Source of the DNA: a virus
Reading direction: 5' to 3' (one strand)
Virus record (IMG/VR): IMGVR_UViG_3300042880_000420
Coordinates: 45,033-109,032 of that record
Length of the DNA: 64,000 nucleotides
Shown: piece by piece, positions 1-64,000 of the stretch
How positions within the stretch are numbered: the first letter of the stretch is position 1
Layout: each line of letters begins with the position of its first letter
Notes under the pieces: model-generated
What the model was told of the DNA's origin: nothing
Database searches by the model: none
What the model saw: only the letters and a program-made list of their open reading frames with translations
Program-made: the position numbers and the translations under genes

Positions 1-3000
1 GGAACCATCAATAATGTGTATCCTTCATATTGCGAAAAATCATAATTAATTTCTGCTAATTTATTAGGGCTAATTTGCTGACCTTTATCAACTTCAATAA
101 AACCATTACGTACTATTCCAAATACACCATGTCTGTTTTCCACTCCACCTTCTGAAACTTTAGGATTAATTCTATCTTTTAATAATCCTGCTGAATTTAC
201 TGTAACAATTATTCCCATTGATTTATCTTCTATATTACCAGATAAAACAAAGGTAGGATTTTTAGCATGATTATCCAACATAAGTTTTCTAAAAGCACGG
301 TTAATCTTTAGCTGATTAACAAGAGTTGGAGGATTATCCATATCTCTTTCATTCTCAGGAATTACAATATTAACATATGTTTTTCCAATCTTTTTAGAAA
401 TCCAGTCTGGAGTGTGAACATTCCCTATTAATGTTTCTTTACCGTTTATTAAAGTGTATATTCCAATATTTGCTTGATCATAATTTACATCAGGTTCAAT
501 CACTTTAAAATAAACTGATTTGCCCGGTAGAAATTCTGGAGTTGCAATATAAAATACATATGAATTATTTACATCGCTTCTCTCATATCTTAATACGTTA
601 GGAGAAACTTCCACCACATTATAATTATGTGTTCTTTGAGCTAAAGATAAAGCGGGTGCAACTTGTTTAAATCCTTCTTGAAATTTAACGTCAGAATTTT
701 TACTTATATCATCAAGTGTTTTCTTTGTTCCAGTAAATACTTGATTAATATCTTCAACAACAAACTCTTCTTCTGTAGTTGTAATTTCTTTACCACCTTC
801 TAAAGCAGCTAGTTCTGCATCATAATTGTCTAGTAAGTTTTTAGAAGCGATATTATACAAAGTAGTAAACTCAGGAAAACTTATTGTTTTTCTATTAATA
901 ACAATACCTGTTCCATTAGAACTAGGGGTTTCCCATTGTCCAATATAAAAAGTTTCTGATTCAGAAATAAGACGTGTATTTGCAACTACATCGTTTAAAG
1001 TTTTTACTCTACTTTCTAAAGATGGAATATCTGCTTTGTTAGCTCTAGGATTAGATTTGATTTCTTCTAATCTTTTTTCAGTATCAGCTAAGTCTTTTTC
1101 AGCTTGTCTAAGCTTTTCACTTGCCTTATTTTTTACATCAGCTCTAGCATCTGTAGAAACAGGAGCTGGTTTTTCTTTTTGAACAACCCTTGTGACTGTT
1201 ATTTGTTCATTAGTTTCTGCATCATAAAATTTACCGTCTTCTTTTTTAAGAAATGAATATATTTCACCGTCAATGTCATCATTAAATTTATAATAAATAA
1301 TATTATTTTCGGCTGTTATTATTGTAATAGGCCTGCCATTTATTTTTAAATCACCTTCTTTTTTAGTTTCCTCTTTCTTTTTTTCTTTCTTAATTTCTTC
1401 TTTTTTGGTTTCTTCTTGTATTACAATTTCTTCTTCTCCTTTATAAATAAGCTTATCTGATTCTTCTTTTATTTCTCTTGCTTTATCTAAATCATCAACA
1501 ATAAAAACCACATTACCCGTCGGAGTGAAAACACCATACATACCATTTGCTTCTACAATAAAATGCTCATCAGATTTAACAAGACCGGCTTTAATCTGTT
1601 CTTGTGCTGAATCATAAAGCATTTGATAATATGCAAGTTGAGAACCAACAATCATTCTTTCATACACCTGATTAAAATATTCAGGATTAGAAAGCATATT
1701 TACAGCATCAACGTGTTGTTGAAATTTGTTATTTAATTTTATATAATCATTAAAGTCAACAAAAAGATCTTCAACTTCATTTATATTAATTACAGATTCT
1801 TTTCCAAATTCTTTATTTTTTAATTCAAGATAGGATTTAAATGCTTCATAAGATTTAGAAACTTTAATTTCATCTATAAGTTCATCTTTGTTATTTAACC
1901 AATCGGTAATTGCTTGTTTTTGTTTTTCTTTTAATTCAATTTCATTTCTTAAATCTTTTTTACTTTCATCAGAAATACCTTCAGATTTAAGTTGTTCTTT
2001 TTTAGTAGATATTTCAATTTCTAATGTCTTTATTTCTTTTTCTATATTAGCATCAGAACCTAAAATATTATATGCAGATGCTAGAGAAGACCCAAGAGTT
2101 TTATGAGAACTTGCTTTACTAAAAAGTTCTCTTGATCTATCAATTGCATTTGTTGCTTTAAATTCATTTCCAGCAAGAACATCAATCATACTATTAAGAG
2201 CTTGTTTTTTATAAAGCTCTTTATTGTATTCTTTTGTTCCAAATTTATATCTATTGGGATTAGAAATAGCTCCGTATTTTTCCTGTAATTTATTATAAGT
2301 TTTTGCATATGACTCCACTGCATTTGCAACTTTATCAGTGTAATCCTGTGCAGATTTTTTATTTTCAGAAGTATAATCAAGACCGACAAATGCTTGTTCA
2401 AATTCTTCTTTAGACATGTTTTTACCATACTCCCTAAGAGTATCTATCAATGCCTCATGTGTATCATTTCTTACAGCTTGTGACACCATGCTGTGTAACA
2501 TATCTGTACGAATGTTTTCATAAGCAAATTTATCTCCAAGTTTAGCTGCTTCATCTAATGCACTTGCTCCTTCTTTTTGTACATTAAAATTTTTAATAGA
2601 TTCTGAAAAAAACTTAGAAGGATCTTTTGCTATTATATTAAATTCATTATAATAATTTTTTAATTTATCTTCAGATTCTTTTTTATTCTTAAAATATTCT
2701 GCTTTTTGTTCTTCTGTAAGTCCGGCTGTTTTATATTTATCAGATACTGTTTCACCAATTTTTTTTAATCCTTTTTGTGTAAGTACAGTGGGACCATGTA
2801 TAATCATACCTGTTAAAGCACCAGATGCAAAAGTTTTTAAACCTTGCATATTCATTTGTGATTTAATAGCCCTATCTAAACTTTCTTCTTCACTTACAGT
2901 AGTATTGGGATCAAAACTTGCTTTATATGAATTTAAATAATAATCTTTATAATATTCATTAGACCCCTCTTGTAATAATTCTTGTATACCTTCTGTAACT

Positions 3001-4484
3001 TCAAATTTTAAAGCTGGTTTCATTATAGATTTAGCAAGAACTGTCCTTGCTTTTCTTGTACCAAAATCAGCTGCAATAGTTTTGTAATTAGAAAGTATAC
3101 CACCAGTATAATACTGTGAAGTTGTTCTACCGTTTATTTTACCTAACACTTTAAAGCCTTTTTCACCAAGATCTTCTCCAAACTGAGAAAGTATTCTTGA
3201 TGTTGCTTTAGAATTCTTAAATACATTATCAAACATTATACGATTTGATACAGCTAATACAGCAGAATTAAAATTAAAATTTTTATCAGCGGCCTGCATT
3301 GCCACATTCTGCATTTTTTGAAGTTGTTCATCTGTTGCATATACACCCTTATTATTAAAATAATCATCTTGCATTTGATTATATAAATCACCAAATGTAC
3401 CAGCAGCTTCCATTCTTGCTTCTGTAAATGCAAAATTTGCTTCAGATAATGTACGCTTTAATCCACTAACTCCCACTTTAGCAATGTCACCAGCAAGCTT
3501 AGTTCCTGACAATCCCGCTAATTTACCTGCTTCATATGTTTTGCCAATATCCATTGCAATATCTACACCTGGAATTTTTTGACCAACAGATGAAAAAAAG
3601 TTTTTTAATACAGCTTCATTTTTCCAAATGTCACCTAACTTTTTAAGAGCTTTAAAGTTTTTTGCAGCATCATAAAATTCTTTACTTTTTTGAAACATTC
3701 TTGCAACTCTTCCAATATTTGCTGCAAGTTTAACATCAGCAGTAGTTTCAATTGCTGCTGCACCAGGCGCACCAACTCCACTAATAACCAAAGCAGCTTC
3801 AATGGCTTTTGTTAATAATTGTTCACTTAACATTTGAGCACCAGCACCAACCGTAAAACCAGCTTGTTGTAAAAAGTTTCCAAAAGTTTGTCTATTCCAA
3901 AACGTATCAGTTCCTTCTTTTGTAGCATAGATTGGATTGGAATTCATAATATCTTTTAATGAATCATCCAGCTCTAACATAGATTGTGCATCACCATGTA
4001 ACCTATCCCAATCCCAATGAATTAAAGCATCTGTCATTCTACCCCAACCTTTCCATCCATCTGTAAATCCATTATAAGCAAGTTTACCCATTCCTGAAAA
4101 ACCGTTAGAAAGTACTTCAGACCAAGATTGATTCTGACCATATCTTTCTTCATTATCACCCGTCAATGATATACCAAGTTTATAATAATCAGGAGATGAA
4201 ACATATCGTGCAGTATTAATTTCATCTGCATTATAAGTTATAGGACTACCCATAAATCTTTCAGTGCCAGCAGAATTAAACAATCTACTGATTTCGCTGG
4301 CTACAGGACTTGTAGTTTGTTTAACACCACTATAAGAATATGGAAAATCAATATTACCATATCCTACTTGTGGAACTTGAAATTTTAATCCATCATTAGA
4401 TATGTTAGGTTTAACAATATCTCCTGTAGGTGCAAGTAATTTTTCAATTGCAAATGGATCAAATGTTGATTGAGGTGCAGCCAT
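1..4484 (-). CDS. Giant internal virion (cargo/ejection-like) protein, C-terminus outside window
   Basis: An open frame starts at an ATG at 4482-4484 and runs uninterrupted for about 1494 codons off the left edge. It has no stop in the window. The N-terminal third carries a stretch rich in Gly and Ala (about residues 200-260) that could touch membranes. The middle is charged and helical, with Lys/Glu-rich tracts (runs of KKEE-type residues near nt 1370-1440) and coiled-coil character. I see no enzymatic motif. It follows the 1022-aa gene with a 6-bp gap and lies at the downstream end of the internal-protein block. In crAss-like phages that position holds very large cargo proteins and then virion RNA polymerase genes, so this may be the N-terminal part of such a protein. 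No polymerase motif is visible in the part present. The function is inferred from size and position only. Confidence 0.85.
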   Translation of the reverse strand, partial: MAAPQSTFDPFAIEKLLAPTGDIVKPNISNDGLKFQVPQVGYGNIDFPYSYSGVKQTTSPVASEISRLFNSAGTERFMGSPITYNADEINTARYVSSPDYYKLGISLTGDNEERYGQNQSWSEVLSNGFSGMGKLAYNGFTDGWKGWGRMTDALIHWDWDRLHGDAQSMLELDDSLKDIMNSNPIYATKEGTDTFWNRQTFGNFLQQAGFTVGAGAQMLSEQLLTKAIEAALVISGVGAPGAAAIETTADVKLAANIGRVARMFQKSKEFYDAAKNFKALKKLGDIWKNEAVLKNFFSSVGQKIPGVDIAMDIGKTYEAGKLAGLSGTKLAGDIAKVGVSGLKRTLSEANFAFTEARMEAAGTFGDLYNQMQDDYFNNKGVYATDEQLQKMQNVAMQAADKNFNFNSAVLAVSNRIMFDNVFKNSKATSRILSQFGEDLGEKGFKVLGKINGRTTSQYYTGGILSNYKTIAADFGTRKARTVLAKSIMKPALKFEVTEGIQELLQEGSNEYYKDYYLNSYKASFDPNTTVSEEESLDRAIKSQMNMQGLKTFASGALTGMIIHGPTVLTQKGLKKIGETVSDKYKTAGLTEEQKAEYFKNKKESEDKLKNYYNEFNIIAKDPSKFFSESIKNFNVQKEGASALDEAAKLGDKFAYENIRTDMLHSMVSQAVRNDTHEALIDTLREYGKNMSKEEFEQAFVGLDYTSENKKSAQDYTDKVANAVESYAKTYNKLQEKYGAISNPNRYKFGTKEYNKELYKKQALNSMIDVLAGNEFKATNAIDRSRELFSKASSHKTLGSSLASAYNILGSDANIEKEIKTLEIEISTKKEQLKSEGISDESKKDLRNEIELKEKQKQAITDWLNNKDELIDEIKVSKSYEAFKSYLELKNKEFGKESVININEVEDLFVDFNDYIKLNNKFQQHVDAVNMLSNPEYFNQVYERMIVGSQLAYYQMLYDSAQEQIKAGLVKSDEHFIVEANGMYGVFTPTGNVVFIVDDLDKAREIKEESDKLIYKGEEEIVIQEETKKEEIKKEKKKEETKKEGDLKINGRPITIITAENNIIYYKFNDDIDGEIYSFLKKEDGKFYDAETNEQITVTRVVQKEKPAPVSTDARADVKNKASEKLRQAEKDLADTEKRLEEIKSNPRANKADIPSLESRVKTLNDVVANTRLISESETFYIGQWETPSSNGTGIVINRKTISFPEFTTLYNIASKNLLDNYDAELAALEGGKEITTTEEEFVVEDINQVFTGTKKTLDDISKNSDVKFQEGFKQVAPALSLAQRTHNYNVVEVSPNVLRYERSDVNNSYVFYIATPEFLPGKSVYFKVIEPDVNYDQANIGIYTLINGKETLIGNVHTPDWISKKIGKTYVNIVIPENERDMDNPPTLVNQLKINRAFRKLMLDNHAKNPTFVLSGNIEDKSMGIIVTVNSAGLLKDRINPKVSEGGVENRHGVFGIVRNGFIEVDKGQQISPNKLAEINYDFSQYEGYTLLMV

Positions 4485-4490
4485 TATTTT

Positions 4491-7400
4491 TTATTTAGTA
4501 GTATTAAATACACTATTATACTCTTTATCTAATTTATCTCTTAATTGTTTCTGAGCATAATTTAAATCTTGAACAGGTGTATATGTTCTTTTTAAAATAG
4601 TTGAATTTTCATAAGATTGTGTATTAACGCCTTTTCTTAATGCATCAATAAAATCTTCTACAGTGACTGTATTAGGCATATCAACAAATGATGTTTCATC
4701 ATAATTTGTATTTCCAGTATAATCTTTCCAATTATATGTTAAAACATTATTTGTTGGATCTTGCTGTACAATTTTATATCCTGCTTTAAATTTAATATTA
4801 CCAGTTGTAATATCTTTATATATTTCATATTTTAATCCAAAGTCTTCATCTGTCTTTGAAGATTTGACTGTTCCATTACTTAATAATAATGAATAAAAAT
4901 GATCTTGATATGGATTAGGCATTCCAGGAACCATTGCCTCATTTCTAAGTTGAAAAGTTATTTCTCCATTAAAAAAATCATACTTTGATCTATCTTTTTT
5001 ATCAATATTTTTTAATAATTCGTCTTTATTATATGTAAAAGTAATATTTCTTTTTGTAGGATCAGGACTTCCCATATTGTGATATTTAAGAGATGTCAAT
5101 CCAGCAGCAGGATCAGAAACTATTTTTGTGATAAGTTTTTGAAGTTTATCTTGCTGGTCTTCATCATATCCAACAATAACATATTTATCATCTTCTATAT
5201 CTACAATATTATTAATATTTGTAAAAACTTGTTGTGCTATTCTATCTGCGTAATCTGTTCTATCAGTGGGACTAGACATGTATGTAATTGTCTTGCCCAT
5301 TTTACCCGTTTCTTCACTGATTGTTTTTTGTAAATTTTCAGGAATAGCACTTTTAAGTAAACCATATCCTTTATCTAATTTTTTTCTAACTTCCTCAGGC
5401 TTTCCATAATCTCTTACAATACCCGTAATGTCATATGTTTGTCCATTTTTATCTGTTGCAGTATAACCTATAATAACTTTACTTTTTACTGAAATATTTG
5501 TTGTTGGTGATGTATATGTAATTTCTTCTTCATATATAGGTTCTGGCTTTAAGGTTCCATTTACATATGCTTGTGCAATTTCTAAAGGAAGTTTAACGCG
5601 CTTATTATTTACAGTGAATTCACGAATATTACTTAAATTTTCAGCAGTGAATAAAAGACTCTTACCATTTTTATCTTTAATGGTAATGTCTTTATATTTT
5701 TCAGGATTTTTTTCAACCTGTGCTGCAATTCGTTCATCATATTGCTTTCTTAAAGCATATGCATTATTTAGTTTATTTCTTGCAGATTGTAATTTAGTGT
5801 ACGTCTGATAATTTGAATTAATTCTATTTTGTAAACTTGCATCATATTCATTTTTTGCAAGCATATCGTTTAAATTGTTTATATCCTTTTCAACCGTTTG
5901 AGAATAATAATCACTAACTGCTGACAAAGCAACTATTGGACCAGTGAGTTTAACAGGTTTAAGACCTGCTCCTTCTAATTTAGTATTTAATTTGCTTTCA
6001 ACATCTTTTAATGTAGTCTGATAATCCTTACTCATTGTACTTGGGTCATTTGCAATTGCAGAAAAAATGAACCCAACTTCTTGAGGTGAAATAACATCCT
6101 GTAACATATTAATAGGAACACTTTCTAATACAGATTTCATTTCCTGTAATCCAGTGGAATGCATACTAGTTATTGCAGAATTAAAAGTTTCAACATCTGA
6201 CTCAATTTTATTTGCATTTGTTGTAGCAGTTACTGTAGGAATTATATTTTTTAAAGCAATTGGTTTTCCACTTGCATCATATTCTACATTTTCACCACCG
6301 CTTTCAATTGATTTTTTTGTTTCTTCCCAATTTTGTTTTCTAACATTAAGAGAATGTGTTTGTGCAAATTCTGTTGCTTGACGTTGCTCAGATATATTAT
6401 TCCAGTATGACTGATCTGTAGTAATTTCTAAAGATTGTTTACTTGCTGCACTCTTAGCAGCAACTTCCATATCTTTATCCATTTTAAGATTTGCAAAAAA
6501 TGCAGTGGGGCTAGTGCTAATTCTTTTTATTATTTCATCATATTTAATTTTATCTTCTTCATTTCCTACACCTTTTGTTTTTAACAATGAAGTTTCTTTT
6601 TCTAATTCTTTTATTCTTTTATTTATTTCACCACCTTGTGTAATATATTGTGAATATAAATCTTCATTGCTATTTCTTGCGTTATCTGCATTAGTTTGTG
6701 CAATAATACGACTATCTTTTAAATACTTAATTTTATCATCATAACTTTTTATTTGTTGATCAATATGATATTTTGGAAGCATAGATATTGCTTCTTCATC
6801 AGATATTTCAACACCTTTAAATTTTCTTTCATCATCTTTTATATCTTGAATACCTTGAATTTTAAAATATTCACCGTACATACTATATTGATCATTTGCA
6901 GATTCGCCTAAATATGTTTTAAACAAATCAGCAAAAGATTTATATAATCCGTCTCCATTTACTTGTTTATAAATACGACCATTTTGCGACCAACTTAATT
7001 CTTGTTTCCATTCATTTTTTTTAATCCAATCCTGAAATTCTTTTGGATGATTTTGTAACGGTGTTGCTTTTATTAAAGGCACTTGATTAATAATATCAGG
7101 ATCATCTGCTGTTTTAATTTTATTCATATAATAATTCATCACCGTAATAGGTGTATTATTATCATAGTCAGGATGTTCTTTTTTAATTTTTTCTTGTTCT
7201 GCTAATTGAGCATATCTACTTTTTGTATCTGCTATATGAGCTAACATTGTTTTATCCTCCCAAAAAGGAGAATATAAATTTTCAGCAGAATCTACATTTG
7301 ATTGGATGGAAAGATCTGTAGTGCTGATTGTTTTTAATTGATCTTTAATTTGATTCAAATAATCATCTCTTCTTTTGCTATATTTATCATTTAATATTGG

Positions 7401-7559
7401 TGTATTTAATATACTTTTAAATCCTTGTGAAATTTGTTCATAATTAGTTTCATACCTAGCTGTTGCCTTTTGTAAAGCATTTGCTAAGTATGGAAAATTA
7501 GGAGTGTATTGTACAGGATTAAAACCGTTATCTGTAACACCAGGCAAATATGTACTCAT
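4491..7559 (-). CDS. Large helical internal virion protein (1022 aa)
   Basis: The protein is 1022 aa, almost entirely charged and predicted helical, with no signal peptide or clear transmembrane segment. It starts MSTYLPGVTDNGF and has long Lys/Asp/Asn-rich heptad-like stretches at about residues 40-400. I see no catalytic motif. It sits between the 684-aa protein and the giant open frame at the left edge, in the block of large proteins downstream of the muzzle gene. In crAss-like phages that block holds cargo proteins that are packaged in the tail or capsid and ejected. An intrinsic terminator lies just upstream (7600-7626), and a copy of the 17-bp late-promoter-like motif is 10 bp before the start, so the gene probably begins a new transcription unit. 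The role as an internal virion protein is inferred. Confidence 0.85.
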   Translation of the reverse strand: MSTYLPGVTDNGFNPVQYTPNFPYLANALQKATARYETNYEQISQGFKSILNTPILNDKYSKRRDDYLNQIKDQLKTISTTDLSIQSNVDSAENLYSPFWEDKTMLAHIADTKSRYAQLAEQEKIKKEHPDYDNNTPITVMNYYMNKIKTADDPDIINQVPLIKATPLQNHPKEFQDWIKKNEWKQELSWSQNGRIYKQVNGDGLYKSFADLFKTYLGESANDQYSMYGEYFKIQGIQDIKDDERKFKGVEISDEEAISMLPKYHIDQQIKSYDDKIKYLKDSRIIAQTNADNARNSNEDLYSQYITQGGEINKRIKELEKETSLLKTKGVGNEEDKIKYDEIIKRISTSPTAFFANLKMDKDMEVAAKSAASKQSLEITTDQSYWNNISEQRQATEFAQTHSLNVRKQNWEETKKSIESGGENVEYDASGKPIALKNIIPTVTATTNANKIESDVETFNSAITSMHSTGLQEMKSVLESVPINMLQDVISPQEVGFIFSAIANDPSTMSKDYQTTLKDVESKLNTKLEGAGLKPVKLTGPIVALSAVSDYYSQTVEKDINNLNDMLAKNEYDASLQNRINSNYQTYTKLQSARNKLNNAYALRKQYDERIAAQVEKNPEKYKDITIKDKNGKSLLFTAENLSNIREFTVNNKRVKLPLEIAQAYVNGTLKPEPIYEEEITYTSPTTNISVKSKVIIGYTATDKNGQTYDITGIVRDYGKPEEVRKKLDKGYGLLKSAIPENLQKTISEETGKMGKTITYMSSPTDRTDYADRIAQQVFTNINNIVDIEDDKYVIVGYDEDQQDKLQKLITKIVSDPAAGLTSLKYHNMGSPDPTKRNITFTYNKDELLKNIDKKDRSKYDFFNGEITFQLRNEAMVPGMPNPYQDHFYSLLLSNGTVKSSKTDEDFGLKYEIYKDITTGNIKFKAGYKIVQQDPTNNVLTYNWKDYTGNTNYDETSFVDMPNTVTVEDFIDALRKGVNTQSYENSTILKRTYTPVQDLNYAQKQLRDKLDKEYNSVFNTTK

Positions 7560-7568
7560 TTCTATGTA

Positions 7569-7585
7569 TTATATTATAAATATAC
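7569..7585 (-). promoter_or_regulatory. Candidate late promoter, copy 1
   Basis: The minus strand reads GTATATTTATAATATAA. It is one of three 17-mers of the form GTATATTnnnAATRTAA in the window, the others being at 37406-37422 and 45701-45717. It lies between the terminator at 7600-7626 and the start of the 1022-aa gene, which is where a promoter is expected. It does not match the Bacteroidetes housekeeping consensus, so a phage-specific polymerase or sigma factor is possible. It is also AT-rich enough to need testing. Confidence 0.45.
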
Positions 7586-7599
7586 TTTATAAAGTTAAG

Positions 7600-7626
7600 A
7601 CTAAAAAACCAAACTTATTAAGTTTG
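7600..7626 (-). terminator. Intrinsic terminator after the 684-aa gene
   Basis: The 7-bp arms CAAACTT (7610-7616) and AAGTTTG (7620-7626) close a 3-nt loop. On the minus strand they are followed by GGTTTTTTAG. The hairpin starts right after the stop of the 684-aa gene and precedes the promoter-like motif of the next gene. Confidence 0.6.
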
Positions 7627-9681
7627 TTATACTTGATTTCTAGACTTTCTCCTTCTTGTTTGGTCATTCGTCATTCCTTGTTGCATTTTCATATAATCTA
7701 GATAATCACTTACACTCATATCAGCATCTTTTGCTGCTTGTGCAATATCTTTTGCACTCATTTTTTCTGTATCAGATTGACTATTAAAAAATGCCTGCAT
7801 AGATTTAGGACTATGAAAATATATAGTTCCAGTTCCAGGTCTAACACCATAATAAGGACTTTCAGTCAAACTCGTATTATAAAGATTAGCTGCATTTCTT
7901 TGACCTTGTGTATAAGCTTGCAAAACACCTGTACGTGCTTGTCTCATTGCATTTTGATATTGTTGTTCATTAATTACACCAGCATCATATAAACGTTTAG
8001 TACGTTGTGCATCATATGCTATTTGTTTATTAGTAATATCAGCTGCTTGACTAGCTGCTGCATTTCCTAATTGAACATTTAAATTAGATGTTTTTCCAAT
8101 GGCATTTGCTACACTAGCAAGTTCTTGACCAACAGGAACTGTTCCTAAATTTTGTTTTCCTGCAAACATGTTACGTGCTTGTCTATTTGAATTTGCTATT
8201 TCATTAATAGCAGCTAATTCTCTAGCTGAATCATAATATCTTGTTTCAGGTCTTTGAAATTTAACAGTAGGTTCAAAAGGTGTAAATCTTCTTACACCAG
8301 TTAAATTTTTAAGTGAATTTAAAAGAATTGCATTATCAGGATTTGTCCAACCATATTTAATTGGAGATCTATTATATGTCGTTATATCATTATTTTTAAT
8401 TTTACTTTCATTATCAAAATTAAAAGTATAAGGATTATTTTTTAAATAATTATGTAATAATACATTAGAACCAATAAGATTACCATCTTTATCAGTAAAT
8501 TTACTTTTTTGTTTTTCTTCATCTGAAAACAAACTAGCATTTTGAAGTCTATTTATTCCTTGTTGATTTTGTTCTAAAGCCGTTTGATAATCAAAAGATT
8601 TTGTAAAATCAGGAACATCAGATTGTGGAATTGTTAATTCGTATGGATTTTTCTTACTATTAATTTTTGAAGATAGATTAATTCCATTAGTTATGTTATC
8701 ACTTTCCACCTCACTTCCTTCTTCATCACCAATATATCTTTTTAAATTCATACCACCATATTTCATTCTACCACCATACATCATATCACCACCATACATT
8801 GCTTCCTGTGGGTTTTCTTCCATTTGTTCTTGAGATTCAACATCAGAAGCTTGCATCATCTTTGCATAATATTCTTGTGCAATATTGGGAATACCTTGCG
8901 GATATCCTTTCTTACCTTCTTGTACAAGAGCAAGTTGTGCTAATTTCTTATTATAATTTTGAATCATCAGCTCTGCTGTACGTTTCTTAATAGAATCAGC
9001 TCTAGGATCTTCAAGTATAGCTTTATATTTATTAAGATCATATTGTTTAGCTATTTGTGCCGGAGTAAATTTTTTAGATGATTTTTCAGACTTACCAAAT
9101 ACGCTAAGAACAGAACCACCAAGTTTCATCTTCTTTGTATCAGAAAAAATAAATGTACCTTCAGGAACATTTAATGGTACACCACCTTGCGTATGTCTTT
9201 TACCTTTTATATTGTAATGACTTTTAGTTCCATCTTCTTTTGGAATTACAGCAGTTTCACCACCTTCTGCTTCAATATTTGCATGCTCTCTTGGAACAGC
9301 AGACAACGTATTATTAACATCTAACTCTTCATCAGTATCTTGATTCATCCAAAGTCTTCTAGAACCAAGATCTAATCCATATCCCATTTGACCACCATAA
9401 GCAGCAGTTTGCATATCATATCCCATATTAGAATTTTGGTCTTGTGATTCAACACCTTGCAATTCTTGATACATTTGCATAATGGTTTGTTTTTGTTCTT
9501 CTTCTCCCATTTGTTGAAGTTGTTGAACAATTTGTTGTGCATCAACACCATTAGCTTCAGCAAATGCTTGTATAACTTGCATAATTTGCTCTTGAGGATT
9601 ACCACTTTGTTGTTGCATTGTCATATCTCCACCATCTTGATATTTAGCAGGATACTTTTTTATTTTGACTTTGTATTTCAT
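7627..9681 (-). CDS. Gly/Gln-rich modular virion protein (684 aa)
   Basis: The protein is 684 aa. The N-terminus is basic (KYKVKIKKYPAKYQDGGD) and followed by a Gln-rich helical stretch (about residues 20-75). A middle module includes HTQGGVPLNVPEGTFIFSDT (about residues 160-185), a pattern I recall from structural proteins of Bacteroidetes phages. Linkers of MYGGDMMYGGRMKYGG type follow near residue 300. The C-terminal half is Asn/Gln/Ala-rich. No enzyme motif is visible. The YQDGG and YGG linkers are shared with the two upstream proteins, so the three seem built from exchangeable modules. A terminator follows directly. It is probably a structural or cargo component of the tail or head. Confidence 0.8.
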   Translation of the reverse strand: MKYKVKIKKYPAKYQDGGDMTMQQQSGNPQEQIMQVIQAFAEANGVDAQQIVQQLQQMGEEEQKQTIMQMYQELQGVESQDQNSNMGYDMQTAAYGGQMGYGLDLGSRRLWMNQDTDEELDVNNTLSAVPREHANIEAEGGETAVIPKEDGTKSHYNIKGKRHTQGGVPLNVPEGTFIFSDTKKMKLGGSVLSVFGKSEKSSKKFTPAQIAKQYDLNKYKAILEDPRADSIKKRTAELMIQNYNKKLAQLALVQEGKKGYPQGIPNIAQEYYAKMMQASDVESQEQMEENPQEAMYGGDMMYGGRMKYGGMNLKRYIGDEEGSEVESDNITNGINLSSKINSKKNPYELTIPQSDVPDFTKSFDYQTALEQNQQGINRLQNASLFSDEEKQKSKFTDKDGNLIGSNVLLHNYLKNNPYTFNFDNESKIKNNDITTYNRSPIKYGWTNPDNAILLNSLKNLTGVRRFTPFEPTVKFQRPETRYYDSARELAAINEIANSNRQARNMFAGKQNLGTVPVGQELASVANAIGKTSNLNVQLGNAAASQAADITNKQIAYDAQRTKRLYDAGVINEQQYQNAMRQARTGVLQAYTQGQRNAANLYNTSLTESPYYGVRPGTGTIYFHSPKSMQAFFNSQSDTEKMSAKDIAQAAKDADMSVSDYLDYMKMQQGMTNDQTRRRKSRNQV

Positions 9682-9691
9682 TATTGTAAAT

Positions 9692-12175
9692 TTAATCTAA
9701 AAATTCTAACTGACCACCAGCTTTTAAAAATTGTTGAATTTGATCTTCATCCATTTCTACCACCTGTCCACCAAGTTGTTCTCCACCGTTTTTAAAAACA
9801 CCAGCTTGCTGTAGTTTTTTATACATTTTAGCAGATTCACTTTTTACTTGTCTTTTAAGAAGTTCTCTTCTTTGTGCTAAAGTTATTTGTTTTAAAGTTT
9901 TATTTCTTAATTCTGGATATATTTCTACACCATAACCTTTACTATTAATTGTACCATCTTTATTAACACCACCACTCCATTTCTTTAAAGCATAATTTAT
10001 ATCTGTGTTAGGTTCATAATATTTACTATCAAATATTCCATCCACTTCACCAAACATTAAAGTTTCTCTAGCATTAAGTCCTGCTTCCAATGTAGGAAAA
10101 GCTGCAAAATATCCGGGACCATCTGTTTGTTTAATCGGAGATTTTACTGCTCCAAATTTTGAAAACACAGGATTATAAATAATATTACCTGGATTATTAA
10201 GTTTTGTTGCAACATCTTTTTCATTAGGATTGGGAATACTAGGCCCAGCAGAATAATTTCTAGTTGGTCTAACAACTGCTCTTGTATTATCTATAGTTTT
10301 TGTATCATTTACAATTGGTTTAGAAATTTTAACATAATCTTTTAGAGAAACAACAATGGGCATGTTTTTCATAAGTTCAAGTGGACTACTAATTGGAGCA
10401 GCTAATTGTGGACTTGCAAATAAATTGCTAAATCCACCACCAACTTGATAACTAGGAACTTCCATACCATACTTACCGTACATACCTTTATAAGAAAATG
10501 TACCTGTATTATAAGGTTTAAATGCACCATATGTAGAACCTGTTACACCATAATCACCTTTACTAGAACCTTGAGGATTTGTAAACATAGCTGCTGTACT
10601 ACCCATATTCATAGCAGCAGCATCCATATTTCTTTTTCTATTTCTTTCGTTTAATACATTACCAATAGTACCAGCAAGTTCTACACCAGTTTGCATTGTA
10701 TTTGCAATTTTACCAGCAGTTCTACCAAACTTCTGTATATCTGTTTGACCTGTTCTAAATCTAGCACCTTTTCCTTCTTCTTTAAGTTGTTCCCAAAGTT
10801 CAGGATCTTGTTTCTTTATGTTAGTTAATTGTTTATTATCTTTAGACCATGTAGTAAAACCTGTATTTGGATCTACCGCATTACTGTATTGACTTGAATC
10901 AAAAGGTTCAATATTTTGTTGTTCTTCATCATACTGCTCTTCATCCATATTTAATCCACCAAGGTCAGGACTTTCATATAATTCATTTCTTCTATTTCTC
11001 CTACTACCGTTTACTCCGTCACCATATATTCCAGATTCTTGATTTTCATCTTCAATATCATATTGGAAATTTGTATCAATGTTGTACGAACCATCGCCAG
11101 AAGCAGACCAAGATTGTCCAGCAGAAACATCTACAGGACTACCTGATGTGGGAGGTGTAGATGATGTTACTGTAGAACCTTCTTGAAAATAATATCCACT
11201 ACCTGGTACATATGTACCAGAGTCTGTATTTCTATGAAACTTACCATCCATTCCATAATACCCACCTTTTTTAAACATAGTTCTCATTGCGGGAAATATA
11301 GCAGTACCACCTTTTTCATACATGCCTCCACATTCATAACAAGGTTGACCACCTTGTTTCATTTTAGAAACATAATTAATAAGCTCGTTATTTTGTGTAG
11401 CACTACCCGTATAATTTTTTAAACCATATGATTCAGCAAGTTTTTTTCTTTCTGCAAATGAACTGTCTTTACCTTTTGATTTTAATAAATCAACAATGCT
11501 TGAATACTTATTTAATGGTGTAGAATAAGATGCACCAATAGCCCCCACTTCACGCATTGTTTGTGCGGGAGACATTGTAGATTGCAATGTTTTAGCAGCA
11601 CCAAAATCTTTTAAAGGTACAGTTTGTAAATTATTCTTAATTAATTCTTTAGGAAGATTATAATTATTTACAATAGGTGCTAAAACTTTAAGAGGTTGCA
11701 ATGTTTTACTTCTATCTATATAAGGAGTATTAGCTGCCATTCCAGGTCTTGACCACATACCAGTAGATGTTTGCCATCCTGTGGTAGGTTGATTGCTTGC
11801 ATATCCTTCAAAATCAGGATTGATATATCCGCCAGGTTCATTTACAGTAGGTATTTTATCAAAAGTTTCAACCATTGGACCAATAGCTCTACCCATTCTG
11901 TCAAATGATCTAGGTCTTTTAAAAGTACCAGATTCATCACGTACCATTGGTTGTAGTTGTGGAGTATAATTAATCATACCTACATTTCCTTGTGTATTAA
12001 CTCCAACTCTATTACGTAAATTTTCAGGAATTTCTACATTTATTCCATTTTGTGCTTCCATTAATTCACCACACATATCGGGGTAGTCTGAACAAAAAGA
12101 TGCTTGATCAGGATATTGATTATAAAAATCATCTTCTGATAATCCTGTTAATTCTAAAATACTTTGTTTATTCAT
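9692..12175 (-). CDS. Virion protein with a C-terminal NNPGN-type putative peptidoglycan-hydrolase domain (827 aa)
   Basis: The protein is 827 aa. The N-terminal two thirds are low-complexity and structural, with a CYECGG element near residue 280 and several GG linkers (MYEKGG, MFKKGG). From about residue 655 to 785 a compact domain reads KLNNPGNIIYNP, then a segment with FAAFPTLEAGLNA and ALKKWSGG. This NNPGN plus F-P-x-x-E-A-G pattern is the hallmark of a lysozyme/transglycosylase-like domain found in virion-associated proteins of many phages. Its likely job is to open the cell wall during ejection. The last 25 residues hold an acidic EMDEDQIQQFLKAGG tail module seen in other Bacteroidetes phage proteins. 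It is encoded between the 1080-aa and 684-aa proteins, with which it shares GG linkers. The hydrolase call is by motif memory and the catalytic residue is not assigned. Confidence 0.75.
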   Translation of the reverse strand: MNKQSILELTGLSEDDFYNQYPDQASFCSDYPDMCGELMEAQNGINVEIPENLRNRVGVNTQGNVGMINYTPQLQPMVRDESGTFKRPRSFDRMGRAIGPMVETFDKIPTVNEPGGYINPDFEGYASNQPTTGWQTSTGMWSRPGMAANTPYIDRSKTLQPLKVLAPIVNNYNLPKELIKNNLQTVPLKDFGAAKTLQSTMSPAQTMREVGAIGASYSTPLNKYSSIVDLLKSKGKDSSFAERKKLAESYGLKNYTGSATQNNELINYVSKMKQGGQPCYECGGMYEKGGTAIFPAMRTMFKKGGYYGMDGKFHRNTDSGTYVPGSGYYFQEGSTVTSSTPPTSGSPVDVSAGQSWSASGDGSYNIDTNFQYDIEDENQESGIYGDGVNGSRRNRRNELYESPDLGGLNMDEEQYDEEQQNIEPFDSSQYSNAVDPNTGFTTWSKDNKQLTNIKKQDPELWEQLKEEGKGARFRTGQTDIQKFGRTAGKIANTMQTGVELAGTIGNVLNERNRKRNMDAAAMNMGSTAAMFTNPQGSSKGDYGVTGSTYGAFKPYNTGTFSYKGMYGKYGMEVPSYQVGGGFSNLFASPQLAAPISSPLELMKNMPIVVSLKDYVKISKPIVNDTKTIDNTRAVVRPTRNYSAGPSIPNPNEKDVATKLNNPGNIIYNPVFSKFGAVKSPIKQTDGPGYFAAFPTLEAGLNARETLMFGEVDGIFDSKYYEPNTDINYALKKWSGGVNKDGTINSKGYGVEIYPELRNKTLKQITLAQRRELLKRQVKSESAKMYKKLQQAGVFKNGGEQLGGQVVEMDEDQIQQFLKAGGQLEFLD

Positions 12176-12250
12176 ATTATAAACTTTTAAAGTTTAATTA
12201 TTTTATATTAAACTATATATTATTAATTTACTTAATTTTATTGAGATGTC

Positions 12251-15200
12251 CTAATTTTTAAGATATTCTAACCAATTTTTATTATCTTTCTTAACAATAG
12301 GATTTAATGTAGATTGACCACCTATTGCAAACGTTTGTCCACCTTCTTCCCAAGTACCAAATCTTTTATGCCAGTATAAAGGACTAAATGGATCTGTTGC
12401 TTTAGAACTGTTTTTACCACCCATTCTATTCCAGAAGTTTTCTCTTCTTTGTTCAGAATGGTGTTGTTTAAAATCTTGCATTCCTTTATATCCACCATGT
12501 ACTACTTTATAATCATCACCTTTTTTAGCTAACACCATCCATTTTTTACCTGGTCTTGTACTTTGTTTTTTTGCACCTACACTAGTAAAGCCCATGTTTC
12601 TATATCTTTCTGGAATACCACCACCTTCAGCATAATTTGTATCTATAAAACTATTACCTCCTCTTGGTGCATAATGATGCTCACCTATATAATTTTGATC
12701 AACAACCCCTTCACTATCACCCATAAATTCTTGTCTTATAAAATTACCTTTTCTATCATATATATCTACAGGATAAGTTCTTGGCTGTATTAAATTTGTT
12801 AAATTTACAGTTTGTTTTGGAGAAATTGGAAGTAATTCAGCACGTGTTACAATTTTAGGGTTAATTAAAGTAGGTGCTACCATTTCTAATCTTTTTAAAT
12901 TAGTTTTTGGATGCACAAAAGTATTTATATTTGCAAATATAGGTAAATGATTATTATATTTATCTACATGATTAGGATCAATACCTATCATAGTAGGATA
13001 TTTTTTTTTCATATTATTCCAATAATTTATATCCACATCATTTTGTAACCACATTTTAGGTTTAGTTTGTCCTCCTGGTCCATACATAGAAATACCACCA
13101 TATTCCATTTCTTCTATTGGAAGTTCCATCATTCCTTTAGTTTCAGGATTATACATCATATAATCAGATACTGAATTTGCATAATCATCTACCATAGTAA
13201 GTTTAGAACTAACCCATGGTTCTAAATCAGAATTTGGTTGAATAAACTTACGAAGATTAGTTAGTTTATTAATAGCAGCATCAATTTGACCAATAGCCAT
13301 TTCACCATCAGGTTCCCCTCCACTACCATACATAGGAACATTCCCACCATTTTTATAATTCATACCATACATATCATTAGCTGCACGTTTATATCCTTTA
13401 GCCGCAAAATAATCAGCTATATCTTCTGTTGGAGTTTTAATATATTCTTGTCTTTGATCAGGTTGATATATTAGTTGTCCAGGTGCTGTTCTTAACATAG
13501 TTGAATTATTTCTTAATGGATTAGAAAATGTTTCTATAATAGTAGGAGATACATAATTATCTCCAAACCCCATTAATAAAGTAGACATATCATTACTATT
13601 AGGATTTTCTCCATCAATATATTTTGTAGGAATACCATTTTGATTACCAAATCCAGCAGCACGTTGCATAAAATTTTTATCTTGATTTCTTTGTAATAAA
13701 ACTTTAGAAATAGCATCCATGCTTGGATCATTTACCATAGGTTTTTTTGTTCTCCAATAAACTTCTTCTTCACCTCCATCTTGATAATGACTTTTAATTT
13801 TTCTTTCTTGATCCAACATTTGTTTTGTTGGTACTTTACCAGATCCTCTGTTATCCCTGATATTATCCCATAATCCACGTTTAGAATATGAACCATCTGC
13901 ACGTTTAATCATTTCTCCACCTTGTTCTTTTTTAGGATAATATATTCTATTATATATTGAATACGGCATACCTTTTGTTCTTTTTTGAGCAAAATCTTTT
14001 AAATCATATCTATCATAATATGATAAGTAATCCCCTTGTTTATCACGACCTCTACTAACACCAAATCTACCTAATAAACCAGCTCCATCTTTTCCACTTA
14101 TAGGGGTTTCAATTTCTGATTCATCCGTTTGTAAAATTTCTTTAAGTTTTACTTTATCTTTATACGAATTAAATATATCTTGTTCAAGCTGAGGATCTAC
14201 AGTATAATAATTTTTATCTACAGCATTAATTGTTGGTATATATTTAGATTTTTTTAAATACTTTAATTCATCTGGTGTACTTAAACCTAAATAAAATTTA
14301 AATGCTTCTTCACTTCTGGGGTCATAAGATTCCTCCCTTTGTTCATCCGAAACCCATCTTCCATAATTGCGTAAATCAAGATAACTAGAAGGATTAATTG
14401 TACGATAGGCTTTTTGTCTTTGAGGTAATGTTTCAGCAGGAAATGTTCTACTATTATAATTATTATAAGCATCTACATATGCTTTTTTTAAATTAGAAAT
14501 AAACCCTCCTCCTCCTTGCATCATAGGATACTCTGTAACTGGAGCTTGGTTAAATGTATAATCACCTTCAGGTTGCATCATAATTTCTTGACCATCTGCA
14601 CCAACTCCTAACACTGGATAGTTTACATCACGCATTGTAATATTAGGACTATCAATTTGTGTCACTTTACCTGGATGAGCCCATTGTCCTCTGTTGTCTT
14701 TTATTACCCCACCTTCTCTCATCTTAATATCACCACCACATTTATGACATGTCATAGGTTCCATTCCACCATCAGATAATTTCCATGACCAACCACAATT
14801 AGAACATGTTACTTTTCTATTTAGTGAATTTTTTGATACTAATCCACCATTTTTTCTTGAATCAATTATTGTTTCAGCACCTAATGTTCCTAACAATCCT
14901 CTATTAAAATTAACTCCTCTCATTATTACAGGATTTGTAGCTTGATTAACATAAGGAGTTAAATGAATATATTCTCCACTTCTATTTCCTAAATTTGCTA
15001 TTTTATTAGCATATGAACCTGGAGTTGTATTCCACATATCTCTTTTATATCCATAATTTTCAATAACTTTTGGTAAAAAAGCAGATGCAAAATTAATACC
15101 AGCACTTCCATAATTACCTTCTGCTACATCCATACCACCTTGAAATGCATCAATACCAGTACCTAAAACATTTCCCCATTTTCCTACAAGTTGAGCTTGC

Positions 15201-15493
15201 GGGATAGGTATAAAATTACCTACCTGCATTATATCAGTTAATATATCAGCTCCTTTTACTGCTGATTTTACATTTTTTTTTAATGCATATGCTTTTCTAT
15301 CTGCTTCACTAAGTGCTCTTCTTCCTGGAGTATCAGCATATCTATCTTCATTAAAAGAATAATACTTTGGTTGAGGAAGTCTGTTGCGAAACATTTCCTC
15401 TTCTGAAATAACTAAAGGCTTCCTATATGATGTATTATCTGATATAGGTACTACTTGTCTTCCATCTTGATATTTATCTAACCACTTTTTCAT
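12251..15493 (-). CDS. Multi-module GG-linked virion protein with zinc ribbon (1080 aa)
   Basis: The protein is 1080 aa and looks like a chain of short modules separated by GG-containing linkers (REGG, MQGGGG, KNGG, MYGSGG, MYGPGG, AEGGG, WEEGGQ). A zinc-ribbon-like element CSNCGWSW...CHKCGG lies at about residues 230-255. A helical module follows MYGSGG (about residues 705-770). Near the C-terminus a basic module with GKKWMVLAKKGDDYKVVHGG resembles small DUF5754-like domains of viruses. The start and YQDG element (KYQDGR) echo those of the 684-aa protein. It lies directly downstream of the muzzle gene with a 6-bp gap and ends at a TAG stop. The packaged or structural role is inferred from position and composition. 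The modularity is visible in the sequence. Confidence 0.8.
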   Translation of the reverse strand: MKKWLDKYQDGRQVVPISDNTSYRKPLVISEEEMFRNRLPQPKYYSFNEDRYADTPGRRALSEADRKAYALKKNVKSAVKGADILTDIMQVGNFIPIPQAQLVGKWGNVLGTGIDAFQGGMDVAEGNYGSAGINFASAFLPKVIENYGYKRDMWNTTPGSYANKIANLGNRSGEYIHLTPYVNQATNPVIMRGVNFNRGLLGTLGAETIIDSRKNGGLVSKNSLNRKVTCSNCGWSWKLSDGGMEPMTCHKCGGDIKMREGGVIKDNRGQWAHPGKVTQIDSPNITMRDVNYPVLGVGADGQEIMMQPEGDYTFNQAPVTEYPMMQGGGGFISNLKKAYVDAYNNYNSRTFPAETLPQRQKAYRTINPSSYLDLRNYGRWVSDEQREESYDPRSEEAFKFYLGLSTPDELKYLKKSKYIPTINAVDKNYYTVDPQLEQDIFNSYKDKVKLKEILQTDESEIETPISGKDGAGLLGRFGVSRGRDKQGDYLSYYDRYDLKDFAQKRTKGMPYSIYNRIYYPKKEQGGEMIKRADGSYSKRGLWDNIRDNRGSGKVPTKQMLDQERKIKSHYQDGGEEEVYWRTKKPMVNDPSMDAISKVLLQRNQDKNFMQRAAGFGNQNGIPTKYIDGENPNSNDMSTLLMGFGDNYVSPTIIETFSNPLRNNSTMLRTAPGQLIYQPDQRQEYIKTPTEDIADYFAAKGYKRAANDMYGMNYKNGGNVPMYGSGGEPDGEMAIGQIDAAINKLTNLRKFIQPNSDLEPWVSSKLTMVDDYANSVSDYMMYNPETKGMMELPIEEMEYGGISMYGPGGQTKPKMWLQNDVDINYWNNMKKKYPTMIGIDPNHVDKYNNHLPIFANINTFVHPKTNLKRLEMVAPTLINPKIVTRAELLPISPKQTVNLTNLIQPRTYPVDIYDRKGNFIRQEFMGDSEGVVDQNYIGEHHYAPRGGNSFIDTNYAEGGGIPERYRNMGFTSVGAKKQSTRPGKKWMVLAKKGDDYKVVHGGYKGMQDFKQHHSEQRRENFWNRMGGKNSSKATDPFSPLYWHKRFGTWEEGGQTFAIGGQSTLNPIVKKDNKNWLEYLKN

Positions 15494-15499
15494 TTACTA

Positions 15500-18400
15500 T
15501 TATTTTTGAGATATTTGAAGTTTTGTATTAATAAATTTGAATATCATTTTAATATCCCCTCTTCCATCTACACCTTCTTTTCTTATTTCTGGAGGATTCT
15601 TTCTAAGAAGCACCTTGCTTACATTGTGTCTAAATTTCTTTTTCTGTGTAGACGACTTATAATAATCTACACTAAAAGGATTTACAAACCAGTTATATCC
15701 ATTAGGAAATGTTGTTGTAAGAATATTTTCGACACCACTAAATTCTCCTCTGTCTTTTGTAATATCATTAAACTGATTAAATCTATATTTTTGTTCTTCT
15801 TTAGAGAATAATATTTCTGTAGATCCTGTAGGATTAATTATTGGATAATTAAGATATTGGAAAGGATTAGACTTAGATTTTAAATTAAGATTAAGCAATC
15901 CAGATATTTGTTCTGAGTTATAAACAATAGCTGAATCAAAGTTATAATCTAATAAATGAAACTTATCTTGTCCATTAGCACTATACTTATATGCTTCTAA
16001 ATAATATTCTACATTACGCATTGTAGTAACAGTAGTTCCTGTTGGAAATGCATATTCTATTTCAAATGGATGATAGGTACCATAAAAATTACAAAAATCA
16101 TCCCATCTGTCGTTATGTCTCCACAATCCAGTTTGTGTTTGAAAACAAGTTTTATATGCTGTATAAAAATGTCTCTTAGAAGGAAGCATAAATGTAGGAT
16201 GCCAATCATGAAAACTAATCCATTGTTTATTCTTTACATCATAAGAAATAGTCCAAGATGCATCTTCAAAATATGCAGGGTCACATAATGAAATAGGAAT
16301 TTTAGAAAAAACACTAACAGGAGGAAGTATTTCTGTGTTATATTCTAAAGATTCTGTTAATGTATATACACACACAGGTTCTTCCACACCATATGTATAT
16401 TCTAAAACACCAGCACCTGAACAAGTATATTCATAATCTATAAATTCAGATTTATCATTTGTTGTAAATATTACATTAAGATCAGAAAATGAAGTTGCAT
16501 TTAATATTTCAAATTGTGTATTATCTATTAATGCAGCACCAAATCCTTCATAGGAGCCCTCAAGCTTTAATGTGTTGTTAACTTCAGTTATCTGTATAGG
16601 ATAGATATGAAGATATGTATTAGATACATCATCACCAGATGAACCCGGAAGTCTACTATCAGCATTCATTGCAGCAAGATCTGGATCTAATATTACCTGA
16701 CCATTTAATGTAATTCTAAAATTAGTATATGCTGTAGTAGGGTCTACACTATAAGAACATATTGCAACATAATAAATCTTTTCATTAGGTACATTATTCA
16801 AATAAATATTATATGTAATTGTATCATTAGGAATACCAGATGTAGCTGTTGTCTTAATCATTAGATAGTTTACAGGTCCATCTGAAGATGTTCCTGTATC
16901 ATTAATCCAAAAATTATTAAGTTGTCCAATATTAGTGTATGTACCAACAGCTGAACCATTATATCCAAGATCATACAATGCAGTTCCTAATGTGCCATAT
17001 GTTACACTTCCTAAAGGTTCTGTAGAATAATTAGTTGTAGATATTACAGGTGGCTCTGTTGTAACTTGTTGACATTGACCATTTATATACTGATATCCAG
17101 GAGGACAGTCATATGTATATAATGGCTCTACATTAACATTTATATTTCCATTATTTAAATAAAATCCAAATGCAGGATCGTATTGTATATCATTACGTTT
17201 TGGTATATAGTCTCTTTTAGAAAAATATACCACCTCATTAATATTGTCATATACAGTTGTTATACCAGCACCAATAACAGGATTATCACTTAAATTAAAA
17301 TTAGGAAAATAATTAATAAGTTGTAAAGGAAGATATCTGCTAAACCACCATTTCATATTTGATTTAGAAATTTCTTCAAGTTGTCCCGTGTATGCAAAAA
17401 TCTTACCTTGGTCTTGACTTACATAGAATACACCATAAGGTGTAGATGTAATACCCCATCTGCTTTGACATGAACCATATTCATATATTTGGTCTGAATT
17501 AACAAGACTCTGTAAAGGTTGATTAAATAATCCTCCATCTCCAATTGTTACTTTAATTCCTGTATCTGTTTGTAAACTATCAACACCCATAATTTGCATT
17601 GGGGATTGTCTATCTAACATTATTAAAGCACCTGTTTTATTTATTTGTTTTACAGAAGTAACTTTAGTAGGCATGTCTTTATAGTTATTAACTAAAAAAC
17701 TTTGCCAATTATCACGTTTAAGTTCTTCTTGTTGCGGTAAAGAATATTGAATTCTTCTTGGATAATAAGTGTAACATGTAGCCGCTACAAGTGGATTAAA
17801 TGAACGTGGTAAAACTTGACCCCATGTAACAAATTGATTATACATTCTAGATACAGAAAGAGAATAATCATACTTATAAAATGCTGAAAATTTTACATAA
17901 TCGCTTCTAAATAATGTAACAAGGTCTGTGTATCCATAAGGATCATAAAATCTTTTGCTTGCTTCATCTTCCCAATCTCTATATCCAACATTCACTTCAG
18001 ATTCTACAAAAAAATCTCTTACACCATTGCAAAATAAATAAAAGTTAGCAGCATCTACTTTCCAACCAGGATCGCCATTATAATCTTTACCAACAATAGT
18101 ACCTCCTTTGTTAAGTCTATAATATTTTTTAGGGCTTATTAAAATAGAATTGTCCACATATTGTTTTCTATTATCTACAAAATAATATGTACCGACAATA
18201 TTTTGATATTGTAAATAGTTATATGTAACATCTTCCGGTTGTTCAATAAGCCAATCATTAAAATATAAATAATTATTTTTCTCTGTGTACCGGTTTAAAT
18301 ATATGTCACCACCGAATAATATTGGTACTTCATTTATTGTATATACACAACTAGAAATGGGAATTTGTCTAATAGAATCAATCTGCCCATACTGCGATGC

Positions 18401-20890
18401 AAAATCTACTTTAATTGCACCATAATTAGATGATATTGTTCTTGTAAAACAATCCCCATTTACACCTAATATATTTTTAGAATCATCTACAATACCAGGA
18501 TTAGGCATTGCTGAATTTAATTTCATAATTATATATGGATTTCTATATAAATTATTTACAGAAAGTCCGTCAAATGATTGCACACTATCTTTTATATATC
18601 CATAATCAGATGTTGAAATTGTACTTGTTGTTGGGTTAAATGAGTTGTAAAATCCATGTGAATTAAACTGTGCGGCTAATTGCTCAGGTCCAATTAATGA
18701 TGTAACAAGTTCTGCTAATTTTTGTCCATTTGCTTTTAATCCTACAGCAATTTGCCATGCGGCTGTTATCACTGTATTTGCAAAAATTCTAGCAATATAT
18801 GATGCATTTCCAAATGTGTCTGGAGCTGAACCTATATTTACACCTAGTGTTAAATTATAAGGCATATCTGAATTACCTTGAACAGTAATTGGTTCAGCAC
18901 CTAAAGCAGCACTAAGAGTTTGAAATGCAGCTACTGTAATTGCAAAAATATTAACTAAATCAGCACTACGTTGACCAAGCAATTTAAATTCCGGATGTTT
19001 ATATGGAGCAGAATAACATCCAGACATTTGCCCATATGTATATCCATATATTCTTAAATTAAATGCACCTATGTATGGATTTTGAAATGTTGTGTCTGGT
19101 GAATGAAATGTTGCATAATTTGTTAATGCAGTCATTCCAACAGCACTTTCATAAAATGGATCTATTGTACTAATATCATTATAAGGATAGTTTTGCATTA
19201 AAACTTGTTGTCCTGTAGGATTGCTTGTTTTAGCATCTATAATATTGTATATCTCCATGTTGTTAACCATACCTTTGGCAATAACAGACTTATATCCTTC
19301 TCTTGAACCCCTTAATATTTCATATCCAACTATTGAATCTATTATATTTCCATTAATATCTTTAGGAGCTGTAATACCTTCAAATGATACACCAAGCACT
19401 CTAATCTTACCACCACCATTTGTAAAATGATTATCCAATGCATTATCAGGAAACTTATGATGTCTTATATTTTTTCCACATAAATCAAATGAACCATTAC
19501 CTGTACTGTTAGGTTGATTCCATACAACAGGATTATCATCAGGATATTTTTCTGTAGATTGCCAATATCCCATATATCCTGTTTTAACTAAAATACCACC
19601 ATCGAGTTGTAACAAATTGGGAGATGCAGTAATTGTTGCAGTGTTTTTAGTTTGCCAGTTGGTATCGTTTATACCACTGTAATTAATAGGTCTACCGGGA
19701 ATATGATAAGATGCAGATCTATCCCCAGTATTATATATCCATCTTATAAAAAATGAATACACCTCATCTCTCATGTATCCAACATTAGAACCAGCTTTAT
19801 GATAATAATCTTCAGGATATTCTACGGAATTCCACTTTGAAATAATTTTATTAGCTTGTGGTTGATAGTTAAAATCAGGTTTTGTATATATACCTGTTCT
19901 TAATAAATAATTTTGTAAAGGATAAATTCCATCTGATTTTTCTATAGCAGGTGTTATAAGTGGTAAATTAGCTATTGGTACAGTTACTAAACTAGGATCT
20001 AAACTATCAATATAAATAACAGATTGTCTTGTTGAATATACACCTAATTGTTTTGCTACTGTTTGTGAATTGACAATAGAAATTACAACCACCTCCATTT
20101 CAGTAAAGTCCGGATCTGTATTAGATACACTCAGCTTAATAGCTCCACCTACACCACTATGACTCCATATAGATACAGGATTAGAAACCATAAGATAGTC
20201 CGTCACTTTGATTTGATTAATCATATAAGCAATAGCCACTTGATATGTACCATTTTGTAATGTTCCAGACCCACTTCCTTTTTCAACTCGTAAACATGGT
20301 GTGTTTAATAATGGAGCAAGTCTTAATTGTTCACAATTTAATTGTGTAGTGTCTGTACATGTAACACAACCTGTAGGAGAACCTGCTGGCCAAATTCCTG
20401 GAGGATTTGATATGCTGACATTGTTATCATCAACGCAAACTTGTTTCCAAGGAATATTATTAATATCCATCACTCTATCTGGATTATTTCCATCAGACCA
20501 ATATATTTTTTCTGAACAGTCAAATGTTCTTCTTGAAGCCCCTGTTATTAAATGCTTGGTATTAAAACTTAAACAATCATCATTAACCAATGTTGTATAG
20601 GTGCAAGTTAATTCATTAAAAATACCTATCTCAGAATTAACATCATTTGTAGTAAATATTGCCCATCTATTTTCGTCTAAAGAAATACAACCAATTAATG
20701 TATATGGAAGATTAACACAAAAAAGATTGGAAGGTTCATTACCTACTACGCCAACCTGACCATCATGAGAATTATTAACTAAATTCCTAGCATGTGTCCA
20801 TTGCCCTTCGCCAATAAAAGTATCATTAGGATCTTTAAGCATCCCTTTGGTAAACGAATTCAGTTGATTTGGTGTTTCTTTATTTGCCAT
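15500..20890 (-). CDS. Muzzle / tail stabilization-like protein (1796 aa)
   Basis: This is the largest complete gene in the window at 1796 aa. The N-terminus (LNSFTKGMLKDPNDTFIGEG, then ARNLVNN) matches the opening of crAss-like proteins annotated as stabilization protein. In structural work on crAss001 the corresponding large protein forms the muzzle at the tip of the short tail. The sequence is rich in Tyr, Asn and beta-structure, with scattered Cys-rich segments around residues 155-190 and 1280-1300. No enzyme motif is visible. It follows the two ring-type proteins and the small peptidase-like gene in a tight operon (1-bp gap to the 117-aa gene). The assignment rests on the N-terminal pattern, size and neighbourhood. 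Confidence 0.85.
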   Translation of the reverse strand: MANKETPNQLNSFTKGMLKDPNDTFIGEGQWTHARNLVNNSHDGQVGVVGNEPSNLFCVNLPYTLIGCISLDENRWAIFTTNDVNSEIGIFNELTCTYTTLVNDDCLSFNTKHLITGASRRTFDCSEKIYWSDGNNPDRVMDINNIPWKQVCVDDNNVSISNPPGIWPAGSPTGCVTCTDTTQLNCEQLRLAPLLNTPCLRVEKGSGSGTLQNGTYQVAIAYMINQIKVTDYLMVSNPVSIWSHSGVGGAIKLSVSNTDPDFTEMEVVVISIVNSQTVAKQLGVYSTRQSVIYIDSLDPSLVTVPIANLPLITPAIEKSDGIYPLQNYLLRTGIYTKPDFNYQPQANKIISKWNSVEYPEDYYHKAGSNVGYMRDEVYSFFIRWIYNTGDRSASYHIPGRPINYSGINDTNWQTKNTATITASPNLLQLDGGILVKTGYMGYWQSTEKYPDDNPVVWNQPNSTGNGSFDLCGKNIRHHKFPDNALDNHFTNGGGKIRVLGVSFEGITAPKDINGNIIDSIVGYEILRGSREGYKSVIAKGMVNNMEIYNIIDAKTSNPTGQQVLMQNYPYNDISTIDPFYESAVGMTALTNYATFHSPDTTFQNPYIGAFNLRIYGYTYGQMSGCYSAPYKHPEFKLLGQRSADLVNIFAITVAAFQTLSAALGAEPITVQGNSDMPYNLTLGVNIGSAPDTFGNASYIARIFANTVITAAWQIAVGLKANGQKLAELVTSLIGPEQLAAQFNSHGFYNSFNPTTSTISTSDYGYIKDSVQSFDGLSVNNLYRNPYIIMKLNSAMPNPGIVDDSKNILGVNGDCFTRTISSNYGAIKVDFASQYGQIDSIRQIPISSCVYTINEVPILFGGDIYLNRYTEKNNYLYFNDWLIEQPEDVTYNYLQYQNIVGTYYFVDNRKQYVDNSILISPKKYYRLNKGGTIVGKDYNGDPGWKVDAANFYLFCNGVRDFFVESEVNVGYRDWEDEASKRFYDPYGYTDLVTLFRSDYVKFSAFYKYDYSLSVSRMYNQFVTWGQVLPRSFNPLVAATCYTYYPRRIQYSLPQQEELKRDNWQSFLVNNYKDMPTKVTSVKQINKTGALIMLDRQSPMQIMGVDSLQTDTGIKVTIGDGGLFNQPLQSLVNSDQIYEYGSCQSRWGITSTPYGVFYVSQDQGKIFAYTGQLEEISKSNMKWWFSRYLPLQLINYFPNFNLSDNPVIGAGITTVYDNINEVVYFSKRDYIPKRNDIQYDPAFGFYLNNGNINVNVEPLYTYDCPPGYQYINGQCQQVTTEPPVISTTNYSTEPLGSVTYGTLGTALYDLGYNGSAVGTYTNIGQLNNFWINDTGTSSDGPVNYLMIKTTATSGIPNDTITYNIYLNNVPNEKIYYVAICSYSVDPTTAYTNFRITLNGQVILDPDLAAMNADSRLPGSSGDDVSNTYLHIYPIQITEVNNTLKLEGSYEGFGAALIDNTQFEILNATSFSDLNVIFTTNDKSEFIDYEYTCSGAGVLEYTYGVEEPVCVYTLTESLEYNTEILPPVSVFSKIPISLCDPAYFEDASWTISYDVKNKQWISFHDWHPTFMLPSKRHFYTAYKTCFQTQTGLWRHNDRWDDFCNFYGTYHPFEIEYAFPTGTTVTTMRNVEYYLEAYKYSANGQDKFHLLDYNFDSAIVYNSEQISGLLNLNLKSKSNPFQYLNYPIINPTGSTEILFSKEEQKYRFNQFNDITKDRGEFSGVENILTTTFPNGYNWFVNPFSVDYYKSSTQKKKFRHNVSKVLLRKNPPEIRKEGVDGRGDIKMIFKFINTKLQISQK

Positions 20891-20891
20891 C

Positions 20892-21245
20892 TTACTTAAT
20901 TTCTAATTTCTTTTTTTTAATAAAAGAATATGCTTGTTCAGTAAGAAAATCACATAGCCAAGCTTGTGTTTCTTCATCTACAACATCTCTGTCTTCTGTT
21001 ATTCTAACTGCAGCATGATAAATTTCGTGTGCAATTGTGTTATGTGAAAGATATTTCTGTTCTATAATTAAATAATAAGACTCCATTTCAGCACTAATCA
21101 ATATTCCTTCTAATTCATAATCATTATTTGAAGTAACATTATATTTTTTGTAAACCTTATCTACTTCTTTTTTTATATTATCAGAAATAATAAATTGTAA
21201 TTTACAATTAAATGTTTCAATATTTATTATCTTTTTAACTATCAT
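20892..21245 (-). CDS. Small HEXXH zinc metallopeptidase-like protein (117 aa)
   Basis: The protein is 117 aa with no signal peptide. It carries AHEIYH at residues 72-77, a HEXXH zinc-binding motif (H73, E74, H77). An acidic DEETQAW stretch 15 residues later could give the third ligand (E91 or E92). This layout resembles minimal gluzincin or ImmA-like peptidases of phages. Its stop is 1 bp from the muzzle start, and its first base overlaps the end of the ring-protein gene, so it is translated with the tail genes. Possible jobs are tail-protein maturation or an internal protease. The substrate is unknown. The motif is direct observation and the activity is inferred. Confidence 0.75.
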   Translation of the reverse strand: MIVKKIINIETFNCKLQFIISDNIKKEVDKVYKKYNVTSNNDYELEGILISAEMESYYLIIEQKYLSHNTIAHEIYHAAVRITEDRDVVDEETQAWLCDFLTEQAYSFIKKKKLEIK

Positions 21246-22129
21246 TACAAATTTATATAATATGATTTAAACATATTGTAATACTTACCGTACATTGCTT
21301 CTCTGTTCATTTTCCAAACATTATACATTTCTTTAAAGTCAGGAGTATTTACAATAGTGAGAGCATTGTTTCTTGCAGGTCTCATTCTTTGTTCAACCAA
21401 TTGCATTCTTTGTGTAACATCTTCACCATTCATGTATAGATTTTCAAGAATACGTTGTTTAATCGCATATTCATAATATTCATTAATCATAGGATGATCT
21501 AATACAAGAAGATTACCATTCTCATCTTCTAAGTTACCCAAATAGTTTACATACACGGTACCTGTTTCAATTCCTATAACGTATAAATATCCATCTCTGA
21601 GTTCTGCTTCCATCCAATTGTCATATTCTGGTTTCTTAGAACATATAGGATCTACTGCTCTAGCAGGTCTTACCCAAAGTCTCTTAAACTCTCTAAATTC
21701 TCTTGTTAAATAATTTCTTTTTTCTATAACTTTTACATAAGTGTCTTCACACACTACATAAGTACTTTCACAAGCACATGTAGATTCAGGTTCTTTGCAA
21801 GTATTACAACATGTTGCTGTTGGTTCTACTATAACATTTTCTGTATGTCTTCCTTGCATCACTTCTTCTTTTACATGATAGTCAGCACAAAGAACAGCCA
21901 TAGTAAGTACATAAAAATCATCTGGAAGTTTAACTCTACCGTTTATGATTTCTAAAACTTTTTGTTTTTCAGTGTTAATTCTAAGTCCAAGATCATAATT
22001 AATTCTTTGTGCAACTTTAATAAGTTGACCAGGCTCAATCATACCTTCAATTTCATAAGTGAAAAAGTCAGTGCGTACCTCATCCATTAACTCATCAAAT
22101 GTTCTATATTTTACAAATGTGTTTGCCAT
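21245..22129 (-). CDS. Tail ring protein 1-like (294 aa)
   Basis: The protein is 294 aa. The N-terminus (TFDELMDEVRTDFFTYEIEG) and the GRVKLPDDFYVLTMAVLC stretch near residues 68-85 resemble ring proteins of crAss-like tails, which stack between portal and muzzle. A Cys-rich insertion CNTCKEPESTCACES lies at about residues 108-122 and could bind metal. The gene starts 3 bp after the 230-aa ring-like gene and overlaps the metallopeptidase gene. The stated role, a tail-barrel component, follows from the family resemblance and gene order. Confidence 0.75.
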   Translation of the reverse strand: MANTFVKYRTFDELMDEVRTDFFTYEIEGMIEPGQLIKVAQRINYDLGLRINTEKQKVLEIINGRVKLPDDFYVLTMAVLCADYHVKEEVMQGRHTENVIVEPTATCCNTCKEPESTCACESTYVVCEDTYVKVIEKRNYLTREFREFKRLWVRPARAVDPICSKKPEYDNWMEAELRDGYLYVIGIETGTVYVNYLGNLEDENGNLLVLDHPMINEYYEYAIKQRILENLYMNGEDVTQRMQLVEQRMRPARNNALTIVNTPDFKEMYNVWKMNREAMYGKYYNMFKSYYINL

Positions 22130-22131
22130 TT

Positions 22132-22824
22132 TTATCTTGATATATTTTTATTATCTTGGGTGTTATCTGTAGGTATCTGTAGCATAATACCAAGATCTTT
22201 CATAACATTAGACTCTATTTCACCATACAAATAATCAGGAACATTAAATGCAGAATCTTGTCTAGATGCACAATTGTATTCTTGGTTTTCATTACATGTA
22301 ATACATTTATACTTAGATATATCATCTTCAAACACTCCTTCTATTCTTACACTAGGCCATATAATATCTGGAAAATATAAATGATCATTTAAATACCAAT
22401 AATAATTTGTTTTGTTATATTTAAAATTTTTAGAATTAGACATTTGTACATACTGTGTAGGACTAATTGGTTGTAAATCAATTTGACCATCTAAAGAAGT
22501 CACTTGTCTAATAAGTGGTCCCCAGTACCCTTGCATAAAAATTGGAATATTTTCTTTTGTTCTCATAACTGTTATATTAGTTTTTAAACCAGTACAACCT
22601 GCTTCTATCCTATCTACCTCAATTAATTCAACATTATCAAGTGTTTGTATAATTGAATTAAATTTCATAAGATTACTTTTAGAATCTTCTCTTTTCATTA
22701 ACCACTTTGCGTGTTTAGAAACAATGCTATAAAGAAATCTGTCCGTAAGAAATGCATCCTGACGAACTGCTTTTATTTGGTTTCTAACCCTTGATAATAC
22801 TTCTCCAATTGTTGTCTTGCTCAT
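22132..22824 (-). CDS. Tail ring protein 2-like (230 aa)
   Basis: The protein is 230 aa. Its N-terminus (IGEVLSRVRNQIKAVRQDAF, then ILYSIV-like helix and KHAKWLMKRED) closely recalls the crAss-like ring protein pattern of a short helical bundle followed by a beta-rich part containing a Cys pair (CITCNENQEYNC near residue 180). It is encoded between the 194-aa protein and the larger ring-like protein. In crAss001 two ring proteins form the tail tube between portal and muzzle. Position and pattern support the same job here. Confidence 0.75.
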   Translation of the reverse strand: MSKTTIGEVLSRVRNQIKAVRQDAFLTDRFLYSIVSKHAKWLMKREDSKSNLMKFNSIIQTLDNVELIEVDRIEAGCTGLKTNITVMRTKENIPIFMQGYWGPLIRQVTSLDGQIDLQPISPTQYVQMSNSKNFKYNKTNYYWYLNDHLYFPDIIWPSVRIEGVFEDDISKYKCITCNENQEYNCASRQDSAFNVPDYLYGEIESNVMKDLGIMLQIPTDNTQDNKNISR

Positions 22825-22834
22825 TTTATTATTA

Positions 22835-23419
22835 TTATGTCATATCAAATTCATCATAGCTTTCCATTAATAATTCAGTTTCTTTATCTTTTTTGTCTGT
22901 AAAGACTTGTTTTCTGAATAATCTTGAAACTCTAGCCATATTGTCAACAACAACATATTTCTTCCATTCGGTAGGATATGTTTTGCTGACAGTTCTTTTA
23001 AAATCTCTTAATGCAGTAAAACCCCACACTTCGTGAAATTTAAATCTGTATTTAGTTTCAAAATTTGTGTAAAATATTTTAGCTAAAAGCTGGTCAGATT
23101 CCCAATTTTGATGCTGCACTTTTACACCGTATTTTAAAGAGCTTTTTACATCGGTGTTTTGTCTTTTTTTCTTTTGACATGTACCAATGAATACATACCC
23201 AAGTTGTTCTAGTAGCTCCAGCCCATCTCTTTTTTCTATCACAGTTTTCCACAAATTTTCATTAAAAGTTTTAACAACTTCTTTAATTTGCTTATCTGTT
23301 AGATTTTTATATTCTTCTTTTTTTTCTCTGATTTTATTACAAAATTCAGCGTTTAGAATATTATATCTTTTAGCCCTATATCTAGGTGCATTAAGATCTG
23401 GCTTATTATAACTAGTCAT
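22835..23419 (-). CDS. Conserved crAss-like tail-region protein (194 aa)
   Basis: The protein is 194 aa, basic and mixed alpha/beta, with no Cys motif or membrane segment. The pattern is an N-terminal helix, a segment with KRDGLELLEQLGYVFIGTCQ (residues 63-82), and a Lys-rich middle. It resembles a small protein encoded just before the ring proteins in crAss-like genomes, for which I know no established function. Its gene precedes the ring-like pair by 10 bp, so it is probably expressed with them, perhaps as an adaptor or assembly factor. The function is not assigned. Confidence 0.7.
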   Translation of the reverse strand: MTSYNKPDLNAPRYRAKRYNILNAEFCNKIREKKEEYKNLTDKQIKEVVKTFNENLWKTVIEKRDGLELLEQLGYVFIGTCQKKKRQNTDVKSSLKYGVKVQHQNWESDQLLAKIFYTNFETKYRFKFHEVWGFTALRDFKRTVSKTYPTEWKKYVVVDNMARVSRLFRKQVFTDKKDKETELLMESYDEFDMT

Positions 23420-23479
23420 TACTGGGTATATTATAATTTACGTAATTTTTAATTATTTTCCTATTTAAACTTTTAATAT

Positions 23480-24772
23480 TTAAAATAATATTTTATGTTC
23501 AAATATTCTATCAGTATTTTTTTCTACAATATCAAATGAACATCCAGCTTTTGTAGGTCCAAAGTTTGTTCCAATCCATTTAGAACCTCCAAACAAAGAC
23601 AATGCATTTCTATATCTGAAGTTATATGATTGTTCTGAAGTGTTTTTATGAAGATCACCTTTTATAAAACTTACATAAGAAACATCTGGATCTATTCTAT
23701 TATACATTAAGTATTTATTAATGTAATTCTCTGTCTTATCATTAAGATGAAGAGGAAGTCCGTGTTTCATATCTTCTGTATCTTTTCCATGAGATAACAA
23801 GAACACGTGTTTACCATAATAAATATGATCTATAAACTTCTCTTGTACAGATGTTTTAACATAGGGATATTTTGCATTAACATAAATCTCAAGTGCTCTA
23901 CTTACCATGTAGTCAAATATGCCACCATGATTAGAACATGCGTTTGATATAATGTGATAGCTTTCTGCATAATCACTTGTAAATACAACATCATAAAAGT
24001 TTTTTTCTACAGTAAGAACATTTTCAAATGCTTCTTTATCTGTCATATTTTGTGGCAGTTTATGCCCACCTCTAGTAGTTTGAGCATTCATACCATCCAT
24101 TCTATCTCCAAGATCTATAATGTATATATCACTAAATCTTTTATAAAGGTTGTGCAGATATTGTATTTCATACAACACATTATACATCCTAGATTTAAAT
24201 GTTAAAAAATTGTAATTGTTCTTGTACATTGCTTCTACATCATCTACATAAGCTGAAATGTGTTTATCTGAAGTGTATACAAATAATGCTTTTTCATTAG
24301 TTATTTTAACAGAATCTGTTCTTTTGTGCACTTGCACATTACTAAAAACTTTATTTAATATTTCATTAAAATCTTCTACATTAAGTTCATTTTCTTGCTT
24401 TTTAGTAATCATTGCAGAAATAACCCAATAGTCATTACCATTGTTTTTATGTTGTTTATTCCAATAGGAAGAAAGCTTCCATTTGGTAATGTCAATCTTT
24501 AAAATTTTTTCTATTTCTTCTGCTGTTTTTGGCTCTTCTAAAGCAATTGCTTTAATTTTTGCTGTACCTTCAGATACATTTTCAGAAAACTCAATAATCT
24601 TTTCTTCTAATACACCTATATAGGAATTTTTTTCTACATCTTCAATTGTTTTATTAATAAAAAACTGTTTTCTACTAAGGTATTCTGCAATATTAATACC
24701 TAATCTTTTAGCGCATTCTTTATTAGATTTTTTAGATTTAATAGCTTTTAAAATGTCATTATCTGAAATCAT
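23480..24772 (-). CDS. Metallophosphoesterase with N-terminal HTH-like region (430 aa)
   Basis: The protein is 430 aa. The calcineurin-like metallophosphatase signature is present in order: TSDKH (168-171), LGDRMDG (221-227), SNHGG (280-284, in place of the usual GNHE), LLSHGKD (325-331) and KGDLH (371-375). These supply the Asp, Asn and His ligands of a two-metal centre. Residues 5-35 look like a helix-turn-helix (NKECAKRLGINIAEYLSRK). DNA-linked enzymes of this fold include Mre11/SbcD-type nucleases, so a nuclease or phosphatase acting on DNA is plausible, but the substrate is unknown. The gene stands between the fibre cluster terminator and the tail connector genes, an unexpected place for a metabolic enzyme. 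Confidence 0.8.
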   Translation of the reverse strand: MISDNDILKAIKSKKSNKECAKRLGINIAEYLSRKQFFINKTIEDVEKNSYIGVLEEKIIEFSENVSEGTAKIKAIALEEPKTAEEIEKILKIDITKWKLSSYWNKQHKNNGNDYWVISAMITKKQENELNVEDFNEILNKVFSNVQVHKRTDSVKITNEKALFVYTSDKHISAYVDDVEAMYKNNYNFLTFKSRMYNVLYEIQYLHNLYKRFSDIYIIDLGDRMDGMNAQTTRGGHKLPQNMTDKEAFENVLTVEKNFYDVVFTSDYAESYHIISNACSNHGGIFDYMVSRALEIYVNAKYPYVKTSVQEKFIDHIYYGKHVFLLSHGKDTEDMKHGLPLHLNDKTENYINKYLMYNRIDPDVSYVSFIKGDLHKNTSEQSYNFRYRNALSLFGGSKWIGTNFGPTKAGCSFDIVEKNTDRIFEHKILF

Positions 24773-24848
24773 ATATTTATATTTTATATAAAGGTAAATA
24801 ATATTTTTAAAATATCAATACTTCAATGTTTGAAATGTGTTTATAATT

Positions 24849-24880
24849 AAAGACCCCAGTTAAGAATAACTAGGGTCTTT
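24849..24880 (-). terminator. Strong bidirectional intrinsic terminator after the fibre cluster
   Basis: The arms AAAGACCC (24849-24856) and GGGTCTTT (24873-24880) are perfectly complementary. An inner AGTTA/TAACT extends the stem. The hairpin separates the fibre genes (ending at 25065) from the phosphoesterase. The T-run is short on the minus strand (TCTTTAATT), but the stem is strong. Confidence 0.75.
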
Positions 24881-25064
24881 GCCAGAAAACCAACAAACTG
24901 ACAATTTTTTAAAAATGATTAAGTTATTTCAATACATGGTTAAGGTGGGTTTTATACTTTCACCATTGTAAATAATGTATAAGCACTTGTTCTCATAGAG
25001 GGTTTTGCTTTAATATTGTTTTAAAATTTATTTTTATAAAATGACGTAATATATTTTTTATAAA
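24881..25064. other. Non-coding stretch with further hairpins
   Basis: No gene is visible. A complementary pair GGTG/CACC near 24944-24978 within a longer ATGGT/ACCAT arrangement, and an AAGCA/TGCTT pair at about 24990-25020, suggest a folded RNA at the 3' end of the fibre transcript. Together with the terminator hairpin this gives three successive stem-loops. Confidence 0.4.
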
Positions 25065-25328
25065 TTAGGGATATATTACTGTTTGCCAAGACCCGCCAAC
25101 AAACGTATATAATACATTAGTAGAAGTATCAAGTCCAAGTCTTCCTTCAACTATATTAGTTATGGGAAAAATAGATACAGATGCTCCTGTAATCAAAGAA
25201 ATACTATCCAGTGTATTTGATGTGTTTTCTATATCAGCAATAAGTTTATTAACAACAGCAATTCTGTTATTGATATCTTTTGCAGTTGCAAAATATGAAT
25301 TTTTACTTAAATTTTTTATTCCAGACAT
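25065..25328 (-). CDS. Small fibre-associated protein (87 aa)
   Basis: The protein is 87 aa. An N-terminal helix is followed by a beta part ending GRLGLDTSTNVLYTFVGGSWQTV. The LGLDTSTNVLY...GGSWQ pattern is typical of short C-terminal or adaptor segments in phage fibre proteins, where it forms a small trimeric beta element. It is the last gene of the fibre operon, 12 bp after the 505-aa adhesin. It may be a fibre tip, an assembly partner or a chaperone. The function is not assigned. Confidence 0.65.
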   Translation of the reverse strand: MSGIKNLSKNSYFATAKDINNRIAVVNKLIADIENTSNTLDSISLITGASVSIFPITNIVEGRLGLDTSTNVLYTFVGGSWQTVIYP

Positions 25329-25340
25329 TTCTTTATATTT

Positions 25341-26858
25341 TTATGTTATTGGAGCACATGGATCGCAAGGGCATGCTGTAACACAAAACTGTGCATTTAA
25401 ATATTGTGTATTTTTAATTGTATTGAGCATGTCTAAAATGTATTGTTTAGAAAAAACACTACATAAAGATGAATTAATATTTTCTAATATTTCTATACTA
25501 TTAGGATTTTCAATTTCTAATTGATTATTATTTGTAACAAATAAATTATTATTTTCACATGTTGCATTTAAATTTCCTACATATACTGCGCATTCAGCAG
25601 GAATATAATAAGCACATCCTTCAGTATCACATTGTACAACAGGATCTTGTGGATTACAATCTTCTGTATAAGGATTACATGGTAAAGTGCTAAATATCTC
25701 TACATCTCCGTATAATGTACTTACGCTATTTGTAGCAAAAGCTCGTATATAATATGTTTTGTCGTTTGTAAGACCAGACAATTTTGTAATAAATGGATTT
25801 GTTTGTGCATAATTAAAATCATTTATTACATTAGAATTACTTGTAGTAGGTAGTATTTGTGTACTACTCCAACATATTCCACGTGCTGTAATTGCTACAC
25901 CACCATTAAAAACAACATCACAACCTGTAATAGCTGTATTACTTGTTATAGAATACGGAGGAACAGTAATTACAGTGGGGCCTCCCAATGTTGCTACACT
26001 AAAAATTTCTCCATAAGTTGTACCATTTGTATTAGTAGCAAATGCTCTAATATAATAAGTTGTACCAGCTGTAAGACCACTAACTGTACCAGTAAATGCA
26101 CCTGTACCAGTTCCCATTGTAGTGTTAGTAGCAGAAGACATATCTATACTAAGACTTCTTTGTATTCCTCTAGAAGTAACAGTAGAGCCACCACTTGCTG
26201 TAACATTACCACCAGCAACAAAAGATGTAGATGTTAAACTTGTTATTGTAGGGCTTGTAGTAACAGAAGGAGTAATAGAACTTGTAGTAAATGTTTTTAC
26301 ATCACCATATGATACTCCAGATATTGTCTCTACATAACATCTTATTTTATATATTGTATTAGGCAATAAACCTAATAAAATACTTGTAAACACTCCACCA
26401 ACAGAAACATCAGTAGTTTTACTATCATTAATATCTGGATCTGGATTTGTTGATATATCCCAACATACACCTACGTTACTAATGGTTCCTACAATTCCTG
26501 TAAAAGAACCTCCGGAAATAGCAGTGCTAGATGTTATAGAACTAGCGGCAGTTGTTACTAAACTAGGTGTAGTGAATGACCACTGATTTCCATAATATAC
26601 ATTAGACAAAGCATCAATAATATATGCTCTAACATAGTATGTAGAACCTGCACTAAGAGATGTTAAATTTAATGAGTAATTAGCTGTACTATTTCCTGCA
26701 ATACTGTTTGTAGAATTAGCAGTGGTAGGATTACCAGTTGTATTCCAACACAAACCTCTAAATGCAACAGTACCACTACCTATAATAGAGTTACCTCCAC
26801 TAGTTGCACTAGTAGAAGTAATTGCTGTAATATTATTAGTGTTAAGACTGTATGCCAT
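25341..26858 (-). CDS. Adhesin with about four fibronectin/Ig-like repeats and C-terminal Cys-rich domain (505 aa)
   Basis: The protein is 505 aa. Residues 1-395 contain about four repeats of 90-100 aa sharing a pattern of SGG, then RG(L/I)CW or GVCW, NPT/NPD, and YY(V/I)RA(Y/F) followed by YG. These are fibronectin III/Ig-like modules of the type used by phages for weak surface binding. Residues 400-505 form a separate Cys-rich domain including ILENINSSLC.VFSK, which is shared with the N-terminal part of the neighbouring 491-aa protein. It is probably a displayed fibre or receptor-binding component. The host ligand is unknown. Confidence 0.75.
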   Translation of the reverse strand: MAYSLNTNNITAITSTSATSGGNSIIGSGTVAFRGLCWNTTGNPTTANSTNSIAGNSTANYSLNLTSLSAGSTYYVRAYIIDALSNVYYGNQWSFTTPSLVTTAASSITSSTAISGGSFTGIVGTISNVGVCWDISTNPDPDINDSKTTDVSVGGVFTSILLGLLPNTIYKIRCYVETISGVSYGDVKTFTTSSITPSVTTSPTITSLTSTSFVAGGNVTASGGSTVTSRGIQRSLSIDMSSATNTTMGTGTGAFTGTVSGLTAGTTYYIRAFATNTNGTTYGEIFSVATLGGPTVITVPPYSITSNTAITGCDVVFNGGVAITARGICWSSTQILPTTSNSNVINDFNYAQTNPFITKLSGLTNDKTYYIRAFATNSVSTLYGDVEIFSTLPCNPYTEDCNPQDPVVQCDTEGCAYYIPAECAVYVGNLNATCENNNLFVTNNNQLEIENPNSIEILENINSSLCSVFSKQYILDMLNTIKNTQYLNAQFCVTACPCDPCAPIT

Positions 26859-26860
26859 TA

Positions 26861-28336
26861 TTAAAGATTAGTAAATGGTGGAATTAATTCTGGTGTATAA
26901 ATAAATTTATTACAATCTAAATTTTTAATTTCTCGTTCTGTATACGGTGTTCCAAATGTACCATCATCATTTAATGGAAGTCTTGGAGAAAGACCACTAT
27001 AACAGTCAACATGTCCTGTTTCTGCCAGAATTAAAATTAAATAATTAAAATTATAATCAGTTCCTGTTAATGTAGTTGTTAATATAGTTGGTGTTGAACC
27101 ATATGTACCAGTGTGTACATATTCCCATCCATATTGTGCAGTGTATACACCAGCTGGATCTTCTTTATACCAATGTACTGTATATGATGTAATAGGATAA
27201 AACCCAACAGGAATGTTTTCTGTAGTAAATGCAAAGTTAAGAGTTCCATCACCATTTACTGTAAATGTTGGAGTATTACTTTCGTTAATGCATGCTTGTC
27301 TACATGATTCTTCAGTAGGAGCTGTATAAAGTCCTACACCACAGTTTTCACTTACAACATCATAATCAATTGGTTCTAAAGCATTATTAACTAAAAACCC
27401 AGAAGAACATTCTGAATTTAATGCATCTTGTGCTAATACACTAACCATCCAATTTTTATTACCTGTATTGTCATATGGTGAGGTTACACTAACAACAGCT
27501 TCTCCTGTAGTGTCTGATGGAAAAATAATATCAGAACCCCATACAGCAGATGATACATTTCCTACATAATAATAGTTGCCCGTATCTAATCTGTATATAG
27601 CAGCAGTGTATGTAGTTTTTGTTGCTGTAAATACAATAGGACCAACAACACTTTGTGATACGCTGACAGTCCATGAAACTCCTGCACCAGCAGTAATAAA
27701 AGTATTAGGAGCTACACCACTACCTGTAATCTTCATACCTACAGAAATAGAACCTACACCTGGAGGCGTTGTCACTGTAAGAGTTGTACCAACTATACCA
27801 CCGCTAAATGTAATGCTAGAACCACCTATAACTTGATTAAAGTCAATAGTGATAGTATCTACACTAGGATCAGAAATAGAATTGTATGTTGCATCTATTA
27901 CAGATGGACATGTTAATGCACATTCACAATTACAATCAGAAATAATATTACAAAACAAAAGACTTAATTCTTCATCATTTTGAATATTAGTTAATAATTG
28001 TGTAATAAAATCTTTAGAAAATATATAACAAAGTTGCTCATTAATATTTTCTAAAATATTAACAAAGTTTCTTTCTGTTGTAGATGACTCTTCAAGAACT
28101 AAAAAATGAATAACATTAGGATAGAGCATCAATGCTTCTGAACTACATTTAATATCCTCACCAGTATAAATTACACACTGTAATGGATAAAGCTCACTGC
28201 ATGGATTTGGGTCTTCACATGTTACTGTAGGCATAACAATAGGATCTGGAGGACATACACAACTTGTACAGTTGTATCCACAGCTTCCGCAATTTGTAGT
28301 TGTGCTAGTTGTTACTTTATTACAAGGACATCCCAT
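26861..28336 (-). CDS. Adhesin/fibre protein with N-terminal Cys-rich domain (491 aa)
   Basis: The protein is 491 aa. The first 30 residues are strikingly Cys-rich (MGCPCNK, CGSCGYNCTSCVC). Residues 40-140 match the C-terminal domain of the 505-aa neighbour (ILENINEQLCYIFSK). Residues 185-235 carry the VGMKITGSGVAPNTFITAG motif common in beta-rich fibre modules. The rest is Ig/FN3-like. It is encoded 2 bp from the 505-aa gene in the fibre operon. It is probably a virion surface protein. Whether the Cys clusters bind metal or crosslink is unknown. Confidence 0.7.
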   Translation of the reverse strand: MGCPCNKVTTSTTTNCGSCGYNCTSCVCPPDPIVMPTVTCEDPNPCSELYPLQCVIYTGEDIKCSSEALMLYPNVIHFLVLEESSTTERNFVNILENINEQLCYIFSKDFITQLLTNIQNDEELSLLFCNIISDCNCECALTCPSVIDATYNSISDPSVDTITIDFNQVIGGSSITFSGGIVGTTLTVTTPPGVGSISVGMKITGSGVAPNTFITAGAGVSWTVSVSQSVVGPIVFTATKTTYTAAIYRLDTGNYYYVGNVSSAVWGSDIIFPSDTTGEAVVSVTSPYDNTGNKNWMVSVLAQDALNSECSSGFLVNNALEPIDYDVVSENCGVGLYTAPTEESCRQACINESNTPTFTVNGDGTLNFAFTTENIPVGFYPITSYTVHWYKEDPAGVYTAQYGWEYVHTGTYGSTPTILTTTLTGTDYNFNYLILILAETGHVDCYSGLSPRLPLNDDGTFGTPYTEREIKNLDCNKFIYTPELIPPFTNL

Positions 28337-28346
28337 TTCTTATATT

Positions 28347-29561
28347 TTATAATGTTTTAATAGATTGTGCAGTACAATCAACGTATGAAAGACTACCCAC
28401 ACTTGTAGACATTTTTACATAATATGTTGTAGCTGTAGTTAAACCAGAAATTGTATACGTAATTAAATTAGTTGTTGGATTAATAAATGTCTGCGTACTA
28501 CCTGCTACTAATGTTGTGCATGCAGGATCAGTAAATGTTTGTAATCTATACGTTACTACATATCCGTTTGGTTGAATAAAATAAGTTCCTGTAAATGATG
28601 TAGTAGAAAGTGCATTTAATGAACCCACTGTACATGCTGTAGCAATAGGAGATACACTAACAGTTCGAACAGTATTACATACTAAATCATCATTTGTCAA
28701 ACTATATGTTAATTGTAATGATAAAGGTGTATATAAATTAATATTTGTAGAAGATAAATCTATAATTACACCGTTGGTATTTAAATTTGCTTCTGTAACG
28801 TTTACATTAACAGTAAATGTTTTAGGAACGGCAGAACCATCTGTTATTAATAAGGAACCGCCAACAGAATTAACATCTCTAAATCCACTAGGAATTGTAC
28901 AATTACCTACAAAAAATAATGTTAATCTTTTGTTTAAAACATCCGGTACCACAGTAAATGAAACAGATACAGAACTACAAGATGTTACACCTCTTACAGT
29001 GAGATAATTACTCATTGCAAGTCTCATATCATTTACTGTAATCCATAAATTTTTAATAGTATCAGCTGCGCTTGCAGGACTTACCACCCAATTAGGTACA
29101 TCTGCCATTGTAGCATAAGGTGCAAACAACGGAGGTTGTGATGCTAATGTAGAAGGAGAATAGAGCTCATCTTGAAATGTAGTTGCGGATACTAAACTTG
29201 TTGAATCACCCGTACCATTTTCTAATGTAAGTAATTGATTACCAATAGCTAATGTAATATCTTCTATGGAATGAACAAGACTATCACCCATAATACCTGG
29301 AAATGCAAAATCAGGAACTGGATCAACAGCTGTATACAGGTTATTTACACTTGTATTAATTGCTGTCACTGTACTATAAAGACTATTTAAACTACTAATT
29401 AATTGTGTAATATAATTATCATGTTGTATAACCTTATTACCAATTAATCTTGAATAATCCAATGCTTGATCTGCATCATTCAAAGGAAGTGTAGTAATAG
29501 CTGGATCAGGTTGTAACTGAGCTAATAAATTTACTAATATGTCTACTTTAGGTGTTGGCAT
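28347..29561 (-). CDS. Fibre protein with helical N-terminus and FN3-like C-terminus (404 aa)
   Basis: The protein is 404 aa. Residues 1-110 are helical with a coiled-coil-like ITQLISSLNSLYSTV stretch, suggesting trimerization. Residues 205-404 are beta-rich, with repeats ending in TYYVK, typical of fibronectin-like modules, plus several Cys. The gene overlaps the next upstream gene by 1 bp and sits in the fibre cluster. It is probably a shaft or adhesin subunit. Confidence 0.7.
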   Translation of the reverse strand: MPTPKVDILVNLLAQLQPDPAITTLPLNDADQALDYSRLIGNKVIQHDNYITQLISSLNSLYSTVTAINTSVNNLYTAVDPVPDFAFPGIMGDSLVHSIEDITLAIGNQLLTLENGTGDSTSLVSATTFQDELYSPSTLASQPPLFAPYATMADVPNWVVSPASAADTIKNLWITVNDMRLAMSNYLTVRGVTSCSSVSVSFTVVPDVLNKRLTLFFVGNCTIPSGFRDVNSVGGSLLITDGSAVPKTFTVNVNVTEANLNTNGVIIDLSSTNINLYTPLSLQLTYSLTNDDLVCNTVRTVSVSPIATACTVGSLNALSTTSFTGTYFIQPNGYVVTYRLQTFTDPACTTLVAGSTQTFINPTTNLITYTISGLTTATTYYVKMSTSVGSLSYVDCTAQSIKTL

Positions 29562-29839
29562 TAGGTATTTTGTATTCTATTAATAATAGCTTGCAATACA
29601 TTTGCAAGTGTTCTAGTACCATCTCCAGGTAAAGGAGATAAATCTCCTAAGTTTAATACAGATAAATCAAGTAATGCTTTATGATGACATACTTCTTGAG
29701 AAGTTTTAAACATAACATTACTCATTGTATCACCTGCACATTCTGAAATACAACATAAATCTGGACCATCCCAGATAACACAGTTTGATGCAACTGGTGC
29801 ACAACTGACGTCTCCTAAATTTGATTTAACTGGTTTCAT
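29561..29839 (-). CDS. Small Cys-rich fibre-cluster protein (92 aa)
   Basis: The protein is 92 aa, with a cluster of Cys residues in the first half (CAPVASNC, DLCCISEC) and a helical C-terminal half. There is no signal peptide. It is translationally coupled to the 404-aa fibre gene by a 1-bp overlap. It may be a fibre-attachment subunit. I do not recognise a family. Confidence 0.6.
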   Translation of the reverse strand: MKPVKSNLGDVSCAPVASNCVIWDGPDLCCISECAGDTMSNVMFKTSQEVCHHKALLDLSVLNLGDLSPLPGDGTRTLANVLQAIINRIQNT

Positions 29840-29890
29840 ATAATATAATATACACTTTTTTTAAATATTTTCAAAAAAAGTATTATTATA

Positions 29891-30166
29891 TTACTCTGCT
29901 CCCTTATTTAATGTTTCTAATATTGCACCTTTAACAAATAAGAATACAGTATCGTTAGTTTCTATAAAGTTATATAATAATCTTTTATCAGAATCATCTA
30001 AAATCAATTCATCTGAATTTTCTAAAGTAACGTACCACCCATAAGCTTTTATAGGATTTTCTATTTTACTAGCTATTGCTAATATATTTCTTAAAGCTGT
30101 TGATAATTTCATACTTTCAGAATTATCAAATGTTTTAATTAGTCTACTAAAATTATATTTTTTCAT
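29891..30166 (-). CDS. Hypothetical helical protein (91 aa)
   Basis: The protein is 91 aa, mainly helical, with no Cys and no membrane segment. A middle portion reads NILAIASKIENPIKAYGWY. I do not recognise a family. It lies between two small genes of the fibre cluster with 17- and 51-bp gaps. The length and position suggest a small structural or assembly protein. Confidence 0.6.
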   Translation of the reverse strand: MKKYNFSRLIKTFDNSESMKLSTALRNILAIASKIENPIKAYGWYVTLENSDELILDDSDKRLLYNFIETNDTVFLFVKGAILETLNKGAE

Positions 30167-30183
30167 TTTGTAAAAATAAAATA

Positions 30184-30477
30184 TTAAATAAATTCATAAA
30201 TCAAATGTGGATAAGTTTCTAATAATTTACTTATTACATAATTTTGTAATGCGTTAATTAAATTTGTATAAGGATTAACTTCTGATTCTTCATAGATTAA
30301 ATCAGTAATATCAGTATAAGGAATACATCCTTTTACATCACCATTTAAATTTGTAATATTAACATCCATATTTATTTTACCATAAGGTTCTAAATGTGGT
30401 ACCAATACTAAAATAGGATTTTTAAATATTTGTTCATTAGTTGGATTTTCAAACAATCCTGTAATTTTTATTGCCAT
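30184..30477 (-). CDS. Hypothetical protein (97 aa)
   Basis: The protein is 97 aa. The N-terminal half is beta-like (MAIKITGLFENPTNEQIF) and the C-terminal helix reads NALQNYVISKLLETYPHL. I do not recognise a family. It lies 21 bp downstream of the 1028-aa fibre gene and is probably cotranscribed with it. Small proteins in this position are often fibre assembly factors, but nothing in the sequence confirms that. Confidence 0.6.
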   Translation of the reverse strand: MAIKITGLFENPTNEQIFKNPILVLVPHLEPYGKINMDVNITNLNGDVKGCIPYTDITDLIYEESEVNPYTNLINALQNYVISKLLETYPHLIYEFI

Positions 30478-30498
30478 TTTATTTTATTTTTATGTTAT

Positions 30499-33400
30499 TT
30501 AAGATAAGATTCCCATATTGCGAAGTTGTGTTATTGCTTGCCCTATTGTATAGCCGTCGAAAGTATCTAAGTCAATTGAGCCATTATTTGTATAAGTTGC
30601 AGCAGCCATAGCAGTAGTTCCTTGTATAGTTGGTACAGCATTGTACAAACCAATTTTGTTATCGCCTTTTACACAAAGTACATCTCTAGAATTATTTGAA
30701 AGTTTTAAAAGCGTGTCATTTGCGTTGTTTCGACTTATAGCTTCAATAGCTCTGTAGTCAGCTGCCGATGTCAAAGTTGGAAGTATATACATACCACGTG
30801 TGATCCCATCAGCGGTTCCTGTTTGATTAATGGTTGTTGTAATTTGTATAGAATTTCTTTGCCAAGACCCTGATGTAGGAGAGTATGACCCTGCGACTGA
30901 AAGTGCTGCTAAATTACTTGCATGCCCAAGCCAATTAGCCCCTCTTATCGTTACTGTTGGATTAACACCATCTTGTACCCAAACTGTATAACCTCTATCA
31001 AATCTAGTTTCGCCGGTAGACCAAGTATATGAAAAGCCACCACCCGTAATATTCCCAAAAGATAGATTTCCATTATTAGCAACTGTAAATAAACTAGTTG
31101 GTGTAGCGTTTTGTAACAAAAATACATTCCCAGTAGATGCTGAATTTCCTTTACCATGAATAGTAGCTGTAGGAACCGAATATTCAAAGTCACCAACTGC
31201 AAACATATCACCATGAAATTTACCTGCAAAAGTTGGATTTACAGCACCTCTGTTTGTAGAAAATTCTAAAGTAGCATTTGTGGTATCGTAGTAACGACTT
31301 CTTACTCTCACAGTTAAAGCAGCTCCAAGAGTACTGTGAGTTACCAAAAATCCCATACCTGCGTAGTTAGTAGTAGCATAAGTACCACTATTTGAGGTAA
31401 GCATTAAATTATTTAGATTTCCGTTGGACACTATATAAAAAGCTCCATTATTACTATTAGCTGCGCCTGCATAAGTCGTAGCAAATGAATAAGGACTTAT
31501 ACTTGTATCTGTAGCAATTATTCTACCACTAGTACTTTCCCACGCATTATGAGTTCCTAATACTGATGTTAAAGTTGGATTATAGTAAATTCCACGTACA
31601 GTACCATTTGCTGTACCTGTTTGGTTGATGATACCTGAAACGCGCAAGCTTGTAAAATTTGCATTGCCACTTGTAGGCTGCCATATAGCATTCCCAGTAC
31701 TTACATGTAGTCCATTAATTGTTCCTGAAGTTGGATTCGAATTAGTCCAAATTGTAGCAGCAGTAACATTATCTCCTGAAACCATTACTCGACCAATTAA
31801 ACTTAAACCTTGTTCTCCTATTCCTGTTTCAATTCTCCAAGTCCTAAATCTTCCATCTGATGTAATAATAGCGACCCCCAGGGAAGAGTGATAAATATTT
31901 TGGTCATTATCTATTTTAAATATATTAGTAGGTGTACTATTTTGTACTAAAAATGCAGTGCCTGTACTAGCGCTATCACCTCTAACGTGTAAACGAGCAG
32001 ATGGAGTAGTTGAAAATCCTATACCCCAACCATTATCTCTAGAAAAAGTACCTATTGCTTGATTATTTGTAAGAACGACTATCTTATCGTAAGTTGCAAA
32101 TGAAGCTTGAAACCCTGTAGTTCTACTGCTACCTTGGTCTCCGGCTAAGTTTAAATAATTAGCTGCTTTTAGTCCTATATCACCATCCGCATATAATTTT
32201 TGAGTTGGGTTAGTAGTTCCTATACTTACATTCCCATTTTCAATAATTCGCATAGCTTCTACAGAATTTGTAGTATTATTTGAGCTAGTATGAAAACGTA
32301 TATTGGTATAACCTAAAGAGCCAATACCACCTAAGTATAAAATATTTTGCGATAGATTAATCACAGAAGTTAAGGTGTTTATAAAACCAACTGAATTAGT
32401 ATACGATTGAGTAGTAAGGTAAAATTCTTTAACCGTATTATCAGATAGTGTAGTTTGGGCTAACATGTTTCCAACTAAATGCAAAGCTTGTGAAGGTGTA
32501 GTAGTACCTATACCTACTTTTGTAGCCAAAAGGGTATCTAAAGCAAGGTTTCCTAAAGTAGTACTAATCTGGCCTTGATATATTCCCCAAGTATTTGCTG
32601 CGTGTCTGCCGAAAGCAACATCAGAACTTGCACTGTTATAAAAACCACTGCCAGAGTTACCTGCAAATATTCTACCATTACCGTTCATCCAGATATTAGC
32701 ACCAAATCCAGGACCACTACCTGATGTGCTTGAATCAGATATAAGAAGTCCAATACTTGTAGCTCCTGTATTACCAATTTTAAGTCCTTTAAATATGCTA
32801 ACACTACCACCACCTCTAAATTCAGCTTCTCCATTATTGAACTGCTCAAATAAAGTTGTAGGTGTAGAGTTTCTAAATACTACAGCAGAACCAGTACTAG
32901 CAGATGCACCTTGTACAGCTAACCTAGCCAAATCAGATGTAGTACCTATAGAAACATTACCACCACTACCAAACATTCTCATTCTCTCTACACCACCAGC
33001 CATAAGTAAGTAATTCATACCACCCATGTCGCCTGAATATGTATTAGGTGTCGAACCGCTAGTTATTCCAAATTCACCGTATGTATTCCCATTAGCTCCA
33101 ATATACCGTATCATAGTTCCAAAAGAAACATCGTTTTGTCGTATAGCTACAGGAACAGTACTTGCTCCTGTTTTTACAATATGTAATTGGTATAACGGAT
33201 TAGATGTGCCTATACCTATTCTATTAGCAAATAAATTATTAGCTCCTAAATCTACATTAGCAGTTGCACCTGTATACGGTACATATCCAGTTAAATTAGA
33301 TGTTAATGCTATAGTTCCAGCAGTATCAGGTAATGTATATATTCTATCTGCTGTATTAGTATTAGTAAAAGATGCGTTAAACGTATTCGCTACGTTTCTT

Positions 33401-33585
33401 AATAAAAATGTTGTATCTAAAAATGTTTTAGCTCCTAAATTAGTTTGTACAAAGGCTAACTTCATATCTCCTTTTGTATCAGCATATGCTTTAACTGCTT
33501 TTTGTGAAGGTACAAGTAAATCACTATCAGCAGATAATAGTGGATCAGTATCTATAGGTACCCCTCTTGTAGTTCCTTGTGCCAA
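30499..33585 (-). CDS. Long tail/head fibre protein with internal triplicated motif (1028 aa)
   Basis: The protein is 1028 aa. The N-terminal part is typical of phage fibres (LVPSQKAVKAYAD near residue 24, RIYTLPDTAGTIAL, then YVPYTGATANVDLG and IGIGTSNP). The shaft is Gly/Ser/Asn/Thr-rich. A motif of the form SASTGxxxxxxNxTPTxxF occurs three times (nt 32848-32912, 31922-31985, 31094-31150). No C-terminal S74 chaperone is seen. The start is TTG at 33583-33585. Its first codons (TTG GCA CAA GGA ACT) are nearly identical to those of the HNH gene directly upstream (ATG GCA CAA GGA ACA). The original ATG was therefore probably taken over by the inserted HNH gene. It is probably a receptor-binding fibre. 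Confidence 0.85.
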   Translation of the reverse strand: MAQGTTRGVPIDTDPLLSADSDLLVPSQKAVKAYADTKGDMKLAFVQTNLGAKTFLDTTFLLRNVANTFNASFTNTNTADRIYTLPDTAGTIALTSNLTGYVPYTGATANVDLGANNLFANRIGIGTSNPLYQLHIVKTGASTVPVAIRQNDVSFGTMIRYIGANGNTYGEFGITSGSTPNTYSGDMGGMNYLLMAGGVERMRMFGSGGNVSIGTTSDLARLAVQGASASTGSAVVFRNSTPTTLFEQFNNGEAEFRGGGSVSIFKGLKIGNTGATSIGLLISDSSTSGSGPGFGANIWMNGNGRIFAGNSGSGFYNSASSDVAFGRHAANTWGIYQGQISTTLGNLALDTLLATKVGIGTTTPSQALHLVGNMLAQTTLSDNTVKEFYLTTQSYTNSVGFINTLTSVINLSQNILYLGGIGSLGYTNIRFHTSSNNTTNSVEAMRIIENGNVSIGTTNPTQKLYADGDIGLKAANYLNLAGDQGSSRTTGFQASFATYDKIVVLTNNQAIGTFSRDNGWGIGFSTTPSARLHVRGDSASTGTAFLVQNSTPTNIFKIDNDQNIYHSSLGVAIITSDGRFRTWRIETGIGEQGLSLIGRVMVSGDNVTAATIWTNSNPTSGTINGLHVSTGNAIWQPTSGNANFTSLRVSGIINQTGTANGTVRGIYYNPTLTSVLGTHNAWESTSGRIIATDTSISPYSFATTYAGAANSNNGAFYIVSNGNLNNLMLTSNSGTYATTNYAGMGFLVTHSTLGAALTVRVRSRYYDTTNATLEFSTNRGAVNPTFAGKFHGDMFAVGDFEYSVPTATIHGKGNSASTGNVFLLQNATPTSLFTVANNGNLSFGNITGGGFSYTWSTGETRFDRGYTVWVQDGVNPTVTIRGANWLGHASNLAALSVAGSYSPTSGSWQRNSIQITTTINQTGTADGITRGMYILPTLTSAADYRAIEAISRNNANDTLLKLSNNSRDVLCVKGDNKIGLYNAVPTIQGTTAMAAATYTNNGSIDLDTFDGYTIGQAITQLRNMGILS
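33572..33584 (-). repeat. 13-bp direct repeat bounding the HNH gene, fibre copy
   Basis: The minus strand reads TGGCACAAGGAAC. The same 13-mer occurs at 34205-34217. The two copies are 633 bp apart (211 codons) and enclose the HNH gene. Confidence 0.85.
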
Positions 33586-33591
33586 AATATT

Positions 33592-34218
33592 TTAATTTAA
33601 GTTGTTAATAATCTGCTGAAATGTTGATATTAAATTTATTTCTTCGTTTCTTTTTTTTGGATGATGTTTTTTGCACAAACATATTCCATTATTTATATCA
33701 TATCTTAATTCAGGGTAATCTTTCCATGATAATATATGATGAGATTCTAATCTTCCTTCACAATCTAAATTATTAATCTTACATTTCCAATCATCTCTTT
33801 TCTTTACTGAAATACTCCATTCTCCATGTAATTGACCTCCACGTTCTTTAATATCATCTTTTAATTTTGTTCTATCTTCTATCCATTGATATGCTTTTTC
33901 TTTTGTGTATTTACCTGTTAATGTTTTAGATATTTTTTCTTTAACATGATTAGGAACAGAAAATCCTTTTCTAACTTTTCTTGATTTTGCAGTACAACTT
34001 CTAGAACAATATTTAGGATTTTTATTTGATGAAGTGTAATTATTTCCACAACAAATACAAATATATTCTTTAGTAAAATAAGCTCCTTTATTTTTTACAT
34101 TTTTGTTAGAATTACTTATTTTTTGTTTATGCTCTTCAGTTAATTTATGTCCTTTGGTATGAGTGTTTCCATTCAACCAATAATATTTTTTAATAAATTC
34201 TGCTGTTCCTTGTGCCAT
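33592..34218 (-). CDS. HNH homing endonuclease with NUMOD3-like repeats (208 aa)
   Basis: The protein is 208 aa. Two NUMOD3-type DNA-binding segments are visible: GHKLTEEHKQKISNSN (about residues 23-38) and VKEKISKTLTGKYTKEK (about residues 91-108). Between them lies a Cys4 zinc element (CICCGN...CSRSC). The C-terminal HNH core is SHHILSWKDYPELRYD, then NNGICLCKKHH. This is a free-standing homing-type nuclease that nicks DNA to spread itself. It lies between the 413-aa protein and the long fibre gene and begins with the same five residues as the fibre (MAQGT). Its stop is 6 bp before the fibre's TTG start. The insertion into the fibre's first codons is inferred from the repeat. Confidence 0.9.
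   Translation of the reverse strand: MAQGTAEFIKKYYWLNGNTHTKGHKLTEEHKQKISNSNKNVKNKGAYFTKEYICICCGNNYTSSNKNPKYCSRSCTAKSRKVRKGFSVPNHVKEKISKTLTGKYTKEKAYQWIEDRTKLKDDIKERGGQLHGEWSISVKKRDDWKCKINNLDCEGRLESHHILSWKDYPELRYDINNGICLCKKHHPKKRNEEINLISTFQQIINNLN
34205..34217 (-). repeat. 13-bp direct repeat bounding the HNH gene, HNH copy
   Basis: This is the second copy of TGGCACAAGGAAC on the minus strand. It forms codons 1-5 of the HNH gene. Confidence 0.85.
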
Positions 34219-34229
34219 GTTTTTTTTTA

Positions 34230-35471
34230 TTATCTACTTACTTCTTCCCAATCCATTGATGCAACAAGAGTATCATTAGCACCATCAGATGCTACTATTA
34301 ATGTTAACTCATAAGGTGTTGATGATAAACTATTTCTTTCTAATTGAAATTTAAAAAGTGCATCTTTTAAAATGTCTACTTGATTTTTTGATTGGTTACT
34401 TTCACTAAAAAATCCACTTCCAAGTATTCTTCCTCCTGAAAAACTAGTTCCTGTTATATTATATTCTACAGAAGAATTTGTTCCTGCACTTACCCAAGAA
34501 CCACCTGTAGTAGCTCCTGTTCCTACAAGTTGCCAATTATAATTACCTGTAGTAATTGGTAATATAGATAATGCAGAAGGAATTACTACAGCGTCTAATC
34601 TTGTAGATTTAAGACGTAAACTTATTATAGGATAAAATGTTCCTGATGTTCCTAATGTTCTTGGTGTATTAACAGGAATTCCAATAGCTTGTTGTGATCC
34701 ATTAAGTTCATACCCCCCTTCAGATAATACAGTAGAACATATTTGTTTTAATGTACTTGCCCCACTTGTAATTCCTGTATTTGTTATTTCATATCTTAAT
34801 GGTAAAGAAGCTGTAGTAATATATGTAGATGCAATTATGTTAGCATGATGAAAGTTATGACAAACATAAAAATTACCATTTATAACAAAACCTATTCTAA
34901 CTGTTCCCACTCCTAACCACTCAAGATCCATAAATAAAATCTGAGATTTTGTTAAATCAAGTGTTATTCCACTAGGACCTGTTCCATTCATAGGATCAAC
35001 ATTCCAACTTGATTGAGCAACAGGTGTATTTACTAATGCACCTGAAACTGAAGTTCTTTCAACAAAACTAACTGTACTATCATTTTGTTCTAAATAATAA
35101 CCATTAGCTGCTCCATAATATCCAATTCTTTGTCTAAGGTTAGTTTTAGCAGGGCTCATTACAAAAGTACTAAGTACTAACAAACTTTTACCAGGTTGGT
35201 ATGAAAATACTTTAAAAGTCTCTCTAACAACTTCAGAACCTGATGCTGTTGTTACAGCAAGGTCAACTAATCCTTGAGCAGAATTAAATGTTGCTGTTCC
35301 ACTTGTAGCAGTGGCTGTAGCCCACAACCCATTATCTGCATATCTATGACTAGAGTCAAACAATGTAAATGGTTCACTAACTCTTAATCTACCAAATGCA
35401 TCTATGTTAGGAGAGTTTGCATATGAGATAGCTGGACTTATTATACTATATCCTGAATAATTCTGTGCCAT
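34230..35471 (-). CDS. Virion surface/fibre-base protein (413 aa)
   Basis: The protein is 413 aa and beta-rich. The N-terminal segment DAFGRLRVSEPFTLFDSSHR (residues 25-44) is a pattern I know from structural proteins of many marine and gut phages, usually in the tail-fibre or baseplate region. The rest alternates Ser/Thr/Gly-rich strands and ends MDWEEVSR. No catalytic motif is visible. Its gene is followed by the HNH insertion and then the long fibre gene. It is likely a fibre base or decoration component. Confidence 0.75.
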   Translation of the reverse strand: MAQNYSGYSIISPAISYANSPNIDAFGRLRVSEPFTLFDSSHRYADNGLWATATATSGTATFNSAQGLVDLAVTTASGSEVVRETFKVFSYQPGKSLLVLSTFVMSPAKTNLRQRIGYYGAANGYYLEQNDSTVSFVERTSVSGALVNTPVAQSSWNVDPMNGTGPSGITLDLTKSQILFMDLEWLGVGTVRIGFVINGNFYVCHNFHHANIIASTYITTASLPLRYEITNTGITSGASTLKQICSTVLSEGGYELNGSQQAIGIPVNTPRTLGTSGTFYPIISLRLKSTRLDAVVIPSALSILPITTGNYNWQLVGTGATTGGSWVSAGTNSSVEYNITGTSFSGGRILGSGFFSESNQSKNQVDILKDALFKFQLERNSLSSTPYELTLIVASDGANDTLVASMDWEEVSR

Positions 35472-35473
35472 AA

Positions 35474-35803
35474 TTAACTAATTTCTGTACCCCAAACTTG
35501 AAATGATAGGCTACTGTTTCCTGAATAAATTCTTATTTTATCTGTAGTTGCAAGTGTTACACCTATTGTAGCAATGAATGTATCATTACCAGCTAACGTT
35601 ACATCATAGTAAAGATAGTCTTTATTAGATGTTGCTGCGCCTGCTTCTGATATAGAAATTCTAAATGTTGTTTGTGAACTTCCTCTATTACATACGGATA
35701 AAGAACTACATACAGTTGATGTAGCAGAAGGAACAGTATACAAATCTGTTTCCGTTGTTGCTGATGGACTACTTTGTCCTAATATTTTATATACGTTACC
35801 CAT
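35474..35803 (-). CDS. Small beta-sandwich virion protein (109 aa)
   Basis: The protein is 109 aa. The pattern ETDLYTVPSATSTVCSSLSV, then LAGNDTFIATIGVTL and IRIYSGNSSLSFQVWGTE is that of small decoration or fibre-tip proteins encoded next to phage fibre genes. It has no signal peptide. It sits 2 bp from the 413-aa gene. The exact place in the virion is unknown. Confidence 0.7.
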   Translation of the reverse strand: MGNVYKILGQSSPSATTETDLYTVPSATSTVCSSLSVCNRGSSQTTFRISISEAGAATSNKDYLYYDVTLAGNDTFIATIGVTLATTDKIRIYSGNSSLSFQVWGTEIS

Positions 35804-35807
35804 AATT

Positions 35808-36053
35808 TTATGCTCCCATTAATAAAAAGTTTTGTTCAAAACCTGCTGCATTGCTTCCTGCTGAAATCCAAGCTGTACCATTCCATATAAATAATGCTAA
35901 TAATGTTGTATCAAAAACTATATATCCTTTATCAGATGTAGTTAAACTTAATGCATTTCTTTGTGTAGTAGTTAAATTATATATTCTACCTGCTTTGATT
36001 TCATTTGAATCAAGGTCAAGATTATGATAATATTTTTTGTCTATATTTGGCAT
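35808..36053 (-). CDS. Small fibre-adaptor-like protein (81 aa)
   Basis: The protein is 81 aa and contains TTTQRNALSLTTSDKGYIVF followed by LALFIWNGTAWISAG. This is a recurrent fibre element (RxAL...KGxxVFDTxxxxLxxWNGTAW) that forms a trimeric beta knob or attachment collar. It shares its boundary with the 202-aa gene (1-bp overlap). It is probably part of the head-fibre or tail-fibre complex. Confidence 0.7.
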   Translation of the reverse strand: MPNIDKKYYHNLDLDSNEIKAGRIYNLTTTQRNALSLTTSDKGYIVFDTTLLALFIWNGTAWISAGSNAAGFEQNFLLMGA

Positions 36054-36661
36054 TATGATAAATAAGCATAACCTGAAACAGGTTCTGAAAAAGTTATTTG
36101 TAAAATAGATGTAGTTGCATCTGTAACCACTCCAGAAATTTCATTACCAGATACATCAGTAATAAGAACATTAGGTACAAACCCAAGATTATGAGAAATA
36201 TTCCACACAGCAGAAGCAGTAGGAATATAGTACTGATACGAACCATTATTTATTGTTATATTAGGATTTATGTTAATTCTTGTACAGCATCCACCAACAT
36301 TAACATCTACAATATTTACATTTCCATCTCCTGTTGGATAAGAAAAACCTAAATCACAACATGGTATAATTGGACCACCAGAACATGTTTGACCAGCTGT
36401 TGTAAATCCACCAATATATGCTGCGGGATTTCCATTAAATGTAACAGGCAACCAAGACATATATGCTACACTAACTTGTGTAAGTGCACCTGCATCTTCG
36501 TTTTCAGCCCATTTTAAAATTTCATACCTAAGATTAGCCAAATCACAATCAATAGGAGATTTTGCACATTGAATTCCATACTGGTCATATTTATATTTTT
36601 CAACCATGCATTCTGCAAAATTTTCTTTGTAGACATCTTTATATAAAAGTACATTGCTCAT
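36053..36661 (-). CDS. Head/tail fibre protein (202 aa)
   Basis: The protein is 202 aa. The N-terminal part has Cys residues and a helical segment. The C-terminal domain (about residues 150-202) reads SAVWNISHNLGFVPNVLITD, then ISGVVTDATTSILQITF and ends SGYAYLS. This HNLG...P...DxxGNE...F...GxAYL pattern is a well-known C-terminal knob of phage fibres and head fibres. It overlaps the 81-aa fibre-element gene by 1 bp. It may be the crAss-type head fibre. Confidence 0.75.
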   Translation of the reverse strand: MSNVLLYKDVYKENFAECMVEKYKYDQYGIQCAKSPIDCDLANLRYEILKWAENEDAGALTQVSVAYMSWLPVTFNGNPAAYIGGFTTAGQTCSGGPIIPCCDLGFSYPTGDGNVNIVDVNVGGCCTRININPNITINNGSYQYYIPTASAVWNISHNLGFVPNVLITDVSGNEISGVVTDATTSILQITFSEPVSGYAYLS

Positions 36662-36663
36662 TA

Positions 36664-36804
36664 TTAGTTTGAATTATTTGTTTGTACAGCCAAGTTTTGT
36701 TCGTAAGAAGTAACACATGTGCTGCACACTTGTTTTCCATCTGATGCTGTTCTAACTTGACAAGAACAATTAATTGATGTACCGCAGTTTTGACATGTTC
36801 TCAT
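36664..36804 (-). CDS. Small zinc-ribbon-like protein (46 aa)
   Basis: A 46-aa frame starts at ATG 36802-36804. It carries CQNC (4-7), CSC (13-15) and CSTC (27-30), consistent with a small zinc-binding fold, and ends in a TAA adjacent to the next gene. It fills the gap between the 195-aa and 202-aa genes with 1-2 bp spacing, which supports it as real. I do not recognise a family. Confidence 0.65.
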   Translation of the reverse strand: MRTCQNCGTSINCSCQVRTASDGKQVCSTCVTSYEQNLAVQTNNSN

Positions 36805-36805
36805 A

Positions 36806-37393
36806 TTAATATTGGTTTTTGTGACAATCTTTACATCCTCCTATATATTTATCAAGTCGTTTTTTAGCATATGTTAATAATTCCATAGCTAAATTAGGAT
36901 CGTGACAATCTTCTGCTTTTACTTTTGCCGCATCAAAATAAGATTTAATTAACCTTAATTCGTTTAATCTTGCTCTTATTTCTACAGGGGGTTCACACGT
37001 TGCTAATTCAAGTTTACATAATTGTTGATTATAAACATTATAAGTTTGTGTCAATCTTAAATGATAATATTCAACATAAACTTGATCGTTAGGACTTACA
37101 GAATATTTAATTTTATAAATACCATCAGGTAATGCAGGTGCTTGTGGAGTACAATTACCAGAAATAATTCCTAAAGTACAAGCATTTAACACCAAATTAA
37201 ATGATGCCATACCGCTACTAGCATATGTTGTAACATCTATTTCAGCTGGTTCTGTAAATCCAGGAGAAGTAATTTGTAATGTAGCACATTTAACATCAAG
37301 TCCTTGTTGGTAAATACTTGCATCAACAACTCTAAAAATGCTTACATTATTAGTTTCGGGAATATCTAAATACAATTGATGTTGTGCTGGCAT
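36806..37393 (-). CDS. Virion-associated protein, beta N-terminus and helical Cys-containing C-terminus (195 aa)
   Basis: The protein is 195 aa. The first 125 residues look like a beta-sandwich. The C-terminal 60 residues are helical and contain CHDPN and a terminal CKDCH pair that may bind metal. A promoter-like motif and a terminator lie directly upstream, so this is the first gene of the fibre transcription unit. I do not know a named family. In this position it may anchor fibres to the capsid or tail. Confidence 0.65.
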   Translation of the reverse strand: MPAQHQLYLDIPETNNVSIFRVVDASIYQQGLDVKCATLQITSPGFTEPAEIDVTTYASSGMASFNLVLNACTLGIISGNCTPQAPALPDGIYKIKYSVSPNDQVYVEYYHLRLTQTYNVYNQQLCKLELATCEPPVEIRARLNELRLIKSYFDAAKVKAEDCHDPNLAMELLTYAKKRLDKYIGGCKDCHKNQY

Positions 37394-37405
37394 ATATTAC
37401 TAAGT

Positions 37406-37422
37406 TTACATTTAAAATATAC
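37406..37422 (-). promoter_or_regulatory. Candidate late promoter, copy 2
   Basis: The minus strand reads GTATATTTTAAATGTAA and matches the motifs at 7569-7585 and 45701-45717. It lies between the terminator at 37448-37483 and the first gene of the fibre unit, 13 bp before its ATG. Confidence 0.5.
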
Positions 37423-37447
37423 TGATTTTTTTTGTATTCTGCAAATA

Positions 37448-37483
37448 AAAAAAAAGAGAGGAATAAATCCTCTCTTTTTTATT
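37448..37483 (-). terminator. Strong intrinsic terminator after the 636-aa structural gene
   Basis: Perfect arms of AAAGAGAGGA type flank a short AT loop (about 37452-37480), with long T-runs on both strands. It lies 14 bp beyond the stop of the 636-aa gene. Confidence 0.85.
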
Positions 37484-37496
37484 TTTTAAGATATTA

Positions 37497-39407
37497 TTAA
37501 TAAACCTCAACAGGAACTACAGCAGCAGCAGCTGATATTGTAGCACCAGAAGCACCATTTGCAATATTTGCAGCAGAAGCGATATAGTCACCAATAAGAG
37601 ATGAACCACTATTAGTAATTGTTGAAAGCTTACCAGCACTAGTCGTTGTACTTGCAAAGAAAGAACTTAATCCAACTGCTTGTGGAACAGCAATTTCAAT
37701 TAAGTATTGATCATTATCAAATACACCAGTAGGATTATTCCAACGAGGTACATTGTGAAGTATGCAAAGCTTGTTGTACAAACCATTTCTGTTTGCAACG
37801 CTTAACATATTAAGTACACCAGGATTTGCTTCAATTTCTCTCATACGGAAAGTATCAATGTTGATACCATCACCAAATGCTTCTTGACGATATCTACCAG
37901 TAAGAATCAAATCACGAAGTACAGTTTCACCAACACCTTGAGCTTGTTGAGCAGCTTGTACTTCAGTAGCAATACCTGCAACACCAATGTTCGGAGAAGA
38001 ACCAATACAAGTAGTTAAACAAGGATCACCAGCATCATCCATAACAGAAGCAATAATCTTAAGAGGCTCAAGATCATAGTTATCAGTTACAGTGAAAGTG
38101 CTGTTACCAAACTTAGTTTCTACATAAGCAGCAGTTAATTCCAAGAAACAATCAGTAGTAAATGTAGCAGCATCAGCATCTGCAACATAAACATGAGCAG
38201 CACTAGTAGAAGCTAAAGTAGTAGCAAGAGCACCTATAGTAGCACCAGTAGCAGTACCTGTAGGAAGAGCTTGAGTATTAGTAGCAGGAATATAAGTAGC
38301 TTGACCTACATAAGTAGGTTGTACACCAGTGCCTACAACTGTATTAAAGAAAGTGGTAGTACCACCGTTAGCACCATACAAATCATTATATGATTTAAAT
38401 GTACCAGTAACTAATGATGGAGCAGTAGATTGAGTAGGCCATGAAATTGTACAAGTAGCAGAAACAGTAAGAACACCAGATAATGCAGGAGCTACAATTT
38501 GTGTAGGATATGTAATTGTATAAGATGTTGTAGAACTATAAGCAGATATATAAGAACCTACTGGAAAACCAGCACCAGTAACAGCAGAACCCAATGTAAC
38601 AGCACCTGATAATGTATTACCAGAAGTTACAGTATATGTAGATGTTGTTGCAGTACCGCCCGCACCTACTGTAGCAGTAGCAGTAGCAGTAACAGCAGTA
38701 ACAAAACTATTTATAGGCATGTTTGTACCAGTAATTCTTTGACCTACAGCAACACCAGAGGTATTGGTAGTATTAAAGGTAAATGTAGTACCTGTTGTAG
38801 TAGGAGAGCCTATACCAGAAATAATAACATTTCCTTTAAATTTGTAAGCTCTAGCTTGCACCATTTGATTAAAATAAGCAGAAGTATTAATTTGCTCTTT
38901 CCAATCAACAATAGTAGCAACAGGATCTTTTACAAAAGTAGGATTTGTAGTGTTGCAACAACCAGTGTAGCTATCAAGCACACGATAGATGTTGTGAGAC
39001 AAGAAACGTAAAGCAGGACTACCTTTAACATCTACACGAAGACGATAAGTAGTATCGCAAGTTAAACCACAACTTACAGGAATCTGAACAACCTGTTGTA
39101 CAGGAGCTTTAGCACCAACCCAAAAAATACGGCTAATATATTTTGGATTAATAAGCTTTGATTTTACAGATTCTTGATAACCACCATGGCTTCCAATAGT
39201 ATCAGAATATCCACTAGATTTGTAATAAGAACCTTGTACAATGTAGAAAGGTTGTGTAGTTGCAGCAGCAGCATAAGTAACTGCGGCATAACTACTATTA
39301 TACAATCCAATTTGACCAGCTGTTAATCCAGATGTTGCTGTAGCAGTGCTTGGTGAAAAAGGACTAGTCCCTAAAAGAGACATTTTAAAGGCGTGACTAA
39401 AATACAT
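37497..39407 (-). CDS. Abundant-type virion structural protein with beta insert (636 aa)
   Basis: The protein is 636 aa, rich in Ala, Thr, Ser and Gly. The N-terminal part includes a CGLTCDTTYRLRVDVKG segment and CC residues. An insert at about residues 195-335 carries two beta repeats with VGQRITGTNMPINSFVTAV and VTGAGFPVGSYISAY. The C-terminal part has YRQEAFGDGINIDTFRMREI and ends in a hydrophobic Ala-rich stretch. No enzyme motif is present. The gene ends at a strong terminator. Its place among capsid and connector genes and its composition suggest an abundant head or tail structural protein. I cannot say which. Confidence 0.75.
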   Translation of the reverse strand: MYFSHAFKMSLLGTSPFSPSTATATSGLTAGQIGLYNSSYAAVTYAAAATTQPFYIVQGSYYKSSGYSDTIGSHGGYQESVKSKLINPKYISRIFWVGAKAPVQQVVQIPVSCGLTCDTTYRLRVDVKGSPALRFLSHNIYRVLDSYTGCCNTTNPTFVKDPVATIVDWKEQINTSAYFNQMVQARAYKFKGNVIISGIGSPTTTGTTFTFNTTNTSGVAVGQRITGTNMPINSFVTAVTATATATVGAGGTATTSTYTVTSGNTLSGAVTLGSAVTGAGFPVGSYISAYSSTTSYTITYPTQIVAPALSGVLTVSATCTISWPTQSTAPSLVTGTFKSYNDLYGANGGTTTFFNTVVGTGVQPTYVGQATYIPATNTQALPTGTATGATIGALATTLASTSAAHVYVADADAATFTTDCFLELTAAYVETKFGNSTFTVTDNYDLEPLKIIASVMDDAGDPCLTTCIGSSPNIGVAGIATEVQAAQQAQGVGETVLRDLILTGRYRQEAFGDGINIDTFRMREIEANPGVLNMLSVANRNGLYNKLCILHNVPRWNNPTGVFDNDQYLIEIAVPQAVGLSSFFASTTTSAGKLSTITNSGSSLIGDYIASAANIANGASGATISAAAAVVPVEVY

Positions 39408-39485
39408 AGTTTTAAATTTTAATTGTTAATAAATAAATAAATGTTTATAAGAATAATATATGAAATTGATTTAAATTTTCCAAAT

Positions 39486-39947
39486 TTATTTTAGGAAAAT
39501 AAGTTTATATTTAATTGAGTTAATTGTACTCTTAATATTATCAAGGTCATTGATAATTTCAGAATATGGCATTTTAGATTGAAGACCGTTTACCATACTG
39601 TAGATTTCTCTAAGATAATTAATACCATCATTTACAGATTCAAGCATTCTAGGCGCAGAATCTGTACATTCTAATAGTTTTTCAGCTGCACCTTGAAATC
39701 CTTCAGCAATAGTATCAGCATGGTCAGGAAGCGCATCATATAGTTCATTAAGAGCTGTATGAGAAGCATGAGAACCAATACCTGTCACTTTAAGATGAAG
39801 TTTATGAAAACTAACAGCAGCGTTCATAAGTTCAGATACACATGCAGCTGCCATCTTTTCTAAAGAAGAACCGGTAGGTGCTCCAGAATATTCAGCAGTT
39901 TTACTAGGACTACTACTAAAAATGTTTGTTCTAGATATTTTTTGCAT
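39486..39947 (-). CDS. Dps/ferritin-like protein (153 aa)
   Basis: The protein is 153 aa. Residues 45-90 read FHKLHLKVTG, then HTALNELYDALPDHADTIAE, which follows the Dps pattern of HWxVxGxxFxxLHExFDxxYxxxxxHxDxxAER. His51, His63, Asp78 and Glu82 fall where ferroxidase ligands of Dps proteins are expected. The remainder is helical. Similar Dps-like proteins of unknown role (DUF5856-type) occur in other phages. It lies among head genes between the 636-aa and 235-aa proteins. It may bind DNA or metal in the capsid or protect it. Activity is not proven. Confidence 0.75.
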   Translation of the reverse strand: MQKISRTNIFSSSPSKTAEYSGAPTGSSLEKMAAACVSELMNAAVSFHKLHLKVTGIGSHASHTALNELYDALPDHADTIAEGFQGAAEKLLECTDSAPRMLESVNDGINYLREIYSMVNGLQSKMPYSEIINDLDNIKSTINSIKYKLIFLK

Positions 39948-39967
39948 TTTATTATGTTTTATATATA

Positions 39968-40675
39968 TTAATTATTTCGTTCAGCCGATTTTTCATTTCT
40001 TTGATATTGCGTCATTGCTTCTATATCACCAGCTAATATAGATGCAGCTTCATCACAAATAAGTTCTACAATATCATCTTTAAGTTCACTGGTAACATCT
40101 GTTGTAACAGTGGAACCTGTGTTTAAATCTATACATCCGACAAACTCTACATCTACCGGTTTTCTATAATAGTTTAATTTAGGATTTACTACGCTAAATT
40201 CACCATTAGTATAAATTCTAATTTTATTATTTACTAATGTACAAAAAGTTTCGGCCCAACTAAATGATGGTTTTGAAAACATATCTACTAATAAAAGATC
40301 TACATCAGCCTCTTCTGCAAGGTAGACAACAAAAGGTCTTGGATCTTTACAGCTATCTGTTACACCTTGAATAGAAACTCTTTTAAATTCTAAATAATTA
40401 GTAGGTAGGGAATCCACTTGAAAGTATGTAGGATCTACCAAGTTTCCAGAAAGATTAATGGTTGTCAATAATTTCTGAAGATCATCAATCCTTCTTTTTG
40501 AAGCTTCATCCCCTTCCTTGTAATTATTTGTACCATGGAGTTGTCTTCTAACCCATTCAATTTGTGCTTTATTAAAAGCTTCAGCAATTTGCCAACATTC
40601 TAAATTGTCATAATCAAAAGAAGAAAGTTTATTCAACCTCTCCTTAATTTTTATTTGTAATAGATTGTTGTTCAT
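39968..40675 (-). CDS. Head-tail connector/adaptor-like protein (235 aa)
   Basis: The protein is 235 aa. The N-terminal helices (CWQIAEAFNKAQIEWVRRQL) are followed by a beta domain and a C-terminal helix DIVELICDEAASILAGDIE. That layout is typical of head-completion or adaptor proteins and of similar proteins in crAss-like genomes. It lies between a small basic protein and the Dps-like gene. It is probably part of the portal-tail junction, inferred from fold pattern and position. Confidence 0.65.
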   Translation of the reverse strand: MNNNLLQIKIKERLNKLSSFDYDNLECWQIAEAFNKAQIEWVRRQLHGTNNYKEGDEASKRRIDDLQKLLTTINLSGNLVDPTYFQVDSLPTNYLEFKRVSIQGVTDSCKDPRPFVVYLAEEADVDLLLVDMFSKPSFSWAETFCTLVNNKIRIYTNGEFSVVNPKLNYYRKPVDVEFVGCIDLNTGSTVTTDVTSELKDDIVELICDEAASILAGDIEAMTQYQRNEKSAERNN

Positions 40676-40731
40676 TTTTTTATTATTTTGTCAGCTTATA
40701 GCCTTACTATTGAATAGAAAATGTCAGTTTA

Positions 40732-40896
40732 TTACTTGACTTTTTTTAATTTTGGATTAGCTTTTTTAGCAGCAGGAGATGCGTTTCTAGTTGCAGAAGC
40801 TAAAATAGCTCCAGCGGCTTCTTTACTTACTCCTTGTTTTTTTGCAATTTGAGATTGCACTGCTTTAAATCCAGGATGTGCTTTAGACTTTGCCAT
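40732..40896 (-). CDS. Small basic conserved phage protein (54 aa)
   Basis: A 54-aa frame starts at ATG 40894-40896 and ends TAA at 40732-40734. It reads HPGFKAVQSQIAKKQGVS, then AGAILASATRNASPAAKKAN and a Lys-rich tail. This pattern of HPGFK..Q..IA.K.GVS...AGAILA...R.ASP.AKK.NP is common in phages of gut and marine bacteria. It is highly basic and probably binds nucleic acid inside the head. It sits between the 337-aa and 235-aa genes. Confidence 0.8.
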   Translation of the reverse strand: MAKSKAHPGFKAVQSQIAKKQGVSKEAAGAILASATRNASPAAKKANPKLKKVK

Positions 40897-40918
40897 TTTG
40901 TATTTAATTTATTAGTTA

Positions 40919-41932
40919 TTAATTCCAGAATTTTTCTACTTCAGTTTGTACTTGAATTAAGATTTGTTCATTTAAAGGGTTTTTCAAGAATTCCACTGCA
41001 TCGGTTGAATTTCTACCCATCATAACTGAACTAGGAAGATGGTATACAAACCCATCAGCTTTCGTTGCTATAATTTTATAATAAATAGCATCCTTCACTA
41101 TAGCTTTGAGTTTTAATGTTTCCATATCTAATCTAGAAACATCTAAAAACATTTGTGCTGTTTTTCTTTTATCCTTATCTACAAGTTCTCCAGAAATGTA
41201 TTTATCCATATTATCATAGACAACATCATTAGGAGTTGACTTCTTATATTGTGCACTGTTAATATCTAACACTTTAGCAACATAAAGAAGCTTGTTTTGA
41301 TTTTTATCAAAGAGTTTTTGTAATTCAGCTGCTGCTTTATTACGCAACTTTTTAAGTTCTGTATTAGTAGATGCTGTTTCTTCCAGTCTATCTAAATAAA
41401 ACTTAGGTGGTTTATTCATTGTTTTTGCACCATCAAGAGATTTTGCAATCATACTAAATCCACCATTTTCAATAGCATAAAGTTTAATAAGATCATAAGG
41501 ATCTCTTTCTGGATCAAGAAATACAGGTTCATTACCACATCTTAATTTAATTTTGTCCCAAAAATCAGAATTATCAGGACGCAACAATTTGATTTTGTTC
41601 CAAAATTCAGAATCATTAGGATCTACTACATTAGAATTCAATTGTCTTTCTAATTGACTAACAATCATTCTAATTTGTTTAATTTTAGCCTCTTTTTCTT
41701 CTGTAGAATAATCAAGAAGTTCTGGAGCAAACTCATTAAGACCTGTTACATATCTTTTAATTCCATTAATTTCAAGACAAGCTATTTGTTCTTCATGAAA
41801 AACATTGTCAAAAAGAGCTAGTCCGTAATTTTGCAATCCCATGTTGTCAACCTTAGAATCAAAATAAGGTTTAATTGCAATTTTAGATTTTTTGTTTTGT
41901 GGATACTTTTCCACAATAGTCATTGTACTCAT
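40919..41932 (-). CDS. Conserved head-region protein with tandem motif (337 aa)
   Basis: The protein is 337 aa, mostly helical and charged. A short tandem duplication reads DSEFWNKIKLLRPD and then NSDFWDKIKLRCGN at about residues 107-135. No catalytic motif is apparent. A hairpin-forming leader (41957-42003) precedes its start. In crAss-like phages an unassigned conserved head-region gene lies in this position after the capsid gene. The function is unknown. It may be a capsid-associated or assembly protein. Confidence 0.65.
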   Translation of the reverse strand: MSTMTIVEKYPQNKKSKIAIKPYFDSKVDNMGLQNYGLALFDNVFHEEQIACLEINGIKRYVTGLNEFAPELLDYSTEEKEAKIKQIRMIVSQLERQLNSNVVDPNDSEFWNKIKLLRPDNSDFWDKIKLRCGNEPVFLDPERDPYDLIKLYAIENGGFSMIAKSLDGAKTMNKPPKFYLDRLEETASTNTELKKLRNKAAAELQKLFDKNQNKLLYVAKVLDINSAQYKKSTPNDVVYDNMDKYISGELVDKDKRKTAQMFLDVSRLDMETLKLKAIVKDAIYYKIIATKADGFVYHLPSSVMMGRNSTDAVEFLKNPLNEQILIQVQTEVEKFWN

Positions 41933-41956
41933 GTTTGGTTTTGGTTTGGTGAGTTG

Positions 41957-42003
41957 TTCCCAACGAAGGCTGCCAGACTTCTAAAATAGGCGTATGTTGG
42001 GAA
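41957..42003 (-). ncRNA. Structured 5' leader hairpin of the 337-aa gene
   Basis: TTCCCAAC (41957-41964) and GTTGGGAA (41996-42003) are perfect complements closing 31 nt. The interior contains a further GAAG/CTTC pair. It is located 24 bp upstream of the 337-aa start on the minus strand. The GC content of the element stands out from its surroundings. It may be a regulatory leader, a processing site or a hairpin promoter. Confidence 0.5.
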
Positions 42004-42092
42004 GTTCGAAGATAAATCTTTAAACTGTTAAATTATTGCAAATTAAATTGTAAATGTTTCATTGTAAAATTTTATTTGCAGTTAATAGAAAA

Positions 42093-42629
42093 TTAAGAAA
42101 CTCTAGTTACTGTAAAACTAGCATTAGCTAATACCACAGAAGCAGTTGCGTTTGATACTTGTTGTGCAAACATAACTGTTAAAGTACCAGGATTTGCTAC
42201 AACTACAGTTCCTTCAATAACAATTAAAGTATGTGCAGCAGCAGCTCCACCAATTGTAGTACCTGGTGTAGCAGTTGTAGAAGATGAAACAGCAACAGCA
42301 GATGCGATATAATATAAAGCTGTAGCATTAATACTTGTCCAAGTACTTGTTCCTCCAATAGCAACCTTTGAACCAGGAGTTGCATTAACTGTTACAGGTA
42401 ATACAGCTCTAAAACTATACACACCACCTGCTTCTACATTTTTAGAAAGCTCAGTTACATTTGCAAATACAGTGTTACTAGTTACACTAAATGCAGATGT
42501 TGTAGACATTGTATCTGGTATATACTTAAGAAGATAATTTAAATGACCAAATTTAGCCAATGCCATGTCTTCTTCTTTTTTCAAAAACGGATCGTCTGAT
42601 TTAGGAAAAAATTTATTTAAAAGTATCAT
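42093..42629 (-). CDS. Capsid decoration/auxiliary protein (178 aa)
   Basis: The protein is 178 aa. The N-terminal 35 residues form a basic and helical anchor (an alternative start at ALAKFGHL, nt 42566, is possible). The rest is a Ser/Thr/Ala/Val-rich beta domain resembling capsid decoration proteins or head-fibre subunits (NTVFANVTELSKNVEAGGVY...). It directly follows the major capsid gene after a terminator hairpin. crAss-like virions carry auxiliary capsid proteins and head fibres, which fits. Which of these it is cannot be told from sequence alone. Confidence 0.75.
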   Translation of the reverse strand: MILLNKFFPKSDDPFLKKEEDMALAKFGHLNYLLKYIPDTMSTTSAFSVTSNTVFANVTELSKNVEAGGVYSFRAVLPVTVNATPGSKVAIGGTSTWTSINATALYYIASAVAVSSSTTATPGTTIGGAAAAHTLIVIEGTVVVANPGTLTVMFAQQVSNATASVVLANASFTVTRVS

Positions 42630-42674
42630 TTTATTTTTTATTTATTATGTTATTAAAAATTGTTTATGGTTATT

Positions 42675-42706
42675 AGAAAGATGTTAGCTAAAACTAACAT
42701 CTTTCT
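42675..42706 (-). terminator. Intrinsic terminator downstream of the major capsid gene
   Basis: There are 13-bp perfect arms, AGAAAGATGTTAG (42675-42687) and its complement (42694-42706), with a 6-nt loop. The T-run is weak, so partial read-through is possible. It lies 55 bp past the capsid stop. Confidence 0.7.
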
Positions 42707-42760
42707 GTTTAAACCTATCATTTAATTTAGATTTTTATTAAAATCCAAATATATTTATAA

Positions 42761-44404
42761 TTAGAACGATGATCCAGTAATTGGATTACGCATCACAATT
42801 TTCAACACTTTTGTAGGATCTTTCACCCAAATTGCTGGCATTGTCTGAGACATCATTACACGGTATCCATTAAAGTTACCAGAACTTTGGAATCCTTGTG
42901 TACGACCCATATAATCCATGGTACCATTTTGATAGAACCATTTCAATTGATTATCCCAGCTTAATTTCAACAAGAAGATGTTGTCATTAGTGTTATCTGT
43001 AATATCAAAGATGATAAAGTTATAAGATGATAATGGGAAACCGTCAATTAATGGATTCTCAATATCATTTGTGTGTACATTATCAAAAGCAGGATTCAAC
43101 ACAAACTTAACATTTGCTAAGAAAGGAATTACATACTGAGTGTAAGCAAATCCAAAGTTAAGATCCATACCTTGACCGGTAATAGCACCAACCTCACGTG
43201 CATTAATAACCATACCAGATGCAACAGCTTCTTTCTTAATAGCTTCATTAATCATCTTCATACCACCCATACCAGTTTGTACTACAAGACTGCGTTGAGG
43301 ATCAGGTCCTTTAAATTCAACCTTACCATTAAAGAAGTTAAATATTTCAGCACGGAACAAATCAAGTGTAAAGCTAGATTTATTGTAAATGCGTTTATAA
43401 GAATTATCAAGTTGTTTCCAAAGACCTACAGACAAACGAATATCATCTGGACCATCTTGTTTCAAACGACCACCTTGACCCCACATAAGGTAAGTTTCAA
43501 TGTCATTAGCAATCTTAGAAAGATGTGCAGCTTCCAAAGTTGTTAAGAATGTACGAGAAAGTTGACCATTTTGGTATGCTTTTTTAACATAATCAGGTCC
43601 CATTTTCTCAGCCATTTTTTCAAGAGAAGTGATTGATGGATCCATTGACTTGTCAAAGTTGCGCCACAATTCAATTACTGGAACTGTACCATCAGCTTTC
43701 ATACCACCTTTCATCATCATGTCAGCTTTAGAGCTAATAGAATAATGAACGTGAGCTTCAGCACCTCCTACAAAGTTGTAGAATTCACGGAAACCACTGC
43801 GAACTTCTCCAATATCAGAGAATCTTTCTCCATATTCTCCACGTGCAGAACCTTTACGAAACACTTTAGATCCAATTTTAAAAGGATTAGCAGTGTTGCA
43901 AATAATAGCTTTAGTGCTATCATTGTTTACAATTTGTACAGTGTAAACAAAAGAATCACCAGCTGGAACAATATCATCAGCAGTGATATAAAGTTCTACA
44001 CCATTATATTTGTCATAAGTGATAATATCACCGTGACCAAATACACGTCTGTTAAGACGAATTTTAAATGTAGTACCATCAACACCATAAGCAGTGCTTG
44101 CGCTACCACCATTGGTAATGTTTACTTCTTCAGTAAGGTAAGGCAAATCTTGAGCTACAGGAACTTGCCACTTATACTCACCGCGAGCATTATCTACCAT
44201 AATTACATTTTTACCACCAAATGAAGACATTTGATAGAGGGGCATTTCTACTTTTTGTGTCATTGCCCAAAGGTCTACTGGACCAAGGTCCATAGGTTCT
44301 GCTGATTTCAGCATGTTAGTCATATGGTATGAATCTACATGAGAACTAGTTTTGTAGTTATTATCACGCAGGAATATACCATTGTTTAAAACTGGTGTTG
44401 CCAT
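42761..44404 (-). CDS. Major capsid protein (547 aa)
   Basis: The protein is 547 aa and HK97-fold-like by pattern. An N-terminal arm is followed by YQMSSFGGKNVIMVDNARGE (about residues 57-76), which matches the FGGKNVIEVD-type segment of crAss-like capsid proteins. A long helical spine region and a C-terminal domain with GQGMDLNFGF and DYMGRTQGFQSSG follow. Codon usage here is visibly richer in G and C than in neighbours, as usual for the most highly expressed phage gene. It follows the acidic scaffold-like gene and precedes the decoration protein. Confidence 0.9.
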   Translation of the reverse strand: MATPVLNNGIFLRDNNYKTSSHVDSYHMTNMLKSAEPMDLGPVDLWAMTQKVEMPLYQMSSFGGKNVIMVDNARGEYKWQVPVAQDLPYLTEEVNITNGGSASTAYGVDGTTFKIRLNRRVFGHGDIITYDKYNGVELYITADDIVPAGDSFVYTVQIVNNDSTKAIICNTANPFKIGSKVFRKGSARGEYGERFSDIGEVRSGFREFYNFVGGAEAHVHYSISSKADMMMKGGMKADGTVPVIELWRNFDKSMDPSITSLEKMAEKMGPDYVKKAYQNGQLSRTFLTTLEAAHLSKIANDIETYLMWGQGGRLKQDGPDDIRLSVGLWKQLDNSYKRIYNKSSFTLDLFRAEIFNFFNGKVEFKGPDPQRSLVVQTGMGGMKMINEAIKKEAVASGMVINAREVGAITGQGMDLNFGFAYTQYVIPFLANVKFVLNPAFDNVHTNDIENPLIDGFPLSSYNFIIFDITDNTNDNIFLLKLSWDNQLKWFYQNGTMDYMGRTQGFQSSGNFNGYRVMMSQTMPAIWVKDPTKVLKIVMRNPITGSSF

Positions 44405-44449
44405 TGTTTTTTAAATTTAGAGTTAATAATTATTGATTAAAAATTTTTA

Positions 44450-45682
44450 TTATCGTTTAAAAATATTTGTTTGTCTAGGAATTTTTCTAACCTGTTCACT
44501 TTGCGATGTATTCACAGAAGATGTAGCTTTGTTTCTTGATTGTTCAGTTTTAAGTTGTCGTACAGTTTGTTCTACCGCTTGGTTCTTACCTTGCTTCATC
44601 AATGAAGATCTATAATCATCAGGATTAGAAAGTAACCACAAAGCTTCTGCTATAAGATCGTATCTTGGTTCCACATATTGGTATTTTTCCAATAAGTGTC
44701 CTAAAAGATTTGTAGGATTACCATTTATAGAAGGATATTGAGGTTGTGTTAATCCGTTATATAAGAATGACTGCACCTTTTTATCAAGTTTTACGCCCCC
44801 CAATTCACCTTGTCTTAATGTTTCAAAAACATTTTGTACATAAGCATCAGCGGCTTGTTCTTGCTGTTTTCTCATTATTTCTTGCTCTGCAAGTTTAGAC
44901 TGAATCATCTCTTCTTGCATAGCATCCAACTTAGGTTTAAATTGCTTTGCTTTCTTTTCCAGTTGACCAAGATCTTTCCAGTTGTTTACTTCTTCTTCAA
45001 TTTCATCATTGTCACCAAAGTTGGTTGCTTGAAGATAAGAGCGTACAATTGATTCTTGATCACCGTCTGATTCAGGATTTAATTCTCTCACCTGCTCTAC
45101 TTTAGCTAATGCTTGAAATAATCCTTTAAGATCTTGTCCTCCATCTGCTACATATTTAGCAGCATACTGAAGTTCTTCCGGAAGACTTTCAAAAAACTCA
45201 GCAGGTGTGTGAGAAGCTATTTCATTTTTTATATTAGAAATATTAGCTTGCCAAAGCTCATCCAAATCTTTTTCATTCAAAGAACTAATATAGTCGTCTA
45301 AAGTTTGTTTCTCTTCATCATAGTCGTCAAAAGCAAACATTTCCTTAGACTCAATTCTTTTTTTAAGAAAGCCTACAAGAGATGATTTTTCTGTTTTAGG
45401 TCTTCCTCTCTGTACTGTTTCTTCTTCTGAAGAACTATCATTTACAATTTCTTCATCTACAATACTTTCAATTACATCTGTTTGGCTAGGTTGTTCTGGT
45501 TCGTCCAAAAAAGAAACATCTGTTTGTGAACTAGCAAAAATATTAGGTTTTTCCTCTGTTTCTTTTGTAGAAGAAGCTGAGGTCATGACACTATCCGCTC
45601 CAGGTGCACCAATCCAGCTGTCTATATCAAGATCTACTTGGTTAACAGATGTTATATCTGTTGGGTTGTTGTTGGTTTCCAT
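44450..45682 (-). CDS. Acidic coiled-coil head scaffold-like protein (410 aa)
   Basis: The protein is 410 aa. The first 110 residues are acidic and disordered (repeated EE/DD, SQTD). A central coiled coil follows (about residues 215-290: KKAKQFKPKLDAMQEEMIQS, KLAEQEIMRKQQEQAAD). The C-terminus is basic and ends in TNIFKR. Its gene lies directly before the major capsid gene, the standard place of a scaffolding protein. Size, charge and coiled coil fit that role. A copy of the 17-bp late-promoter motif lies 19 bp upstream. Confidence 0.75.
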   Translation of the reverse strand: METNNNPTDITSVNQVDLDIDSWIGAPGADSVMTSASSTKETEEKPNIFASSQTDVSFLDEPEQPSQTDVIESIVDEEIVNDSSSEEETVQRGRPKTEKSSLVGFLKKRIESKEMFAFDDYDEEKQTLDDYISSLNEKDLDELWQANISNIKNEIASHTPAEFFESLPEELQYAAKYVADGGQDLKGLFQALAKVEQVRELNPESDGDQESIVRSYLQATNFGDNDEIEEEVNNWKDLGQLEKKAKQFKPKLDAMQEEMIQSKLAEQEIMRKQQEQAADAYVQNVFETLRQGELGGVKLDKKVQSFLYNGLTQPQYPSINGNPTNLLGHLLEKYQYVEPRYDLIAEALWLLSNPDDYRSSLMKQGKNQAVEQTVRQLKTEQSRNKATSSVNTSQSEQVRKIPRQTNIFKR

Positions 45683-45700
45683 GTTAATTATTGGTTTTAA

Positions 45701-45717
45701 TTACATTATTAATATAC
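45701..45717 (-). promoter_or_regulatory. Candidate late promoter, copy 3
   Basis: The minus strand reads GTATATTAATAATGTAA, matching copies at 7569-7585 and 37406-37422. It sits in the 180-bp gap between the portal gene and the scaffold/capsid genes, 19 bp before the scaffold ATG. Confidence 0.5.
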
Positions 45718-45862
45718 GAATTAAACTCTAAAGATTTATAACAAAATGTTTTTGTCATATTTTGTTTCGGATAATAAGGCTATAATTTTTAAATGTTGTT
45801 TAATACTTTTAATATATCTTTTAAAACAAGAACGTAATTTACTTTACAAATAATTAAAAGCA

Positions 45863-48607
45863 TTATTTTTTATTTTTATCTGCTTTAATTTCAAATTGTG
45901 TTCTATTTGTTCGAGCTATTTCTAATTGTTTATTAGCAATATCCTGTTGAGTTTGAATTTTTTCTCTCTCAATATCTAGCTTTTGTTCATTAAATCTTGT
46001 TTTATTTACTTCTTGTTCACGTTTAAGATTGCTAGTATCTGTATAATTTTGTTGTTGTTGAATTTTAGCAAGAGCATCTTGATAATCAGACATAGCATTT
46101 TGGTTAATGTCTTGTGTTGCACCATATCCAGCAGCTCTAATTTCAGCTTCAACAATTCTTGCTTGTCTATCCTTGTCTTTTTCTTCAGCAATAAATTGTT
46201 GTTTCATCATCTCTTGTTGTTGAAGAGCTTCTTGTTGTTTTTGCTGCATTTCTTGCTCATGTTGCTGCTGTTGTTGTCTGATGCTATTAGCTTTCTCTTC
46301 AGTTTTTTTCAAAACATTTGTAAGTTCTGCAATAGATTCAGATTTAATAACGTTTCCAAGATCATAAATACTAGCACCTGTAGTGTTATTATTTAATGCT
46401 AAAGATTTAAGCTGTTCCATTACAGCTCTAGAATTAGTTTTAGTAGTGCAAAATATGTTAAGATCACGCATCAAAAGATCTGTACCATTAATTTGAAAAT
46501 TAACCTTTTCATCCGCAGATGTAACATATTGAAGACGCACCGAGGGTTTTGTAGAATTATAATATTGAGCTAGTTCTGTTCTCATCTGATGTACTCTAGG
46601 CATCAAATTGTCACTATGCTGTACAAAATACACTTCTGTTTGATTGTAAGAAGCATTTAAAGCTTGTTCTACACCTGTTGCAGTTTGTTGTGCAATTTGT
46701 TGTCCCATTCGCTGAGGATTAACACCAATTACCTCAAATGCTTGAGTTTTAAAATAGTTAGCTAAATTAATCCTAGACATTAAACGCTGTGTTTGTTCTA
46801 AATTTAACACCTGATAGTGTTGAAAATTAAGAGCATTTTCAGTGTTAGTTATAGATGTATCTAAAGGTAACATCTGGAAGTTTTTCATAGCAACATATGC
46901 ATTTGCTAAATTGTTCTTTCCCCAATCTTCTCCCATTGAATGTCTGGGTAGGGCGTTCTGATCAAACATAATAACTGTACCTAACTCATCTATTAATATA
47001 TCAGCTATTTGATTGTTAACTATATTATAACCTATTTGAAAAGGTTTCATAAGATCCACCATAGATACAGAACGTGTATTTCTATCTGAAAATACAGCTC
47101 CCTCTACAGGAGGTTTGCAACCATAAAGAGTTGTATCTCCTTTAAATTGGAATGGAATTTTACCCGGTTTACCACCATTTAGTCCAAGATATATTGGATT
47201 AAAACCACCTGGATTATTCATACCCCAAAAAGAAGGTCTATTTGGTCCTATTTTTATACCACCCCAAACTTCATTAATCCAAATCCAATCTATATGTTCT
47301 CCAAATACTAAATTGTCTTTTGTTTTTTCTTTATATAAGCTAGTATCATACAGAGGTTTGTCAGTAATTTTGTAGTTTTCAGCTACAATATCTTGTATCA
47401 TTTCACCTAATTCTGTAATCTTTGTAAGGTGTCCCACTCTACGTTGTGACTTCCAATATACAGTAGTGCAACGCAACAAATGTGCATTACCCCAATCAAA
47501 AAGATCTTCTGACTCATTTAATATAGATTGAATAACATCACCACTCCATTTTGTATTGTCATATGTACTCATAAACTGTCTATATGCAAGACCTGGCATC
47601 TGAGTATTCCAATCATGAGATCTTGTTGGATCATAATAAGATCCATCATTTTGCATACCTGGAAGTGCATATCCAGCAGATCTTACAGGATAAATAACCT
47701 CTAAAGCTTTAAGTTGCTCTTCATTCATCATCCACCCAAACTTATCTATAACATCTGCTACAGTAAGTAAATCAAGCATTCCTATCCAATGAGCTTCAGA
47801 TATGTAACGAGCAGAAGCAGACTTATGATAGAAAACTTGTACAGGATTCCAAAGCTCAATTTCATAATCATCATCCATCATTCTAAAATGCCAAAATTCT
47901 CTATCTGTAATTAACATGTCACGAAATGCTCTTTCTTCCAATTCATCCATGTGAAATCTTTCTACATCTACTTGATGTTGGTGCGTAGCCCAACTTTCAT
48001 ATAGATTTCTGTAGTCTTTTTTAAAAAAGCTTTCAATTTCTGGTAATGATTTTAATTTATCAGGAGACATTTCTTGTTGAAATTCTTCAGATTGAGGGTC
48101 CATTCCCATATTAATAAGCTTGTTCATCATTTTAGCTTGTGCTTTTTGCATAAGCACTTCTTCAATCATGTTCTTTTTTTCTTCTAACATTTCATTATAT
48201 GAAAGCTCATCCACCGTTCTAAACATAATTTTAGAAGCTCTCTTACTAAATTCAGAACATAAGACATTAATTACATTAGGTATAATAGGGTAGAATTTAA
48301 GTTCTAATGCTGTCTTATCTTCTTTAGTTAGCATATCAATAAGCTCACCATTAGGGTTATCTTCTTCAACTATATAATCTGTTTTATCGATAATACCCTT
48401 TGCTAATTTATAATTTTTAAGTAAACGTACAGCATTACGTCTAAGTTGACGCATACCCTGCCACTCTAACCAGTCTAAATTCCATGCTCTCCACTCATCA
48501 TCCTTTTCAGCTTCTGGTAGAAATTGTACAGGTTGCATAAGGCTCCCCATTTTATTGTACTCAACTTTCTTGCCTGCCTTGAGGTCAAGTGCATTATATA
48601 TTTGCAT
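45863..48607 (-). CDS. Portal protein (914 aa)
   Basis: The protein is 914 aa. The N-terminal half carries the portal-like body (RQLRRNAVRLLKNYKLAKGI, then SEFSKRASKIMFRTVDEL). The mid region has GGIKIGPNRPSFWGMNNPGG and RMGQQIAQQTATGVEQA. The last 200 residues form a Gln/Lys-rich coiled coil (HEQEMQQKQQEALQQQEMM) ending basic. It is long, like the crAss-like portal, and lies between the terminase and the scaffold/capsid genes. It forms the dodecameric DNA channel at the capsid vertex. The call is from pattern and order. Confidence 0.85.
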   Translation of the reverse strand: MQIYNALDLKAGKKVEYNKMGSLMQPVQFLPEAEKDDEWRAWNLDWLEWQGMRQLRRNAVRLLKNYKLAKGIIDKTDYIVEEDNPNGELIDMLTKEDKTALELKFYPIIPNVINVLCSEFSKRASKIMFRTVDELSYNEMLEEKKNMIEEVLMQKAQAKMMNKLINMGMDPQSEEFQQEMSPDKLKSLPEIESFFKKDYRNLYESWATHQHQVDVERFHMDELEERAFRDMLITDREFWHFRMMDDDYEIELWNPVQVFYHKSASARYISEAHWIGMLDLLTVADVIDKFGWMMNEEQLKALEVIYPVRSAGYALPGMQNDGSYYDPTRSHDWNTQMPGLAYRQFMSTYDNTKWSGDVIQSILNESEDLFDWGNAHLLRCTTVYWKSQRRVGHLTKITELGEMIQDIVAENYKITDKPLYDTSLYKEKTKDNLVFGEHIDWIWINEVWGGIKIGPNRPSFWGMNNPGGFNPIYLGLNGGKPGKIPFQFKGDTTLYGCKPPVEGAVFSDRNTRSVSMVDLMKPFQIGYNIVNNQIADILIDELGTVIMFDQNALPRHSMGEDWGKNNLANAYVAMKNFQMLPLDTSITNTENALNFQHYQVLNLEQTQRLMSRINLANYFKTQAFEVIGVNPQRMGQQIAQQTATGVEQALNASYNQTEVYFVQHSDNLMPRVHQMRTELAQYYNSTKPSVRLQYVTSADEKVNFQINGTDLLMRDLNIFCTTKTNSRAVMEQLKSLALNNNTTGASIYDLGNVIKSESIAELTNVLKKTEEKANSIRQQQQQHEQEMQQKQQEALQQQEMMKQQFIAEEKDKDRQARIVEAEIRAAGYGATQDINQNAMSDYQDALAKIQQQQNYTDTSNLKREQEVNKTRFNEQKLDIEREKIQTQQDIANKQLEIARTNRTQFEIKADKNKK

Positions 48608-48618
48608 TTTTTATATAT

Positions 48619-48882
48619 TTAAATTATATTACTAACAGTTGTTCCTTTTGGATAAAAAGCTGTTGTTGTTCCTGTTGTTGTAAATGAATCTCTTCCACAA
48701 TAAATTTCATATGGTTTTCTCCAATGAGGATCTACCCGTGGATTTGTATACGGAAGTTGAGAAGGAATGCGTTGTATTACAATCTTTTCTTCATTTTCTC
48801 CAATTAAAACCAAAGCTTCTTTTAAAGAAATTTTATTTTTTTTAATTAATTTCTCTAATAATTCTATTTTCTTATCTTCCAT
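48619..48882 (-). CDS. Hypothetical protein between terminase and portal (87 aa)
   Basis: The protein is 87 aa. The N-terminal helices are rich in Lys/Glu (LEKLIKKNKISLKEALVLIG). The C-terminal part has SQLPYTNPRVDPHWRKPYEI. It is 5 bp downstream of the terminase stop and 11 bp upstream of the portal start, so it is translated with packaging genes. I do not recognise a family. A small packaging accessory is possible. Confidence 0.65.
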   Translation of the reverse strand: MEDKKIELLEKLIKKNKISLKEALVLIGENEEKIVIQRIPSQLPYTNPRVDPHWRKPYEIYCGRDSFTTTGTTTAFYPKGTTVSNII

Positions 48883-48887
48883 TTTAT

Positions 48888-51113
48888 CTATCTTATGTTT
48901 TTAAAAGCATTTCTAGGGGGAGTATTTAAAGCATTTTTATTTAAACTTCCTGAGTTTATACCCATATGTCTAAATGGAGTCCTTACTGATAATTTACTTA
49001 ATTTTTGTGTATTTTCCAATTTATCATTTGCTATTTCTACTCTTGTAGCTTTACCCCTATTGTTTTGCTGTATTTGAGCAAATGCTACAAGGGAACAAAA
49101 TGAAACCAAACGGTCTACGTTTAAACCCGGTTGGTATTGTTTCATTTCTTCTAATAACATTATGTCGGGTATTCTTTCTACACCATAATGTATTTTTGTT
49201 ATTTCACCATCTTTATTTGTGTGAACATCTAATTCTTCTTGTAAGAATTGTATGCCATAACTTATAAGATGGGTTTTAAAAAGTGTTCCTGTATTTTTCC
49301 AGCCGTATGTAGCAAATACATTAGCATTACTGGACAATTCTTTAAGAAAAGGTATTTGATCTTTAGGAACCAAATATTTTTGTTTCCTTTTACTAATCAT
49401 ATACTGTATAAAAAGACTAACATTATTTTCAACTAATGTCCACGCATTATACCATTCGATGAGCATTTCTAGACGTTCATGTGTTTTTTGCAAATCATCA
49501 AATCTTCCACACCATGAAGCAACAATACCATCTCGCTCAAAATGTGAATTTACTTTACCATTTCCCTCATCCTTAATTACTTCAGTTGGATTTTTATAGA
49601 TAAATATGCTACATAATGAATCTGATGTGGTGGTCCTACCTTCCCCGACTGGATCTATAGAAGCATAATATGTTCCCCAAGGAACATTAGGAATTGGTCT
49701 TTCGTACACGCATATAACTCCAGATTTGTCTTCCATAGTTTTATCTATAGGAAATTTTTTAATAGGTTGTCTATTAGATTTTTTGGCTACAATTTTATTT
49801 TCCTCATTTATACTTAATTCGACATATTCTATAGGATAGTCTCCATCTTCTATACGTTTTATTTGATGTGAAATAAGATGGGGTGGAAATACAGATTCTT
49901 TTCTTGTAGCAAATGCCTCTTCAATATTAGTGGGTTTTTGAGAAATACGTAACTGGTATTGTTCAGGAGATAAGTCTTTTTTCCATTGTTTACGTTCTTC
50001 ATAAATAGCTTCAAGTGCATCATTAACTAAAGAGTTACCAGCTTTATCTATATAAGGAGGCATTGACCATTGTTCAGGAATAAATAATCCAGTTTCCCCT
50101 ATTGTACCATTGTTATCTATTAAATTGGATGTTATAGCAAACATACCATATTTATGAGGATAGAGTATCATTTCTTTAAGAGGTTGACATTGATCTAAAT
50201 CACCCACTGAACCAGCAGCTATAAATGTACCTGTTGTCACCATACCAGATTGCATTGCAGGACGCATAAACTCATAAGTGTCCATCATCTTGGGAGCAAT
50301 TCCAGCTTCTTCATGAAAGAAGTACGATACGGGTCCTCCCACGCCATTAGTTGGGTCTTTTTCAAATGATGTACCTGTAATAATAGACTTGTTACCCTTG
50401 TAAGTGTCTCTACCACCTGTTCTCACTTTAATACGTTGTTGCCAAGAAAACACCTTATCAGGTTCAGAAGGTCTATACCAAGCAGTGTGTTCATTAAGAA
50501 AGTTACGATATTCATTAAGCATCCTCCAAGAACCTTTCTCTGATATATAGTCTTTAAGACTAGCTCCTATTTTATTTACAGAACCTTCTTCAAACCAATA
50601 TTGATTAATCAATTTTCCCATATGAAAATATGAAGATGCTATCTGACGTTTCTTTAATATTGGGACATGTTTATAACTTAATTCTGCTAAAATCTCATAC
50701 AATGCCATATGATATTGAGCATCTCTCACTTTAGCAAAATCAAATCTTTTTTCTTCCTTATCATAAATAGGAAGAAAGTTAAGCCACATATAATAATCAC
50801 GTGTTAAATACCATGTTAATCCATCCTCTTTATAAATAACACCATTGCGACATTTTGCTTTTTCTTCATCCCAATAATTCATAAAGTCTTTTGACTTTAT
50901 TGGAGCATTACAGTAATATCCATCTTTTTGAAACTTTCTAGCTTGAGAATTAAATTCTATAGAAATATTTACGGTAAAATTATAACCTTCATTTGGACCA
51001 GCGTCTTTAAAAACAGAACGTACAAAATCTCTAATTTCTATTCTGTCTTTAAATTCTGTTGTTGTCCAAACACCATTTTCGTAAGTGGGTATTATGTAAT
51101 TAGTTTGATACAT
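48888..51113 (-). CDS. terL: Terminase large subunit (741 aa)
   Basis: The protein is 741 aa. The ATPase half is recognisable by a Walker-B-like VSYFFHEEAG (262-271). The Walker A region near LKKRQIASSYFHMGK (153-167) is degenerate in appearance. The C-terminal RNase-H-like nuclease has the acidic triad candidates D487 (YYASIDPVGEG), E562 (TLVENN) and D650 (ERIPDIMLL). It translocates and cuts DNA during packaging at the portal. It ends with TAG followed closely by the next gene start, so TAG is a stop here. Its first codons overlap the small upstream frame by 14 bp. Confidence 0.93.
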   Translation of the reverse strand: MYQTNYIIPTYENGVWTTTEFKDRIEIRDFVRSVFKDAGPNEGYNFTVNISIEFNSQARKFQKDGYYCNAPIKSKDFMNYWDEEKAKCRNGVIYKEDGLTWYLTRDYYMWLNFLPIYDKEEKRFDFAKVRDAQYHMALYEILAELSYKHVPILKKRQIASSYFHMGKLINQYWFEEGSVNKIGASLKDYISEKGSWRMLNEYRNFLNEHTAWYRPSEPDKVFSWQQRIKVRTGGRDTYKGNKSIITGTSFEKDPTNGVGGPVSYFFHEEAGIAPKMMDTYEFMRPAMQSGMVTTGTFIAAGSVGDLDQCQPLKEMILYPHKYGMFAITSNLIDNNGTIGETGLFIPEQWSMPPYIDKAGNSLVNDALEAIYEERKQWKKDLSPEQYQLRISQKPTNIEEAFATRKESVFPPHLISHQIKRIEDGDYPIEYVELSINEENKIVAKKSNRQPIKKFPIDKTMEDKSGVICVYERPIPNVPWGTYYASIDPVGEGRTTTSDSLCSIFIYKNPTEVIKDEGNGKVNSHFERDGIVASWCGRFDDLQKTHERLEMLIEWYNAWTLVENNVSLFIQYMISKRKQKYLVPKDQIPFLKELSSNANVFATYGWKNTGTLFKTHLISYGIQFLQEELDVHTNKDGEITKIHYGVERIPDIMLLEEMKQYQPGLNVDRLVSFCSLVAFAQIQQNNRGKATRVEIANDKLENTQKLSKLSVRTPFRHMGINSGSLNKNALNTPPRNAFKNIR

Positions 51114-51273
51114 TTTTAAGTTTAACTATTAGCTTTGAAATACTGGCATCGGTGTATACGTTGTCATATACTCCGTTAAAATATTCAATGTAGTGCTCAC
51201 GTAAAAAACCATTCCACTCTCTAGTGTAAGGGTTGAAGTTGAATACATATTGCTGTAAAAATTCATCTTTCAT
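51100..51273 (-). CDS. Small conserved-looking protein overlapping terL (57 aa)
   Basis: A 57-aa frame starts at ATG 51271-51273 and ends TAA at 51100-51102, overlapping the terminase start by 14 bp. The sequence begins MKDEFLQQYVFNFNPYTREW. Its NPYTREWxGFL pattern resembles tiny proteins encoded just before the terminase in crAss-like phages. Translational coupling to the terminase is likely. The function is unknown. Confidence 0.6.
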   Translation of the reverse strand: MKDEFLQQYVFNFNPYTREWNGFLREHYIEYFNGVYDNVYTDASISKLIVKLKNVSN

Positions 51274-51386
51274 TTTTTAAAGTTTATTTTGTCTTTTGCA
51301 TACTAAATACGTAATGGTTATGTTGTTTTATTTAACAATCTGCAAATAGTTTCTATCATTAAACGCTTTATAGTTTTTACAATTCA

Positions 51387-51899
51387 TTACTGATCGTATG
51401 CTAATCTTTGATTTCCTCTAACTGTAGTAGATTGTTCTTCTTGAAGATCACGAAGTGTACCTTTAAATGATTGTCTAATAGCTTCATATTTAGAAGCAGC
51501 ATTAATAAGAGCTGTAATGTTTCCATCTCTACCATGCTCTATTTCTGTTGTTTCCATGTACTTAGCTAGTCTATCCAACATTGCTTTAATTCCCATATAC
51601 GCTCTCACTGTAGGAGTTTCATATAATTTTTTTGCTACTTCAAGAGCATTTGTAATTAATTCATCATCAGAATCAAATTCTCCACCCACTTCTCTTCTTA
51701 CTAATTCTTCTTTGTCTACTTCCGGTACATCAAAAAATGGATTTAAATCTGGATTAGGACATGATAGATAAAATATATAAGCAAATATATTAGAAGACTC
51801 TTCTGGATAAGTATCTATAATTTGCTTAAAAGAAACAATTGTATAACAATGTTCAGAAGGAATCACCTTATTATTACTAATATCAAATAATCTTATCAT
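51387..51899 (-). CDS. Helical conserved protein, possible small terminase (170 aa)
   Basis: The protein is 170 aa. A charged N-terminal half (EVGGEFDSDDEL) is followed by a helical C-terminal half (AYMGIKAMLDRLAKYMET, then HGRDGNITALINAASKYEAIRQSFKG). Proteins of this type lie upstream of terL in crAss-like and some other Bacteroidetes phages. Size and place would suit a small terminase subunit, but no HTH is clear. It overlaps the next upstream gene by 4 bp. A 113-bp gap with no gene separates it from the 57-aa frame. Confidence 0.6.
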   Translation of the reverse strand: MIRLFDISNNKVIPSEHCYTIVSFKQIIDTYPEESSNIFAYIFYLSCPNPDLNPFFDVPEVDKEELVRREVGGEFDSDDELITNALEVAKKLYETPTVRAYMGIKAMLDRLAKYMETTEIEHGRDGNITALINAASKYEAIRQSFKGTLRDLQEEQSTTVRGNQRLAYDQ

Positions 51900-52090
51900 A
51901 GCGTAATTAATTGATTTTTATCTAATGAAAGTTCATAATCATAAAACCTATCGGTGTTATTATCTCTACCAACAAAATAAAGTATATCATTTTTTGTAAG
52001 CATTATTCCATTAATAATTCCCACTTGTTGTTCTTTATCGGTAATGACATAGACATGTTCACCAATGTTAAATTTATTTTCTATTCTCAT
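51896..52090 (-). CDS. Small SH3/KOW-like beta protein (64 aa)
   Basis: The protein is 64 aa with the pattern FNIGEHVYVITDKEQQVGII, as in small beta-barrel domains with a KOW/SH3-like start (xxxGDxVxV). It overlaps neighbours on both sides by 4 bp, so it is embedded in the operon. The function is unknown. Similar tiny proteins are common beside phage packaging genes. Confidence 0.6.
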   Translation of the reverse strand: MRIENKFNIGEHVYVITDKEQQVGIINGIMLTKNDILYFVGRDNNTDRFYDYELSLDKNQLITL

Positions 52091-52326
52091 AATTGTAAAA
52101 ATTTAGAAGCATCTTGTTCATCATCAATTAATTCTACAAGATAATCAAATTTGTTAAATTCTGTAGGAACAAATCGCATTGCTGTTACATGTAACGTGTC
52201 TTTTCCATCTGTAACAAACTTATGAAGATATTTATTTTTTACATCATGAAGATTACATCCTTTGCAAGATGTAATAGTCCAACTATTATCATCTTTAATT
52301 AATGGTGTTACATTAATTTTTTCCAT
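52087..52326 (-). CDS. Hypothetical protein (79 aa)
   Basis: The protein is 79 aa, beta-rich, with a single CKGC pair (SCKGCNLHDVKNKYLH) that might bind metal. It overlaps the nuclease gene by 14 bp and the 64-aa gene by 4 bp. I do not recognise a family. Confidence 0.6.
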   Translation of the reverse strand: MEKINVTPLIKDDNSWTITSCKGCNLHDVKNKYLHKFVTDGKDTLHVTAMRFVPTEFNKFDYLVELIDDEQDASKFLQL

Positions 52327-53140
52327 TTTTTAAATCTTTTAAATAATTAATAAGTAATATTACTTCTTGTTTTAAATATGGTACATTATATTGTACAATC
52401 TCTTGTACAATAGGATTACCATCTCTGTCTATCTCCACAATTGGATTACCGAATTTATCCTTGTCTACTTGTTTAAATATAATGTGATGAAGATTCATCT
52501 CTCCAGGTTTATATAAAGGATTGTGCTTAATAATCATATACATGTACATACTAAGTTGTAATGCATAATGATTAAAATTAGAATCATCTAAATGATTAAC
52601 AGGAGCTGACATCTTTTGACTCTTTCCTGAATAATCTCTAAATGATTCTTTTTTAATTTCTTTGTTAGTTTTAAAATCTATGATATTCACTTTTTTATTG
52701 ACCACCTCTACAAGATCAGATTGACCACAAAGTCCTACAGATTTTAAATACACCATATGTTCTGGATAAATACCCTCTGTAAGTTTTTGTTCTGGTGCAT
52801 TCTTACTGCCATCTATATTTGTGTTGGGAGCATAAATAGGAATATTAACACCTTCTCTGCCAATATATTCAAGACCGCATATATCAGCTTCTCTTTGATT
52901 GTGATACCATGTGCCAAGATCCGTTGCTCTTTTAGCCTCAGTTTTCCAAGTATCTTTGATATCTTCTGGATTCATCCCATACCACTTTGATTTTTTAGAC
53001 CTACTCACTTTTAAAGCTGTAGCATCTGCATCAAATGGTTGTTTAAATTTAGATATAAAACTTGTTACAGAAGTCCATTCTATATCTGCTCCATCTATAG
53101 AGACATATTTATGTAATTCTGGTATAAATTGTAAAGCCAT
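52313..53140 (-). CDS. PD-(D/E)XK family nuclease (275 aa)
   Basis: The ATG at 53138-53140 gives 275 aa. The longer frame that begins at 53197 would overlap the upstream gene and adds an unlikely basic leader. The motif is GQSDLVEVV (D142), then IIDFKTNKE (D155, K157), with TWYHNQRE (His80) upstream. This is the Cas4/RecB-like arrangement of the PD-(D/E)XK fold. In crAss-like phages such a nuclease is encoded near the terminase and IHF genes. It probably processes DNA in replication, recombination or packaging. Confidence 0.85.
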   Translation of the reverse strand: MALQFIPELHKYVSIDGADIEWTSVTSFISKFKQPFDADATALKVSRSKKSKWYGMNPEDIKDTWKTEAKRATDLGTWYHNQREADICGLEYIGREGVNIPIYAPNTNIDGSKNAPEQKLTEGIYPEHMVYLKSVGLCGQSDLVEVVNKKVNIIDFKTNKEIKKESFRDYSGKSQKMSAPVNHLDDSNFNHYALQLSMYMYMIIKHNPLYKPGEMNLHHIIFKQVDKDKFGNPIVEIDRDGNPIVQEIVQYNVPYLKQEVILLINYLKDLKNGKN

Positions 53141-53142
53141 AA

Positions 53143-53457
53143 TTATAATTGTTGGTTTAACATATCCTCTTCTTTTTCTGTTAAAATAGCTTTCCATTTA
53201 GGAATAGGAAGAGGACATCCTGAACTTAATGCTCTTGTTTTCAATGACAAACTACATCCACAACCTCCAGTATTCTTATTGCAACATGGTGCTGTACCAG
53301 GTACCAAGCACCCTGTACCCTCATCATCATAATTAATACATTTTTTACATAAATTTAATCTAGCATATGCAATTTCTTCAACATGTTCTTTCTTAAATAT
53401 GTTGTTTCTTATACCTTCAAGAATTGACTTTCTATTATTAAATATTTGTTTTAGCAT
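53143..53457 (-). CDS. Cys-rich zinc-binding protein (104 aa)
   Basis: The protein is 104 aa. A helical N-terminal third is followed by a Cys cluster: LCKKCINYD, GCLVPG, CCNKNTGGCGCSL and GCPLP. At least eight Cys could bind two zinc ions. This small Cys-rich protein type recurs in phages next to nuclease genes. It overlaps the IHF-like gene by 20 bp. Its role is unknown. Nucleic-acid binding is plausible. Confidence 0.7.
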   Translation of the reverse strand: MLKQIFNNRKSILEGIRNNIFKKEHVEEIAYARLNLCKKCINYDDEGTGCLVPGTAPCCNKNTGGCGCSLSLKTRALSSGCPLPIPKWKAILTEKEEDMLNQQL

Positions 53458-53824
53458 AATTTCTTTTTCGATGTATTTTTATAAATTCTTTTCGTTGCAT
53501 TTCACTTTTACACATATCCATCATTTTTTCAATGTAAGTTAATTTATTACGTAATTGTTCTATAATCAACTCACTGCGTTTAGACCCACGTTGTGCTATA
53601 CTATCTATCATAAAAAGATATTTCTCCTTTTCTTTTTCTAATATCCAATGCTTTATAGTAAAATTACCAAAAGCACTGACATGTACAATAGGAGCTTTTA
53701 ATTCTGAAAGAGCACCTCGTACATCTTTCCAATATGTTGTTACAATATCGTTAACAATATTTACAGGTAGATTTAACTCCATTGCTGTAGATACAATAAG
53801 GTCTTTAGCTTTTGTTGGTTTCAA
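53438..53824 (-). CDS. IHF/HU-like DNA-bending protein (128 aa)
   Basis: The protein is 128 aa. The HU/IHF pattern is visible: a helical N-terminal dimerization part (STAMELNLPVNIVNDIVTTY), then PIVHVSAFGNFTIK, the beta-arm base with the GNF signature, followed by a charged arm and a C-terminal helical extension. IHF-like subunits near terL are characteristic of crAss-like phages. It would bend DNA during packaging, replication or regulation. Two sites matching the E. coli IHF consensus lie in the hub (54807-54819 and 56009-56021). Only one subunit gene is seen here. Confidence 0.85.
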   Translation of the reverse strand: MKPTKAKDLIVSTAMELNLPVNIVNDIVTTYWKDVRGALSELKAPIVHVSAFGNFTIKHWILEKEKEKYLFMIDSIAQRGSKRSELIIEQLRNKLTYIEKMMDMCKSEMQRKEFIKIHRKRNYAKTNI

Positions 53825-54179
53825 CAGAAAGAAAATTATAGTTTAATAATACGTTACCATCCTTAACAACTCCTATAGCATCATCAATAGAAAGTTTCTT
53901 TCTATTCTTTCCTTTCTTTGTGACAATACCCTTTTTTTCTAATTTATTTAAAGAGTTTCTTACACTTTGAGGTGTTTTGAAAATGTTCATTTCACATGCT
54001 TTTTTACAAAGAACATTAAGTTCATTGACATTATCATCTGTAGCAAGAAGTACAAGACATTCTATTTCAGCATCAGATAGATGAAGTTTATTAAAAAAGC
54101 AATAAGTGAGTAGTTGATATTTCACAACTTCCCACTTAGTCATAACACATTTTTTCAACACTTGGTTTACTTGTGTCAT
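53805..54179 (-). CDS. Winged-helix DNA-binding protein (124 aa)
   Basis: The protein is 124 aa. It shows a MarR/winged-helix-like organisation: SDAEIECLVLLA, then FKTPQSVRNSLNKLEKKGIV, where the recognition helix is followed by a wing (KKGKNRKKLSIDD). This fits a small transcription regulator. It overlaps the IHF-like gene by 20 bp and lies 4 bp downstream of the 117-aa gene. The operator palindrome at 54570-54585 is a possible target, by inference only. Confidence 0.7.
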   Translation of the reverse strand: MTQVNQVLKKCVMTKWEVVKYQLLTYCFFNKLHLSDAEIECLVLLATDDNVNELNVLCKKACEMNIFKTPQSVRNSLNKLEKKGIVTKKGKNRKKLSIDDAIGVVKDGNVLLNYNFLSVETNKS

Positions 54180-54183
54180 TCTA

Positions 54184-54537
54184 TTACTTTTTTAATGCTC
54201 TATTAGATATAGGTGCTTTTTTCTCCTCTTTATCAGCAATCTCTGTTGGAATGCCTATTACATCACCCACCTTTAAACCTTGTTCCTTTAATTCTGGGTT
54301 GGCTTCAAGATCTTCTTCTGTAAGGGTGTGTTCTGCAACAGCATTAGAACCTTCATGTGGGGTAGAAATTTGAGCAATTGTATACATTGCTTTTACATAT
54401 TCTGCACGTGCAACAGCAATCCTTGTATCAAGCTCTTGTAATTCAGCTTGTACTTTCTTAAATTCAATTTGCTCTTGCATCCATGTAAGCATTTGCTCCT
54501 TTGTAGGAGCTGCATCTTGTTTTTGTTGGTTTTCCAT
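54184..54537 (-). CDS. Coiled-coil protein, first gene of the regulated leftward operon (117 aa)
   Basis: The protein is 117 aa. Residues 25-55 are a coiled coil (EFKKVQAELQELDTRIAVAR) and the rest is acidic and polar, with a basic end. There is no catalytic motif. It is preceded by the best Bacteroidetes-type promoter in the window and so is the first gene of a leftward transcript carrying the winged-helix, IHF-like, Cys-rich and nuclease genes. A small phage protein of this kind is common in crAss-like genomes. The function is unknown. Confidence 0.7.
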   Translation of the reverse strand: MENQQKQDAAPTKEQMLTWMQEQIEFKKVQAELQELDTRIAVARAEYVKAMYTIAQISTPHEGSNAVAEHTLTEEDLEANPELKEQGLKVGDVIGIPTEIADKEEKKAPISNRALKK

Positions 54538-54557
54538 TATGTTTTGTTTTTAAAGTA

Positions 54558-54589
54558 CAAATATATATAGAAAGTTTAAACTTTCCAAA
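54558..54589 (-). promoter_or_regulatory. Bacteroidetes-type promoter with embedded 16-bp operator palindrome
   Basis: On the minus strand TTTG (54586-54589) and TATATTTG (54558-54565) are 20 bp apart, matching the Bacteroidetes housekeeping consensus (TTTG, 19-21 bp, TAnnTTTG). Between them lies the perfect palindrome GAAAGTTTAAACTTTC (54570-54585). A protein bound there would block polymerase. The predicted start is about 14 nt before the ATG of the 117-aa gene. Confidence 0.7.
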
Positions 54590-54613
54590 TTTATTTGAAT
54601 ATTAAACAACACC

Positions 54614-54682
54614 TTAATTACAGAGGCATATATAACCTTCACATTCAGGGCAGCAAATTGGGGAGCAAATTATTTCTTTCAT
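54614..54682 (-). CDS. Possible Cys-rich micropeptide (22 aa)
   Basis: An ATG frame of 22 codons encodes MKEIICSPICCPECEGYICL plus two residues, with six Cys in total. It lies upstream of the regulated promoter, in the 317-bp gap downstream of the RepL-like gene. Very short, so it could be chance. The Cys density in such an AT-rich genome is notable. Confidence 0.3.
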   Translation of the reverse strand: MKEIICSPICCPECEGYICLCN

Positions 54683-54756
54683 ATAATTAATATAACAACA
54701 TTATAGAAGAAACACAAATAATTTATACCTTTTTATATTATAAAAAACCATTATAT

Positions 54757-54792
54757 GTCCCAAAACGGGACAAAACTGTCCCAAAACGGGAC
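54757..54792. repeat. Tandem GTCCCAAAACGGGAC elements
   Basis: GTCCCAAAACGGGAC occurs at 54757-54771 and 54778-54792. Each is itself an inverted repeat (GTCCC/GGGAC), and the two are spaced 21 bp, two helical turns. Candidate operator or iteron for a dimeric protein. The GC-rich arms stand out in this AT-rich region. Confidence 0.75.
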
Positions 54793-54806
54793 AAGAGTGT
54801 ATTGAT

Positions 54807-54819
54807 AATCAATGAGTTA
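54807..54819 (+). promoter_or_regulatory. IHF-consensus site 1
   Basis: AATCAATGAGTTA matches WATCAANNNNTTR at every defined position. It lies within a 22-bp segment repeated with two mismatches at 56003-56024. The phage encodes an IHF-like protein. The match is to the E. coli consensus, so binding is not assured. Confidence 0.45.
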
Positions 54820-54854
54820 TGACACTTCTCTATTTAATATTTCTAAGAATAATC

Positions 54855-55349
54855 TTAACTTAATAATTTAGAAATCTTTGTATTAGCAAATTGTACAAAT
54901 ATACTATCTGATTTAAGCTTTCCTTTCCAAGAAATATATGGATTTAAAATCCAATATTCAGAAATTTCTGTTTCGTGTATTCTGATATGAGCATAAACCC
55001 CCCATTCAAATAACTTCTTAAATATCCCCCCCACCTTATTCTTACCAATATTAAATTCCTCAGCTAACACCCTAATAGAAGTTTCATCAGAAAATGGTTT
55101 AAGACTATTTGTATTAAAACAAGCTTTCTCTATCATCTTATAAACAATACCAAGTTCTTCATTACTAAGAACTGTAGATAGCACTCTAATAGCATCATTG
55201 TTTACTAATGAAAAATTATTATAATTTAATAAAGACTTATCCTTAGGTATATTACTATATCCCTTTTTTACAAAAGATATTTCTCCGGTTTGTGCGTTAA
55301 CTTTAGCAGCCAACTCATCATCTTTCAATTTAACATTTATATTATACAT
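54855..55349 (-). CDS. RepL-like winged-helix replication/regulatory protein (164 aa)
   Basis: With the ATG at 55347-55349 the protein is 164 aa. An ATG six codons upstream is also possible, but a TATCTTTG box lies just before the downstream ATG. The pattern is an N-terminal strand pair with NAQTGEISFVKKGY, a helical core (EELGIVYKMIEKACF) and a winged-helix motif (SIRVLAEEFNIGKNKVGGIF, about residues 108-128) with a wing. This resembles RepL-type plasmid initiators, which occur in some crAss-like phages, and also wHTH regulators. It lies between the two candidate control regions of the hub. Initiator versus repressor cannot be decided by reading. Confidence 0.6.
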   Translation of the reverse strand: MYNINVKLKDDELAAKVNAQTGEISFVKKGYSNIPKDKSLLNYNNFSLVNNDAIRVLSTVLSNEELGIVYKMIEKACFNTNSLKPFSDETSIRVLAEEFNIGKNKVGGIFKKLFEWGVYAHIRIHETEISEYWILNPYISWKGKLKSDSIFVQFANTKISKLLS

Positions 55350-55411
55350 ACAACAAAGATATAACAAAAACTATTATAATTATTTTTTATAAAATTTAAT
55401 TAATTGTAAAT

Positions 55412-55590
55412 GATATATCCCCCATATGATAACACACAATATAACTCCCCCAGGCATGCTTATGTTTGGAGATTTTTATAAAGTTTTAAAATATAAGATT
55501 TTGACATGTAATTTATTTTGTAATAGAGGGTGTAATGGGTATTTCCAAAAAATACCCCTACTCTGTTTTGGTGGTGATATTACCCCCATA
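55412..55590. repeat. Two GATATnnCCCCCATA elements and a hairpin in the divergent region
   Basis: GATATATCCCCCATA (55412-55426) and GATATTACCCCCATA (55576-55590) are 15-mers differing at two positions, in the same orientation. Between them GGGTATTT (55537-55544) and AAATACCC (55550-55557) form an 8-bp hairpin. The stretch separates the RepL-like gene from the OB-like gene, so it should hold both promoters. No clear -33/-7 pair is visible for the rightward gene. Confidence 0.5.
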
Positions 55591-55608
55591 ATCTTAAATT
55601 CTTATTTT

Positions 55609-55893
55609 ATGAATCCTATCCAAGCCGTAATTGTTTCAATCAATGACGTTGTTAAAACCAAAACCAATGGTAAGTCCTATGTGACTTGCAAGGTGGAATT
55701 CCCTAACGGAAAAACTTGGTTTGCTCAGCGGACGCTGGGTGAAAACAAGGCAGTCATTCATGTCGGTCAAACAGTCACGTGTATTCCAAGTGTCATCGTA
55801 GATGCGGAAGGTAAAAACCAACCTTTCTTGGAAATCTCCACGGGAGTTTCAGTGAGCAGTAAGGAGGAAATCCTTGCAATGCTTGGACTGTAA
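55609..55893 (+). CDS. OB-fold-like small protein with atypical composition (94 aa)
   Basis: The ATG at 55609 gives 94 aa. The longer frame from 55426 would run through the regulatory repeats. The sequence is beta-rich: AVIVSINDVVKTKTNGKSYV, then GKTWFAQRTLGENKAVIHVG, with QTVTC and FLEIS strands and a final short helix. That pattern suggests an OB-fold or small single-strand-binding-like domain, but no family is certain. The base composition is clearly richer in G and C than everything around it, and the gene has its own terminator. It may be a recently acquired independent gene. Confidence 0.75.
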   Translation: MNPIQAVIVSINDVVKTKTNGKSYVTCKVEFPNGKTWFAQRTLGENKAVIHVGQTVTCIPSVIVDAEGKNQPFLEISTGVSVSSKEEILAMLGL

Positions 55894-55904
55894 TAGTCCA
55901 ACAT

Positions 55905-55941
55905 AAAACACACACAGCAGAAATGTTGTGTGTGTTTTTTT
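55905..55941 (+). terminator. Intrinsic terminator of the OB-like gene
   Basis: AAACACACACA pairs with TGTGTGTGTTT around a GCAGAAATGT loop and is followed by a run of T. It lies 12 bp past the stop. Confidence 0.85.
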
Positions 55942-55952
55942 TATTTGTTTAT

Positions 55953-55976
55953 ATATTCCTACGAATATTCCTACGA
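55953..55976. repeat. 12-bp tandem repeat (iteron-like)
   Basis: ATATTCCTACGA occurs twice in direct succession and is followed by ATAT and an AT-rich tract. Short direct repeats next to an AT-rich stretch and an IHF site are typical of plasmid origins. With only two copies, chance is not excluded. Confidence 0.55.
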
Positions 55977-56008
55977 ATATTTTTAATAAAACATTACAAC
56001 TTATTGAT

Positions 56009-56021
56009 TATCAATTAGTTA
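56009..56021 (+). promoter_or_regulatory. IHF-consensus site 2
   Basis: TATCAATTAGTTA matches WATCAANNNNTTR. It is in the second copy of the 22-bp repeat (56003-56024) and ends 8 bp before parS. Confidence 0.45.
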
Positions 56022-56028
56022 TGATGTA

Positions 56029-56044
56029 TGTTCCACGTGAAACA
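56029..56044. promoter_or_regulatory. parS: parS site (ParB-binding)
   Basis: TGTTCCACGTGAAACA is identical to a canonical bacterial chromosomal parS, the sequence on which ParB nucleates. A 16-mer match by chance in a 64-kb window is very unlikely. No ParA or ParB gene is seen in the window, so host ParB or a phage ParB encoded elsewhere would be needed. It sits in the non-coding hub between the early and late arms. Confidence 0.85.
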
Positions 56045-56061
56045 TTTGTTTTTTTGTTAGT

Positions 56062-56099
56062 TGTGTGAGTGTGTTTATAAGTGGTAAACAACTCACACA
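56062..56099. other. Strong stem-loop next to parS
   Basis: GTGTGAGT pairs with ACTCACAC, and after a bulged G an inner TGTTTA pairs with TAAACA. The loop is TAAGTGG. The stem is about 15 bp in total. It lies 18 bp from parS. It may be a replication-origin hairpin or a transcription terminator. No long T-run follows on the plus strand. Confidence 0.65.
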
Positions 56100-56103
56100 C
56101 TGT

Positions 56104-56560
56104 TTCTTAATATAAACGAATACTTAGATTCCACAAAAAACTTGCGGCATTAAATAGCTATAGACTGAAATGTTCCTTTACACAGTCTTTAAATAAATGT
56201 ATAAATACAATTGCTGCATGGTAGCTCAAAGCAAGTTGTTAATTCAACCAACATTCTTTTTAGTATTATTTTTCTTATATGGGATAAAGCATAGAAAAAA
56301 TATACACCTTTTACAATAAGCACTACAAAGGAAGGCATTCCTAGTAGTAAAAGAAAACAATAGTATATCACTGCATACTGTTGTTTCTGCTTTTATTAAA
56401 AATTAGTCATAAAAAAAGACTAATACTACTATGTAAAAAAAATTATTAAATTCCTGAAAGTATTTCCAAATGTAGTGATTAGGAAAAAGGATAGGGGCTT
56501 GTGGTTAAACTGTAGACTACGAGCAAGAGCAGTGGTGTTGATATCTTCCTTATAGATATT
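56104..56560. other. Non-coding hub sequence
   Basis: No convincing gene in about 460 bp. It contains AGACTG/CAGTCT (near 56166-56190) and ATTAGTC/GACTAAT (56402-56408 and 56418-56424) hairpins. The only frame of note is a 60-codon minus-strand one rich in hydrophobic residues (56189-56371), which I do not accept. The stretch may be a long untranslated leader or part of an origin. Confidence 0.5.
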
Positions 56561-56710
56561 ATTATAACAAATAATAGAGAAGTACGAATTACAACCTCAA
56601 TTGTAATTAAAAGAAAAAGTAAGTGTGAGAAGCTTATAAATATCTTTTGTATTATATATAGATGTACACTATATGTAAGATTTTATCTATTATTTGTTAT
56701 AATTTCTGTC
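56561..56710 (+). ncRNA. Candidate ribozyme-terminated structured RNA
   Basis: An 18-bp perfect inverted repeat (ATTATAACAAATAATAGA at 56561-56578, complement at 56686-56703) encloses 107 nt with an internal AATTACAA/TTGTAATT hairpin (56587-56608). The right arm runs directly into the 5' strand of the hammerhead ribozyme, whose cleavage after 56710 would give this RNA a defined 3' end. No reading frame is present. Function unknown. Confidence 0.5.
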
Positions 56711-56762
56711 CATAAACTGTTGTTTATGCTGATGATGACCTAATTGAGGGTCGAAACAGAAA
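56703..56762 (+). ncRNA. Type III hammerhead ribozyme
   Basis: All parts are present in order. Stem III: TTTCTGT (56703-56709) pairs with ACAGAAA (56756-56762). The cleavage triplet is GUC, cut after C56710. Stem I: CATAAAC/GTTTATG, loop TGTT. Core: CTGATGA (56729-56735). Stem II: GACC/GGTC with an 8-nt loop. Core: GAAA (56753-56756). One deviation is an extra U (56736) between the core and stem II. Cleavage would leave the mRNA of the next gene starting at 56711, 71 nt before its ATG. Confidence 0.82.
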
Positions 56763-56781
56763 CCTTTTTAAATTTAAAACA

Positions 56782-57117
56782 ATGGAAACAATCAATGTTT
56801 ATTCCGCATTTAGTCATGTATTTAGTACTTCAAAAGAAAATACAGATATTCATTACTATGAATCAAAATATGTTAAAGCTCCTAACAATCATGTTATATG
56901 TATTGATAGTGCAAGAGAAGAAGCTCATAGTGCTAAATTTAATTCTATTATAGGTAAAACATTTCAACCTGAATATAGAATTGAATTATGGGCTACTAAA
57001 ACATTTGAAGAAAGAAAAAAACAAGATTTTATTAATCTTCAAATGAAACGTCAGATAATTCATTATTGTGATGGTACTCATAAAATTGTTGAACTTAAAG
57101 ATTTGCAATTAATATGA
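56782..57117 (+). CDS. Hypothetical early protein downstream of the ribozyme (111 aa)
   Basis: The protein is 111 aa, mixed alpha/beta, with no signal peptide or Cys cluster. The middle reads HVICIDSAREEAHSAKFNSI. It is the first gene of the rightward arm, 20 bp past the hammerhead. Its TGA stop overlaps the ATG of the next frame (ATGA), indicating coupled translation. I do not recognise a family. Confidence 0.65.
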   Translation: METINVYSAFSHVFSTSKENTDIHYYESKYVKAPNNHVICIDSAREEAHSAKFNSIIGKTFQPEYRIELWATKTFEERKKQDFINLQMKRQIIHYCDGTHKIVELKDLQLI

Positions 57118-57371
57118 GTAAAGAAATAGTTTACTGAAAACAACGTAATGGTGTATTAATATCTATATATGATATGGATATTAATCACCTTCGTAATGTG
57201 TTAAAACTAATCATCAAAAATAAAAACAGATTAAAAGCTACTTTAAATGAAAAACTTGAAAAAGAAAAACATATAAAAGCAGCTAATAACTTTGTTTTAC
57301 ATGGTGATATGGCTCAAGAATTTCATGAATCTTATTTATCTGATGAAGATGATGATAGATTTGATGATTAA
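57114..57371 (+). CDS. Small early protein interrupted by in-frame UGA (85 aa if read through; 65 aa from internal ATG)
   Basis: From the ATGA-coupled ATG at 57114 the frame reads MSKEIVY, then TGA (57135-57137), then KQRNGVLISIYDMDINHLRN and on to TAA at 57371. Phage proteins of this type, as I know them, have Trp where the TGA falls (W-x-x-x-x-G-x-x-I-x-x-x-x-M-x-x-x-H-L-x-N). The alternatives are a nonsense mutation, read-through or Trp recoding of UGA, or true initiation at the internal ATG 57174. The C-terminal half is Lys-rich and then very acidic (LSDEDDDRFDD). Confidence 0.55.
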
Positions 57372-57794
57372 TTTATTCCCAATGTAAACATTTTGTAATA
57401 CATAGGCATAAGACTACAGTTGTGGTTATAAATCCATACAGAGTTTAATTAACTCCAAGGTGGTATATTTATGTCTGGTATGCTAACACTTCAATCATTT
57501 AGCTAATGATTTGTGGAAACCACTATACATTTTAAGCTTGTTAACGGAAATCCTGTTATGGGTATTCTTACTGAACCTTCATGATAAAAAAGTCCATAGA
57601 CTTGTAGGTTGTGTAAAGGTAACAATGTATGTGTATTACAACTGAGTGCAGAGGGATACATGTTTACATATTGTAATAAGTTTGTACAGACTTCTTTAGG
57701 GCCACAATCCTTAGAATGCAAAATAACTACGGGGGTTTTGTGTTACAATTATGTAAATAAAAATTTTTTAAACTCAAAAAACAATATATATATT
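57372..57794 (+). other. Non-coding leader with tandem hairpins
   Basis: About 420 bp without a credible gene. Successive small hairpins are visible: GAGTT/AACTC, ATCATT/AATGAT and GTGG/CCAC, all within 57440-57530. The stretch could be a structured leader of the following gene or a separate small RNA. No tRNA fold could be made. Confidence 0.4.
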
Positions 57795-58067
57795 ATGACA
57801 AACACATTACAAATTAGTCAGTTGACAAAACATTCTTTATCATCTACTGATAATATGTATAATTTTCTATTAGGTATTACATCTGATGGATTATATATAT
57901 TAAATATGGATAAGACATTATTATTAGAAGTAATAGTTGATGGTAATTCTAATGATTGTACAGTATGTTCTGCTCCTAATGAAGATGCTTTCTTAGATGC
58001 TATTCTTTTTATTAAGAAAGTTCTTAAAGATGGTTATAATCCTTTGGAGGTTATTAAATTTCATTAA
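57795..58067 (+). CDS. Hypothetical early protein (90 aa)
   Basis: The start is ATG 57795, preceded by the AAACTCAAAAAA-type leader also present before the next gene. An upstream start at 57609 would read through the hairpin region. The protein has 90 aa and no membrane segment, with MYNFLLGITSDGLYILNMDK and a C-terminal helix AFLDAILFIKKVL. Family not recognised. A terminator follows. Confidence 0.65.
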   Translation: MTNTLQISQLTKHSLSSTDNMYNFLLGITSDGLYILNMDKTLLLEVIVDGNSNDCTVCSAPNEDAFLDAILFIKKVLKDGYNPLEVIKFH

Positions 58068-58078
58068 ACATTTCTTTG

Positions 58079-58115
58079 ATTCAAAGGGGAGGGATGACCC
58101 ACCCTTTGAATTTTT
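58079..58115 (+). terminator. Intrinsic terminator, AAACATTT-linked family copy 1
   Basis: ATTCAAAGGG (58079-58088) pairs with CCCTTTGAAT (58102-58111), then TTTTC. The stop of the preceding gene and ATTAAACATTTCTTTGA lie just upstream. The same arrangement recurs at 59599-59650. Confidence 0.8.
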
Positions 58116-58123
58116 CATAACAG

Positions 58124-58288
58124 GTTTGTAGATGGACTACAAACTTTAAACCCAACATAAAAACACAGATGATAATGTGTATAATAATGTAAACAAAACT
58201 CAACAGTGTCATACCAGGATTATTCTTATCAATTAATCTGTAGACCAAAACTTAAAAACAAGGTGCATTGGTAGTGCTATACCTTGTT
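58124..58288 (+). other. Leader hairpins before the 103-aa gene
   Basis: GTTTGTAG (58124-58131) pairs with CTACAAAC (58137-58144). AACAAGGT (58257-58264) pairs with ACCTTGTT (58281-58288), with an inner GCA/TGC. The second hairpin ends 27 nt before the ATG and may influence translation. No gene is seen in the interval 58116-58315. Confidence 0.5.
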
Positions 58289-58315
58289 TATTTTTAAACT
58301 TAAAAACTCAAAAAA

Positions 58316-58627
58316 ATGAACTTTAAAAACAACGATACTTATGACATGTATTGGTTATTTAATTCAAATAATTCTGAAGATGAAACAACTAGTATTTTTA
58401 ATATAGATGATTTCTACAAAGAAGTTAAATTTGAAATTGGTAAAACATACACTTTTAAAGTTAATGACTTATCAAATATAAATGACAATTCAGATGAAAC
58501 CAAAGATGATTATATACAATACATCAAAGACAAAAATAAAATTACAATTTTAATTAATTGGATGGAAGTTTGTAGTTCAGATGAAGATGGTATAGACTGC
58601 AACGTAGGATTTTCTTTTGTAAACTAA
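58316..58627 (+). CDS. Acidic hypothetical protein (103 aa)
   Basis: The protein is 103 aa and strongly acidic, with many Asn/Asp. The central segment FEIGKTYTFKVNDLSN suggests a small beta domain. No signal peptide. It follows the hairpin leader and lies 13 bp before the zinc-ribbon gene. Acidic small early proteins often act as inhibitors or DNA mimics, but nothing here proves that. Confidence 0.65.
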   Translation: MNFKNNDTYDMYWLFNSNNSEDETTSIFNIDDFYKEVKFEIGKTYTFKVNDLSNINDNSDETKDDYIQYIKDKNKITILINWMEVCSSDEDGIDCNVGFSFVN

Positions 58628-58640
58628 TAAATATTTAATT

Positions 58641-59153
58641 ATGGAAACAAAATTCATTGAAGAAACTAATGAACAATATTCTATTAGAGAAGATGGTGTT
58701 GTAATACAACATTATAAATTTACTTGGGCAGGTAACATTACGTATAAAGAAAGTTTTCTTAAAAAACATGTTAAAAATCATTGTGTATTTTTAAGAAAAA
58801 ATAAAAAAAATATAAGTTTGAGTATAAATACTTTATTGTTAAAGTATTTTAATTACAAATTATGTATAAGATGTTTTAATAAAATACATAATGAAAAAGA
58901 AATTTATTGTATTCCTTGTAAAAAAGAAGCCACAAAAATATCTAATGCAAAATCTCGTCATAAATTTTTATATAGAAAACCTATTTATGATAAAAAAATG
59001 AGAGAGAATATAACAAGAGCTTATGCATCAACTATGTTAAAAATACCAACACATGATATACCTGATGATATGTACAATCTTTATAAAGCAAATTTAAATA
59101 ACAAACGTTTGTTATCAAAAAAAACAGGATTACATTTTAATAATTTTAAATAA
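58641..59153 (+). CDS. Zinc-ribbon protein of homing-nuclease-related type (170 aa)
   Basis: The protein is 170 aa. A NUMOD4-like start (EQYSIREDGVVIQHYKFTWA) is followed by a basic segment and a zinc ribbon (CIRCFNKI...YCIPC, about residues 75-92). The C-terminal module ITRAYASTMLKIPTHDIPDD, then MYNLYKANLNNKRLL matches tail modules of phage HNH proteins. No HNH core is present, so it may be a DNA-binding relic or a specialised regulator. Confidence 0.65.
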   Translation: METKFIEETNEQYSIREDGVVIQHYKFTWAGNITYKESFLKKHVKNHCVFLRKNKKNISLSINTLLLKYFNYKLCIRCFNKIHNEKEIYCIPCKKEATKISNAKSRHKFLYRKPIYDKKMRENITRAYASTMLKIPTHDIPDDMYNLYKANLNNKRLLSKKTGLHFNNFK

Positions 59154-59171
59154 AAACAAAAATTCAAAAAC

Positions 59172-59369
59172 ATGGTAGCACCTAAAAATTACAAAGAATT
59201 AACTGACAAAATGTTACAGTTATTTACAGACATTTTAGAAGAAAAAATCTCCATTGATAAAGCAAATGCAATGGTTAAAACATCTAATGGTATTGTAAAC
59301 ATTCAAAGAACTAAAATATTATCTACTAGAGTAACTGGTGATAAAGAAATTAAATTTTTTAAAGACTAA
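59172..59369 (+). CDS. Small helical phage protein (65 aa)
   Basis: The protein is 65 aa, helical and charged. The pattern is LQLFTDILEEKISIDKANAM followed by VNIQRTKI, as in small phage proteins accompanying HNH or NUMOD genes. 18 bp downstream of the zinc-ribbon gene. Function unknown. Confidence 0.6.
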   Translation: MVAPKNYKELTDKMLQLFTDILEEKISIDKANAMVKTSNGIVNIQRTKILSTRVTGDKEIKFFKD

Positions 59370-59373
59370 AATC

Positions 59374-59604
59374 ATGAAAACAAAATATTCAAGCACAAGA
59401 TTTCTTTTAGAATACATTACAATATTGTTACTTACTTACTTATTAGCATCAGGTATTGTTGCTTTTATAGGTAATATATCATACAGGGAAATATTATGTT
59501 CTCCTGGACAAATGTATGCACTTATGTTATTATACTGGTGGATACCAATATTTAGAATGTCTGATATGCAAGACCACAATAACAGTTGTCCTGAAAGATA
59601 TTAA
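59374..59604 (+). CDS. Small two-helix membrane protein (76 aa)
   Basis: The start is ATG 59374. Two hydrophobic segments (about residues 12-31 and 47-60) flank a short loop, with a Cys and a polar C-terminus ending CPERY. It sits in the inner membrane by prediction. Small membrane proteins in this accessory arm often affect host physiology or exclude other phages. Function not known. Confidence 0.65.
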   Translation: MKTKYSSTRFLLEYITILLLTYLLASGIVAFIGNISYREILCSPGQMYALMLLYWWIPIFRMSDMQDHNNSCPERY

Positions 59605-59615
59605 ACATTTTTTTG

Positions 59616-59650
59616 AGTTAAGGGGGGAGATTACATCAAACCCTTTAACT
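59616..59650 (+). terminator. Terminator-like hairpin, copy 2
   Basis: AGTTAAGGGG (59616-59625) pairs with CCCTTTAACT (59641-59650) with one G-U pair, but lacks a strong T-run. It follows the same ATTAAACATTT sequence as the terminator at 58079. Confidence 0.55.
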
Positions 59651-59679
59651 TATTATTAACAATTTAAAAAATAATTAAT

Positions 59680-59847
59680 ATGCAAATAGTTAATACAACA
59701 ATTGTTACATCTGTAACAGAAATTAAAGAACTAATACAACATTGTATTGTATATAATCTTGAAGGGCAGATTAATCTTACATTTGAAGATGGTAAAATAT
59801 TGGTATCAGAACCATCAAAACAACCAGCTCCTGATGATATAGGATAA
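59680..59847 (+). CDS. Small hypothetical protein (55 aa)
   Basis: A 55-aa frame begins at ATG 59680. Its first half is helical ([15 protein letters not shown]), and the second half beta-like with Pro-rich ending ([10 protein letters not shown]). It lies between a terminator and the truncated HNH gene. Coding-like codon use and good spacing support it. Family unknown. Confidence 0.55.
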
Positions 59848-60170
59848 TTAATAAATTAAATAAAAAAGTAATTGATGCTCATAGAGTATCATACATGATT
59901 CATAAAGGAGAAATACCAAGTGGAGTATATGTGTGTCATACTTGCGATAATAGGAAATGTGTAAATCCTGATCACTTATTTTTAGGAACAGCAAAAGAAA
60001 ATCATCAAGATGCTGTTAATAAAGGTAGAGTTATATTTGGATGGAACACTGAAAAATTAAAAAAACATCCAAGTAGAGGTGCTTATCTTAGAGGTTGTAG
60101 ATGTGAAGAATGTAAAGCTATCAATAATATGATGGTTAAAAGATATAGGGAAGGGTTAAAAAATAAATAA
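59838..60170 (+). pseudogene. Truncated HNH_3-type homing endonuclease
   Basis: The HNH core is clear: [20 protein letters not shown], then [12 protein letters not shown]. It is followed by a second zinc pair (CRCEEC). The open frame begins at 59838, and in this frame [15 protein letters not shown] precedes the core, as in intact family members. No ATG exists before 59895, where the usable start would already lie inside the domain. The N-terminal DNA-binding part found in full-length members is absent. It is probably a decayed homing nuclease, unless a rare start is used. Confidence 0.7.
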
Positions 60171-60222
60171 TCCTGTCCTGACTACAATAAAAAAACAAAA
60201 CTAAACAAACTAAACAAAAGAC

Positions 60223-60444
60223 ATGAAAAAGTTAATTGCAATTTTCAGCATAGGTGTATTATTGGTAAGCTGTAATGCCACCACTGTTTCTCAAGATAAA
60301 GAGATGCTTCAAAAGAAATACCCAAAAGGTATTGTGTATAGTGTTGACAAATGTCGATACATAGTGGTGGATTCTACAAATGTGTTAGATATTAGGGTAG
60401 AGCTAAATGGAACCATTATTAGGTCTACCGTGAAAATAAAATAA
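60223..60444 (+). CDS. Putative lipoprotein (73 aa)
   Basis: The protein is 73 aa with a lipoprotein signal: KK, a hydrophobic stretch (LIAIFSIGVLLV), and the lipobox LVSC with Cys17. The mature part is about 57 aa with a DKCRY element and beta-like strands. It would be anchored on the outer side of the inner membrane or in the outer membrane. Small phage lipoproteins commonly block entry of related phages. That role is inferred. Confidence 0.75.
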   Translation: MKKLIAIFSIGVLLVSCNATTVSQDKEMLQKKYPKGIVYSVDKCRYIVVDSTNVLDIRVELNGTIIRSTVKIK

Positions 60445-60481
60445 TAAAACCAAATAAAACTAAAATAAAAACAAAAAAAAC

Positions 60482-60697
60482 ATGAACACAATAAAACAAT
60501 CAATGTATATGTTTAGTTTAACTTTCAGTGTAATAATGTTTATTATATTGATAGATTATAGTATAGCATTTACAAAACATTTATCGCATACTAATATGTT
60601 AGGTTTAGAAGTTAACATTAATAACTTTTTATGGATAATAGTTATTTTTATTATAAATTTAACACAAAATATAATCATGTTAAATGACAAAAATTAA
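60482..60697 (+). CDS. Small two-helix membrane protein (71 aa)
   Basis: The protein is 71 aa with hydrophobic segments at about residues 10-28 and 47-66, and short polar ends. It lies 37 bp after the lipoprotein gene and 22 bp before a short basic frame. Family unknown. Together with the lipoprotein and the 76-aa protein it forms an envelope-directed group. Confidence 0.65.
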   Translation: MNTIKQSMYMFSLTFSVIMFIILIDYSIAFTKHLSHTNMLGLEVNINNFLWIIVIFIINLTQNIIMLNDKN

Positions 60698-60719
60698 ATA
60701 AAAATCTAAATAAAAAACA

Positions 60720-60884
60720 ATGAAAAAACAAAAATTCTCATTCAAATCATTGCTATTTAAATCAGCAACTGAATTCAAATCTTGGTATAATTATATTATC
60801 AGGAAATTTACAGATATAAAAATTGTGTCTGTTCGTAGTTTTGGTAAACTAATTGTATATAAAATTAAATATTCTATTAGTTAA
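60720..60884 (+). CDS. Small basic protein (54 aa)
   Basis: A 54-aa frame starts at ATG 60720-60722. It is basic and aromatic (MKKQKFSFKSLLFKSATEFK, SWYNYIIRKF). Coding potential is plausible, but the product is too short and low in complexity to place. The following 161 bp (60885-61045) hold no gene. They contain only a direct repeat of AGTATGC near 60948-60990. Confidence 0.5.
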   Translation: MKKQKFSFKSLLFKSATEFKSWYNYIIRKFTDIKIVSVRSFGKLIVYKIKYSIS

Positions 60885-61045
60885 ATTATTAAGAAAAACA
60901 ATAAAACAGTTAGGTGGTGTAATAAAAACATATGTAATGCTGCTGTCAGTATGCCAAAATGGTAAAAGACACTTAGCAAAAGTATGCTATAAAACACAGC
61001 TACAGGGTCGTAATCTATCCTAATTTCTAAAATAAAAATAAAAAT

Positions 61046-61300
61046 ATGAAAAAACAAACTTTATTAAAAGGAGAAGGTGCTAATCAGCACACATTGTATG
61101 GTGATTTTCAAATTGAAGACACTGAAATTGATTTTATGGATATTGAAGTGAGGAAAGAAAGCTTACTTAAACATGAAACACCTGCTGGAACATTTTCTAA
61201 TGAACATCAAGCACTTGCTGTTGATGAAGGAGAATGGAGTATGGGTAAACAAGTGGAATATAATCCATTTGAGCGTAGAATTACACAAATTTGGGACTAA
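61046..61300 (+). CDS. Hypothetical protein (84 aa)
   Basis: The protein is 84 aa, acidic, with a Trp-containing middle (DEGEWSMGKQVEYNPFERRI). Its TAA shares one base with the ATG of the next gene (TAATG), so the two are coupled. Family unknown. Confidence 0.65.
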   Translation: MKKQTLLKGEGANQHTLYGDFQIEDTEIDFMDIEVRKESLLKHETPAGTFSNEHQALAVDEGEWSMGKQVEYNPFERRITQIWD

Positions 61301-61704
61301 TGGCTAATCCATTAATACATTCAAAATCCAGTGTAAAAAGGTGGGGTGGAAAAGTAGAAGACTACATATCCATTCACGAGTTAATTGATAGTCCGAAAGC
61401 GACTATGAATAATAACTCATCAAGATTATTAACACATAATACTTGGTTTGCGTATCATATATGTCCGAAGATTTTTGGATATAACATTACGAACTCTGAT
61501 GGTAAGAGTGTTGATGTAGTTGATATTGCTATGTTACATATCGCGGAAGATTTCCGTATGAAATTCGTTCCAACACCACAGGATTACTTACAACATTTAC
61601 AAGTCCAACCCTGGATGAATAATGGTGTGAAGGTTTTGGATAGTGTGGAAGCCCAAAACATTGTTAAACAATTAAACGAAAAATTACATTATGAAATCAG
61701 TTAA
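61300..61704 (+). CDS. DUF6915-like protein (134 aa)
   Basis: The ATG at 61300 gives 134 aa. The pattern ANPLIHSKSSVKRWGGKVED, then YISIHELIDSPKA, YNITNSDGKSV and VQPWM matches the family I know as DUF6915 (ANPLEHAxSSxxKxGGxxxDYxxIHxWxD...ITNSDGxxV...QPWM). It occurs widely in bacteria, phages and plasmids without known function. The gene overlaps the next by 14 bp. Its codon use is richer in G/C than the surrounding early genes. Confidence 0.75.
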   Translation: MANPLIHSKSSVKRWGGKVEDYISIHELIDSPKATMNNNSSRLLTHNTWFAYHICPKIFGYNITNSDGKSVDVVDIAMLHIAEDFRMKFVPTPQDYLQHLQVQPWMNNGVKVLDSVEAQNIVKQLNEKLHYEIS

Positions 61705-62344
61705 TGAACAAATGATTGACAAGTGGAAAGAACTCAATATCAAAAGTTGTAGTATGGAGTTCTCTTGTGGTGGTGATAGTATGAACGACTACACATTTAC
61801 CTTTTACACCAACGACAACAAAGAAGTTGATGGTGAAGAACTTACTGACTACGTTGAAACCGAAGTATTCAATGAGGTTAAGTTTTATGAAGTTTCTGAT
61901 GGACACTACATTGGTGAGTCTGGTGTTGTGGAAATTAAATTGGAAGAAGAAGATGATGAAGAACCATACTTTTCGTATTACAAAGATGCGAGTTCTGAAT
62001 GGTCAGATAGATTTTTCGGACAAATGAACGTACCATTGACCGATACCGAACTTTCTTTTATCAAAGAAAAGGTATTGAATATGAATGGTGGTGATTGGGG
62101 TGAACCAAATATCAACTACAAAGTAGATTGTATCGTTACAGATGAAGAAGAAAAAATGATGAATGATTTAATTCAGAAAATTTGTGATGAGAGTGAAGAC
62201 TTTGAAATAGAGGATGCGAGTGGTGAACCAGAAGAAGGTTTCAGATGGACAACCAATGAAGATGAAGATGAGATTAAATTTGAAGGAAACTCTCTCAAAG
62301 TACAAGTTGAGAGAAATTATATGACAACAACTCCAAGCGAATAA
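61691..62344 (+). CDS. Acidic protein, faintly DUF6878-like (217 aa)
   Basis: The protein is 217 aa and very acidic. The first 35 residues (KELNIKSCSMEFSCGGDSMN) recall the start of DUF6878-type proteins (GIxxVxVxFDGxGDSG). The middle contains EDDEEPYFSYYKDASSEW. The remainder is low-complexity and acidic. It overlaps the DUF6915-like gene by 14 bp. A DNA-mimic or inhibitor role is conceivable but unproven. Confidence 0.6.
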   Translation: MKSVNEQMIDKWKELNIKSCSMEFSCGGDSMNDYTFTFYTNDNKEVDGEELTDYVETEVFNEVKFYEVSDGHYIGESGVVEIKLEEEDDEEPYFSYYKDASSEWSDRFFGQMNVPLTDTELSFIKEKVLNMNGGDWGEPNINYKVDCIVTDEEEKMMNDLIQKICDESEDFEIEDASGEPEEGFRWTTNEDEDEIKFEGNSLKVQVERNYMTTTPSE

Positions 62345-62345
62345 T

Positions 62346-63035
62346 ATGAAAATAATAATCAACAACGTAGAATTTCCTTTTAATGAAGGGTGTCGTTTAC
62401 TTAAATTGAAGTATGACAAATGTCCAATGAAGGAAATAGAAGATTTTTGGGAAGACATAGTACCAATGAACTTCAAAGATATTGCGGTAAGTTTTACTAA
62501 TACCGAACAACGTAGAGTAGGCATCTTATGTTTAGGTTTAGAAAAGTTGGTGAGTGAAGTAAACCCAAGACTGATTAAATCTGAAACCATAAAAAAAGAA
62601 ACCACTTGGGTTGATGAGAATGGTGTACTACAAAATCATAAGTTCAATGACATTTATGAACTATACGAAGTAGATGGTAGTATATGGGGTGAAAATGAAA
62701 GAGGTTGGAATATCCGAAATGTTCATTATGTAAAATGTAAGGACACCTCAACTGACAGAGAGTATTTCCTTTGGGTAAATGCCCAAGATGTGTATAGTGC
62801 AAATGATACAAGAGAGAGTAGATGGTATAGTAGTAATGAAAACTATGGTAATCTTATTACACCAATCCAATCAATCGCTTGGACAATTCAAACTGACATC
62901 AAAGAAGGTGGTATTGAAAAAATTATTCGTCAAGGTGATTGTATTATGATTAAGAAGAAACCAAATGCCAAAAAAGGAGATGTAAGACATTTAACAGAAA
63001 AAGAATACTTAACATTATTAAAAGAAGAAAGTTGA
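62346..63035 (+). CDS. Hypothetical protein (229 aa)
   Basis: The protein is 229 aa, mixed fold, with INNVEFPFNEGCRLLKLKYD at the N-terminus and VHYVKCKDTSTDREYFLWVN in the middle, then a basic tail (IMIKKKPNAKKGDVRHL). I do not recognise a family. It lies 1 bp after the acidic gene, and its TGA overlaps the TTG start of the next small frame. Composition is like the two upstream genes, so the three may have been acquired together. Confidence 0.65.
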   Translation: MKIIINNVEFPFNEGCRLLKLKYDKCPMKEIEDFWEDIVPMNFKDIAVSFTNTEQRRVGILCLGLEKLVSEVNPRLIKSETIKKETTWVDENGVLQNHKFNDIYELYEVDGSIWGENERGWNIRNVHYVKCKDTSTDREYFLWVNAQDVYSANDTRESRWYSSNENYGNLITPIQSIAWTIQTDIKEGGIEKIIRQGDCIMIKKKPNAKKGDVRHLTEKEYLTLLKEES

Positions 63036-63172
63036 AAACATATAAAATACAAATAGAAAAAAATCAACAATATACAACAGTGTATATTAATGCTAGAGAT
63101 CGTGCTGAAGCAGAAAAACTTGCTAAAGCAAATTATAGTGGATATAGAATTGCTATTATTACAGAAGAGTGA
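63032..63172 (+). CDS. Small TTG-start protein (46 aa)
   Basis: A 46-aa frame begins with TTG, overlapping the upstream TGA, and reads KTYKIQIEKNQQYTTVYINA, then RDRAEAEKLAKANYSGYRIA. This beta-beta-alpha-beta layout with RDRAEAEKLAK is common in small phage proteins. The coupled start supports TTG. It ends TGA followed immediately by TAA. Confidence 0.65.
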   Translation: MKTYKIQIEKNQQYTTVYINARDRAEAEKLAKANYSGYRIAIITEE

Positions 63173-63176
63173 TAAT

Positions 63177-63416
63177 ATGAACGAATTTAATTTTACTTAT
63201 AAAACAGATGAAGAATTTCAAAAAGCAAAAGAACGCGGATATATTGAGTCTTATAATATTGTAAGAATTAATATTTCAGATAATAAAGGTTTTTTTAATT
63301 ATCCAATACATTCTGAAGAAGAATTTAATAAAGTAATCAATTTTTTAGAAACAATAAATATTAATTATAACATACATCCTGATATTCATAGTTATGATAT
63401 TCAAGATTATGTTTAA
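63177..63416 (+). CDS. Hypothetical protein (79 aa)
   Basis: The ATG at 63177 gives 79 aa. The longer frame from 63090 overlaps the better-supported upstream gene. It is acidic and aromatic with FNFTYKTDEEFQKAKERGYI. Family unknown. Confidence 0.6.
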   Translation: MNEFNFTYKTDEEFQKAKERGYIESYNIVRINISDNKGFFNYPIHSEEEFNKVINFLETININYNIHPDIHSYDIQDYV

Positions 63417-63431
63417 AACAATTTAAAAAAA

Positions 63432-63941
63432 ATGAATATAACATTTAACCATGAAGCAGAGACACTTCCAAATTCTATAAACATTAATACTGAAGAGCTT
63501 ATTTACACTAAAAAAGCTCTTATTTTTAGTATTTTAAGTCCTAGAGTGATGTCTGAAATGTATTATGATGATCCAGATGATGCTCCATCTAACATGACAA
63601 CTACTAGTGGAAGATTAGAATTAGGCCTTTCATTATTAAATAAGGATAATATGAAGTTTTATTATCTTTATAATTATAAAGATATTTATACTAAGCTTAC
63701 TGGAATGTATATGGCTTATAAAAATCCAGATATTTTAAAAAATCTAATAAAAGAAGATTTAGATGATATTAATATTGCATTAAAAAATCTAATAATGCAT
63801 ATTAAAATTAAACCTGTTAAAGATATTGTAGAAAGTATTGAGAAATCTAATGGTAATTTTTTAAATTTTTTAGAAAATACAAAAAATCTTTTAATATTTG
63901 ATGAAGATGGAGATTTATTAAACAAAGAAGAAGAAGAATAA
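63432..63941 (+). CDS. Hypothetical helical protein (169 aa)
   Basis: The protein is 169 aa, mainly helical. The N-terminal part has EELIYTKKALIFSILSPRVM and YYDDPDDAPSNMTTT. The C-terminal part is Lys/Asn-rich. No motif recognised. The next gene starts 1 bp after its stop. Confidence 0.6.
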   Translation: MNITFNHEAETLPNSININTEELIYTKKALIFSILSPRVMSEMYYDDPDDAPSNMTTTSGRLELGLSLLNKDNMKFYYLYNYKDIYTKLTGMYMAYKNPDILKNLIKEDLDDINIALKNLIMHIKIKPVKDIVESIEKSNGNFLNFLENTKNLLIFDEDGDLLNKEEEE

Positions 63942-63942
63942 T

Positions 63943-64000
63943 ATGTTAGAATTTTTAATTTTAAACATTCCTTGTATTAGAAAAAAAATCATTTATTTAA
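63943..64000 (+). CDS. Start of a further gene, cut by the right edge
   Basis: An ATG frame (MLEFLILNIPCIRKKIIYL) opens 1 bp after the preceding stop and runs off the window. Too short to classify. Confidence 0.5.
   Translation, partial: MLEFLILNIPCIRKKIIYL

Follow-up and report, generated by a model that had tools for sequence, protein, structure and literature searches.

Organization of the locus

The locus lies on the minus strand of the window, by which we mean the whole 64 kb stretch of viral DNA that was analysed, and it comprises, in order, a virion structural gene, an A-rich leader, an HNH gene, the hexanucleotide AATATT and a putative fibre gene. The upstream structural gene (34230..35471) specifies a protein of 413 amino acids that matches phrog_1645 (E 4.1e-140) and represents the conserved left flank. 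Its stop codon is separated by the A-rich leader of 11 nt (34219..34229) from the ATG of the HNH gene (33592..34218), which is intact, encodes 208 amino acids and was identified by ORF calling coupled with PHROGs and Pfam matches. The HNH stop codon TAA (33594-33592) and the 6-nt spacer AATATT, together occupying 33586..33594, are in frame with the fibre gene and lead directly to a TTG triplet (33583..33585), the proposed substitute start codon of the interrupted gene, at which relatives that lack the HNH gene carry ATG. The interrupted gene (30499..33585) was called as an ORF of 1028 amino acids, for which a family search returned no match in PHROGs (E 0.01) or Pfam (E 0.1), and we infer that its product is a tail fibre. 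The N-terminal 36 or so amino acids (the first ~110 bases) are conserved among relatives and the remainder is variable even between close relatives. As a separate observation, the fibre start at locus L077 is 96% identical to that of the window over 113 bp, while the protein encoded upstream of it is only ~35% identical.

The initial annotation had stated that the first 13 bp of the HNH and fibre genes are identical and lie 633 bp, or 211 codons, apart, and that the fibre gene is left with TTG, six bases beyond the HNH stop, as its only start; both statements were borne out by direct reading of the sequence. The 5′ copy of TGGCACAAGGAAC forms the HNH start following the A of ATG (34205..34217), and the 3′ copy forms the fibre start following the first T of TTG (33572..33584). 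ATG is the start codon of 16 of the 17 window ORFs of at least 300 amino acids; the fibre ORF alone has TTG, which is presumably the codon at which the fibre is initiated.

The HNH protein consists of the fibre-like first codons (MAQGT), a NUMOD3 motif (residues 23-39), a cysteine-rich segment (54-75) and an HNH core (about 146-191), and thus contains both the core and the motif. It matches the HNH endonuclease family phrog_1271 (E 6.6e-14) and reaches 20.5 bits for Pfam NUMOD3 against a cut-off of 20.4, with Pfam HNH_2 and HNH falling slightly under their cut-offs. A PDB sequence search at E 1 gave no match, and an AlphaFold model built on a three-sequence alignment had a mean pLDDT of 33 and was unusable. 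Two other types of element were considered and rejected: a group I intron surrounding the HNH gene, as no Rfam intron was detected at E 1 in 33000-35600 and HNH coding sequence accounts for 627 of the 633 bp, and an intein, as a stop codon precedes the fibre and Pfam gives only NUMOD3 and HNH and no splicing domain.

Occupied and empty alleles at the fibre start

The upstream gene, when used as query, retrieved 79 loci, at 26 of which the fibre start was readable (24 empty and 2 occupied, L008 and L024); the remaining 53, being either cut or without a matching fibre N-terminus, were set aside. L008 and L024 are located in two other IMG/VR contigs and carry the same HNH gene at the same site, again ahead of TTG and with the same 6-nt spacing and frame between the HNH stop and the fibre, the window HNH protein being 93% identical to that of L008 and 91% identical to that of L024. 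The HNH core residues are identical in all three copies. An ATG start was present at 23 of the 24 empty loci (exactly ATGGCACAAGGAAC in 12 of these) and TTG at one, L020. It had been anticipated that HNH-free relatives would start with ATG GCA CAA GGA AC at this position, and two exact scans of IMG/VR found this ATG form in 22 contigs, in none of which an HNH gene lies directly in front, and the TTG form, the window's own record being excluded from that scan, in three contigs, namely those of L008, L024 and L020. The related claim, that an ATG fibre start would exist without the HNH unit, agrees with the ATG seen in relatives without the insert and the TTG seen in all three occupied contigs. 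Occupied and empty alleles therefore occur at one and the same site in related genomes (3 occupied contigs; 22 of 22 ATG contigs empty), and a Fisher test of the occupied contigs (window, L008 and L024) against the empty ones (L020 and the 22 ATG contigs) gave 0.0015, a value that is just indicative since several empty loci are near-identical and the counts are consequently not independent. At two further loci, L011 and L017, an ATG fibre start is combined with an occupied-like leader, and these alleles may be ancestral or may represent exact excisions.

The most direct view of the insert is provided by L008 and its empty relatives L004, L005 and L006, to which its upstream gene is about 95-96% identical. 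Immediately left of the insert L008 matches L006 at 393 of 400 nt and L004 at 390 of 400 nt, and to the right of the first base of the fibre gene at 102 of 110 and 107 of 110 nt, respectively, such that with flank identities of ~98% (left) and 93-97% (right) the insert is directly visible. The empty alleles read stop-TT-ATGGCACAAGG, as compared to stop, ten A-rich bases and ATGGCACAAGG-HNH-stop-AATATT-TTGGCACAAGG in L008; that is, the 10-nt A-rich leader stands in place of TT, and the resident start has lost its A. The earlier proposal of an insertion at the fibre start with duplicated first codons is supported, with one refinement. A simple target-site duplication made anew each time is not favoured because L008, when set against the empty alleles closest to it, has also gained the leader; the unit brought both a leader and its own copy of the start, which fits better with allele replacement from an occupied donor, and the start copy looks like a travelling part of the HNH gene.

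The single empty locus with TTG, L020, has no HNH gene, and its fibre start is preceded by a 19-nt leader ending in AAAACAGT. The end of this leader region matches the L024 HNH-fibre junction over 19 nt, while the leader also has an 11-nt word in common with the L024 5′ leader; the two matches overlap in AAAAC, a motif that L024 possesses at both places. The L020 junction reads like a deletion scar, as a deletion between the short AAAAC repeats would generate it. The L020 leader contains an in-frame TAA, and between it and the TTG there is no further ATG, GTG or TTG, so that the TTG is the sole candidate start; this suggests that a TTG start may be tolerated when no nuclease gene stands in front of it. 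The preservation of fibre expression proposed in the initial annotation would draw indirect support from this allele.

These observations, for which three occupied contigs form the evidence base, point to a free-standing HNH homing gene whose spread among related environmental phages would proceed through insertion where translation of a tail-fibre-like gene begins, an interpretation to which we assign a probability of roughly three in four.

Background of shared gene starts

The identity between the HNH and fibre starts extends over 13 bp in the window and in L008 and over 17 bp in L024, and the 13-mer occurs only twice in the 64 kb of the window. In 20,000 composition shuffles of the sequence around both ends (120 and 180 bp), a common 13-mer arose anywhere in 37, a test that required neither the start-codon position of both copies nor recurrence in two other contigs. 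Adjacent genes of the fetched loci were also examined for common starts of at least 9 bp (1401 pairs in one set and 297 in another). Among these pairs a nuclease shares its start with a structural gene only in the HNH-fibre cases, the hits without HNH being adjacent structural genes whose N-termini are repeated (L016, L019, L041, L046, L061, L064, L099 and L104). Neighbouring structural genes thus sometimes share their starts unaided, and part of the HNH-fibre identity could reflect this habit of the gene cluster. Two such repeated anchors are worth recording in their own right: runs of two or three consecutive putative structural genes in L041 (2276-3848), L061 and L064 share their first 19-20 bp (MDILNFISWI), and in L019 (2445-4273) and L046 (4908-6265) adjacent genes both start with MSIG(N/D)LKD.

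The same habit underlies the best surviving alternative, which we nonetheless consider unlikely, namely that the HNH gene is an ordinary intergenic free-standing one and that its N-terminal likeness to the fibre derives from ATGGCACAAGG as a favoured initiation sequence of adjacent genes, with no fibre start having been duplicated. In accordance with this, three adjacent genes of the window start with MAQ, and the upstream structural gene starts with ATGGCACAG in the window and with ATGGCACAAGGA in L016, L099 and L104, the latter having 11 bp in common with the fibre start. The HNH-fibre identity, however, exceeds these 11 bp in all three occupied contigs, and the insert is accompanied by the change from ATG to TTG.

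The duplicated-start arrangement is not general for HNH genes. The phages collection contained just 10 records with distant relatives of this HNH protein, aligned over a part of its length at no more than 38% identity, and in none of the 7 such loci examined is the HNH start shared with the next gene. A scan of genome_contigs with two peptide patterns for more distant copies returned none, and a phrog_1271 profile search of 36 records gave 4 matches in 3 records, a search that was not exhaustive because the HNH genes of the window and of L024 were themselves missed at that setting. The contig of L008 holds, at a second site (L094), a different HNH-like gene of 153 amino acids, or a fragment of one.

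Divergence and probable mobility of the HNH gene

In the three occupied phages the synonymous divergence (dS) between HNH copies is 0.14-0.24 as compared to 0.42-0.65 for the upstream gene, and nucleotide identity is 93-96% for the HNH gene, 77-83% for the upstream gene and about 50-55% for the first 600 nt of the fibre. The closest pair also differs, being L008 and L024 for the HNH gene and, by nucleotide identity, the window and L008 for the upstream gene. The HNH gene is hence more recently shared than its left flank, a comparison that involves three sequences only and a mosaic flank. Its dN/dS of about 0.12-0.16 indicates that the HNH protein is under constraint and has been kept functional.

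The upstream gene is a patchwork in which identity per 138-nt block ranges from 0.67 to 0.99, and part of the discordance could therefore stem from flank exchange around a resident HNH gene. This mosaicism, together with the small number of three known occupied contigs and the resemblance of L020 to a loss, would suit a history in which the HNH gene was long inherited in the group and the discordance was produced by exchange of flanking genes and repeated loss in place of homing. We regard such a history as quite improbable, since the empty relatives surrounding L008 (~98% identity to its left, 93-97% to its right) have TT and no leader, and a single gain in L008 is a more economical account than exact loss from every one of them. 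The L008 comparison is left intact by the mosaic flank, whereas the argument from discordance loses weight. A role of the repeat in recoding, whereby readthrough of the HNH stop or a ribosome hop between the copies would yield fibre from the HNH start, is a very poor candidate even though all three occupied contigs have the repeats in the same frame at a spacing of 633 nt, given that the common frame is by descent, that TAA is a strong stop, which counts against readthrough, and that L020 retains TTG with an in-frame TAA upstream and without HNH; the distance, moreover, is far greater than the 50-nt bypass of T4 gene 60 (PMC3014915).

Proposed mechanism

Under the homing interpretation, the mobile unit would begin with an A-rich leader, followed by a copy of the target's ATG and initial codons that continues in frame into the nuclease, and would close with a stop codon and a short tail whose terminal T converts the target's displaced ATGGCACAAGG into TTGGCACAAGG. 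Through this arrangement the nuclease would take over the initiation region of its target, and the fibre would restart at the TTG behind the HNH stop, probably by translational coupling. The nuclease is predicted to cut the still unoccupied start region in a phage infecting the same cell, following which repair from the occupied genome would copy the unit in; the flanks used would be the two conserved sequences on either side, namely the end of the upstream gene and the N-terminal part of the fibre gene. Each repeat copy in the occupied allele is missing at least one original flank, and the rear copy is minus the A of ATG, so that a recognition site extending across the start codon would no longer exist. 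Loss of the unit may follow, leaving a TTG scar as in L020.

TTG is found in 4 of 4 alleles that contain the unit or seemingly once did (window, L008, L024 and L020), and at such small divergence its persistence implies only that reversion to ATG is not strongly favoured. That TTG affords self-protection against the nuclease, and that it represents an adjusted restart, are hypotheses. Both roles would be united in a start-capture homing cassette, a possibility that we advance tentatively and hold to be rather doubtful, in which the endonuclease gene would bear the initiation region of its target and the conserved change from ATG to TTG destroys the nuclease site and also sets the restart of the fibre behind the HNH gene, coupling expression of the nuclease with that of the receptor-binding gene; if this were true, the HNH drive could also move fibre alleles between phages.

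Relation to known systems

Comparison with characterized systems reveals partial likenesses. The free-standing homing endonuclease genes mob and seg of T4 are placed between conserved phage genes, as is the HNH gene of the window, several of them being without a promoter of their own and some being coupled to or overlapping the upstream gene (PMC2988022). The overlap described for these T4 genes concerns the gene upstream, whereas for the window HNH gene, the homing of which is putative, the first codons of the downstream gene are copied and its start codon is changed. Fungal mitochondrial mORFs (atp6, atp9, cox2 and nad3) are endonuclease genes that enter with a duplicated piece of the host gene, of which a complete frame remains (PMC3630166). 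The window unit likewise combines an endonuclease gene with a duplicated piece of its target, in the form of a 13-17 bp copy that includes the start codon and is carried by the putative element. However, mORFs duplicate the end of the gene and sit behind it, the window unit being a mirror image in that it duplicates the beginning and sits in front, and they encode LAGLIDADG or GIY-YIG enzymes and not HNH. MobA, inserted at T4 genes 39/60, is an HNH gene in a phage gene whose product is kept in an unusual manner (PMC3014915, PMC2988022), yet that insertion splits the coding region, whereas the reading frame of the window fibre stays whole. The hidden HNH insertions of the ShiLan type in phage methylases are neither introns nor inteins (PMC11855218) and, as HNH homing elements in a phage gene, resemble the putative homing unit of the window; the ShiLan-type HNH is out of frame inside an open methylase gene, in contrast to the window HNH, which is read in a frame of its own and lies where the gene begins.

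Among the listings and passages covered by a literature search, with subscription papers largely outside its coverage, there was no phage homing gene that carries the initial codons of the gene that follows it. We accordingly judge the combination of a nuclease bearing the first codons of the following gene with a putative substitute start for the displaced gene to be new relative to the literature covered. Such a unit would offer a homing gene a compact entry into an apparently important structural gene, with no intron, intein or split protein, by taking the target's start and leaving a substitute. The coexistence of occupied, empty and scar-like alleles in related phages makes it possible to test how such an element arises, spreads and disappears, and the position of the site in the conserved first codons of a strongly variable gene means that the nuclease could promote exchange of putative receptor-binding genes.

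Affiliation of the phage

Two minor observations concern the phage itself. The 413-amino acid structural gene (34230-35471) exhibits 64-67% nucleotide identity over ~1 kb to T4-like cyanophages and to Puniceispirillum phage HMO-2011, a notable instance of sharing between very different phages. The relatives of the portal protein belong for the most part to uncultured gut, Bacteroides and Cellulophaga phages (22-30% identity among the matches listed), the best match among those listed being Leptolyngbya phage Lbo-JY46 at 29.8%, a pattern that presumably points to crAss-like phages.

Follow-up and report, generated by a model that had tools for sequence, protein, structure and literature searches.

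The locus described here raises the question of why a virus would carry, in a non-coding part of its genome, a sequence of the type used as a centromere by host chromosomes, and which protein would read it. In the window, a stretch of 64,000 nucleotides corresponding to bases 45033-109032 of a 109,032-base IMG/VR record, a check of the sequence places the 16-mer TGTTCCACGTGAAACA at 56029-56044 (+ strand), with 0 mismatches and outside coding sequence. It fits the parS consensus TGTTYCACGTGRAACA and has the parS form rather than the NBS form, so that the first-pass annotation was correct in calling it a canonical parS. Base composition (29% G+C) predicts 2.7e-5 exact 16-mers per genome (about 3e-5), and 2.6e-4 matches per genome to the 14 specified bases of the pattern TGTTNCACGTGNAACA. 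This pattern has a single match in the whole record, where the reversed-pattern control has 0.

The site is located between a strong terminator and the next plausible gene, outside plausible open reading frames and 0.1 kb from the terminator (Table 1). No confirmed relative was found for the small gene that ends upstream of this terminator. The global minimum of the cumulative GC skew is at genome position 100,483 (window 55,451), which is 0.6 kb from parS, as opposed to the 5-13 kb that separate the hub from sites of the other position classes described below, the phage origin being only putative. The roughly 740 bases at 56045-56781 contain no plausible gene and are a possible origin or RNA, and a scan of the hub against Rfam gave no match close to any family's gathering score. 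Two inverted repeats are present in this region, one of 21 nt (56561-56581 / 56683-56703, 95%) and a second at 56261-56281 / 56408-56428. Left of the window, record bases 31630-44193 form one open frame of about 4188 codons.

Table 1. Features of the window around the candidate parS and in the structural gene block (window coordinates).
Feature	Coordinates	Strand	Remarks
Non-coding hub holding parS	55894..56781	none	Adjoins divergence point of leftward and rightward genes
parS, 16-bp palindrome TGTTCCACGTGAAACA	56029..56044	none	Predicted host ParB nucleation site; exact match and family-wide enrichment
Intrinsic terminator of small + strand gene upstream of parS	55905..55938	+	15-pair stem, -20.7 kcal/mol, T-run
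First rightward gene, 94 aa	55609..55893	+	Without PHROG or Pfam family
First leftward gene, 170 aa, across divergence point	54855..55367	-	Weak phrog_9501
Gene downstream of non-coding hub, 111 aa	56782..57117	+	Without Pfam family
Terminase large subunit (terL)	48888..51113	-	phrog_6681, 3.7e-68; anchor for relatives
Portal protein	45863..48607	-	phrog_6547, 4.2e-86
Gene between portal and major capsid protein	44450..45682	-	Acidic variable linker carries class C site in relatives
Major capsid protein	42761..44404	-	phrog_11589; class E site after gene in L175, L177, L227

Relatives were represented by 171 terminase-anchored IMG/VR loci (1.98 Mb, from three terminase-based scans), in records that may all be fragments. 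In these loci the site is both above chance and maintained, where 24 perfect TGTTNCACGTGNAACA are found against an average of 0.005 over 400 palindromes made by permuting its letters, and where the core GTTYCACGTGRAAC has 38 occurrences, window included, compared to 0.12 for shuffled palindromes; TGTTNCACGTGNAACA read backwards occurs 0 times in 50 whole records. Together with the expectation per genome, these counts bear out the earlier judgement that a chance origin is very unlikely. Y and R occupy the free positions in 21/21 distinct perfect family sites and in 137/144 other parS in IMG/VR, the latter figure suggesting that most of those other sites are real. While many relatives carry the site, none was seen within the stretch covered in L306, in L311 or in the closely related sister lineage L134/L181 (about 83-84% TerL identity), and a search for conspecific contigs by the flank CAATTAGTTATGATGTA returned no more than chance matches to unrelated sequence. 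The sample numbers in IMG/VR suggest a freshwater origin of the phage clade.

Several look-alikes were rejected and left uncounted. The sequence CGTTCCACGAGGAACA, found after the capsid gene in L179, L188, L190, L203, L242, L243 and others, fits the generalised word and was dropped as a coincidence because it lies within the conserved peptide AFHEEQ; the class B sites described below could partly be of this same peptide-driven kind. Two further candidates, TGTTCCATGGGGAACA inside terL and TTTTGCACGTGCAATA in the L134/L135/L137/L181 lineage, have two mismatches each.

The first-pass annotation looked to conservation of the site at the same position in related genomes, which is not what was observed, as the position turns over between several classes. 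In class A, to which the window belongs along with L129-L132, L144/L146, L184, L204 and L221, the site is intergenic and lies 4.2-8.3 kb before terL. The closest relatives with a hub site, L129-L131, have two identical 16-mers each, 125-154 bp apart and with diverged flanks, and L132 fits a deletion of the interval between two such copies. In class B, the site is within a small gene directly before terL, in the peptide W-A-A-V/I/F-P-R-E-T-Y, and in class C it is within the portal-capsid gene, in an acidic linker too variable for the flanks to align; the corresponding gene of the window phage is without a site. Class E sites are intergenic and directly follow the capsid gene. The 32 near-distinct loci that can be followed from the hub to beyond the capsid gene include 23 with a site, made up of 12 in class C (including position-6 variants), 5 in class A, 4 in class B (including position-1 variants), 1 in class E and 1 elsewhere, where the class B and C counts may be partly protein-driven because these sites lie in shared peptides. 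The other 9 well-covered loci have no site, which counts against the parS reading. Two position classes never occur in the same locus among these 32, and a wider set of loci with B and C both visible includes one double. In the terminase (TerL) tree, the classes have a scattered distribution.

Where the site lies in a gene, it is the DNA word rather than the peptide that is constrained. The class C site encodes V[S/P]R[E/G]T in 23 distinct, otherwise hypervariable linkers, with valine as GTT in 23/23, arginine as CGT in 23/23 and glutamate or glycine as GAA/GGA in 23/23. In the conserved stretch GRPKTEKSGLV of the same genes, arginine is CGT in 11/23 and valine is GTT in 8/23 (Fisher p 3e-5 for arginine and 1e-6 for valine, values that are optimistic because the rows are related), a contrast that is internal to the same gene and the same rows. 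These codons are fixed while conserved codons nearby drift, and therefore the DNA word is kept. Variation in class C is confined to parS position 6, which is free in one half-site, and to the outermost base. In class B, PRET is always encoded by CCA CGT GAA ACA, whereas in homologs that have another peptide the arginine codon is mostly AGA, and parS position 1 varies in this class. The deviations tolerated in the family, with natural variants GTTTCCCGTGAAAC at position 6 and ATTCCACGTGAAAC at position 1, thus fall at the two positions that distinguish parS from the Noc site NBS (PMC7383237). Combinations of the type C.A are common at the free positions, and therefore no paired RNA stem is kept. 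Based on this sequence evidence, the 16-mer probably functions as a parS, of the type that belongs to host chromosomal ParABS, selected in a clade without partition proteins, where a strict ParB might not tolerate the free position 6 in one half-site of class C.

As to which protein reads the site, searches of the whole record gave no match to ParB_N (PF02195), ParA-type AAA_31 (PF13614) or tyrosine integrase (PF00589), so that the earlier observation that no ParB is encoded in the window holds, and can be extended to both ParA and ParB in the rest of the genome. The record therefore does not encode the ParA and ParB that would accompany the site in a ParABS system, nor, in the PF02195 and PF13614 searches, the partition genes that would mark a phage-plasmid. 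ParA is likewise absent among 18 large relatives. A phage-encoded ParB was rejected as the reader, with ParB_N missing from the phage's own record and ParB_N-only proteins present in 3/31 records (L314, L315 and L316; 249-311 aa), which have no other Pfam domain and no recognised HTH. Tyrosine integrase-family genes are found in 4/19 large relatives (records of L183, L262, L294 and L302), and for this reason some clade members may integrate or resolve multimers. The ParB_N-like proteins and the integrases of these relatives both weigh against the main reading. Since the genome itself has no ParA, ParB_N or integrase match, and because the site combines the exact chromosomal consensus with the tolerance of the ParB family, host ParB is very probably the reader and the economical choice; a phage protein with the same specificity is a possible alternative.

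A site kept by selection at changing places suggests viruses that use the host DNA-segregation machinery. In the proposed mechanism, host ParB-CTP would load as a clamp at the phage parS and would then spread over neighbouring phage DNA, which in turn would link ParA and/or SMC of the host to the phage genome. In an infection that is prolonged and unintegrated, phage DNA would travel with the host origin after its replication and be segregated along with it, so that daughter cells would inherit it. This segregation and inheritance of unintegrated DNA is the favoured and most likely consequence, although one held tentatively, and it fits best because the site has 1-2 copies per genome and is retained despite turnover, and because genes for partition or integration were not found in this phage. 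More tentatively still, the clade may be described as one of large freshwater phages with one host-type centromere per genome and no partition genes, in which the centromere has re-evolved at new places, including the codons of structural genes, so that host ParABS/SMC would carry the unintegrated genome through division.

Binding by host ParB could also serve other ends. It is unlikely, though the strongest of the rivals, that phage DNA, as it multiplies, titrates ParB/SMC away from the origin of the host, or that SMC is loaded onto this DNA to compact and disentangle it in lytic growth. Such a role would explain a single site without ParA or integrase in a genome that encodes its own DnaB-type helicase and primase-like proteins, as one site would be multiplied by many phage copies and ParB at parS recruits SMC as well as ParA (PMC7333895); titration, however, would favour many sites per genome, where one or two are seen. 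Less likely again is a host-borrowed regulator, where host ParB spreading from parS would repress or time nearby phage promoters. The window site adjoins the divergence point of leftward and rightward genes, and plasmid ParB proteins are known to silence DNA near parS (PMC7333895), but relatives carry their sites within late genes or past the capsid gene, at distances of 5-13 kb from the hub and with no promoter in common.

A slightly lower likelihood is given to a phage-encoded DNA-binding protein, either a regulator or a packaging factor, that reads GTTYCNCGTGRAAC and makes host ParB irrelevant. While the freedom of position 6 in one class C half-site and the position of class B, C and E sites amid genes for packaging and the head would be compatible with such a protein, the full word, the Y/R ambiguity and the tolerated positions all match ParB/Noc sites, and the record has no ParB-type protein, the ParB_N-like proteins of the 3/31 records having no further Pfam domain. 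By far the least probable explanation is chance, a terminator hairpin or the codon usage of conserved peptides. The look-alike in AFHEEQ illustrates how a peptide can give rise to such a word, but intergenic copies and fixed wobble bases already contradict codon usage and chance, the latter being opposed also by the very low number of sites expected per genome. As for a terminator, the + strand folds worse than shuffles (z +1.4) and the - strand forms a weak hairpin without a following T-run.

The phage was initially called crAss-like. This applies in a distant, wide sense only, as TerL is about 26% identical to Crassvirales, and Leptolyngbya phage Lbo-JY46, a cyanophage, has the nearest portal (30%) and capsid (29%), followed by Cellulophaga phi17:2/phi4:1 and an epsilon crAss-like phage. 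Scans over the full length of 24 annotated phages, which comprised Crassvirales of several families, phages of Flavobacterium and Cellulophaga, Lbo-JY46 and csAssE-Sib, gave no site at 0 or 1 mismatch. The cultured relatives Lbo-JY46, phi17:2, phi4:1 and csAssE-Sib are thus without it, which counts against the main reading. Because the sampled Crassvirales are without it, the site cannot explain the carriage of gut crAss phages, and the Bacteroidetes (Bacteroidota) host implied in the first-pass annotation is not established because, among cultured relatives, a Leptolyngbya phage is the nearest. What is supported of the first-pass annotation is the parS identity, by enrichment, turnover and codon constraint, and not a conserved position or the carriage of gut crAss phages; partition with the host chromosome would be one of several possible consequences. 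A terminase search of GTDB genomes gave one contig (L313), in a Campylobacteraceae MAG, which is likely a binning stray; its terminase is 65% identical to that of L184.

Outside this clade, 41/44 other IMG/VR viral contigs with TGTTNCACGTGNAACA (sampled from L002-L121) are without ParB_N, and for this reason orphan parS may be widespread and part of a broader viral strategy, while some of the parS-bearing contigs may be host DNA. Contig L033, 6.3 kb long, has five perfect parS sites. These results bear on the persistence of large integrase-less phages in host populations, where a conserved host centromere is a mechanism that can be tested directly, requires no gene of the phage and is therefore invisible to gene-based annotation. 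The site, which moves and can be embedded in codons, also offers a natural experiment on the specificity of ParB.

Among known systems, the chromosomal ParABS-parS system (ParB/Spo0J) shares the 16-bp site, Y/R at the free positions included, and its parS is usually near oriC (PMC7333895), as the site in the window is near the GC-skew minimum; unlike the chromosomal parS, the phage site is found on a phage without parA/parB, in 1-2 copies and at a position that turns over. Noc, which mediates nucleoid occlusion, belongs to the same protein family, and its NBS differs from parS at positions 1 and 6 only (PMC7383237). Phage-plasmids such as P1, N15 and actinophages share extrachromosomal partition as the proposed benefit, but encode their own ParABS, with ParA/ParB and cognate centromeres (PMC11652158), where none was found in the window phage. 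Carjivirus communis (crAssphage), which has been described as a phage-plasmid (PMC11652158), is similar in its distantly related structural genes and unintegrated persistence. Like other sampled Crassvirales, Carjivirus LMMB has no parS at 0-1 mismatches. The nearest functional precedent for a host-read phage parS is the virulent Bacillus phage phi29, which is said to carry host parS read by host ParB for DNA segregation, and which, in work by Meijer et al. from 2005, reportedly uses host Spo0J/parS to enter the spore. In contrast to phi29, the clade described here is one of unrelated large freshwater phages without a link to sporulation, in which the site is present clade-wide at shifting positions, also inside genes.
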